Below, one piece after another: positions 1 through 33,904 of a DNA stretch of 33,904 bases (position 1 is the stretch's first letter; each line of letters starts with the position of its first letter). The position numbers were made by a program, and so were the translations under genes. The DNA is from Methanomicrobiales archaeon. Lineage in GTDB: Archaea > Halobacteriota > Methanomicrobia > Methanomicrobiales > Methanospirillaceae. The notes below the pieces were generated by a model, which saw only the letters and a program-made list of their open reading frames with translations, made no database searches and was not told the origin of the DNA. The stretch is taken from assembly GCA_025360805.1 (NCBI GenBank), contig JANYBK010000246.1:1-33904 (forward strand), written 5' to 3'.

Positions 1-167
1 TGAACACATCGACGGTAGTCGGGCGATAGAGATCACCTATGGCCACACGAAGGATAACCGTCCGGATCTCAAGCAATTTGTCATGAGCATGATAACCAAC
101 CAGCACGGAATCCCGCTCTTTATTCAGACCTACTCCGGTAATTTGCTTTTCACTCACCTTTTTTGAG
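1..167 (+). pseudogene. IS1634/IS4-type transposase fragment
   Basis: Reading from base 2, the sequence gives an in-frame stretch that contains YGHTKDNRPDLKQF and IPLFIQTYSGN. This resembles the DDE-transposase core of IS1634-like elements. The 5' part lies outside the window. After SGN the frame continues for only about eight unrelated residues to a TGA at 165-167, whereas family members run on for several hundred residues. I infer that the transposase was cut at about position 138-141, where unrelated DNA begins. It marks a rearranged junction at the left edge of the accessory region. Confidence 0.65.
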
Positions 168-176
168 GTCTGTTCT

Positions 177-432
177 CCATATGCCAGATTGGACATATGG
201 GGGCACCGGGAAAGTATATAGATCTACCGGTGAATGACCGGGATATCTGAAAAAGACAGATAGGTTTTTACTCAGAACTCTCTAATTGGAGAGTCTCTCT
301 AAAAACAGTAGTGCCCGGGAAAAACACAAAACCCGGGCACATTTGTTTGGTGCCGGGAAGAATCCCTTAATCCCGGCACCGTTTCCGAGGGGAAAACTGC
401 AAAAACCCCCGGACCGCTCACCCGTGAACGGG
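177..432. repeat. Chain of seven short hairpins
   Basis: Seven perfect inverted repeats follow one another in a gene-free stretch. Arms are 177-183/194-200, 204-209/227-232, 244-249/257-262, 277-282/289-294, 311-319/332-340 (GTGCCCGGG), 349-357/372-380 (GGTGCCGGG) and 421-425/428-432. The fifth and sixth have nine-base GC-rich arms and similar sequence, so they look like diverged copies. Possible roles are a replication or mobilisation origin, stacked transcription terminators between the transposase remnant and the convergent ATPase gene, or the left recombination site of the integrated element. The sequence does not decide between these. Confidence 0.6.
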
Positions 433-580
433 GATCATTGCGGTTCTATATCATCCACGATCTGAAAATCTGGTTTTTGTTTTACGGATAAGAACGGGCA
501 TCTTGCAGGATGATCCCATCCCGATCGGGCAATGACAGTACAACCATTTTCAAGCCCGCACTGCGAACAAAAATAAGTCG

Positions 581-1621
581 TCATTTCTTAACACACCCTT
601 TCTCTTTTATCGGGATGCCGTCATATTCCGCAATACGCCTGATGAGATGATAATTTTGCCCCAACTTATCGGCAATAGTTGTGATTTTTGTGTGCGGGTT
701 ATCAGTAACCACCTTACGAATTGCAGGACCGAATCGCTTAACCTGTTCAATAAGATTTTGCTCCGACCGTGTCATACCCCCAACAGATTTTTTAAGTTTC
801 ACTCCCGGATCTTCCGCAATGATGCGGAGTGCCGCAGCATCTCTCCGGATGTCATACGCATCTGATAATTCTTTACCCGGGTGAAATGCAACCCAAAAAT
901 CAATCTTCTGTTTATCAAAATTCAGCCGGCGAACATACTCTTTATTTTTTGAATGTTCTGATACATCTACGGCGTGAATTTTTAAAATGTTGAACGAACC
1001 GACATGAAAAGATTTAAAGACCGTTCCGGTAAAATCCACCATCTGTCTAATACTCAGATCAATGTGGCTTCGTATCGGCGTGGTAAAAATTAAAAACCAT
1101 CTTCGCGTCCTGCACACCGTAAAAATTTTGTTGAATTGTCGGTTAGCGGTAGTGGCAAATGCGCGGCTGTTAAGCGCCACCGATGAATCATCGATGATTA
1201 TTATCTGATGTGAGGCTGACTTCTTCAAAAGTTCTCCGATCGCTGCTTCGTCGTCAAGCACAGCGCAGTTCTCCAGCGCGAAATAGTCTGATGGTGTTCC
1301 ACCCATGATGCGAGCTAATGCCTCGCTCACCCGAACCGCGATAAACAGTGCCGATAAGCTCTTCCCCGAACCGCGTTTGCCCGAAAGCAACAATGAACTA
1401 TCTTGTTTGCTCGCGCCTGATATTTTATCAGCGATAAGTTCGCAGAATGGACTGGGCGGAAGTGGTTCGCCGCTTTTTAAAAATGCCTGTGCGTGATTAG
1501 CCAAACGCTTTATCGCCGATTTGTTGCTCGGTCCTAATGCGATAACTCCAGACGCGCTCGTCGGTAGAATAAACGGGTTTTGTATTATCGGTGACGGTTG
1601 TGGTACTATATCTTCATTCAT
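581..1621 (-). CDS. P-loop ATPase of archaeal virus/plasmid type
   Basis: The 346-residue protein has a Walker A motif, GKRGSGKS, at about residues 81-88 and a Walker B run, IIIIDD, at about 140-145. These are followed by a segment with FTTP and a conserved Asp-rich region. That layout recalls the small Zot/FtsK-like ATPases of archaeal viruses and plasmids that are thought to move or package DNA. The last 60 residues look like a helix-turn-helix (residues about 285-335). Its ATG overlaps the stop of the upstream 113-residue gene as ATGA, so the two are translationally coupled. The exact role (packaging, partition or replication) is inference, and no relative can be named from the sequence alone. 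Confidence 0.7.
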   Translation of the reverse strand: MNEDIVPQPSPIIQNPFILPTSASGVIALGPSNKSAIKRLANHAQAFLKSGEPLPPSPFCELIADKISGASKQDSSLLLSGKRGSGKSLSALFIAVRVSEALARIMGGTPSDYFALENCAVLDDEAAIGELLKKSASHQIIIIDDSSVALNSRAFATTANRQFNKIFTVCRTRRWFLIFTTPIRSHIDLSIRQMVDFTGTVFKSFHVGSFNILKIHAVDVSEHSKNKEYVRRLNFDKQKIDFWVAFHPGKELSDAYDIRRDAAALRIIAEDPGVKLKKSVGGMTRSEQNLIEQVKRFGPAIRKVVTDNPHTKITTIADKLGQNYHLIRRIAEYDGIPIKEKGCVKK

Positions 1622-1959
1622 AAGAACGCACCGCTGGATGTCGTTGTAAATTCTAAAACGTCCGACAGATGGGAAACAACCTCACCGACGGCGTAAACTG
1701 AAGCGCCGAGAGTACTTGGCTCTCCTGAGCCCTCATATAGAATTTTCTTTTTAGTATATTCATCCCAAAGACGGTTCCGGGTTTCTCGATCAGGAACAAA
1801 ACTAATTAACGCCGCCGTAGCAGCATCGATCTGCCGATTATCCAAAGTCACGACGGCGTTAAAATACGATTTGCATAACGATAGCACGAACAGCAGATAA
1901 ATCTGGCTCGGGGTTCCACCCCCGGGTATATTCTGGATTGAATTATCTTCCGTAGTCAT
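1618..1959 (-). CDS. Hypothetical helical protein upstream of ATPase
   Basis: This 113-residue protein of unknown function is predicted by eye to be mostly helical. A Gly/Pro-rich N-terminus is followed by a moderately hydrophobic segment (about residues 19-37) and a charged middle with the pattern DRETRNRLWDEYTKKK. No signal peptide or catalytic motif is evident. Its stop overlaps the ATPase start (ATGA), so it is probably co-translated with and works beside the ATPase. No strong Shine-Dalgarno sequence precedes its ATG. A palindrome sits 25-45 bases upstream. Confidence 0.6.
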   Translation of the reverse strand: MTTEDNSIQNIPGGGTPSQIYLLFVLSLCKSYFNAVVTLDNRQIDAATAALISFVPDRETRNRLWDEYTKKKILYEGSGEPSTLGASVYAVGEVVSHLSDVLEFTTTSSGAFL

Positions 1960-1983
1960 AATAATGTATAATCACTTTGAGTT

Positions 1984-2004
1984 AATATTACTATTGGTAA
2001 TATT
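1984..2004 (-). promoter_or_regulatory. Palindrome upstream of the 113-aa gene
   Basis: AATATTAC and GTAATATT form a perfect eight-base inverted repeat around a five-base centre. It lies 25-45 bp upstream of the ATG at 1959, where a TATA box or operator would be expected. It could be the binding site of one of the small regulators of the element. This is inferred from position and symmetry only. Confidence 0.4.
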
Positions 2005-2463
2005 CAACTCAACTCAAATACCCCGCCATAGACAAGAAAATTTGATGAGTTGAAGAAAATTCTTACAGCATCCAATTAATTTTTGACACTCGTTTTGGTG
2101 GGGGGTTTTTTTTTGTTCCCTGCTTGCCATGATCCAGTGCTGGCATCGAGCCCGGGATTTCTATGAGAGTCTATGATTTGCGGTCCTGCTTTGCCGGGTG
2201 GATGGTGTCAAATACCCGGAAAATATCACACCACTAAAAGGGATAGAATGATTCTCAAATCTTATACCGGCTTTGCATTGGTGCCGGTTTTTGTGTGGTG
2301 TTAAATTATTTCCCTCTGGATTTAGAATAGAATATGACACGCGTATTTGAAAATTCAAAATTTTCAAAAAATAAACAAACAAACTCGCGATTGAACTAAA
2401 GTACTCACATGATCTATAGGGATTTCAACAAAAACCGGGGTAAACACCTATTAAAAATGGAAA
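2005..2463. other. Gene-poor stretch
   Basis: No convincing gene is seen in this interval. A 73-codon minus-strand frame (2161-2382) lacks a ribosome binding site and family resemblance. On the minus strand there is a hairpin with six-base arms ACCGGC/GCCGGT around 2266-2288, nested inside a looser pair of ACACCAC/GTGGTGT arms. Together with the long T/G run near 2097-2114, this may hold a terminator for the small-gene cluster to its right and the promoter region of the ATPase operon to its left. Confidence 0.35.
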
Positions 2464-2754
2464 TTATTGGAACATCCGCTCCAATTGTACTCCAATATGT
2501 GGACGTTCGCGCCCGGGATGATCATGTGATGGCGAACCGTCATTCTCGGGACCGTCACCATGTTCTACATCCCTTAGCCTTATCACTTTGAGTATTGCCG
2601 GATATTTCCTCTCGAAAATTCCCGTGACATATACTCTGTCCTGGAGCAACTCAAGCCCGGCTACCCCTTCGAGGATATATTCGGGAAGCCATCCATTTCG
2701 TTCTTGAAAACGTGCAATATCTTTGCACATCCTTCTCAAAGATTTGGATCTCAT
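2464..2754 (-). CDS. Hypothetical protein, 96 aa
   Basis: The N-terminus is basic and helical (MRSKSLRRMCKDIARFQ). A middle part looks like alternating beta strands (residues about 36-62), and the tail is rich in His, Asp, Gly and Pro. The start is supported by a GGGGGT stretch about nine bases upstream and by overlap of its ATG with the stop of the 31-codon gene before it (ATGA). It is the last gene of a chain of overlapping small genes running from 3438 downward. Function is unknown. A small OB-like nucleic-acid binder is one possibility, but that is a guess. Confidence 0.55.
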   Translation of the reverse strand: MRSKSLRRMCKDIARFQERNGWLPEYILEGVAGLELLQDRVYVTGIFERKYPAILKVIRLRDVEHGDGPENDGSPSHDHPGRERPHIGVQLERMFQ

Positions 2755-2846
2755 GGCAGTCTACCCCCGAAAAATGATCGTTTGAGTTGCCATATACTGA
2801 CAAGTGCAACCACGCCCCAGCCGAAATTAAACCAGAGGCCAGTCAC
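2751..2846 (-). CDS. Tiny predicted membrane protein, 31 aa
   Basis: A GTG-initiated frame encodes 31 residues with one hydrophobic segment (FGWGVVALVSIWQL) followed by basic residues, as in a single-pass membrane peptide with its positive side inside. AGGAG lies eight bases upstream of the GTG. The GTG overlaps a preceding TGA, and its own TGA overlaps the ATG of the 96-residue gene. These two coupling signals are the main reason to call it. Function is unknown. Confidence 0.45.
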   Translation of the reverse strand: MTGLWFNFGWGVVALVSIWQLKRSFFGGRLP

Positions 2847-2955
2847 GCGGGCAACTCCTGCCGCTGGTCGCACTCGGAACACTCGCTGACAAAAACGGGC
2901 AATTCCATTTTAAAACAAGGTTATTATCCAGTGTACCGGGGGTATATTCGCTCAC
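2827..2955 (-). CDS. Possible 42-aa small protein
   Basis: A GTG start overlaps the TGA of the 58-residue membrane protein gene (GTGA), with a GAGGCGGGG stretch just upstream as ribosome binding site. The peptide has two cysteines and no recognisable motif. It overlaps the next small genes in other frames, so it is less certain than the genes on either side. Confidence 0.35.
   Translation of the reverse strand: MSEYTPGTLDNNLVLKWNCPFLSASVPSATSGRSCPRDWPLV
2843..2908 (-). CDS. Possible 21-aa CxxC micro-ORF
   Basis: A very short ATG frame carries a CSEC motif and ends in a TGA that overlaps the GTG of the next small gene. It lies in a different frame from the 42-codon frame at 2827-2955, and only one of the two may be translated. 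No clear Shine-Dalgarno sequence precedes it. It is listed because the GTGA coupling matches the pattern of its neighbours. Confidence 0.25.
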   Translation of the reverse strand: MELPVFVSECSECDQRQELPA

Positions 2956-3128
2956 TTTCCCCGCCTCAATGAAAAACTGTGATGGCTGACATCGGTATAT
3001 TGTAAGTCTGCAGGTAACTGGTCTGGAAATCTGCTTCTCCAATATCTTTGCGCCCTCAAAAATGCCAGAAAAAATCCAGTCACTACAAACAAAATCGCCA
3101 AATTGACAAAAACGTTCTCACCGTTCAT
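2952..3128 (-). CDS. Small single-pass membrane protein, 58 aa
   Basis: The 58 residues begin with a short polar N-terminus. A strongly hydrophobic segment (about residues 6-25: FVNLAILFVVTGFFLAF) follows, then a very basic stretch (RAQRYWRSR) and a hydrophilic tail. This fits a single transmembrane helix with a cytoplasmic C-terminus. An AGGTGGGAG ribosome binding site ends just before the ATG, and the ATG overlaps the stop of the preceding cysteine-rich gene (ATGA). In a provirus it could be a structural or membrane-remodelling protein, but nothing in the sequence proves this. Confidence 0.6.
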   Translation of the reverse strand: MNGENVFVNLAILFVVTGFFLAFLRAQRYWRSRFPDQLPADLQYTDVSHHSFSLRRGK

Positions 3129-3286
3129 TCTCCCACCTCGTCTAACGGGCAGTCATTTTTAAGGGAGCAGTTGCAGCATCGACAAATAAAAATATCTGTT
3201 CCAGCGGATTCAAAGCAAATACAATTCCGAATTCCCGACCAATCAGTGAAAACAACGTCAACTCCGTCGTCAACAGTCAACGTCAC
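3125..3286 (-). CDS. Small cysteine-rich (zinc-ribbon-like) protein, 53 aa
   Basis: A GTG start is preceded by AGGTGA and overlaps the stop of the upstream gene as GTGA. The product has a beta-rich N-terminus and a C-terminal half with seven cysteines, including CIC and CRCCNC followed by a further Cys six residues on. This suggests a metal-binding ribbon. The frame stays open for about 16 codons upstream, but there is no ATG there. The stop overlaps the ATG of the next gene. The cysteine pattern argues that this is a real protein. Partner and role are unknown. Confidence 0.55.
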   Translation of the reverse strand: MTLTVDDGVDVVFTDWSGIRNCICFESAGTDIFICRCCNCSLKNDCPLDEVGE

Positions 3287-3438
3287 GGTTTCACCTTCTC
3301 TGTAAGGACGTCTGTCACAATTTTTGATAGCCCATAATATCGATTATCGGCGGTTTTAACCAGAATGCCCCTGCTGGCGCATTCCTCTAAAAGAAGCAAT
3401 GGTATTTTTACCTGACATTGATGAATAATGGCTTGCAT
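3283..3438 (-). CDS. Small winged-helix-like protein, 51 aa
   Basis: The 51-residue product reads like the second half of a winged helix: a hydrophobic helix (IPLLLLEECASRGIL) followed by a wing-like VKTADNRYYGLSK and a final helix. The ATG is the first after an in-frame stop. No good Shine-Dalgarno sequence was found, so a longer or coupled start is possible. Another minus-strand frame at 3356-3571 overlaps it. Its TGA overlaps the GTG of the cysteine-rich gene. It may be a small DNA-binding regulator of the element. Confidence 0.5.
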   Translation of the reverse strand: MQAIIHQCQVKIPLLLLEECASRGILVKTADNRYYGLSKIVTDVLTEKVKP

Positions 3439-3571
3439 AGTTTATCATTGGTTCGCAAACGAAGAACTTTCGCACACGCTCCATTATAATACCGCGATTT
3501 ATCATTTCCGCGTGAATTCTACAGATAAGATGACTGAATTGATTAAAAGTACCTTTGGCGAGTCTTTTCAT
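3356..3571 (-). CDS. Doubtful ORF, 71 aa
   Basis: A 71-codon frame overlaps the better-supported winged-helix gene in another frame. Its first 45 residues are helical and basic and look protein-like. The last 25 run through the coding region of the other gene and look random. It may be a real short gene with a fortuitous tail, or the N-terminal half of the winged-helix gene joined by a lost frame. No ribosome binding site was found. Confidence 0.2.
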   Translation of the reverse strand: MKRLAKGTFNQFSHLICRIHAEMINRGIIMERVRKFFVCEPMINYASHYSSMSGKNTIASFRGMRQQGHSG

Positions 3572-3659
3572 CTGTGTTCAAATGGTGGTGCATCAATCAT
3601 AAAACTGTGAATCATCAAACAGCAAATAGAATTTTTCAACAAATAATTTCATTTTTTCG

Positions 3660-4068
3660 TTCATTTTTGCTCACGCCTGTAAAATGTTTTTAGAGTTCAT
3701 TTTTAACTCTGATTGGCAAATAGAGTTCAAATTTTTAGCGCTGTTTTATTCTGCGACAAATCGACCTGAACAAAGTTCAAAAACCTTAGGATCCTTAGGA
3801 TCTTTTGCTATATCCATTATGTATAGAACATTTTTATTTCCCCTTTTACTAAGAAACACATTTCTTTTTTTACTTCATATTTTAAAGAGTACTTTTTTTT
3901 TTCCACACGCGCGGATTGAGAGAAAGATCCTAAGGATCCTAAGGTTTTTGAACTTTGTTCAGGTCGATTTGTCGCAGAATAAAACGGCGCTAAAAATTTG
4001 AACTCTATTTGCCAATCAGAGTTAAAAATGAACTCTAAAAACATTTCACAGGCGTGAGCAAAAATGAA
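3660..4068. repeat. 146-bp near-perfect inverted repeat with 117-bp centre
   Basis: Bases 3660-3805 and 3923-4068 are reverse complements over 146 positions with two mismatches (at 3681 and 3742). The 117-bp centre is AT-rich and unpaired. Each arm contains CCTTAGGATCCTTAGGATC-type tandem units at its inner end. The structure ends 14 bp from the stop of the primase-helicase gene and lies between the two small-gene clusters. Possible roles are the replication origin, a very large terminator hairpin, or a pair of inverted insertion ends. The interval 3572-4082 holds no other gene. Confidence 0.85.
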
Positions 4069-4082
4069 TGAAAAATGACGAA

Positions 4083-6503
4083 TTATTGTTGTAAAATTCT
4101 GCCAGATGTTGGAGAAACATCGGAAATTTTACCTTTCCAGGACAACTTGCTTCGCCAAACCCAATTTTTTAAACCGCGAGTTTTGTTTAGCGTATCTACA
4201 ATCTGTATTGATACGAACCCTTCTGCCGGAAGCTTCCGCCCGAAATCAACTTCGGAACCAATTCGCTTTTTAATCGGAACTTCGGTGTCCTCGCAAAATT
4301 TCGTATATTCTTCAAATAACCGGCGTTTGCTATATTCAAATTTAATTTCGCCTTCAACAAAATTATCCCGAATCCACATTTTTAATGGATTGGAAAGCAT
4401 GCCCCAGCGATCTCGAATCTCGCCGGATGAACGGTTCACTAGCAACTGGCCGCGCGCGTCTATACGCAGCAGTTCAGCCAGTGCGAGATTCAACAGTCCC
4501 GACAAAAACGCTTTCGTAAATGTGCGGGTTTGAAAGCCGACATCTTTGGGGTGCGAAAACGGAAACGATACAAATTCCCATCGTCCCCACCACGCTTCGT
4601 CATATTGCAGTTCCGCGTCGTATGTTGGGGGTTGATTGCAACTAAAAACGTGTGGAGCGGTTATGTGGCCGGTATATGGCGTTCGTCCTTTTCGTTCAAT
4701 CTCGTGCGTCGTACGTCCGTCGAGTTTTTTTAACTTTCCGGCACCGGAAAGTGGAATATCTTTTAGATCATCATAAATATTCAAAATTTTGCTTTCTAGT
4801 CTCGCAGACAAAAATCTGACATCTGCACAAATTTCTTGAAGAGAAACATCTGAAATTTGCGTTTCTCCACAAAATTTCATAAGTAGATCCAGATATGTCG
4901 ATTTTCCGGCGTCGGTTTCGCCTTGAAGCAGATAATTTCTTTTTAACGTCGTGCGATTTGCTTGCTGATATAAAGCCTGCGCCAAAATTTGGATTAACAG
5001 CGGAACGTCGCTTTCATCAACCCACGACGATAAAACGTCGAGAACTGGTTGAATCGGCGCGTTCGGATCATATTCGACTGGCAGCTTCACAGTTTTTCTG
5101 ATTTCGTGCGAATGTTGCAAAACAGTAATTTTTCCTTTTGAAACGTGCAAAGCGCAGTTTTCAACCAATAAAATACCGTCTGGCAGATCGAAAGGAAATT
5201 CTGGTTCGTGCCCCATATTTTTTGAATGCGTTTCAACTTCACGATAGAGCAGCGAAATTTTTTCGGATAAGCCGAACGTCATGTAAATTTCTCTCAGATC
5301 GGAACCAAGTTCATTTATATTCGTCCTGTAAATATGATTTTTTAGATCATAAACGTAGAGATAATTTTTGAAGTTTACGACGTGATATTTTGTATATAAA
5401 AAATTTGCAAACTCACCGCAATCAAGAACGTTTTTTAAAACTACTCCCGTCTCTGGATCCAAAATCGGGATAATAAAACTCGGTGTATCATCAGACGCCG
5501 AAATTTTCTTTTGGCAAAATTCGATATCTTTCGCGATTTCAGGAAACAGAATTTCGTCCGGTTTTGGATTCTCAAATTCTGAATTTAGAACGACGCACGC
5601 CTGAACGATCGCGTCTTTGGCGAATCCACCCCGTACCATCTTCCCAACGGCGCTCAGCAACGCCGGATGTCTGGCGGTAACCGCCTTTGGATTTTGTAAT
5701 TTTTTTGATTTTCCCTTGCGCGGTTCGGCAACCGAATTTTTGTTTGCATCGCAAACTGCCGATAAGCACCGGCTGGGGACCGGTGTAAAATTGTCAGGGA
5801 TTTCTTTGATAAAACTCCGTCTGTGCGGTCTTTCAGAAGTATTTTCGCCTTTCCTCGCCATCGTGCCATAAAGTTTAAAAATCCGCGATGGATTGCTATT
5901 TGAAACATCGACGCCGATTTTGTCAGTGTCAAAGCGTTTTGATAGCGCGTAAAGGATTTTTTTAACTATGACGTCGTTTGTTGCGCATCGGGGTAAATTG
6001 ATCCTGTAAAGCAAATGCCAGCCATTTCCTGAACACGCGATGATCGGTTTTGGAAATTCGAATTTCGATAAATAATCGATAACTTTTTCCGCAACGGCGT
6101 ATGCCCCGTCAAGCTCGTTTTGAGTAGAGCTGATACCAGCCGGACGCTTTGGATCGATGTCGATTGGCAAAAAATCCCAATTTATAATATCGTCGTCACA
6201 CGTCATTTCATTTGCTTTTATCCCGTATGTTTCGATTCTGTTTGAACGTCGTGCGAGCAATGACGGGTTTGTTGCATTTAGTGTTATGTAAATTCCCCTT
6301 GATTGCGAATCCATGCCGGCGGCGTCGTGCGCCAATTTCGCGAGATGTTCGTTATCAAAAAAACCGCACCACCAAAATCCTTTGCGATTCTGACCCCGGA
6401 TTTCAATGCATTCCCGATCGAGCACGATTTCGGCGAGGGTTGCCAAAATCACATTTTCCGGTTTTTGAATAACTGCCGCAATGGGAATTGCTTCCGGCAT
6501 CAT
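4083..6503 (-). CDS. Primase-helicase (AEP primase + SF3 helicase)
   Basis: This replication protein of about 806 residues is a two-domain fusion. The N-terminal 220 residues carry archaeo-eukaryotic primase features: an Asp-x-Asp pair in PIDIDP (about 116-118), GWHLLY with its histidine (about 164), and VDVSNSNPSRIFKLYGT (Asp about 200). The C-terminal half has a superfamily 3 helicase Walker A motif, GETDAGKST (around residue 530), an acidic Walker B region (NIYDDLKDI) and the Asn of VFSCNQPP. Such proteins unwind and prime plasmid or virus DNA. A GGAGG site lies four bases before the ATG at 6503 and seven before the ATG at 6500, so either may be used; a GTG at 6506 is less likely. It is coupled to the preceding gene by TGATG. 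Confidence 0.9.
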   Translation of the reverse strand: MMPEAIPIAAVIQKPENVILATLAEIVLDRECIEIRGQNRKGFWWCGFFDNEHLAKLAHDAAGMDSQSRGIYITLNATNPSLLARRSNRIETYGIKANEMTCDDDIINWDFLPIDIDPKRPAGISSTQNELDGAYAVAEKVIDYLSKFEFPKPIIACSGNGWHLLYRINLPRCATNDVIVKKILYALSKRFDTDKIGVDVSNSNPSRIFKLYGTMARKGENTSERPHRRSFIKEIPDNFTPVPSRCLSAVCDANKNSVAEPRKGKSKKLQNPKAVTARHPALLSAVGKMVRGGFAKDAIVQACVVLNSEFENPKPDEILFPEIAKDIEFCQKKISASDDTPSFIIPILDPETGVVLKNVLDCGEFANFLYTKYHVVNFKNYLYVYDLKNHIYRTNINELGSDLREIYMTFGLSEKISLLYREVETHSKNMGHEPEFPFDLPDGILLVENCALHVSKGKITVLQHSHEIRKTVKLPVEYDPNAPIQPVLDVLSSWVDESDVPLLIQILAQALYQQANRTTLKRNYLLQGETDAGKSTYLDLLMKFCGETQISDVSLQEICADVRFLSARLESKILNIYDDLKDIPLSGAGKLKKLDGRTTHEIERKGRTPYTGHITAPHVFSCNQPPTYDAELQYDEAWWGRWEFVSFPFSHPKDVGFQTRTFTKAFLSGLLNLALAELLRIDARGQLLVNRSSGEIRDRWGMLSNPLKMWIRDNFVEGEIKFEYSKRRLFEEYTKFCEDTEVPIKKRIGSEVDFGRKLPAEGFVSIQIVDTLNKTRGLKNWVWRSKLSWKGKISDVSPTSGRILQQ

Positions 6504-6706
6504 CACACCTCCGTTAAAAGTTCGATTTCGTCTCTGGCGCGCGGCAACGACCCGATTAATTCTTTATACGTCAATCCATCGACGACAAGGTTGTTAATCG
6601 AGTGCGTTTGATCGGCGTAAAGTTGATTTAAGCAGAAATTTATTGCCGTTTTTGCGGATATCAGAGGCCTGCCGGTTTCTAATTCAGATTTTGAAAAATA
6701 TTTCAT
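6503..6706 (-). CDS. Hypothetical protein, 67 aa
   Basis: The small helical protein contains a stretch reading as two amphipathic helices around ISAKTAINFCLNQLY and GLTYKELIGSLPRARDEIELL. A strong TAGGAGG ribosome binding site lies eight bases before the ATG. Its stop overlaps the primase-helicase start. Its placement directly before the replication gene suggests a helper or copy-number role, but the sequence shows no known domain. Confidence 0.65.
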   Translation of the reverse strand: MKYFSKSELETGRPLISAKTAINFCLNQLYADQTHSINNLVVDGLTYKELIGSLPRARDEIELLTEV

Positions 6707-6717
6707 TGGCTCGCCTC

Positions 6718-6978
6718 CTACGGGTAAATTGCTAAATATCCCTTTTCGGTAATTTTTGTGGAATTCCGAATTTTCTCGATAAATCCGAATTTTTCGAGAT
6801 TGGAAAACTCGATAAAAAACCGTAAAAGATCAATTTGATAATTCGGATAATAAATTCCGTACATTTTCCGACGGACCGTCTCCACATCGCAGCTTTGACC
6901 GTCGATAGAAAAGATCGCTTTGAGTACATCCAGGTGCCACTGGGTCAGGACGAACGGTTTTGAATTCCTCTTCGGCAT
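6718..6978 (-). CDS. Winged-helix-like protein, 86 aa
   Basis: Starting at the ATG at 6978 the product has 86 residues. A GTG at 7011 would add 11 but would run back into the previous gene. The pattern of helices (LTQWHLDVLKAIFSI, VETVRRKMYGI, LLRFFIEFSNLEKFGFIEKI) followed by a short strand pair (TKITEKGYLAIY) fits a winged helix-turn-helix DNA-binding fold. It sits two bases after the stop of the 104-residue gene. It may regulate the replication operon or act in initiation. Confidence 0.6.
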   Translation of the reverse strand: MPKRNSKPFVLTQWHLDVLKAIFSIDGQSCDVETVRRKMYGIYYPNYQIDLLRFFIEFSNLEKFGFIEKIRNSTKITEKGYLAIYP

Positions 6979-6980
6979 GT

Positions 6981-7295
6981 TCAACCAACCCCGATCGGCG
7001 ATAATGTCCACAGGCCATTTACGATGAATAGTTTGGTCGTCACAGGATTGAACCGGTGTATTTGCCGTAAAGCTCGTACCCCGTCGGCTCGATATCGTCC
7101 GACGGGAATATCGGTTTCCGCGACGGATTGCCCTGCCGATACCAGCCCTCGTATTATGTCGCGCCGGGAAGCCTGTTCGCGGGCTTTTTTGCTCGCGGTT
7201 GTGGCGCGAAACCTTTTAACGGGGTCGGCTAATGTGTGTTTGGCGATTTCCGTTTCTCCGGATCCTTCACAGGGGTCCGGGCAGTTTTTTTGCAT
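6981..7295 (-). CDS. Hypothetical basic protein, 104 aa
   Basis: The N-terminal third is polar with two cysteines. The middle is rich in Arg and Lys (VKRFRATTASKKAREQASRRD), and the C-terminal part is probably beta-rich. A GGTGA ribosome binding site lies six bases before the ATG, and the ATG overlaps the stop of the upstream 49-codon gene (TGATG). I prefer this frame to the antisense 123-codon frame at 7024-7395 because of the coupling at both ends. The basic middle might bind nucleic acid. Function is unknown. Confidence 0.5.
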   Translation of the reverse strand: MQKNCPDPCEGSGETEIAKHTLADPVKRFRATTASKKAREQASRRDIIRGLVSAGQSVAETDIPVGRYRADGVRALRQIHRFNPVTTKLFIVNGLWTLSPIGVG

Positions 7296-7444
7296 CAGAT
7301 CACCCAGTCGAGGGCAATTTCGCCGTGACGAGCGAGAACAATCGCCGCTGCTCGGTGAAAATTATCAAGTTTGTCAAAAACTTCTCTGCTTATGATCGGT
7401 TTCGGGGTAGAAACATTTTTCTCGTGACCGTGTAAATTTACCAT
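7295..7444 (-). CDS. Hypothetical small protein, 49 aa
   Basis: The 49-codon gene was found by following overlaps. Its ATG lies within ATGGTAA, overlapping the stop of the 35-codon gene. AGGTG lies seven bases upstream, and its TGA overlaps the next ATG. The C-terminal two thirds read as a regular amphipathic helix pair (REVFDKLDNFHRAAAIVLARHGEIALDWVI), which looks protein-like rather than random. No known family was recognised. Confidence 0.5.
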   Translation of the reverse strand: MVNLHGHEKNVSTPKPIISREVFDKLDNFHRAAAIVLARHGEIALDWVI

Positions 7445-7545
7445 CGGACAGCACCTACCTCAATTTCGTGACTGTCAACCGGAATGCTGGTCTGGATCTT
7501 GACGGAACTACCAGCATTTCGGACTACGGCTTCAGCATTCAGCAT
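7438..7545 (-). CDS. Hypothetical micro-protein, 35 aa
   Basis: The ATG lies one base after the stop of the ribbon-helix-helix gene. The sequence GGAGG ends nine bases before it, giving one of the strongest ribosome binding sites in the element. The 35-residue product looks beta-rich (SSVKIQTSIPVDSHEIEVGAV). Its stop overlaps the next ATG. The signals support translation, but the length leaves doubt about function. Confidence 0.4.
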   Translation of the reverse strand: MLNAEAVVRNAGSSVKIQTSIPVDSHEIEVGAVRW

Positions 7546-7546
7546 T

Positions 7547-7696
7547 TTATTTTTCCTCCGTTTGGTGTTCAAATCGCTCAACAACTTCGGTGACCGCTCG
7601 ACGACATACGGCGGAAATATTAAATCCCATTCGATGTGCCCGATCTCGCAGGTCAACGGGGATCAAAACTGTGATATTATCAGTTTTTTTGCTCAT
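7547..7696 (-). CDS. Ribbon-helix-helix regulator (CcdA/VapB-like), 49 aa
   Basis: The 49 residues follow the ribbon-helix-helix plan. A short beta strand near the N-terminus (ITVLIPVDLRDRA) is followed by helix, turn (MGFNIS) and helix (AVCRRAVTEVVERFE). This is the fold of CcdA/VapB-type antitoxins and plasmid copy-control repressors, which bind DNA as dimers. It is the first gene of the leftward operon that ends with the primase-helicase, behind a TATA-like box and paired repeats suited to autoregulation. No toxin of known family follows directly; the next genes are unrecognised. It may control replication or be the antitoxin half of a new pair. Confidence 0.75.
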   Translation of the reverse strand: MSKKTDNITVLIPVDLRDRAHRMGFNISAVCRRAVTEVVERFEHQTEEK

Positions 7697-7707
7697 GTTG
7701 CTGTTCC

Positions 7708-7769
7708 TGAACCGTTTAATTTTACAGGTTCACAAACATGAATGTCACAAACACTATTTAAATATTTAC
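7708..7769 (-). promoter_or_regulatory. Promoter and operator region of the replicon operon
   Basis: TCACAAAC occurs twice on the plus strand, at 7730-7737 and 7745-7752, exactly 15 bp apart. An inverted repeat TGAACC/GGTTCA occupies 7708-7713 and 7727-7732. An AT-rich TATA-like box (TATTTAAATATTTA) lies at about 7755-7768, about 60 bp before the ATG at 7696. Direct repeats with fixed spacing next to a ribbon-helix-helix gene are the usual sign of an autoregulatory operator. Confidence 0.5.
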
Positions 7770-8092
7770 AATTTGCAATAAAAATCCTGCGGGTTTAAAA
7801 ATAAAAATAAAGACAAAAAACGGTGTTAGTTGTTGTTACAACAACACAAAACTAATTAATTTTTTATTTATATCAGAACGCACGCGATATTTTACTTGTA
7901 GATGAGATGAAATTATTTCGCAATTGTGATAACTGCCACATTCATTTTTAAAAACGAAAATTGAGATTTTGAAAACTCGCATGACCGCACAAAGATTTTT
8001 TGGCAGAACGTTCTAACAACAAAATTCAACGTTATAATTGAAGCGCGTTTTTAATTTAGCGTGTTTTAAAACGGGCGCGCTTAAAAAGAGAG
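7770..8092. other. Gene-free stretch between regulator and integrase
   Basis: No gene was found in this very AT-rich stretch. A perfect inverted repeat, GTTGTTG and CAACAAC around TTA, occupies 7829-7845 and could be an operator. Arms AAGCGCG (8041-8047) and CGCGCTT (8076-8082) form a hairpin just past the end of the integrase gene and may be its terminator. Confidence 0.4.
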
Positions 8093-9337
8093 TTATTTTC
8101 GGGGGTTTTGCATTTCTTCCAAAATTTCTTTCATCAGTTCCTTTTTCAAAACTGTAAATTTTTCCAACATTGCAGTTGTGTTTTGCAAATCTTCGACTTG
8201 TTGCAATCGCTCCTGGAGTAATGTATTTTCGCGTTGTAACGCCAGCACCTTATCCGCTTGGCTATCAACTCGCTTTTTTAATTCCTGCCGAACCTCAAAG
8301 CCATAATCTCCAATCGTGACGACATGACGAAAATCTTCATATTTTTTTCGGAGTTGGGATTCTCCAAATCGCCGATACGACGCAGCAAGTCCCGCCCTGT
8401 GGCCCATTAATTCCTCAACAACCTCATCGGGACAACCAGCCATTTTTAATGTTGATGAAAAGTATTTCCTGAAACTGTGCGGGTGGATTGTTGTCCGACT
8501 CGTCCTCATATCTTGATGATAGATCCCTGCCCGTTTCAATGCGGATATTAGAGATTTTCGTATTGCAGCAGTTGTTATAGGGAAAATCGTCTTTTGATTT
8601 AGGTCATACAATTTCATTATTCGTGAAGACCGTTTTACTGCACGATCCATTATCGACGGGCGCCCGTCGAGATATTGTTGTAATGCTTCTTTTGCTTCAT
8701 CGGTGAAAAATGTAATCCTACTTTCTCCTGATTTACTGATAAGATCCGATATGTAAATGATGTTTATATCCATTTTTATATCATTTTCGGTTAATTTCAG
8801 CAGTTCGCCGATACGAATTCCCGACGACAGCATTAATAAAATCGCAGCTCTTAATCGCACATCCCCCGAATGTGCGAGTATTAAACGCACAATATCAGGG
8901 GTGATTTCATCCTCGCGCGTAACACCTGCCCTTTGAGTAGGCATGTATTTTTTTAGTTCCCTGACTTCTTTACTGTTCAATGTGTGATCGTAATGTTCCA
9001 TCCAGATTTTAACGCAGGCAATATTTTGAGAAATACTATGCGGGGGTCTTTTGATTTCAGAAAGATAGTCCTTATACGCTTTCAAATCTTCAAGGGGATT
9101 GACTTCACCCTCAAAATATGCCGTTGCCAATTCTTCATATCGAATCCGATCCTCCGGTGTCGAATCCTTACTTTTGCGAACATTTCCATACCTACCATCG
9201 AGGAATTGAAATATGGATGACCTATACCCCAATTTGGTCGTGCCTTTGAATCCGCCACGAATAGTGATAACAGATTTCCCGCCGATTGTCGGGTGGACGA
9301 ATTCGGTTCCAGTCAAAAAATCGAATATATATTTCAT
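8093..9337 (-). CDS. Tyrosine recombinase / integrase
   Basis: The 414-residue integrase has all the active-site residues of the tyrosine recombinase family: Arg175 (SGIRIGELL), Lys202, His287 and Arg290 (HPHSFR), His313 (MGHR) and the nucleophile Tyr321. A core-binding domain precedes these (residues about 60-135), and a long coiled coil of about 60 residues follows (345-405). The ATG at 9337 is chosen because the open frame upstream is merely antisense to the HAD gene. It probably integrates and excises the element. Its 5' end lies 27 bp from the HAD gene, so the attachment site is likely in or near that gap. It carries its own downstream hairpin. Confidence 0.92.
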   Translation of the reverse strand: MKYIFDFLTGTEFVHPTIGGKSVITIRGGFKGTTKLGYRSSIFQFLDGRYGNVRKSKDSTPEDRIRYEELATAYFEGEVNPLEDLKAYKDYLSEIKRPPHSISQNIACVKIWMEHYDHTLNSKEVRELKKYMPTQRAGVTREDEITPDIVRLILAHSGDVRLRAAILLMLSSGIRIGELLKLTENDIKMDINIIYISDLISKSGESRITFFTDEAKEALQQYLDGRPSIMDRAVKRSSRIMKLYDLNQKTIFPITTAAIRKSLISALKRAGIYHQDMRTSRTTIHPHSFRKYFSSTLKMAGCPDEVVEELMGHRAGLAASYRRFGESQLRKKYEDFRHVVTIGDYGFEVRQELKKRVDSQADKVLALQRENTLLQERLQQVEDLQNTTAMLEKFTVLKKELMKEILEEMQNPRK

Positions 9338-9364
9338 AGTCCACATATGCTGTAGGAGAATATA

Positions 9365-10042
9365 ATGGTTGTTCAAAAACGATACAAAGCCGTATTGTTT
9401 GATATGGATAATACCCTCTTTGATCTTGTCGGTGCACAGAATTCTGCCTGTCACGCGGTTGCAAAATATCTTGGAAATGATGATGGTGATGCACTCTTTG
9501 AGTATTTCCTTCGCCCCACCCGTGGATTTGAGTCGTATGAAAATATTCTTGACTATATGGATGACCACTCGCTCTATAATGATGAAATGTACAAAGAAGC
9601 CTGCCGGATTTACGAGAACAGGAAACTCGGTCACATTACACCTTATCCGGGTGTAAGAGAAACTCTTGAAATACTCAGGGGATTCGGGTTCCCGATGGGC
9701 ATTGTAACAGATGCTCATTCTAAAGACGCGACACTTCGTCTGGAAAAGACTGAACTTCTACCATTTTTTTGTGGGATGGTGACTTATGAAATGGTGGGTG
9801 TAAAAAAACCTGCGCCCGATCCATTTCTCTTTGCACTCGAAATGATGCAGGCAAAAACCCACGAGGTACTATTCGTAGGAGACAGTCCCAGACGGGATAT
9901 TGAACCGTGCAGGATACTTGGCATATGCTCGGTCTATGCCCGGTATGGTGACCGTTTCTCAGATGATAGAAGTGAGTACAGGGCAGATTTTATTATCGAT
10001 GGTATGGATGAGTTGCCCGGTATTCTTGCTGGACTGTCATAA
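9365..10042 (+). CDS. HAD-family hydrolase / phosphatase
   Basis: The 225-residue protein is of the haloacid dehalogenase superfamily. Motif I is FDMDNTLFD (nucleophile Asp13 and Asp15), motif II is the Thr/Ser region around IVTDAHS, motif III is the Lys of GVKKPAPDPF, and motif IV is FVGDSPRRD. The all-helical insert between motifs I and II is the C1 cap of the phosphoglycolate phosphatase or HAD-IA group. AGGAG lies seven bases before the ATG. The substrate cannot be read from the sequence; a small sugar- or glycolate-phosphate is likely. Its upstream region touches the integrated element, so its native promoter may have been displaced. Confidence 0.85.
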   Translation: MVVQKRYKAVLFDMDNTLFDLVGAQNSACHAVAKYLGNDDGDALFEYFLRPTRGFESYENILDYMDDHSLYNDEMYKEACRIYENRKLGHITPYPGVRETLEILRGFGFPMGIVTDAHSKDATLRLEKTELLPFFCGMVTYEMVGVKKPAPDPFLFALEMMQAKTHEVLFVGDSPRRDIEPCRILGICSVYARYGDRFSDDRSEYRADFIIDGMDELPGILAGLS

Positions 10043-10201
10043 TATGACCGGGCATACTTCGTTTGACTGTGGTTTTTTGTTTCTTTATCAGTACTAATGA
10101 AAAGCGCGGCCGGTTTTTTTAAGAGAAATTCACATTATTTTTTAAAATTTATTACAAAAATGACCAAAACTTAAAAAGGAAACAAATAAAATTTAAAAAA
10201 T

Positions 10202-10744
10202 ATGTATGTTCCGACCGGAATTTTTTTCACCAAAGGTGTGGGTGTTCATAAAGATCGTCTTGCCTCTTTTGAACTGGCATTACGAAGGGCCGGGATAGAA
10301 AAGTGCAATCTTGTGTATGTTTCGAGTATCTTTCCACCCAACTGTAAACAGATCTGTAAATCTGACGGATTGAAACAATTACTCCCTGGCGGCATTACGT
10401 ACTGTGTTATGGCCCGTAATGATACGAACGAACCCAATCGTCTGGTATCAGCAGCCATTGGTCTTGCATTACCAAAAGAAGTTGAGGAATACGGGTATCT
10501 TTCCGAACATCACGCGTACGGTGAAACCCAGGAAAAGACCGGAGAATATGCAGAAGATCTTGCAGCTACAATGCTTGCCACTACACTGGGCATTAAGTTC
10601 GATGCAAGCCTTGCATGGCAGGAACGTGAACAGATCTATAAGGCAAGCGGGAAAATTATCAAGACTAAACATGTCTGCCAGTCAGCAGAAGGTGACAAAA
10701 ATGGTCTCTGGACAACCACCATAGCTGTGGCAGTTTTCCTTTGA
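10202..10744 (+). CDS. pdaD: Pyruvoyl-dependent arginine decarboxylase
   Basis: The 180-residue proenzyme cleaves itself between Ser41 and Ser42 in VYVSSIFPP to create the pyruvoyl cofactor, as in the archaeal enzyme that turns arginine into agmatine for polyamine synthesis. Further family features are the [10 protein letters not shown] helix before the cleavage site, the glycine-rich segment after it, and the acidic [10 protein letters not shown] region. Size and motif order match the family. The upstream sequence is extremely AT-rich with no Shine-Dalgarno sequence close to the ATG (an AAGGA lies about 24 bases away), so translation may be nearly leaderless. It is convergent with cooC, with five bases between them. 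Confidence 0.92.
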
Positions 10745-10749
10745 TTTTT

Positions 10750-11514
10750 TCAACTGATTTGATATTCTTTTAGTGACCTTATCTTTTCTGCAAGCTCCCG
10801 CACTACAATCCTGACAGGACTATTCCATGGAATATGCGAGACCGGAATTGCAGCAAGGTCAGCAGCCTCCACATCGGGATCATGCGGAAGAATTGCAATG
10901 GGCGTTTCATTGCCGATATCGACCGGTGCTCTGCCGGTTTTGAATTTATTGAACACTATATGGATCTTTTCAGGTTCCAGACCTAGCTGTGTGGCAATTT
11001 CCCTTATCCTTGAGATCGTACGCAACCCCCTTGCTCCGGGATCACTGACAATCAACAGCATATCGGGTTTTCCAATCGTCCCTCTGCTTATGTGCTCCAT
11101 GCCCGCTTCCGTATCAATAACAATGAAACGGTATTCTCTCTCAAGTTTAGTCATACATTCTGACAGGAGATCATTTGCAAAACAGTAGCACCCGCTACCT
11201 TCTGGTCTTCCCATTGCAACCAGATCAAATCCTTCAGCCTCAACAATAACCTGCCGGAACCTTAAGCGAACATAATTATGCCGGTTCATTCCGGGTGGAA
11301 TCTTTCGTGTAAATGCTTCCTCGCGCATACTGCCAAGTGTTTCACTTACTTTAATTCCAAGGGCCTCGTGAAGATTTGCATTTGGGTCCGCATCCACAGC
11401 AAGCACTGGTTTTTCGCCGATATCAATGAAGGAGCGGATGAGGAGGGAACTGAGGGTTGTCTTACCGGTCCCGCCTTTTCCTGAAATAACAATGGTAAAT
11501 GGATGTGCTGACAT
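10750..11514 (-). CDS. cooC: CooC/AcsF-type nickel-insertion ATPase
   Basis: The 254-residue protein of the MinD/ParA-like deviant Walker group has a P-loop, GKGGTGKTT, at residues 12-20 and the Cys-x-Cys pair (Cys109, Cys111; GCYCFAND) that binds metal at the dimer interface in CooC. CooC-type ATPases deliver nickel to CO dehydrogenase, and the AcsF form serves acetyl-CoA synthase. Here it is the last gene of the ACS operon, 24 bases after the MetE-like gene, and no CODH gene is present in the window. It therefore probably matures the A-cluster of the ACS in this operon, or a CODH encoded elsewhere. Confidence 0.88.
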   Translation of the reverse strand: MSAHPFTIVISGKGGTGKTTLSSLLIRSFIDIGEKPVLAVDADPNANLHEALGIKVSETLGSMREEAFTRKIPPGMNRHNYVRLRFRQVIVEAEGFDLVAMGRPEGSGCYCFANDLLSECMTKLEREYRFIVIDTEAGMEHISRGTIGKPDMLLIVSDPGARGLRTISRIREIATQLGLEPEKIHIVFNKFKTGRAPVDIGNETPIAILPHDPDVEAADLAAIPVSHIPWNSPVRIVVRELAEKIRSLKEYQIS

Positions 11515-11538
11515 AGTAACAATCGGTATTTGCCTTAA

Positions 11539-12573
11539 TCAGGTAGATTTCTCACGAATTCTACGTGAAATCTCTGCTGCTGCCTGCATAATCGCTCGGG
11601 CCATTTTGCGATCGGCAAAACGAATCCCGCAGCTGGGGGTGATGAGTGACTGGGCATCGAAAAGATCTTCTGACATGCGGTTACAGAGATTTGTACGGAT
11701 CTTAAGGTATTTGTTATAGAGCGAATTCGTGGTTTCTGTTGTAAAAAGCTGGGGATCAGAAGGAACAATGCCCCATGCGACAACACCCCCGCGCTCCATA
11801 TAAGTAATGATTGTATCAGCATACAACAGGAACTCGTTTGCTGTTGTATATGCATCCAGTGAGATCACTGATGGATTGAGCCCTATAATAAATTCCCAGT
11901 CCGTATTCGAGCAGCAATGGATCCCTAGTCCCCCTTCAACTAATGCCGCTGCATCTTCCCAATTGGCTTTTACTGTCTCCCTGTCAATGGGTACTACTGA
12001 AGATCCCAGCGATGCAAGATAGGGTTCGTCAAGAAAAATAAGGGTCTCTTTCACACCGGTCTTTTCCTGCATCTCAACTTCACACCAACGGGCTTTGAGT
12101 GCCAGCATCTTTCCCAGTACATCTGCCAGCTGTGCATCAAAATAGATCGGGCGCTTTGACTCATCTACAACCTGCATGCCGAATGTGACAGGCCCTGTAA
12201 TCTGGAATTTCAGTATGCTGACTGCAGGAAGCTTGCGCATCATCATCTCAGTAAAAGCGGACGAATATTCCGTGTGAAGGGCATAGGGTGCAAAATTTTT
12301 CTCAACATAATCCATGTACACCTGTTCCATGGCAGCAGTCTGGTCTGAAGAACTATCAAAGAAGAGACGTTCATCCAGTATAATCCGTCCCGGCAACTGC
12401 TCAGAATCATTAAAAACAATTCTCTCTAACAATCCTCTGCGGGGCAGGGAGGGAATATAGGGAAACTCGGGGAAGATTTCCAGCACATCCTGGCAAGCCT
12501 CAAGAGGATCGATATTTGGAAGAGAACCGATACCGGTTGCCAGTGAATGAGGAGAAGTGATCATCTTTGACAT
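11539..12573 (-). CDS. MetE/UROD-like methyltransferase in ACS operon
   Basis: This 344-residue TIM-barrel protein of the cobalamin-independent methionine synthase / uroporphyrinogen decarboxylase superfamily starts at the ATG at 12573. A GTG at 12582 overlaps the previous stop and is possible. Seen motifs are TGIGSLP near the N-terminus, FQITGPVTFG, FLDEP, and a likely zinc site made of GIHCC (His-x-Cys) and a late Cys in ITPSCG. Zinc in this fold activates a thiol or holds a methyl acceptor. Its place inside an acetyl-CoA synthase operon that lacks acsE suggests methyl transfer to or from the corrinoid protein. That is inference, since members of this superfamily have varied substrates. Confidence 0.75.
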   Translation of the reverse strand: MSKMITSPHSLATGIGSLPNIDPLEACQDVLEIFPEFPYIPSLPRRGLLERIVFNDSEQLPGRIILDERLFFDSSSDQTAAMEQVYMDYVEKNFAPYALHTEYSSAFTEMMMRKLPAVSILKFQITGPVTFGMQVVDESKRPIYFDAQLADVLGKMLALKARWCEVEMQEKTGVKETLIFLDEPYLASLGSSVVPIDRETVKANWEDAAALVEGGLGIHCCSNTDWEFIIGLNPSVISLDAYTTANEFLLYADTIITYMERGGVVAWGIVPSDPQLFTTETTNSLYNKYLKIRTNLCNRMSEDLFDAQSLITPSCGIRFADRKMARAIMQAAAEISRRIREKST

Positions 12574-12578
12574 GACAC

Positions 12579-14069
12579 TCACTTCCTAATCAACCGGCAT
12601 GTTTCAAGGAGTTTCTGAACCATGGGAAAGATCGTGAGATCTGTATGGGGGAGGAATGTGCTGGAGGTGTATTCATCCATGAATGCCGACTCAGCATTGA
12701 GCTCAATATAGGCAATCCTGCACGCAATATCATCAAGAGCTTTTCTTTTCCTCCGGTTGATGAGCGCAATATTTGCGCCGGTTACTGCCCCGTTTCCGAT
12801 ATTTATAATCTTGTCTGTCCCTATTTCCGGAATGAGTCCAATGATAGTTGCATTCTTTTTGTTGATGTAGTTTCCAAACGCCCCCGCGAAATAAATGGTG
12901 CTGATCTCTTTTCGGTTAATGCCGGCCTGCTTCATCAGGGTCAGACAGGCTGCATGCACCGAAGCCTTGCTCATGATCAGATTTTTGATATCATTTTCGG
13001 TAATGACGACATCTTTTCCAATATCTGTTTCTGTTGCCCATGCTATGACATACTCAGGAAGGTGTCCGTTCATGCGTATTCGTGGATTGGAAATACCGGT
13101 ATTAATGTGCCCGGTTCGGTCTATGACACAGGTACAGAGAAGTTCTGCTAAAAGATCGATCAATCCTGAACCACATATTCCCCGTGGTTTTTTACCATTA
13201 ATTGTGGAATAAACCGTATTGAGCGTGACTGGATCGATGGTAATCTTTTCAATAGCACCCGGATTTGCCCGCATACCAAAGAGTACCTCACCGCCTTCAA
13301 GTGCGGGGCCGGCCGCACCTGCGCATGAAAACATCCATTCATTATTACCGAGCACTACTTCAAAATTGGTACCGATATCAATCAGGAGGGAGATCTGATC
13401 TTTCTCGCTCATGCCACTGGCAAGGATATCTGCAATGATGTCACCACCGATAAAATCGCTGACAGCCGGAAAAACAAAGAGTCCACCATGGGGATTACAG
13501 GCAATGCCTATCCTGCCCGTAGACACCGAAAGTGCCCTTCGCACTACCGGAACATATGGTTCAGCGATCATATAGGCTGGATCAATACCCAGCAGCATAT
13601 GTGTCATAATGGTATTTCCTGCCACTACTACTTCGTATATATCCTCACGATCTATACCGGCTGCGTTGGATGCGGAAGTGATCGCAGCATTGATACTCTC
13701 AGTAGCAAGTGCCTGAAGTTTTAAAAGCCCGTTTTTGCGGGCAAAATTAACACGGGCCAGGATATCTTCCCCACAACTGATTTGCCTGTTGTAATTCGAT
13801 GCAACACCCGCTACTTTGCCAGTAACAAGATCCCAAAGGTACACTACAATTGTTGTAGAGCCCAGATCAACTGCGGCTCCAAAGAGTCTTTTTGAAGTAT
13901 CATTTTCCTGCACGTCAACCAATCGGTATCCGCCCGGCACAAGGGCAACAGTCCCAGTTGCTTTCCATTCTGAATGACGGAGGATTGATGGAATTTCCCT
14001 GAGCACTTCTAACGGAGCATACATTTTTTCTGCAGCCGGGCCTCCGGTTTTCTGGATGCCCCAGAGCAA
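12579..14069 (-). CDS. acsV: RACo (AcsV) C-terminal ASKHA part, split by frameshift
   Basis: This is the 3' portion of the reductive activator of the corrinoid iron-sulfur protein. It has the ATPase core of the ASKHA fold: phosphate-binding AAVDLGSTTIVVYLWD, SLLIDIGTNFEVVLG, and an adenosine region GAFGNYI. ATP binding by this domain drives electron transfer that restores Co(I). The sequence continues in this frame upstream of 14069 without a stop to about 14129, where it should join the ferredoxin part. The apparent TTG start at 14069 has no ribosome binding site, so it is not a separate gene. Adding one A to the AAA run at 14127-14129 would give a single 633-residue protein, the family's normal length. 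Confidence 0.85.
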   Translation of the reverse strand: MLWGIQKTGGPAAEKMYAPLEVLREIPSILRHSEWKATGTVALVPGGYRLVDVQENDTSKRLFGAAVDLGSTTIVVYLWDLVTGKVAGVASNYNRQISCGEDILARVNFARKNGLLKLQALATESINAAITSASNAAGIDREDIYEVVVAGNTIMTHMLLGIDPAYMIAEPYVPVVRRALSVSTGRIGIACNPHGGLFVFPAVSDFIGGDIIADILASGMSEKDQISLLIDIGTNFEVVLGNNEWMFSCAGAAGPALEGGEVLFGMRANPGAIEKITIDPVTLNTVYSTINGKKPRGICGSGLIDLLAELLCTCVIDRTGHINTGISNPRIRMNGHLPEYVIAWATETDIGKDVVITENDIKNLIMSKASVHAACLTLMKQAGINRKEISTIYFAGAFGNYINKKNATIIGLIPEIGTDKIINIGNGAVTGANIALINRRKRKALDDIACRIAYIELNAESAFMDEYTSSTFLPHTDLTIFPMVQKLLETCRLIRK

Positions 14070-14479
14070 CCGGGAAAGATCCGGGGAGGGATCGGAGATA
14101 GTTGGGGGTTGAAGTTCAACATAATATTTCCGGACCGATGATGAAATTCAATGGCTGTTTCCTGTCCATCTACGAGAATCTTTTGTTCCTGTATCAATGT
14201 ACTCTCGGGTATAAACACCTGCAAATCGCTTTCCACAGTTGTCTGACAGGCAAGACATGATCCCAGTGCAAGTTCATCCTCGGTAAAAAAACGCCCGAAT
14301 TTCTCCCGGTCAAAGTTTGTCTTTCCTGACTGGACATGGACAATACATTTCCCACATTTTCCTAAACCCCCGCAGACTACGTTGATGTTGAGTCCTGCAC
14401 GCTGGACTGCGTCAAGAATCGTGCTACCCGGTTCAACCTCGATCTTACGATAACTGGGAATAAAAGTAACAGTACGCAT
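14009..14479 (-). CDS. acsV: RACo (AcsV) N-terminal ferredoxin part, split by frameshift
   Basis: This is the 5' portion of the corrinoid activator. A plant-type [2Fe-2S] ferredoxin domain with Cys36, Cys42, Cys45 and Cys75 spans residues 1-100, followed by a linker. The ATG at 14479 directly follows the acsC stop (TAAATG), with AAGGAGTGG about ten bases upstream. The true frame ends near residue 117, at 14127-14129. Beyond that, the printed frame gives unrelated residues to a TAG, whereas the shifted frame gives KYYVELQPP, typical of the family's linker. If the shift is real, only a free ferredoxin domain is made, unless ribosomes slip. Confidence 0.85.
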   Translation of the reverse strand: MRTVTFIPSYRKIEVEPGSTILDAVQRAGLNINVVCGGLGKCGKCIVHVQSGKTNFDREKFGRFFTEDELALGSCLACQTTVESDLQVFIPESTLIQEQKILVDGQETAIEFHHRSGNIMLNFNPQLSPIPPRIFPGCSGASRKPEARLQKKCMLR

Positions 14480-15814
14480 TTATTGTTTCCACTCCTTATT
14501 AAGAAAATCACCAATTTCTGCTGCATCCCGAGGTCCGACAAGTACTTTCCACCCGGTTGCCTCTTCAATCCTGCCCGAGAGCGGGGATGAGTAGCCCGGT
14601 ATGATGAGTGTCCTGTGAGATACCTCATCTTCAACTGAGAATTTTTTTATTGATTCTTTCACAAGCATCTCACTGAGTTTTCCTGCTGCAACTGCTGTGA
14701 GCACCGATAGTCCTTCGGTGTCGACAATTAGCATGAAGCAGGGCACACGGGAAGATTCAAGATAACCCTGAAGTGTAAAAAACGTGAGCGAGAAGTTCAC
14801 AGTCATAAGGACGGGGGCGTCCTTCCCGGGAGTTCCCACACGATACAGACCCGGATTCATCTGGATAGGTTTCTGGGGATCTGTGTAAATATTCTGGCGC
14901 AGGGTCAATGCAGCTTTTGCAGATGCCTGCGAGAGGGGGTGGGTAATGATGACTGATGCATATTTGGAAATACCCAGTGCAATTGCTGCTTCCTGCTGCT
15001 CCATTACAGAAGCATCGAGAAATACCGGGTACCCGAGATCGGGTGCTACCCTTGTGATGGAAAGCTGGCGGATTGCTGTAGACCGGACAATAAATGCTTG
15101 TAACGATTCGGGCGAAAGATCCAGCATGAGATCCTGCACTTCTTTTGTTGTGCAGTCTTTGGCGAGTTGTGCAAGTTTTTCAATATTATTTCCCTTAATG
15201 ACCAGCGGGCAGCCATGATGTTTTGCAAGGGTGCAGAATTCCTCGTAATTTTCCTGTGTAGCTGCGTGAATAAGCGGGCGGTAGGTTCCGCAATGTGTAA
15301 GAGCTGCAGATAGTGCTGCAGGATCTTTAGACATTAGTACCAGCGGCAGGTCAGCAGTTTTTTCAACCGTTTCTACAGCAAGCGCAAAAGTATCTGCAGA
15401 GCCACTGGCATTTTCTATTGCAATCCCACTAAACCGTAGATCAGCCCCTACACGGGAAAACGACTCATTCAGGACACGCGTTGTAACGGCCTGAATTTCA
15501 TCTACGGTCTGGGTGTCAGCAATCTTGAACATTATTCCCGGGGGATGATAAAATGTCTTTTCATGACGGTAGAGTACGAACTCTTCTCCAACAGCAAAGG
15601 ATCGCTCACCAATACCGAGCTTCACAATCCTTATCGGAGGTCGTGTTGTTGCACCCAGTATTGCCCGGGCTCCTTCATCGAGGTACGGGCATAGGTCCAC
15701 ATCCGTTTTTCCCCCGGCCAGTTTCATGGCAAAGGTCAGGCAAGTGGGATCGCCACACTCCTTGCAGTTTTTTCTAGGCAGGAGTTTGTAAATGTCGAGT
15801 GCTTTGAGTGCCAT
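14480..15814 (-). CDS. acsC: Corrinoid iron-sulfur protein, large subunit
   Basis: The 444-residue subunit binds a [4Fe-4S] cluster through Cys17, Cys20, Cys25 and Cys42 (NCKECGDPTC and later DLCPYL). The large TIM-barrel and the C-terminal corrinoid-cap region follow. The protein accepts a methyl group on cobalt and passes it to acetyl-CoA synthase. The ATG at 15814 is chosen over the one at 15835 because GGAGG lies seven bases upstream and it starts one base after the acsD stop. Length and cysteine positions match the bacterial AcsC and archaeal CdhE family. It is the third gene of the operon. Confidence 0.93.
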   Translation of the reverse strand: MALKALDIYKLLPRKNCKECGDPTCLTFAMKLAGGKTDVDLCPYLDEGARAILGATTRPPIRIVKLGIGERSFAVGEEFVLYRHEKTFYHPPGIMFKIADTQTVDEIQAVTTRVLNESFSRVGADLRFSGIAIENASGSADTFALAVETVEKTADLPLVLMSKDPAALSAALTHCGTYRPLIHAATQENYEEFCTLAKHHGCPLVIKGNNIEKLAQLAKDCTTKEVQDLMLDLSPESLQAFIVRSTAIRQLSITRVAPDLGYPVFLDASVMEQQEAAIALGISKYASVIITHPLSQASAKAALTLRQNIYTDPQKPIQMNPGLYRVGTPGKDAPVLMTVNFSLTFFTLQGYLESSRVPCFMLIVDTEGLSVLTAVAAGKLSEMLVKESIKKFSVEDEVSHRTLIIPGYSSPLSGRIEEATGWKVLVGPRDAAEIGDFLNKEWKQ

Positions 15815-15815
15815 A

Positions 15816-16772
15816 TTACTGCCCTCCGGCTGCATTTTTTCCGGATTTCAGGCTTAAAAATGCTTTTTTTAGAAGTGGAATTGTCCGTGGATGGCGGACA
15901 CAGATGATCTCTGCACCGGCAACTGCAGCAGAGAGTCCGGTTGTGAATTCCCACTGGACTGCAATATCGTCTTGTAGAGCCGGTTCTGCTACCCTGACTT
16001 CTTTTACGGTTAGAGTATCGATGGCAGAACTGATGATGGGCATGGCAAGATCTGCATCACCTTTAAGCGCAGCGAACCGGATACGTTCCATGGCCGAATA
16101 GGAATACTCAAACCCGTAGCCAAGAGAGCCGGTGTAAGGATCGATGACTATGTGATCCCGGGATAAACCGATCTCCTTGAGCAGGATGTTAAGTTGCTTT
16201 GCAAGATTGACATCAATGGGGGACTGGGCAATTACTGAATGATTGTATGCCATGGCAGCGGCAGCAATACTGCGGTACCTGCTTGCTTCAGCAGTTCCAA
16301 GGAGCAGGCGTTCTCCCTGTCCGGCTTCTCCACATTTTAAGAATACTTCACTGTCGATTTTTGGTTCGTTACTTCCCTCAATGATGAGGGGCAGATGGGT
16401 TTTGGAGAGCACATTATCTACGGTTTTTCCCACAGATGCAATATCTGAAAAATCCCTTTGCCGGGTACTGGTCAGGTACAGGCGCACCATATCAGATCCA
16501 TAGACGGAATCTGCGGCTTTAGCCCATTCTCCGCAATCATTTACCAGATCCCCACAATAAGCAAGGACAATCGGAGACCAGTACTTTGGGTTATCACAGA
16601 TCTCTAAGGCTATAAGCGGAGCAGAAGAGTCCGGTATATTTTCAAGAAACGGAAGTGTCTTTCCGTTTCCAATCCGGTAAGAGTGACTGCGAGTACCCCC
16701 TTCGGCCTTTGTTGCACCAAGCAATACTTCTGTAATTGTGCCACTCCAGCCAAACTGAACATCAAATCCCAT
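15816..16772 (-). CDS. acsD: Corrinoid iron-sulfur protein, small subunit
   Basis: The 318-residue TIM-barrel subunit pairs with AcsC and helps hold the corrinoid. Typical segments are the N-terminal GGTRSHSYRIGN region, FLENIPDSSAP, and the late IDPYTGSLGYGFEYSYSAMERIR stretch, seen here around residues 206-228. It starts four bases after the acsB stop with GGTGTGAG as ribosome binding site, and stops one base before the acsC ATG, so all three are one transcript. Length fits the family. No anomaly was seen. Confidence 0.93.
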   Translation of the reverse strand: MGFDVQFGWSGTITEVLLGATKAEGGTRSHSYRIGNGKTLPFLENIPDSSAPLIALEICDNPKYWSPIVLAYCGDLVNDCGEWAKAADSVYGSDMVRLYLTSTRQRDFSDIASVGKTVDNVLSKTHLPLIIEGSNEPKIDSEVFLKCGEAGQGERLLLGTAEASRYRSIAAAAMAYNHSVIAQSPIDVNLAKQLNILLKEIGLSRDHIVIDPYTGSLGYGFEYSYSAMERIRFAALKGDADLAMPIISSAIDTLTVKEVRVAEPALQDDIAVQWEFTTGLSAAVAGAEIICVRHPRTIPLLKKAFLSLKSGKNAAGGQ

Positions 16773-16776
16773 GATC

Positions 16777-18807
16777 TCACACCAGTGGCTTCATAGTAAG
16801 AGCCGGGTGTTTTACGTCATCAAGATAAACCATGAGATCTTCGATTGTGTCAGCGGTAGTCTCATCTGCAATTTTGTCAAAAAGATCCGGTTTACCCTGC
16901 TCATTAAATTTTTTTACAAGGCGCATTTTGAGTTCTTCTTTGAGTTGGGCGGGCATCCAGACAAGGCGTTCAATTCCCCCCTCGCCTTGTAAGAACCGTT
17001 CAGAAAGAATATACCCTTTTGAGATTCCAGCAAACCCCGGGGTCTGCGCTCCACCACCGATAGTACCGGCAAGGGTTGAAAACGACATGCCCGATGGGGT
17101 AAGCCCTTTGAATTCACGATTCACTACCATAATTCCATTCACTTCAGGAAGCATCAGTGCGATGCATTCAAAACACCCGCAACAGGTCATCGGGTATTCC
17201 ATGACGCTGTAGAGCGAGCACCGGTCGATCTCACCGTGGCTGGCTTTTTTAACGAACTTATTTATTCCATCAAATTCACCGTTCAGAGCATTGATCGCAG
17301 ATCCTTTTTCTACAGGCTGATTTGCACCAGCAGGCGAAATCTCGTACGCGATCTTACCATCCAGCCAGCTGATGGCTCCACACAGAGCGGGACGTTCAGG
17401 AGTAATCACACAGACATGGTTCGGTGCGAATGTCTGACAGAGTGTGCAGGAGTAATAGGTATTCACATCCCCGTCTCGCATACCCTTAATGCGAGCATCC
17501 CGCTCGTCATAGACCTGCTCTGCCTCTTTTTTTGCTGCCAATACTTTTTCCTTGTCCGTAATCAGCGTGATCGATACAGCATCCAGCAACTGGGGAAAAT
17601 CCATGCGGAACTTACTTGCGAGAAGTTTGCCCAGATGTTCAATCTTCACACCTTTTGCAACAGCTTCTTTCGATAATCTGACCCATATGAGATCCCGCTG
17701 GGCTACATGCCACGAACCTTCGCCGTAGTTAACAAAATTATGAATCCTTCTTTCGAGAACCGGCTCATAATCTTTTTTCATTGTTTTTCCGGCCACTTCA
17801 ATTATAATTGCCAGCGGGTTTGCAGACCCTTCCTGCATGGAATCGATCTCGGGACCGATGACTCTTACCTGCCCGTCTTTGATCTCGCCCGGGTTTTTCA
17901 TACGCAGCAGTTCAAACGCGGGTGATCTGCCGCCACCAAACTCCACGTACATCTCTTCTTTCCGGATACTTTTCCCTTCAAAAGCGGGGGAACATCCCAT
18001 AGGTATCGGGATTGCAGTAACGTTAACGCGGATACATTTTAGCTCCATCCCTTTTTTTACTATATCTTCCGGAATTGCCGGGATCCATGCTCCTCCCAAA
18101 TAATCCCCCAGCGAAAGTATAGGAAATCCGAGCACCCGCATACCATCGACAAGTGCAATCTCTTCATCAGAAAGACCGGGAAGTACAATAACAATGGCTT
18201 TTGCCCGTTCCGCTGCATAGGTTAACAGACGCTGCATATCGCCGGGGGTGACTCCCCCAAACATCATAGCGACACGAGCAATGATATCAACGAAATGCAC
18301 ACCATGCAAAGCGCTTGAACCAAGAGGAATCAGGCGATAGTCAAGACCCAATTTTACTCCGGCAGATGATAAAGAAGGCACAACCGGGCCGGCAAGGAAG
18401 GTGAGCATATATTTTTCCTGAAGCTCGCGGCAGATTGCAGCAGCAGACCCGGCACTTTTAGGAGACCCGACAATGAGAGCTAGGCCAAGAATACTGCCAT
18501 CAACAAGTGAATACCCGAGTTTCCGGATCGTACTATCGCCAATAAAACCCGTGTAGGGTGACACTTCTTTTCCATACTGTGCCATTTTCTTTGCAATAAT
18601 AAATTCAGAAGCAACCAATGGGTTGTCTTTTGTACGGGAAAAAATTTCCAGCAAGGTATTCCGGTCATGCACCGGTATACCGGTCAGTGCGTAGGAAATG
18701 GGGAGATGATAGGCTGTATCATCATAGGAAAGGGTTCCCTGTATAAGCGGAATTGCTGCTTTAAATTGAAGTTCTCCTTTTTTTATTGCCAATTCAACAT
18801 CGATCAT
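16777..18807 (-). CDS. acsB: Acetyl-CoA synthase, bacterial long form
   Basis: This is the acetyl-CoA synthase catalytic subunit, about 676 residues from the ATG at 18807. A GTG at 18819 would add four; GAGTGA eight bases before the ATG favours the shorter form. Counted from the GTG, the A-cluster cubane ligands are Cys458, Cys461, Cys470 and Cys480 (C-x2-C-x8-C-x9-C), and the nickel-binding Cys-Gly-Cys is 547-549. These spacings equal those of the well-studied bacterial enzyme. About 300 residues precede the methylation and A-cluster domains. This extra N-terminal domain is present in bacterial ACS, where it contacts CODH, and is absent from typical archaeal CdhC of about 470 residues. It joins CO, methyl and CoA into acetyl-CoA, and is first in the operon. 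Confidence 0.93.
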   Translation of the reverse strand: MIDVELAIKKGELQFKAAIPLIQGTLSYDDTAYHLPISYALTGIPVHDRNTLLEIFSRTKDNPLVASEFIIAKKMAQYGKEVSPYTGFIGDSTIRKLGYSLVDGSILGLALIVGSPKSAGSAAAICRELQEKYMLTFLAGPVVPSLSSAGVKLGLDYRLIPLGSSALHGVHFVDIIARVAMMFGGVTPGDMQRLLTYAAERAKAIVIVLPGLSDEEIALVDGMRVLGFPILSLGDYLGGAWIPAIPEDIVKKGMELKCIRVNVTAIPIPMGCSPAFEGKSIRKEEMYVEFGGGRSPAFELLRMKNPGEIKDGQVRVIGPEIDSMQEGSANPLAIIIEVAGKTMKKDYEPVLERRIHNFVNYGEGSWHVAQRDLIWVRLSKEAVAKGVKIEHLGKLLASKFRMDFPQLLDAVSITLITDKEKVLAAKKEAEQVYDERDARIKGMRDGDVNTYYSCTLCQTFAPNHVCVITPERPALCGAISWLDGKIAYEISPAGANQPVEKGSAINALNGEFDGINKFVKKASHGEIDRCSLYSVMEYPMTCCGCFECIALMLPEVNGIMVVNREFKGLTPSGMSFSTLAGTIGGGAQTPGFAGISKGYILSERFLQGEGGIERLVWMPAQLKEELKMRLVKKFNEQGKPDLFDKIADETTADTIEDLMVYLDDVKHPALTMKPLV

Positions 18808-18968
18808 TACCAGATTCACTCGAATAAATCGTTTCCCTGTAATACTGATATAGTTTCGTTATGATGTAATTACAGTCAATTCCCGTTTTTTTTTAGATAT
18901 GTGTGACTAACTTTAACAAAAATCTATATCCATTATAGATGATATTCTCTTTAACGAGAGGCTAGAAA
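18808..18968. promoter_or_regulatory. Divergent promoter region acsB / surface protein
   Basis: The two genes start back to back about 160 bp apart. On the minus strand an AACTATATCAG stretch around 18847-18857 lies about 45 bp before the acsB start. On the plus strand a CTATATCCATTATAG stretch near 18925-18939 lies about 30-40 bp before the surface-protein ATG, with GAGAGG close to that ATG. No further operator is obvious. Confidence 0.4.
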
Positions 18969-20015
18969 ATGAGTATTATGCAGTTTAACAGGTTTTTTTC
19001 GGTTCTTGTGCTGCTGATTGCAGCGATTTGTATTATCCAGCCAGTGATGGGTGCGAATGGGACAGTAACAATAGCCTACCGTGGATCAGGCGGAAGCTAC
19101 ATTGGCGACACAATTATTTTTGATGGCAAAAACACAGTGGGTAATATTACCTTTATCCGAATCAACGGCCCAGGTCTTCCAGATGAAGGTGTTCCCATAT
19201 ATGATCTCAATGGAAATCCGGGTGCTGGAAATCCGGTAGAAGTGAACCCTGACGGCACATGGAAGCTTGCATGGTATACATCGAGTATCAAAGGAGTGGA
19301 AAAGATGCAGACTGCAAGATATGTCCTCACTGCTGCAGATCTGGCCCATCCCGAAATATCTTCGACTGCTCAAGTGTTTATGAAAAAAGCAGAGTTTTAT
19401 GCTAACCTTTCTCCTAATCCGGCGAAAAATGCTGACTATGTATCGGTTACAGGTTCTATAGAACGAGGTATATCTTATGCCCGTATTGATATAACAGACA
19501 CTGCCGGAAAAATTTATCGTACATATTCTTCACCAGTCAGTGCATCCGGATACTTCAACTATGGATTCCATATAGACATGCGACCAGGAAAATATTATGT
19601 TACGATTAGCAACCCTTCGATAAAAAATCCTCTCCAGATGGTTCTTACAGTCCTTCCTCTCCAAACCCAGACTTCAATAGGGACAACTGTGGCAGTTTCT
19701 CCGGGTATTCCGGAGGGAACAGGCACACTATCAATTATATCAACCCCGGCCGGATCTTCAGTCTACCTCGATTCGGTGATGATGGGAAAAACACCGGTTG
19801 ATCTAGGTAATATTAATTATGGAAACCACCTGGTTGAGATAAAATATCCCGGATACCAGACCTATTCAGCTCAGGTCACTGTCAAGGATTCAGCCCCGGC
19901 CACGTTATCCCCGGTCCTGCAAAAAAGCCCATCTTCAATCCCTCTTTCGCCAGTTACAGCACTTATAGGAGTTTTCATAACTGGTGCCATTGCCCTTGTA
20001 TGGAAAAGGAAATAA
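18969..20015 (+). CDS. Secreted PEGA-domain surface protein
   Basis: The 348-residue exported protein has a signal peptide of about 28 residues (hydrophobic VLVLLIAAICIIQPV, cleavage near MGA-NG). A beta-rich domain at 30-150 resembles the DUF3821-type surface domains of Methanomicrobiales, and a second beta domain spans 150-240. A PEGA domain (about 250-315; GTLSIISTPAGSSVYLD, GKTPVDL) follows, and a C-terminal transmembrane helix ends in WKRK. It is probably held on the outside of the membrane by its tail as a cell-envelope protein. It stands alone, divergent from the ACS operon, with a T-rich stretch after its stop. Confidence 0.82.
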   Translation: MSIMQFNRFFSVLVLLIAAICIIQPVMGANGTVTIAYRGSGGSYIGDTIIFDGKNTVGNITFIRINGPGLPDEGVPIYDLNGNPGAGNPVEVNPDGTWKLAWYTSSIKGVEKMQTARYVLTAADLAHPEISSTAQVFMKKAEFYANLSPNPAKNADYVSVTGSIERGISYARIDITDTAGKIYRTYSSPVSASGYFNYGFHIDMRPGKYYVTISNPSIKNPLQMVLTVLPLQTQTSIGTTVAVSPGIPEGTGTLSIISTPAGSSVYLDSVMMGKTPVDLGNINYGNHLVEIKYPGYQTYSAQVTVKDSAPATLSPVLQKSPSSIPLSPVTALIGVFITGAIALVWKRK

Positions 20016-20125
20016 AAAACCAACTTTCCTTTCTTTTATCTCAATTTTCTGATTCTGATATTTTTCTGCCATAATCTATATCGCAGTAAACACACCACAG
20101 GTAGTGACATAATCGGTGAGTATCT

Positions 20126-21628
20126 TTGAAAAAGTTCTCTTTTATCGCTCACATGCCCGATACACCAGGATCGCTTTACAGGGTAGCAGAGATTATTAAA
20201 AAATATGAGGGCAATATCAACCGAATACAGTTTGACCGCCGCATCGATCCCGGAACGGTTTTTTATGAAGTTACGGTATCGGAAGAATCATTTAATAAGA
20301 TCACACAGGATCTCGAGAGGATTGGGTATCTCCAGAACTCGATAAAACCCTTGAGTTTCTTAAAATTCTGCGTCTACCTGCCCCACCGTCCGGGTGCACT
20401 ATACGAATTTCTGGGGTTAACAACATCGGCTGGTGCAAATATTTCATTTTTGGATTTCGATGATAAGGGCAGGCATTCGGATCGTCTTACTGTAAGCCTG
20501 AATCTCGAACAGGGTATAGTTGTAGATCGTTTGTTAAACCAGTTGAAATCATTGTACCGGATTGAAATTATCGAATATGATACTACAGGAAAACAACTTG
20601 ATGATACGGTATTTTATGTTCGTTACGCACAGGCAATCCGTGAACTTATCGGTGAATATGAAGATACATTTCTGCTCTCGTTTCTTGCTGACACCAATCA
20701 CATTGCGCAGGAGCTGATGGATCGGGGTTGTGATCCCAAACAGGTTTTTGAGAGCGTTCTTAAGACGGGTCAGACTTTAAAAGCTACTACTGGTAAAAAC
20801 TTTTACGCAGATGTCCAGAAATTCCCGATCAACGATCATGCAACCTTGTTCTGTTTTCAGGTTCCCTGTGGCGGAAATATTTTTATTATAAAGTCAGAAG
20901 AAAATCTCCTGATGATTGATACCGGGTACGGCATTTACCATTCAGATGTAATGGCCATGTTTTTGCGTTATGGTATTGGGGATCATAGGAAAATCAGTCG
21001 TATCGTAGTTACACATGCAGATGCAGATCATTGCGGGGCTGCCGGTTTTTTTGCAGTTCCGGTGCTCATGCACCAAAGTACTCTTGAGATAATACGGACA
21101 AATAACCGGGCTTACGGCTCACGAAGCGATCACTCATCTCTTGATGAATTCTATACAAAGATGATCAACCTGTTCTCACAGTTTAATACTCCGGAAAAGA
21201 TCGAATGTATCTCAACAACGGATGGAACAGCCCGGGGAATTTTTCCGGTAATCGATTCAGTCTCTATTGGAGATATTGAACTGGAAGTGCTGGACGGTTT
21301 AAGCGGACATACAGCCGGACAGGTGTTTTTGTATTCCCGGGCAACTGGTTTGTTGTTTGCTGCCGACAGTGTGATCAATTTTGCCAGTCTCTCAACTGAA
21401 CGGGCTGATTATAGTTCGCTTGCAGCATTTCTCGTGACGTCAGTCAATGTGGATAGCGATATGGCTAAAAAGGAACGAAAAGGTCTGCTCGAACTGGCAC
21501 AGGATACGGATAGCGAACTGGTATCCTCCGGCAGGCGTTGCCTTATCTGTGGGGGTCATGGGGCGGTGTCGGTAATTGATTGTGGGAAACTTGTGGCTTA
21601 TGGGGATATTGAAAGGTACAAACCGTAA
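20126..21628 (+). CDS. ACT-ACT-metallo-beta-lactamase fusion protein
   Basis: The 500-residue protein starts at a TTG supported by GGTGAG seven bases upstream. Two tandem ACT-like domains at about residues 3-75 and 80-150 (each with the PG-x-L-Y motif, MPDTPGSLYRVAEI and LPHRPGALYEFLGL) are followed by a linker and a metallo-beta-lactamase domain at about 240-450. The latter has THADADHCG around residue 297 (the HxDxDH metal site), a later GHTAGQ histidine and FAADSVI. ACT domains usually bind amino acids, so an allosterically controlled metallohydrolase is likely. The substrate is unknown. It is a single gene between two operons. Confidence 0.8.
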   Translation: MKKFSFIAHMPDTPGSLYRVAEIIKKYEGNINRIQFDRRIDPGTVFYEVTVSEESFNKITQDLERIGYLQNSIKPLSFLKFCVYLPHRPGALYEFLGLTTSAGANISFLDFDDKGRHSDRLTVSLNLEQGIVVDRLLNQLKSLYRIEIIEYDTTGKQLDDTVFYVRYAQAIRELIGEYEDTFLLSFLADTNHIAQELMDRGCDPKQVFESVLKTGQTLKATTGKNFYADVQKFPINDHATLFCFQVPCGGNIFIIKSEENLLMIDTGYGIYHSDVMAMFLRYGIGDHRKISRIVVTHADADHCGAAGFFAVPVLMHQSTLEIIRTNNRAYGSRSDHSSLDEFYTKMINLFSQFNTPEKIECISTTDGTARGIFPVIDSVSIGDIELEVLDGLSGHTAGQVFLYSRATGLLFAADSVINFASLSTERADYSSLAAFLVTSVNVDSDMAKKERKGLLELAQDTDSELVSSGRRCLICGGHGAVSVIDCGKLVAYGDIERYKP

Positions 21629-21808
21629 AATTTTATTCTACTGATAATATTTTTTGTATCTCGACTATTAATGCCCTATTCTTTGGAGAGGAGAATCGGA
21701 AGACCGCTTACCCTGCCCATACGATAATGAGCAAATAATTGTGCCTGATTCGAAATCTTTTACGAAATTCTCATCTACTATGCAATAGCATCTTCTTGTG
21801 GGGAAAGT

Positions 21809-22408
21809 ATGGAGAGCCACAGGGTACAGGAGATGATGCGGCTGATGGCATCTAAGATCCGTTCAATTGCCGATACCATATCAGATGATGACATCGGAAA
21901 ATTCATCACCGAACTCTTAAAAGCAAAACGCATTTATGTAATCGGTGCAGGACGGTCCGGGCTTGTGGCAAAAGCTTTTGCCATGCGTCTTATGCATCTT
22001 GGGTTTCAAGCATATGTTGTCGGAGAGACAATAACTCCGGCATTAAATAATGGCGATCTGATGGTCATCTTCTCGGGCTCCGGCCGGACTAAGACAGTTG
22101 CTGATCTGGCTGAGACTGCAAAGGAGATTGGGGGACGAATCTGCCTGATCTCTTCGAATGCAGATTCACGCATCGGTAAGATCTCTGATTGTATTGTAAT
22201 TATTGAGCAGCACCGGGATAATGTGGAAGATGATGCGGTCGAGTTTGAAATCCGGCAGATGATGGGTGAACATAAATCGTTTGCTCCTTTAGGAACGCTC
22301 TTTGAGACAGTTTCCATGATCTTTGCTGATGCGGTGGTCTCGCGGCTGATGGAGATCACAAAGACCGATGAAAGCGCACTTAAGAACCGGCATACGAATA
22401 TCGAATAG
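21809..22408 (+). CDS. hxlB: 6-phospho-3-hexuloisomerase
   Basis: The 199-residue SIS-domain protein has the phosphosugar-binding pattern IYVIGAGRSGLVAKAFAMRL and a second Ser-rich site, IFSGSGRTKTV. The family's LGTLFE motif follows near the C-terminus (APLGTLFETV). The enzyme interconverts 3-hexulose-6-phosphate and fructose-6-phosphate. In archaea the pathway works in the formaldehyde-releasing direction to make ribulose-5-phosphate for nucleotides. A GGGGA ribosome binding site precedes the ATG. Ten bases separate it from the aminotransferase gene, so they form one operon. Confidence 0.9.
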   Translation: MESHRVQEMMRLMASKIRSIADTISDDDIGKFITELLKAKRIYVIGAGRSGLVAKAFAMRLMHLGFQAYVVGETITPALNNGDLMVIFSGSGRTKTVADLAETAKEIGGRICLISSNADSRIGKISDCIVIIEQHRDNVEDDAVEFEIRQMMGEHKSFAPLGTLFETVSMIFADAVVSRLMEITKTDESALKNRHTNIE

Positions 22409-22417
22409 GAGATAACG

Positions 22418-23524
22418 ATGAGCATAAAATTTGCAGAACGAGTAAAAGATATTGAAATATCTGGCATTCGCCGCTTGTTTGAAGCTGCAGGTCCGGACTC
22501 CATCAATCTCGGGCTCGGCCAACCCGACTTTGATACACCTCAGCACATCAAAGAGGCTGCCATAAAAGCAATACAGGATGGAAAGACCGGGTATACCGGA
22601 AACAATGGTATCCCGGAACTTCGCCAGGCAATAAGTAGAAAATTCAAATCAGAGAACCAGCTCTCTTACCTGCCGGATCAGATCATTGTAACTGCCGGGG
22701 CAAGTGAAGCGCTCCATATAGTGATGCAAGCAGTGGTCGGCCATGGTGATATTGTGCTATGCCCGGATCCCGGGTTTGTCTCCTACGCATCCCTCGCTGT
22801 CCTTGCGAGTGCAACACCGGTCAGTGTACCTCTCACCAAAGATTTGCATATCGATGTAGAAAAGGCCAAAGAACTGATGGACGGGGCAAAACTATTTGTA
22901 ATAAATTCCCCGGGAAATCCTACGGGGGCTGTCGAGAGCAAGGAATCCATTAAAGCCCTTGTCGAATATGCCGATGATGCAAAAGTTACCATAATCTCTG
23001 ACGAAGTGTATGAGCATTTCATCTATGGTAAAAAACACTGGAGCGCTGGTCAGTTTGGCGACAATGTCATCACTATCAATGCGACCAGTAAGACCTACGC
23101 GATGACTGGCTGGCGTCTCGGGTATCTTGCCGCATCACCTGATATCATTAGCCAGTGCATAAAAGTGCACCAGTACTGCCAGGCCTGCGCCACGTCTATC
23201 TCCCAGTATGCGGCAATTGCGGCATACGAAGGAGACCAGCAGCCCGTTACCGTAATGCGCGATGAATACCGTGTAAGGCGTGATCTTTTCTGCAAAGGAT
23301 TATCTGGACTTGGGCTGAACTTTCCGCTTCCCGAAGGTGCATTCTACGCTTTTGTACCAATGAAACCAGCGCTCACCCAGAAAATTATTGATTCCGGGAT
23401 TGTGATTGTCCCTGGCTCTGCTTTCGGCGTTAATGCGCCGGAGTATGCCCGCATGAGTTATGCTACCTCCCGGGAGAACCTTGGGCGTGCCATTGATAGG
23501 ATCAAAAATGTAATAGGTGAATAA
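22418..23524 (+). CDS. PLP-dependent aminotransferase, class I/II
   Basis: The 368-residue fold-type I aminotransferase has Asn167 in the NPTG turn, Asp195 and Tyr198 (ISDEVYEH) and the cofactor Lys225 in TSKTYAMTGWRLGY. A C-terminal Arg, in the YARMSYATSRENL region, binds the substrate carboxylate. It resembles the archaeal aspartate/aromatic aminotransferase group and is slightly shorter than most. GAGATAACG precedes the ATG. The exact amino-acid substrate cannot be told from sequence. It is coupled to the aminopeptidase gene that follows. Confidence 0.88.
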   Translation: MSIKFAERVKDIEISGIRRLFEAAGPDSINLGLGQPDFDTPQHIKEAAIKAIQDGKTGYTGNNGIPELRQAISRKFKSENQLSYLPDQIIVTAGASEALHIVMQAVVGHGDIVLCPDPGFVSYASLAVLASATPVSVPLTKDLHIDVEKAKELMDGAKLFVINSPGNPTGAVESKESIKALVEYADDAKVTIISDEVYEHFIYGKKHWSAGQFGDNVITINATSKTYAMTGWRLGYLAASPDIISQCIKVHQYCQACATSISQYAAIAAYEGDQQPVTVMRDEYRVRRDLFCKGLSGLGLNFPLPEGAFYAFVPMKPALTQKIIDSGIVIVPGSAFGVNAPEYARMSYATSRENLGRAIDRIKNVIGE

Positions 23525-23525
23525 C

Positions 23526-24563
23526 ATGGTCAAAGAACTGTTACGCAAATTATCCAATGCCCACGGTGTTTCGGGCAGTGAAGGCAACGTCTATGCACTT
23601 ATTAAAAAAGAGCTTAAAGGGCATGTTGATGAGATTCGCGAAGACCCGATGGGCAACCTGATCGCAGTCAAGCATGGCAATAAGTTCAAAGTGATGCTCG
23701 CTGCTCACATGGACGAGATCGGGCTCATGGTGAAGTATGTAGAAGAGAAAGGCTTCATCCGGTTCGTTGCACTCGGAGGATGGTACGGACCGACGCTCTA
23801 TAACCAGCGGGTAGTGCTGCATGGGGCAAACGGTCCCGTTATTGGGGTCATTGGCGGTAAACCCCCGCACATGATGGATGACGAAGAGCGTAAGAAGGGA
23901 GTAAAAGTCGACGATCTATTCATTGATATCGGTGCAACAAATCCCGATGAGGTAGATTATCTCGGTATTGAAGTTGGCACACCTGTGACCATTGACCGGG
24001 AATTCTGTGAACTGGCTAATTCCCGGGTTACCGGAAAAGCCTTTGACAACCGGGCCGGCGTAGCAATGCTTATAAAAACCTTAAAAGAGGTTGACTCTCC
24101 GCTCACAATCTTTGGCGTATTTACGGTCCAGGAAGAAGTTGGTTTAAAGGGTGCCCGTACCAGTGCATATGCACTCGATCCTGATTGTGCCATAGCCACC
24201 GATGTCACTATTCCTGGCGATCATCCGGGTATCGAGATGAAAGATGCTCCAGTCCTGATGGGAAAAGGCCCGGTCATCACCATCGTTGATAGCAGCGGAA
24301 GAGGACTTATCGCCAGCCGCAAAGTGGTCAAGTGGCTCAAGGAGGCTGCGGATACAAATTCAATTCCTGTGCAGATGGAAGTTGGTAGTGGGGGAACAAC
24401 CGATGCAACTGCAATCCACCTGACTAAAGGGGGGATCCCAAGTACAACTGTCAGCATCCCTTCGCGGTACATTCATTCACCGGTAGAAGTTCTGGATTGC
24501 AATGACATTGAAGCCGGTGTTAAAATACTGGTGGCTGCGCTCAAGAAAAAACCGGTATTATAA
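23526..24563 (+). CDS. M42-family metallo-aminopeptidase
   Basis: The 345-residue (ATG at 23526) aminopeptidase of the TET/deblocking M42 family shows metal ligands His in LAAHMDEIG, Asp in GKAFDNRAG, Glu-Glu in VQEEVGLKGA, Asp in ATDVT and His near the end in RYIHSPVE. These enzymes form large cytoplasmic particles that trim peptides. The ATG is favoured over the in-frame GTG at 23517 because AGGTGA lies five bases before it. It begins one base after the aminotransferase stop. Together they may recycle amino acids. A T-rich stretch follows its stop. Confidence 0.9.
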   Translation: MVKELLRKLSNAHGVSGSEGNVYALIKKELKGHVDEIREDPMGNLIAVKHGNKFKVMLAAHMDEIGLMVKYVEEKGFIRFVALGGWYGPTLYNQRVVLHGANGPVIGVIGGKPPHMMDDEERKKGVKVDDLFIDIGATNPDEVDYLGIEVGTPVTIDREFCELANSRVTGKAFDNRAGVAMLIKTLKEVDSPLTIFGVFTVQEEVGLKGARTSAYALDPDCAIATDVTIPGDHPGIEMKDAPVLMGKGPVITIVDSSGRGLIASRKVVKWLKEAADTNSIPVQMEVGSGGTTDATAIHLTKGGIPSTTVSIPSRYIHSPVEVLDCNDIEAGVKILVAALKKKPVL

Positions 24564-24640
24564 TTTTAGTTCTTCTCTTTTTTCATTGAAATTTCTTGTC
24601 TTGGATCACAAGATTATAAACAAAAACAGTCCCCCTCGTT

Positions 24641-25207
24641 ATGGCCCGGGCCTATCTCGCATCCTGGCGCAATGATTACCCCCTCCCCGTAACGCCGGAT
24701 GCATTTGTATTCCTTTCAAACAAGAAGGCCCCGCTTGGATATAATGGGTTGGCAAAACAGATTCGTGTCATCGCCAAGAGAGCGGGAATAACAAAGCACA
24801 TCACTCCGCATATCTTCCGGCACACCCGGGCAACTATCCTTATCCGGCAGGGATACGGTGAGGCTATTGTGAAGAAATTACTTTGGGGAAATCTCAACAG
24901 CAAAATGTTTTCAACGTACCTTCACCTGGTCGATTCCGATGTGGAGCGGGTAGTAGCTGAGAAGGCCGGGATCATTACCAAAGAGGATCGGTCAAAAACT
25001 CTTGAAGCCCGGCAGTGCCCCCGGTGTTTCACGGTCAACGGTCCGACCCGGGGACTTTGTGATACGTGCGGATGCGAGCTCACTGAAGAAGCCGCAAATA
25101 ATGCCATACAGGCAAAGCAGCAGGGAGAACTCCAGCCGGAGTTTCAGGCAATGATGGACCGGTTCAGAGGAGAACTGTTGCAGATGCAAAATGCTCGAAA
25201 AAGTTGA
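24641..25207 (+). pseudogene. N-terminally truncated tyrosine integrase
   Basis: The 188 codons match only the C-terminal half of a tyrosine recombinase. His57 and Arg60 (ITPHIFRHTRAT) and the nucleophile Tyr93 (STYLHL) are present, but the SAM-like domain and first catalytic Arg are missing. A zinc ribbon (CPRC and CDTCGC, residues about 115-134) and a helical tail follow, as in many integrases of Methanomicrobiales. The usual second His of the active site is replaced (LWGN). The 77 bases upstream do not hold the lost part. It is a remnant of an old mobile element at the edge of an accessory patch and is probably inactive, though the frame is intact. Confidence 0.8.
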
Positions 25208-25253
25208 TTATTGGGGTAATACCCCCTGAAAATCACTCTAATTTTCTGGACTT

Positions 25254-25274
25254 CGGAAAAACCGACCTCGATAA
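25254..25274 (+). repeat. 21-bp direct repeat, left copy
   Basis: This stretch begins CGGAAAAA and ends CGACCTCGATAA. It recurs in the same orientation at 27604-27624 with one mismatch at its ninth base. The two copies bracket the AlbA-type gene, the leader ORF and the CPBP gene. It may be a recombination site or one of a dispersed intergenic repeat family. Confidence 0.5.
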
Positions 25275-25342
25275 ATGTAGAGCAACAACATGAAAAAGGA
25301 AGAGAACCTTAACTCAGTACAAAGCCCTGAGGCCCTCAGCAC

Positions 25343-26692
25343 ATGATCTTTAACGAATCCGATAAAGTTGAATTCAAAGAATCCTTTGATCGGGATGCCG
25401 CTATTACAGCCAGTGCATTTTCAAATACCAAGGGAGGCACAATTTTTATTGGAATAAATGATCGTGGAAACGTTATCGGGACGCTGATCGGTACTGAATC
25501 ATTCAAGGAATGGACCAATACGATTTCTCAGAGTACCGAACCCCGCCTGATCCCGGAGATTGAAGAACTATCGTGTGAAGGGAAACCCGTAGTAGCGATT
25601 CACATCAAAGAAAATCCGCTTAAACCGGTATCCATCAAAGGCCGATGTTACCGGCGCGTCGGCTCAAGCAATCGGGTGATGCAGCCTCACGAGATTTCAG
25701 AGATGCATCTTCAATCCATTGGCAGCAGCTGGGACCTGACACCGGCACAAAAAACCACGGTTGAAGATTTGGATCTGGCAAAAGTTGCCGACTATATCAA
25801 AAAAGCAAACGAGTCGGGGAGGCGGAATATTGCACCTGACGAATCCCCTCAAACGGTACTCGAGAAGATCGGACTGATCCAGGACAACAAACCTACATGG
25901 GCCGCGATCCTACTCTTCGGGAAAAACCCGCAGCGGGTCCTGTCTCAGGCAACCATCCATTGCGGGCTCTTTGGCTCTGATGAGATTAGTGTGCTTGACG
26001 ATCGTATGGTGCAAGGTACCGTTATTGAGCAGGTAAATGACGCGATGGAGTTTATCCGGAAGAATATCCGGGTTGCATTTGTGATGACCGGTGAACCTGA
26101 ACGAAAACAGGTCTGGGACTATCCTATAGAGGCACTCCGTGAAGCAGTCATTAATGCGATCTGTCACCGTAACTACACGATCAGCTCTTCAGTTGAGATT
26201 CGTATCATGGGAGCATCCTTAAAAGTATGGAGCCCGGGACGGCTGGCTTCCGGGATCACGTTGCCCGAATTATTTTCTTCGCACGCATCGGTCCTGCGGA
26301 ACAAGGGAATCGCACAGATTTTTTACGACATGGCATGGATAGAACGGTGGGGAAGCGGCGTCCAGAAGATCCGGACTGCCTGTGCAGAAGCAGAGCTCCC
26401 CGAACCTGTATTTCAGGAAGATCAAGGTTTTTCAGTCATATTCAAGAAAGATATTTTCAATCCGGAATATCTTGGATTGCAGGGGTTGAATGATCGTCAG
26501 ATACTAGCTGTAGCATATATCAGGGAACATGGAAAAATTACCAATTCTGAATTCCAGATCCTTGCTTCTGTTAAAAAAAGACAGTCCTCAATAGATCTCA
26601 ATGATCTCGAAGAACGTAAGATTATTTCCCGGGTGGGAAAAACTGGAAAAGGGACTCACTATATTTTACAAAGGGGCACTAAAGGGGCATAA
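25343..26692 (+). CDS. Schlafen/AlbA_2-HATPase putative regulator
   Basis: The 449-residue protein matches the COG2865-type architecture. An N-terminal Schlafen AlbA_2 domain (residues 1-120: ESDKVEFKES, GGTIFIGINDRG) is followed by a GHKL ATPase-like domain at about 250-380, with the Asn-box EALREAVINAICHRNY and SPGRL. A C-terminal winged helix ends near RVGKTGKGTHYIL. Such proteins are annotated as putative transcriptional regulators or RecG-like. Their biochemistry is poorly known, and some sit in defence or mobile contexts. The ATG follows a small perfect palindrome, CTGAG/CTCAG (25327-25339). A short tandem repeat runs through its stop codon. Confidence 0.82.
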   Translation: MIFNESDKVEFKESFDRDAAITASAFSNTKGGTIFIGINDRGNVIGTLIGTESFKEWTNTISQSTEPRLIPEIEELSCEGKPVVAIHIKENPLKPVSIKGRCYRRVGSSNRVMQPHEISEMHLQSIGSSWDLTPAQKTTVEDLDLAKVADYIKKANESGRRNIAPDESPQTVLEKIGLIQDNKPTWAAILLFGKNPQRVLSQATIHCGLFGSDEISVLDDRMVQGTVIEQVNDAMEFIRKNIRVAFVMTGEPERKQVWDYPIEALREAVINAICHRNYTISSSVEIRIMGASLKVWSPGRLASGITLPELFSSHASVLRNKGIAQIFYDMAWIERWGSGVQKIRTACAEAELPEPVFQEDQGFSVIFKKDIFNPEYLGLQGLNDRQILAVAYIREHGKITNSEFQILASVKKRQSSIDLNDLEERKIISRVGKTGKGTHYILQRGTKGA

Positions 26693-26729
26693 GGGGCACC
26701 AAAGGGGCACCAAAGGGGCATAAGGGGCA
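26671..26729 (+). repeat. Six-copy AAGGGGCA tandem repeat
   Basis: AAGGGGCA occurs six times, starting at 26671, 26682, 26691, 26702, 26713 and 26722, with spacings of 11, 9, 11, 11 and 9 bases. The first two copies lie inside the 3' end of the AlbA_2 gene and encode GTKGA. A TAA formed by the shorter spacing then stops it. Changes in copy number would shift the frame and alter the protein tail. Confidence 0.75.
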
Positions 26730-26835
26730 TGAACTCATAAAAAAAAAGAGAATCGTATCAGATTTTTTATGCGAGTGATGTTTTTCCATAGGTATACAAC
26801 AGTCCCGTCGAATCGGTATAACAAAGGAGGAAGGT

Positions 26836-26898
26836 ATGGCAACGGAGTGTGCAACTCAATATTGTGATACGGTGATTCAATCGATTACGGAGTTATGA
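26836..26898 (+). CDS. 20-aa leader ORF before CPBP gene
   Basis: An AAAGGAGG ribosome binding site, the strongest I saw in the window, lies six bases before an ATG that opens a 20-codon frame with two cysteines (MATECATQYCDTVIQSITEL). It stops one base before the ATG of the CPBP membrane protease gene. It could be a regulatory leader peptide, a small secreted or modified peptide served by the protease, or a translation-coupling device. Translation is well supported by the signal, function is not. Confidence 0.45.
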   Translation: MATECATQYCDTVIQSITEL

Positions 26899-26899
26899 C

Positions 26900-27484
26900 A
26901 TGGACCTGTTCATCATCCCGACCCAACTTCTGATTATTGTCCTCTACCTTTTCCGCATACCCACCATCGAACGATTTCCAAAATCTCTCAAAGGATTTTA
27001 CTCTGGTATCGCGAATGATATCAGGTTCGATATCGGGACCTGGTGGAAAACAGTTTTAGTCCCGCTCCTGGTAATTGTTGGAACGTATCTGGTGTGGGTG
27101 ATGTATAACAACATGATTTTTCACACCTTCCCATTACTCCCGGTTGCCGATCCTCTGCCACTGTACATTGCAGAGTCCGGTATTCTTGCACCGGTATCTG
27201 AGGAAATTTTGCAATGCGTTCTTCTCAGTATGGCATTTGTCCTTTTTACCAGAATTTACAAAAACCGGTGGATGATTACCGGGATGTGTTTTGCTGCGCT
27301 GATGATTGTATCATATATTTTTGCAAACGCCCACACAAATCCAACGTCGATAAACTGGCTTATGAGATTTTTCCAGTTTATGATCTACGGTGCGATATAC
27401 TTCCTCAATGGCAGGAATTTATTGCCGGCGATTGTTGCTCACTCGGCGTGGAATCTGATTTTGTTGAATCGGGTGGAATTTTAG
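26900..27484 (+). CDS. CPBP-family intramembrane protease homologue
   Basis: The 194-residue membrane protein has about four to six hydrophobic segments (near 3-20, 50-70, 90-118, 125-145 and 155-190). It carries the CPBP/Abi signatures: Glu101-Glu102 in PVSEEIL, His145 in FANAHTNP, and His181 with Asn185 in AHSAWN. The Arg that normally follows the Glu pair (EExxxR) is replaced by Cys106. Relatives include CAAX-processing proteases and bacteriocin self-immunity proteins. GGAG lies seven bases before the ATG, inside the leader ORF, so the two are coupled. The job here may be peptide processing or immunity, but this is inference. Confidence 0.8.
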   Translation: MDLFIIPTQLLIIVLYLFRIPTIERFPKSLKGFYSGIANDIRFDIGTWWKTVLVPLLVIVGTYLVWVMYNNMIFHTFPLLPVADPLPLYIAESGILAPVSEEILQCVLLSMAFVLFTRIYKNRWMITGMCFAALMIVSYIFANAHTNPTSINWLMRFFQFMIYGAIYFLNGRNLLPAIVAHSAWNLILLNRVEF

Positions 27485-28006
27485 ATTCTTAAAGAACGGT
27501 ATCGATGTGCACACACTTCCCCGGTAATCCAATCTCCCGAAACAACCGAACTATCCTATCTGGCTGCCCCGATTCCAGGTCAAAACCCCTTTTTTCGATA
27601 CCCCGGAAAAAACGACCTCGATAACGACCCTTTCTAGGGCAGATCTCTCCTCAAACAGGGAAACCACTGTGAAAAACAAACCGTGCTTTAAAGGGCCTTG
27701 GCACCCCTCGTTTTTCAAGCCCATTTCACCCGTATTTTGGCAAACAGGGTGAGATCCAGGCACTTGTTTTCACTTCCCAAAACCAGATGGGATTAGAGGC
27801 GGTTTCCGGACCGGGACCCGTCAATCGGAGCCCAAATTGGGCTTGTTTTCCCTCATGGTACATACCCCTTTGTTACGGGTGTCTCCGAGATGGGGATAAA
27901 GGTGGGGTTCAAAATGAGAGCGGCGAAAACATCCGGCGTGCGGTCCACTCCAGTTATACCTGCATAAAAACACTGTGGCCGAATCTCAACCTCATTGGAG
28001 AGAAAA
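27485..28006. other. Gene-poor stretch
   Basis: No gene can be supported in this interval. Frames of 70 codons (minus, 27551-27763) and 93 codons (plus, 27787-28068) lack binding sites and look random. GCCCAAATTGGGC forms a 13-base palindrome at about 27829-27841, followed by a T-rich run, and may be a terminator. The second copy of the 21-bp direct repeat lies at 27604-27624. An 18-codon plus-strand frame near 28012 with GGAGAG upstream is too short to judge. Confidence 0.4.
27604..27624 (+). repeat. 21-bp direct repeat, right copy
   Basis: This is the second copy of the repeat at 25254-25274, in the same orientation, with A instead of C at its ninth base. The flanking bases differ on both sides, so the similarity is confined to this block. 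Confidence 0.5.
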
Positions 28007-28264
28007 TCATAATGACAGAAGACTATGAACTGATAAATTATTTTTTAGATATTGTGATAATAATTTAGCCGATCTTGTGACACGACCAAATTCTTTGACT
28101 ACATTTAGATCGTATTTCTTTATCACTTTCTCGATTAAAGTTTCATAAAAAATATCTAATAACGGTAAAATTGTGCCTAAATAACTCGCCTTTTGTAAAT
28201 ATTCTTCAGTAAATTTTGATGATTTCGGTAGCGATGTAATGTTATCAGGCCCTTCTTTATTCAT
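28007..28264 (-). CDS. Hypothetical helical protein, 85 aa
   Basis: The 85-residue protein is of even, helical composition (FTEEYLQKASYLGTILPLLD, IEKVIKKYDLNVVKEFGRV) and looks like genuine coding sequence, unlike the other frames nearby. A TATA-like ATAATATAAATC lies about 30 bp before the ATG with no Shine-Dalgarno sequence, which fits a leaderless transcript. AT content is higher than in the housekeeping genes next to it. No family was recognised. It is an orphan at the right edge of the accessory patch. Confidence 0.5.
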   Translation of the reverse strand: MNKEGPDNITSLPKSSKFTEEYLQKASYLGTILPLLDIFYETLIEKVIKKYDLNVVKEFGRVTRSAKLLSQYLKNNLSVHSLLSL

Positions 28265-28360
28265 TAATGAAGTATTCTTCGCATCGATTTATATTATTAG
28301 TTATTTTTTATTAACATCAATCGAGCAAATTTATCTCCCCCCGCCCTACATCCCGAACCC

Positions 28361-28496
28361 CTTATAAACCTATCAGTAATATATCTATCGTATCAACGAT
28401 CTTTACAGTCGTTGAACCAGATAACCGGCGCGGGCGGCTTAAAAAGGCGCTCATACTGGTTCACGGGGATTGGCGAGCGCTCGCCATAATTCCCGT
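28361..28496 (+). promoter_or_regulatory. TATA box and structured leader of PIN-ATPase gene
   Basis: CTTATAAACC at 28361-28370 is a good archaeal TATA box, which would give a leader of roughly 160 bases. Two stem-loops follow inside it. One has arms GAACCAG (28414-28420) and CTGGTTC (28456-28462). The other has outer arms ACGGG (28463-28467) and CCCGT (28492-28496) enclosing a perfect 14-base palindrome, GGCGAGCGCTCGCC (28472-28485). The long, paired leader may be regulatory, or a separate small RNA could be made here. Confidence 0.45.
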
Positions 28497-28556
28497 TAAA
28501 ATCCAAGAGAATAGCATAGCATACCATAGAACACAATACCGTGAGGAAATACAATT

Positions 28557-30545
28557 ATGATACTAGTACCTGATACAAGCGTCCTCATCGACGGGCGCAT
28601 AACTTCAATGATAAAAGCCGGTGAATACAAAGGTGCAACAATAATCGTCCCGGAAGCAGTGATCGCAGAACTCGAAGCGCAGGCAAATAACGGGCGCGAA
28701 ATCGGGTTTGCGGGGCTTAACGAACTCCAGTCGCTGTGCAAAATGGCCGAGGAAAAAACCATTGAACTCAAGTTCACCGGTGTCCGACCATCACTCGAAC
28801 AGGTCAAGCTTGCCAGTGGCGGCGAGATCGACTCAATTATACGGGGTGTCGCCTGCGAAAACAACGCACGCTTCATCACCAGCGATTTCGTGCAGGCTGA
28901 AGTGGCACGGGCAAAAGGACTCGATGTCATCTACTTAAAACCGCAGGCAGGGAACTTCGGGCCGCTCGGCATCGACCAGTTCTTTGACGAGCACACCATC
29001 GCCGTGTACTTAAAAGAACGGATCGCTCCAACTGCAAAGAGGGGCTCAATCAACGATATGAAACTCGTGCAGATCCGCGACCAGCCAACTTCTGAATACG
29101 AACTCCGGGCCATGTCACAGGAGATTCTCGAACGGGCCAAGCGTGACCCCGACGGGTTCATCGAAGTTGAGAAGCGGGGCATCACGGTTGTGCAGATCGG
29201 TTCCATGCGGATTGCGATTGCCCGCCGCCCGTTCTCAGACGGTATGGAGATCACCGCAGTCCGCCCGATAGTTGACGTAACCCTAAAAGACTACACCAAA
29301 TCCGATGTGATCACAAAACGGATCACCGGTGAAAAACGCGGGCTTATCATCGCAGGTTCACCCGGTTCGGGAAAGACCACGCTCGCCCAGAGCGTTGCAA
29401 CGTTCCTGTCAGACTCAGGGTTTGTAGTCAAGACCATGGAGGCACCCCGCGAACTCCAGGTGCCGGACCAGATCACCCAGTACACCGCGCTCGACGGCAG
29501 CATGGCCAACACCGCTGACGTGCTCCTGCTCGTCCGGCCAGATTTCGTGATCTTCGATGAACTCCGGAAGAACGAGGACTTCAATGTCTTTGGCGACATG
29601 CGGCTCGCGGGCTTAGGCATGGTCGGCGTCATCCACGCAAATGGCGTGCGGGATGCAATCCAGCGGTTCTCGAACCGCGTGGACTTCTCGGTGCTCTCAC
29701 AGGTTATCAACACGATAATCTTTGTCAAGCAGGGCGTGATCTCCAAAATCTACGATGTCGATTTTACCATCAAGGTACCGACAGGAATGGCAGGCGAGAT
29801 GAACATCCGCCCGGTAACAACGATAACCGACAACGAAAGCGGTAAGCTCGTACTTGATGTCTTCCGGTACGATGGCGAAACCATTGTCATGCCAGTCATC
29901 GCCGGTGCAACAACTTCTGCTCCTGCCTCAATCCAGCCTGTAAAAACCCCGCAGGTGCCGCAGATCAGCCAACCGATCACTTCATTGCCTCAGATTGCAC
30001 GCACTCCCACTCCTGTTGCTCCGCCGCAGGAAGCGCCAAAGAGGGAAATTGACGAACACCCCGGCTGGAAACTCACGGAAAAGGATGTCCAGCGCGAGAT
30101 TGGGCGCTACACTGAGGGTTTTATCGATGTCCAGATGGTCAGCGATACAAAAGCAATCGTGTATATTGACGACAAGGATGTCCCCGCAGCAATAGGAAAA
30201 GGCGGCAAGAACATCTCTGCAATCGTCAACAAGATTGGCATTGGCATTGACATCAAACCCCGCTCGGAATTCGACCGACAGCAGATGCAGACTCATCCGC
30301 AGAAAGCTGAAGATGAGATGAACCTCGGCGGCGGTGTGAAGATCCTGACCGACAAGAAACAGTTAACGATCATTGCGCCAGAACAGAGCGGAAAGATCGT
30401 CGATGTGTTTGCCGGTAAGGAGTATCTCTTTACAGCAACAGTAAATGACCTCGGTGAGATCAGCCTTGCCAAGAACTCGAGCATTGCCCAGGAGATGATC
30501 AGGCGTTACCAGAATAACGAGATCATCAAGCTGCGGCCAGTATAA
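28557..30545 (+). CDS. PIN-ATPase-KH protein
   Basis: The 662-residue archaeal protein has three parts. A PIN nuclease domain (residues 1-130) has acidic residues Asp6, Glu38, Asp92 and Asp110. A secretion-ATPase-like P-loop domain has GSPGSGKT at 267-274 and an FVIFDELRKNEDF acidic motif. A KH RNA-binding domain near residue 540 has GKGGKN. A Pro/Thr-rich linker (about 450-500) separates ATPase and KH. This architecture is conserved as the PINc/VapC-type ATPase of Euryarchaeota and is thought to act on RNA. GAGG lies 11 bases before the ATG. GC is clearly higher than in the accessory regions. Confidence 0.92.
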   Translation: MILVPDTSVLIDGRITSMIKAGEYKGATIIVPEAVIAELEAQANNGREIGFAGLNELQSLCKMAEEKTIELKFTGVRPSLEQVKLASGGEIDSIIRGVACENNARFITSDFVQAEVARAKGLDVIYLKPQAGNFGPLGIDQFFDEHTIAVYLKERIAPTAKRGSINDMKLVQIRDQPTSEYELRAMSQEILERAKRDPDGFIEVEKRGITVVQIGSMRIAIARRPFSDGMEITAVRPIVDVTLKDYTKSDVITKRITGEKRGLIIAGSPGSGKTTLAQSVATFLSDSGFVVKTMEAPRELQVPDQITQYTALDGSMANTADVLLLVRPDFVIFDELRKNEDFNVFGDMRLAGLGMVGVIHANGVRDAIQRFSNRVDFSVLSQVINTIIFVKQGVISKIYDVDFTIKVPTGMAGEMNIRPVTTITDNESGKLVLDVFRYDGETIVMPVIAGATTSAPASIQPVKTPQVPQISQPITSLPQIARTPTPVAPPQEAPKREIDEHPGWKLTEKDVQREIGRYTEGFIDVQMVSDTKAIVYIDDKDVPAAIGKGGKNISAIVNKIGIGIDIKPRSEFDRQQMQTHPQKAEDEMNLGGGVKILTDKKQLTIIAPEQSGKIVDVFAGKEYLFTATVNDLGEISLAKNSSIAQEMIRRYQNNEIIKLRPV

Positions 30546-30546
30546 C

Positions 30547-30555
30547 TTTTTTTTT
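30547..30555 (+). terminator. T-run terminator after PIN-ATPase gene
   Basis: Nine T residues follow the stop directly, typical of archaeal termination. It lies only 13 bases before the leuS start, so partial read-through is likely. Confidence 0.5.
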
Positions 30556-30567
30556 GGAAGTGATGAT

Positions 30568-33348
30568 GTGAGCGAATTTGATCTGGGCAAATTTGAAGAA
30601 GAAGCACACGAGTCGTGGATACATGCATTTGAATCCAACCCGTCGAATCTTGAAAAGTTCTACTTAACGGTAGCCTACCCGTACCCGAGTGGAGCAATGC
30701 ACGTAGGTCATGGTAGGACGTATATAGTGCCGGACGTGATCGCACGGTTCTGGCGGATGAAAGGCCGACAGGTGCTCTACCCGATGGCATTCCACGTTAC
30801 GGGTGCACCGGTGATTGGTATCTCGAAACGGATCGCAAATAAAGACGAAAAGACCATCCGGCTCTACCGCGATCTCTACAAGGTACCGCAGAACGTGCTC
30901 GACGAGTTTGTCGATCCGTTAACTATCGTCCGGCACTTTGCCGGCGAATACCAGCGGGTGATGACTGCCTGCGGGCTTTCGATCGACTGGCGAAGGCGCT
31001 TTACTACCGTCGACCCGACGTACAGCAAGTTTATCGAATGGCAGTGGAAGCATCTCTATGAAGCAGGTCACGTCATCAAAGGCGTGCATCCAGTCCGGTA
31101 CTGTACGGTCGATGAAAACCCGGTCGGCGACCACGACCTGCTTGAAGGAGACAAGTCTGAAGTTGTCAAGTTCACGCTCGTCATGTTCCGGTACGGCGAC
31201 TCGTTCATCCCCACTGCAACGCTCCGCCCCGAAACCATCCACGGTGTGACCAACCTCTGGGCCAACCCCACAGTCACCTACGTTAAAGCACTCGTTGACG
31301 GCAAGGCGTGGATCGTATCGAAAGAAGCAGCCGAGAAACTCATATTGCAGGACCACACGGTCGAGATCAAAGAAGAGATACATGGAAAAGACTTAATCGA
31401 CAAGAAAGTCTCCCACCCGCTCTGCGGTGAGATCACCATCCTCCCCGCTGAATTTGTAGACCCCGATATGGCAAGCGGGCTTGTCATGAGCGTTCCTGCC
31501 CATGCACCGTTTGACTATATTGCTCTCCGCGACCTCCAGCAGGCAGGAAAGTACAAAGAGATCAAACCGATCCCGCTCATCAAAGTCGAAGGTTATGGCG
31601 AGATTCCTGCCCAGTATGCGGTAGAGAAAGCCGGCATTGCAAACCAGATGGACAGCCGGATGGATGCACTCACGCAGGAAATCTATTCCGCAGAGTTCTC
31701 AAAAGGCAAACTCTTTGAAAAATACGGCGGAAAACCAGTCCGGGTTGCACGCGACGATGTAGCTGCACTCATGGTCGAGAAGTACGATTCTGCTATCATG
31801 TACGAGTTCGACCAGCGCCCGGTCATATGCCGGTGCGGCAACCAGGTCCGGGTCAAGATCCTCCACGACCAGTGGTTCTTAAAATACAGCGACCCGGCAT
31901 GGAAGCAACAGGTAAGCGACCACCTTGGGGACATGGCACTCGTACCCGCAGAAGTCCGGGCAGAGTTCGACCGCACGGTAGGCTGGCTAAAGGACTGGGC
32001 CTGCACCCGCCGTGTTGGACTTGGCACCCGCTTCCCGTGGGACACTACGCAGCTGATCGAGCCGCTCTCGGACTCGACCTGCTACATGGCGTATTACACG
32101 ATCGCCCACAAGATTCGCGAGATCGATTCAAAACTGCTCACACCAGAAGTCTTTGACTACATCTTCCTCGGAAAAAAATCCGAAGATCTGCCAGAGAAGA
32201 AGAAACTTGATGCGATGCGGGCGGAGTTCCTCTACTGGTACCCGTACAATTACCGGTTCTCAGCAAAAGACCTCATCTCCAATCACCTCACCTTCCAGAT
32301 CTTCCACCATGTCTCGATATTTCCAAAGGACAAGCTCCCGGCAGGAATGGTCGTCTTTGGCATGGGTCTCTTAAACGGTGCAAAGATGTCGTCATCTAAA
32401 GGCAACGTTTTCTTACTCGAAGATGCAGTTGCTGAATTCGGTGCAGATACCGTGCGTATGTTCTTAATGGGCAGCGCCGAACCGTGGCAGGACTTTGACT
32501 GGAGAAACGAACTCGTCATCTCAACCAAGAAGCAGATCGAACGGTTCTATGCAACCATCATGGAAATGAAGGATGCCAACGGCGAACCCCACGATATCGA
32601 CAAGTGGCTTGTCAGCAGACTCCAGTCGCATATCGAGCGGACCACCGAAGCGCTCAACAACTTCCAGACCCGGCAAGCTCTCCAGGAAGCCTGGTTCAGC
32701 ATCGAAACCGACCTGAAGTGGTACCGCCGCAGGCTGCCGGATAACTGCGATGGGAGCAGGGAACTCCATACGCTTGCTTCCGTATGGGTGCGGCTCTTAT
32801 CTCCGTTCATCCCATTCACGGGCGAACATCTGTGGAAGGAACTGGCAGGAGAAGGACTCGTCTCATTTGCTCCATGGCCGGTTGCTGATAAGAAACTCAT
32901 CAGCCCGCGTGTAGAACTCTCAGAAGAACTGCTCTCCCGCACGGTTGAGGATATTGAATCGATCATGAAGATTATCCAGATCACGCCAAAGGCAATTACC
33001 ATCGCACTTGCGCCTGAATGGAAGCACGACATATTCCGGACAATTGCACAATCAGCGGATCGCAACACCGTAATCAAAGAGATCATGAAAGACGATAACA
33101 TGAAGAAGCGTGGCAAAGAGGCAACCGATGCAGCCCGGCAGTGCACCACTCTTATCCACCGCCTTCCCCCACAGGTAGTCACCCCGCTGACGCAAGAGCC
33201 AATCAATGAGCATGCAGTCTTCGAGGATGCAAAGACCTTCCTCGAAAAGGTGTTTGGCGTGCCGGTGCATATCACTGATGCCGAATCCGGCGTTCACGTA
33301 AAAGCTGCAACAGCTCTGCCATTCAAGCCGGCAATTATTATAGAATAA
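30568..33348 (+). CDS. leuS: Leucyl-tRNA synthetase
   Basis: The 926-residue archaeal/eukaryal-type class Ia synthetase charges tRNA-Leu with leucine. The HIGH signature is His45-Val-Gly-His48 in AYPYPSGAMHVGHGRTY. A large editing domain is inserted at about 150-330 (TLRPETIHGVTNLW; VMSVPAHAPFDY). The KMSKS loop is KMSSSK at residues 606-611, followed by an anticodon-binding helical domain and a C-terminal extension. The start is GTG with GGAAGTGA just upstream. Length and domain order are normal. It follows the PIN-ATPase gene closely. Confidence 0.96.
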   Translation: MSEFDLGKFEEEAHESWIHAFESNPSNLEKFYLTVAYPYPSGAMHVGHGRTYIVPDVIARFWRMKGRQVLYPMAFHVTGAPVIGISKRIANKDEKTIRLYRDLYKVPQNVLDEFVDPLTIVRHFAGEYQRVMTACGLSIDWRRRFTTVDPTYSKFIEWQWKHLYEAGHVIKGVHPVRYCTVDENPVGDHDLLEGDKSEVVKFTLVMFRYGDSFIPTATLRPETIHGVTNLWANPTVTYVKALVDGKAWIVSKEAAEKLILQDHTVEIKEEIHGKDLIDKKVSHPLCGEITILPAEFVDPDMASGLVMSVPAHAPFDYIALRDLQQAGKYKEIKPIPLIKVEGYGEIPAQYAVEKAGIANQMDSRMDALTQEIYSAEFSKGKLFEKYGGKPVRVARDDVAALMVEKYDSAIMYEFDQRPVICRCGNQVRVKILHDQWFLKYSDPAWKQQVSDHLGDMALVPAEVRAEFDRTVGWLKDWACTRRVGLGTRFPWDTTQLIEPLSDSTCYMAYYTIAHKIREIDSKLLTPEVFDYIFLGKKSEDLPEKKKLDAMRAEFLYWYPYNYRFSAKDLISNHLTFQIFHHVSIFPKDKLPAGMVVFGMGLLNGAKMSSSKGNVFLLEDAVAEFGADTVRMFLMGSAEPWQDFDWRNELVISTKKQIERFYATIMEMKDANGEPHDIDKWLVSRLQSHIERTTEALNNFQTRQALQEAWFSIETDLKWYRRRLPDNCDGSRELHTLASVWVRLLSPFIPFTGEHLWKELAGEGLVSFAPWPVADKKLISPRVELSEELLSRTVEDIESIMKIIQITPKAITIALAPEWKHDIFRTIAQSADRNTVIKEIMKDDNMKKRGKEATDAARQCTTLIHRLPPQVVTPLTQEPINEHAVFEDAKTFLEKVFGVPVHITDAESGVHVKAATALPFKPAIIIE

Positions 33349-33353
33349 CTTTC

Positions 33354-33361
33354 TTTTTTTT
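33354..33361 (+). terminator. T-run terminator after leuS
   Basis: A run of eight T residues just after the leuS stop, preceded by TTTC, fits an archaeal intrinsic terminator. Confidence 0.5.
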
Positions 33362-33568
33362 ATCCGGGTTGTCCTTAAAGGGAACATCTGGAAGAAGCAA
33401 AGGTAGCGGTGCTAAAAAACACTGCACCAAAAAGTAAACAATTCAGACAGGTTCTTAAAAACACAGGTGCTTTTTCGAGCGGTTACCGGAACAGTAAAGA
33501 AATAAACTAAATTATTTATTGCCCTGCAACAATCACACTTATACCAAAAACCCGGAGTCAGACCACTC

Positions 33569-33904
33569 TTGAGCTTCTTTGATAAACTTCTTCGTCGCGA
33601 TGAACAAAAAAACGGGCAAAAAAATGAAAATCCCGACGAGCAAAACCCCCCACGGGAACCAGTTAGGTCAACTGCGGGGGCAGAGAATGATTCCAAGACT
33701 GGAATTTTCTGGATACAGCATGGACAGAACCAGTGGTCGATCGGTAACAACGATAAGGCACTTGAAAGTTTCAACACGGGACTAAAGATCGAACCCGATA
33801 ATGCAGACCTTCTGGTTTGCCAGGGACTTGCATTGGGAAATCAGGGACGATACCGAGACGCAATCGCGTCATTTGACAAGGCACTGACCCATGACCCGGA
33901 CAAT
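33569..33904 (+). CDS. TPR-repeat protein, 5' part
   Basis: A TTG-started frame runs off the window end after 112 codons. After a short basic and Gln/Asn/Pro-rich N-terminus come two tetratricopeptide repeats: about residues 54-83 with KALESFNTGLKIEPDNADLL, and 84 onward with GLALGNQGRYRDAIASFDKA, then DPDN. TPR proteins scaffold protein complexes. The partner is unknown. GGAG lies about 12 bases before the TTG, and an AAATTATTTATT box lies about 55 bases upstream. An antisense frame at 33412-33777 is rejected in favour of this one because of the clear repeats. Confidence 0.85.
   Translation, partial: MSFFDKLLRRDEQKNGQKNENPDEQNPPREPVRSTAGAENDSKTGIFWIQHGQNQWSIGNNDKALESFNTGLKIEPDNADLLVCQGLALGNQGRYRDAIASFDKALTHDPDN

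Follow-up and report, generated by a model that had tools for sequence, protein, structure and literature searches.

The window, a stretch of 33,904 nucleotides, belongs to a genome that its named relatives place in Methanoregula. On its minus strand, at positions 10750-18819, it carries an operon of acsB, acsD, acsC, acsV, a MetE-like gene and cooC, in which neighbouring genes overlap or are separated by short gaps (Table 1). Every gene named in an earlier note on this DNA was present on that strand, with one amendment: acsV is split into two overlapping open reading frames (ORFs) by a one-base deletion. In about twenty relatives acsV is one ORF, mostly of 633-640 aa, which rules out two natural genes; the deletion is either a real lesion or an error of the assembly, which comprises 253 contigs and is 87.8% complete. 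As the note had stated, neither CO dehydrogenase (CODH) nor AcsE was recognised within the window. The product of cooC is presumed to mature the A-cluster of the acetyl-CoA synthase (ACS) in this operon. Another Methanoregula operon (L147) has acsC and acsV separated by roughly 3 kb of additional DNA.

Table 1. Features of the operon. NF040764 is the model for the bifunctional alpha/beta ACS, with a cut-off of 800 bits.
Feature	Position	Strand	Details
acsB, long (bacterial-type) acetyl-CoA synthase	16777..18819	-	680 aa; NF040764 910 bits (cut-off 800)
acsD, CoFeSP small subunit (delta)	15816..16772	-	318 aa
acsC, CoFeSP large subunit (gamma), N-terminal Fe-S motif	14480..15835	-	451 aa; NF003195 550 bits
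acsV ferredoxin part, first frame	14009..14479	-	true frame stops near residue 112 at deletion
acsV RACo body (reductive activator of corrinoid protein), second frame	12579..14069	-	overlaps first acsV ORF
one-base deletion splitting acsV	14141..14142	-	vs seven relatives
mesB-like core methionine synthase homologue	11539..12582	-	347 aa; H222, C224, D243, C318; S20, D185
cooC, nickel-insertion ATPase	10750..11514	-	254 aa

The AcsB of the window contains the N-terminal ACS domain with its alcove Phe as well as the A-cluster cysteines, and its length bears out the bacterial-length N-terminal domain described earlier. The six cysteines are spaced 3-9-10-67-2, spacings that we take to match C506/509/518/528/595/597 of Moorella, and the Phe of the CO alcove (F229 of Moorella) is kept in the alignment of the module ACS. 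About 18 residues, corresponding to the RAQ...NFENA helix segment of Moorella ACS, are missing from every archaeal long ACS in the alignment printed, as is part of the N-terminal extension, whereas bacterial sequences and those of an archaeal CooS-AcsB fusion lineage (family f7) have both. Loss of the segment maps to one event on the tree. The missing segment may serve docking to CODH. In the f7 lineage itself (genus g41 of the same phylum; L226, L228-L231), CooS and AcsB lie in one frame of about 1380 aa, which would be a CODH-ACS fusion protein in archaea; it is followed by acsD and acsC, in the acsB-acsD-acsC order of the window, and acsV and cooC are encoded on the opposite strand.

The MetE-like protein matched no Pfam or NCBIfam model, and a PDB sequence search with it returned no match; a fold search was used. 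Its AlphaFold model (pLDDT 94.9) matched cobalamin-independent methionine synthases best, including MetE and MesD structures, and then the related UROD fold; it consists of a single MetE-type barrel with no folate-binding domain. The gene is a MesB-type homologue, with a MetE fold predicted for its product. The zinc ligands H222, C224, D243 and C318 did not vary among 89 homologues, 43 of them archaeal and 46 bacterial, and their spacing agrees with the D. mccartyi numbering within one to three residues. The earlier proposal that the MetE-like protein stands in for a missing methyl partner fits the findings.

Homologues of the MesB-like protein were detected by profile search in 33 of 36 ACS-bearing bacterial genomes, matching the archaeal profile with E values down to 6e-56. 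The bacterial sequences form two groups. The group that is sister to the archaeal clade under midpoint rooting has Ser, Asp and a Gly following the last zinc Cys; the other has Ile at the first and Leu at the last of these sites. This second bacterial paralogue (L186, L192, L197, L199-L208, L210-L214) carries Ile, HLC and Leu in its active site and keeps all zinc ligands and the Asp. With residue roles assigned after Price et al. (PMC7857596), the homocysteine-binding Asp (equivalent to MetE Asp599) is Asp in 46/46 bacterial sequences and Asn in 35/43 archaeal ones, and the homocysteine-binding Ser (equivalent to MetE Ser433) is Ala or Gly in 34/43 archaeal sequences. The window protein (S20, D185) and its sister L116 keep both residues, and L111, which is 88% identical to the window protein, has Asn. 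With this drift, the acceptor might be another thiol. Near-complete genomes of the order almost always (132 of 135) have a MesA-type gene, so the MesB-like protein would be a second methionine synthase.

Across 232 genomes of the order Methanomicrobiales, the module was found in 112 with near-constant spacing; acsB and the MesB-like gene lie 4.9-5.2 kb apart in 40 of the 42 genomes measured. Gene by gene, ACS was present in 130 genomes, the MetE-like gene in 112, CooS in 111, CdhA in 69 and a MesA-type gene in 214. The order has two size classes of ACS, a long one near 680 aa and a short one near 470 aa. As far as the matches listed show, genomes with ACS and no MetE-like gene carry the short form, with three exceptions: two MAGs whose contig ends before the place of mesB (L110, L123) and one with only a fragment (G220). 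In G083, which is 89% complete, the MetE-like gene is present and no ACS match was found. Among the matches listed, long ACS and the MetE-like gene thus occur as a pair, one to one apart from broken MAGs. All six genes are under strong purifying selection, with dN/dS of 0.04-0.22 wherever dS was unsaturated, pairs of CODH-less genomes included. An internal stop interrupts the mesB-like gene of G135, G158 and G213, a possible loss of function or an error; G158 is a single-contig genome that also has CooS and CdhA.

The earlier note had presented this ACS as a possible main enzyme of its host, but it is not the main enzyme of the group: most congeners also have CdhA and the short CdhC. Their retention of the long ACS as well points to a separate job for it. 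A genome-wide check for CODH and ACS genes, suggested in the same note, detected a 674-aa CooS, accompanied by its own CooC, on contig C200 of the window's genome, and neither CdhA nor a second ACS in this 87.8%-complete assembly. An HCP-sized protein lies on contig C123, and the genome's one MesA-type methionine synthase on contig C101.

Among 63 near-complete carriers of the module, 21 have CooS only, 16 CdhA only, 15 both and 11 neither. When these 11 were re-checked for the prismane family, seven had no member at all and three (G134, G082, G056) had only HCP-sized ones; in the last, G076, part of a CooS lies at the end of a contig, which leaves ten CODH-less carriers. These include G056, a single contig that is 99% complete, and G188, a close relative of the window. 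ACS, CoFeSP and a core MetE in a genome without detected CODH are found together in ten near-complete relatives with the same operon, and not in the window's own genome, where CooS is present. No association was seen between CooS and the module (Fisher p 0.38; 36/63 vs 47/72), whereas CdhA was associated (p = 1e-5); both tests ignore phylogeny, so the CdhA association could reflect shared ancestry. CODH, which had been listed as a missing partner, is optional, and we regard the physical unit and its independence from CODH as well supported, with high confidence. In G157 (L158), G219 (L159) and G211, the module's mesB-like gene is followed within a few kb by cooS; in L158 the gene for a 368-aa protein that matched no family stands between the two.

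In trees of AcsB, AcsC, AcsD and RACo, the module proteins each formed one Methanomicrobiales clade (support 97/94 for AcsB), within which families group largely as expected. All four lie apart from the order's own Cdh set and adjoin bacterial-type sequences. The phylogenies that the earlier note had called for thus agree with it on the distance from Cdh and the proximity to bacterial-type sequences, and do not place the module within the bacteria sampled, nearly all of which are Bacillota. In the AcsB tree, Bacillota, Acetoanaerobium, the archaeal f7 fusion lineage and Methanomicrobiales join in an open fork, which in this sample singles out no bacterial donor. A long ACS also occurs in another archaeal family, and M. 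jannaschii, a control genome, passes the long-ACS cut-off. The earlier note had inferred horizontal transfer. A recent arrival in this single chromosome is ruled out by the order-wide presence of the module and its agreement with family structure. If transfer happened, it would date to the base of the order or earlier.

Gene order and RACo had also been counted as bacterial traits. Bacterial loci are arranged cooC-cooS-acsB-acsC-(acsV)-cooC-acsD, whereas acsB-acsD-acsC of the window is the archaeal C-D-E order. In cdh operons of Methanomicrobiales (L167, L168), an AcsV/RACo homologue follows cdhE, which rules out RACo as a bacterial marker. Activation of corrinoid proteins by RACo would accordingly not be limited to bacterial-type sets.

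The operon is best read as a self-contained methyl-supply module. Acetate would enter as acetyl-CoA, the substrate of the module, and the Ni-Ni-Fe4S4 A-cluster of AcsB, working in the cleavage direction that we infer, would split it, yielding CoA, CO and a methyl group, the last of which AcsCD, a corrinoid protein, would take up on its cobalt. From there the zinc-dependent MesB-like protein would transfer it directly to homocysteine to form methionine. AcsV would reactivate AcsCD once its cobalt had been oxidised, and CooC would load nickel into AcsB. Neither CODH nor AcsE would be needed; CO would leave the cell or, in genomes with CooS or CdhA, be oxidised by that enzyme. That the operon makes methionine from acetyl-CoA, as an archaeal counterpart of the Dehalococcoides route, is a proposal to which we give even chances; against it stand the near-universal MesA of the order and the changed homocysteine-binding Asp and Ser of most archaeal members.

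The same proteins could run in the opposite direction, with AcsB joining CO from CooS or CdhA to the methyl group of AcsCD, so that CO2 would be fixed by a split, bacterial-type CODH/ACS. The CooS of the window's genome, accompanied by CooC, makes a supply of CO for synthesis possible there; some CODH occurs in 52 of the 63 near-complete carriers, in three genomes (G157, G211, G219) cooS lies near the module, and the alcove that would hold CO for synthesis is kept. We nevertheless consider synthesis unlikely, given that ten near-complete carriers without detected CODH, one of them a single contig, still have the operon and that purifying selection extends to pairs that include CODH-less genomes. 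CooS is moreover unassociated with the module, the operon lacks AcsE, the aligned archaeal forms lack a segment that CODH-partnered ACS has, and M. hungatei requires acetate despite its own Cdh complex.

Somewhat less probable than synthesis is a different acceptor, for example coenzyme M, in which case the MesB-like protein would exchange methyl groups between acetyl-CoA and methanogenesis and would not make methionine. MesA-type genes already cover methionine in 132/135 near-complete genomes, and the homocysteine positions drift in the archaeal clade around an invariant, thiol-activating zinc site. However, the retention of Ser and Asp in the window and L116, next to Asn in the 88% identical L111, suggests that the site may tolerate both, and the predicted fold is closer to MetE than to the UROD family. 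A switch of thiol that made the operon a CODH-free methyl shunt between acetyl-CoA and methanogenesis, in organisms supposed to be purely hydrogenotrophic, would be a slightly more doubtful version of this idea. Decay of a once complete CODH/ACS, of which the operon would be a remnant, appears highly improbable: partial Codh/Acs sets have been described as ongoing loss (PMC8621161), and there are frame lesions or stops in acsV of the window and in mesB of G135, G158 and G213, but dN/dS is 0.04-0.22, the gene layout is constant across families, and the module falls in a single clade apart from the Cdh set of the order.

The proposed methyl-supply module has a close precedent in Dehalococcoides, for which Deobald et al. 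(PMC7005905) proposed that AcsB cleaves acetyl-CoA, CO leaves and AcsCD passes the methyl group to core-MetE, with no CODH needed. This AcsB-AcsCD-core-MetE route of D. mccartyi, an incomplete Wood-Ljungdahl pathway, is without CODH or AcsE, and the methyl group of acetate ends in methionine there (PMC7005905, PMC7857596). Both systems have ACS and CoFeSP without CODH or AcsE, with a core MetE proposed to take the methyl group from CoFeSP. The archaeal parts differ in that all lie in one operon together with acsV and cooC, the hosts have MesA and often CODH, and the homocysteine-binding residues drift in most members. With the MesB family (PMC7857596) the archaeal protein shares a short MetE without the folate domain, the HCDC zinc site and homology to bacterial members; in contrast, it forms a clade separate from the bacterial one, is almost never the genome's sole methionine synthase, and belongs to a unit that includes the long acsB, acsV and cooC. 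A link of mesB in operons with acsC and acsD in some methanogens has already been published (Price et al. 2021, PMC7857596).

Acetogen CODH/ACS (Moorella, Carboxydothermus) likewise has a long ACS with N-terminal domain, A-cluster and alcove Phe, together with CoFeSP, AcsV and CooC, whereas the archaeal operon is without acsA/cooS or acsE, has another gene order and lacks the N-terminal segment. Archaeal CdhABCDE shares the order of the C, D and E homologues, followed in Methanomicrobiales by an AcsV homologue; unlike it, the module is without CdhA and CdhB, has a long and not a short ACS, and falls in a separate clade for each subunit compared. No paper describing a bacterial-type ACS in Methanomicrobiales was found in the open literature, and no biochemistry was found there on any archaeal module member. 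What appears new is an order-wide, fixed six-gene unit with a long ACS, its CODH independence, the trimmed ACS, coexistence with MesA and the residue drift.

These results bear on how ACS genes are interpreted in the order. Partial Codh/Acs sets of Methanoculleus have been read as recent or ongoing loss (PMC8621161), for which the module offers an alternative reading. M. hungatei, in which the role of Cdh has been called undefined, and Methanoculleus bourgensis both depend on acetate although they retain ACS genes, and a CODH-free unit would give such genes a definite job. If the proposal is correct, acetyl-CoA cleavage would be a biosynthetic source of methyl groups in archaea, in parallel to Dehalococcoides, and surveys that score "CODH/ACS present" by acsB, acsC or acsD alone would overcall autotrophy in the order.

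The surroundings of the operon gave no functional clue, and none of its neighbours is conserved across the families examined. No RNA elements or tRNAs were found in the window, and a search of a plasmid collection gave a single distant match. Beside the operon lies a likely integrated element, at positions 581-9718 of the window, with a tyrosine recombinase (8093-9718), a P4-type primase (4083-6506) and a STAND/AAA-like ATPase (581-1621); a second integrase fragment is located at 24641-25207.
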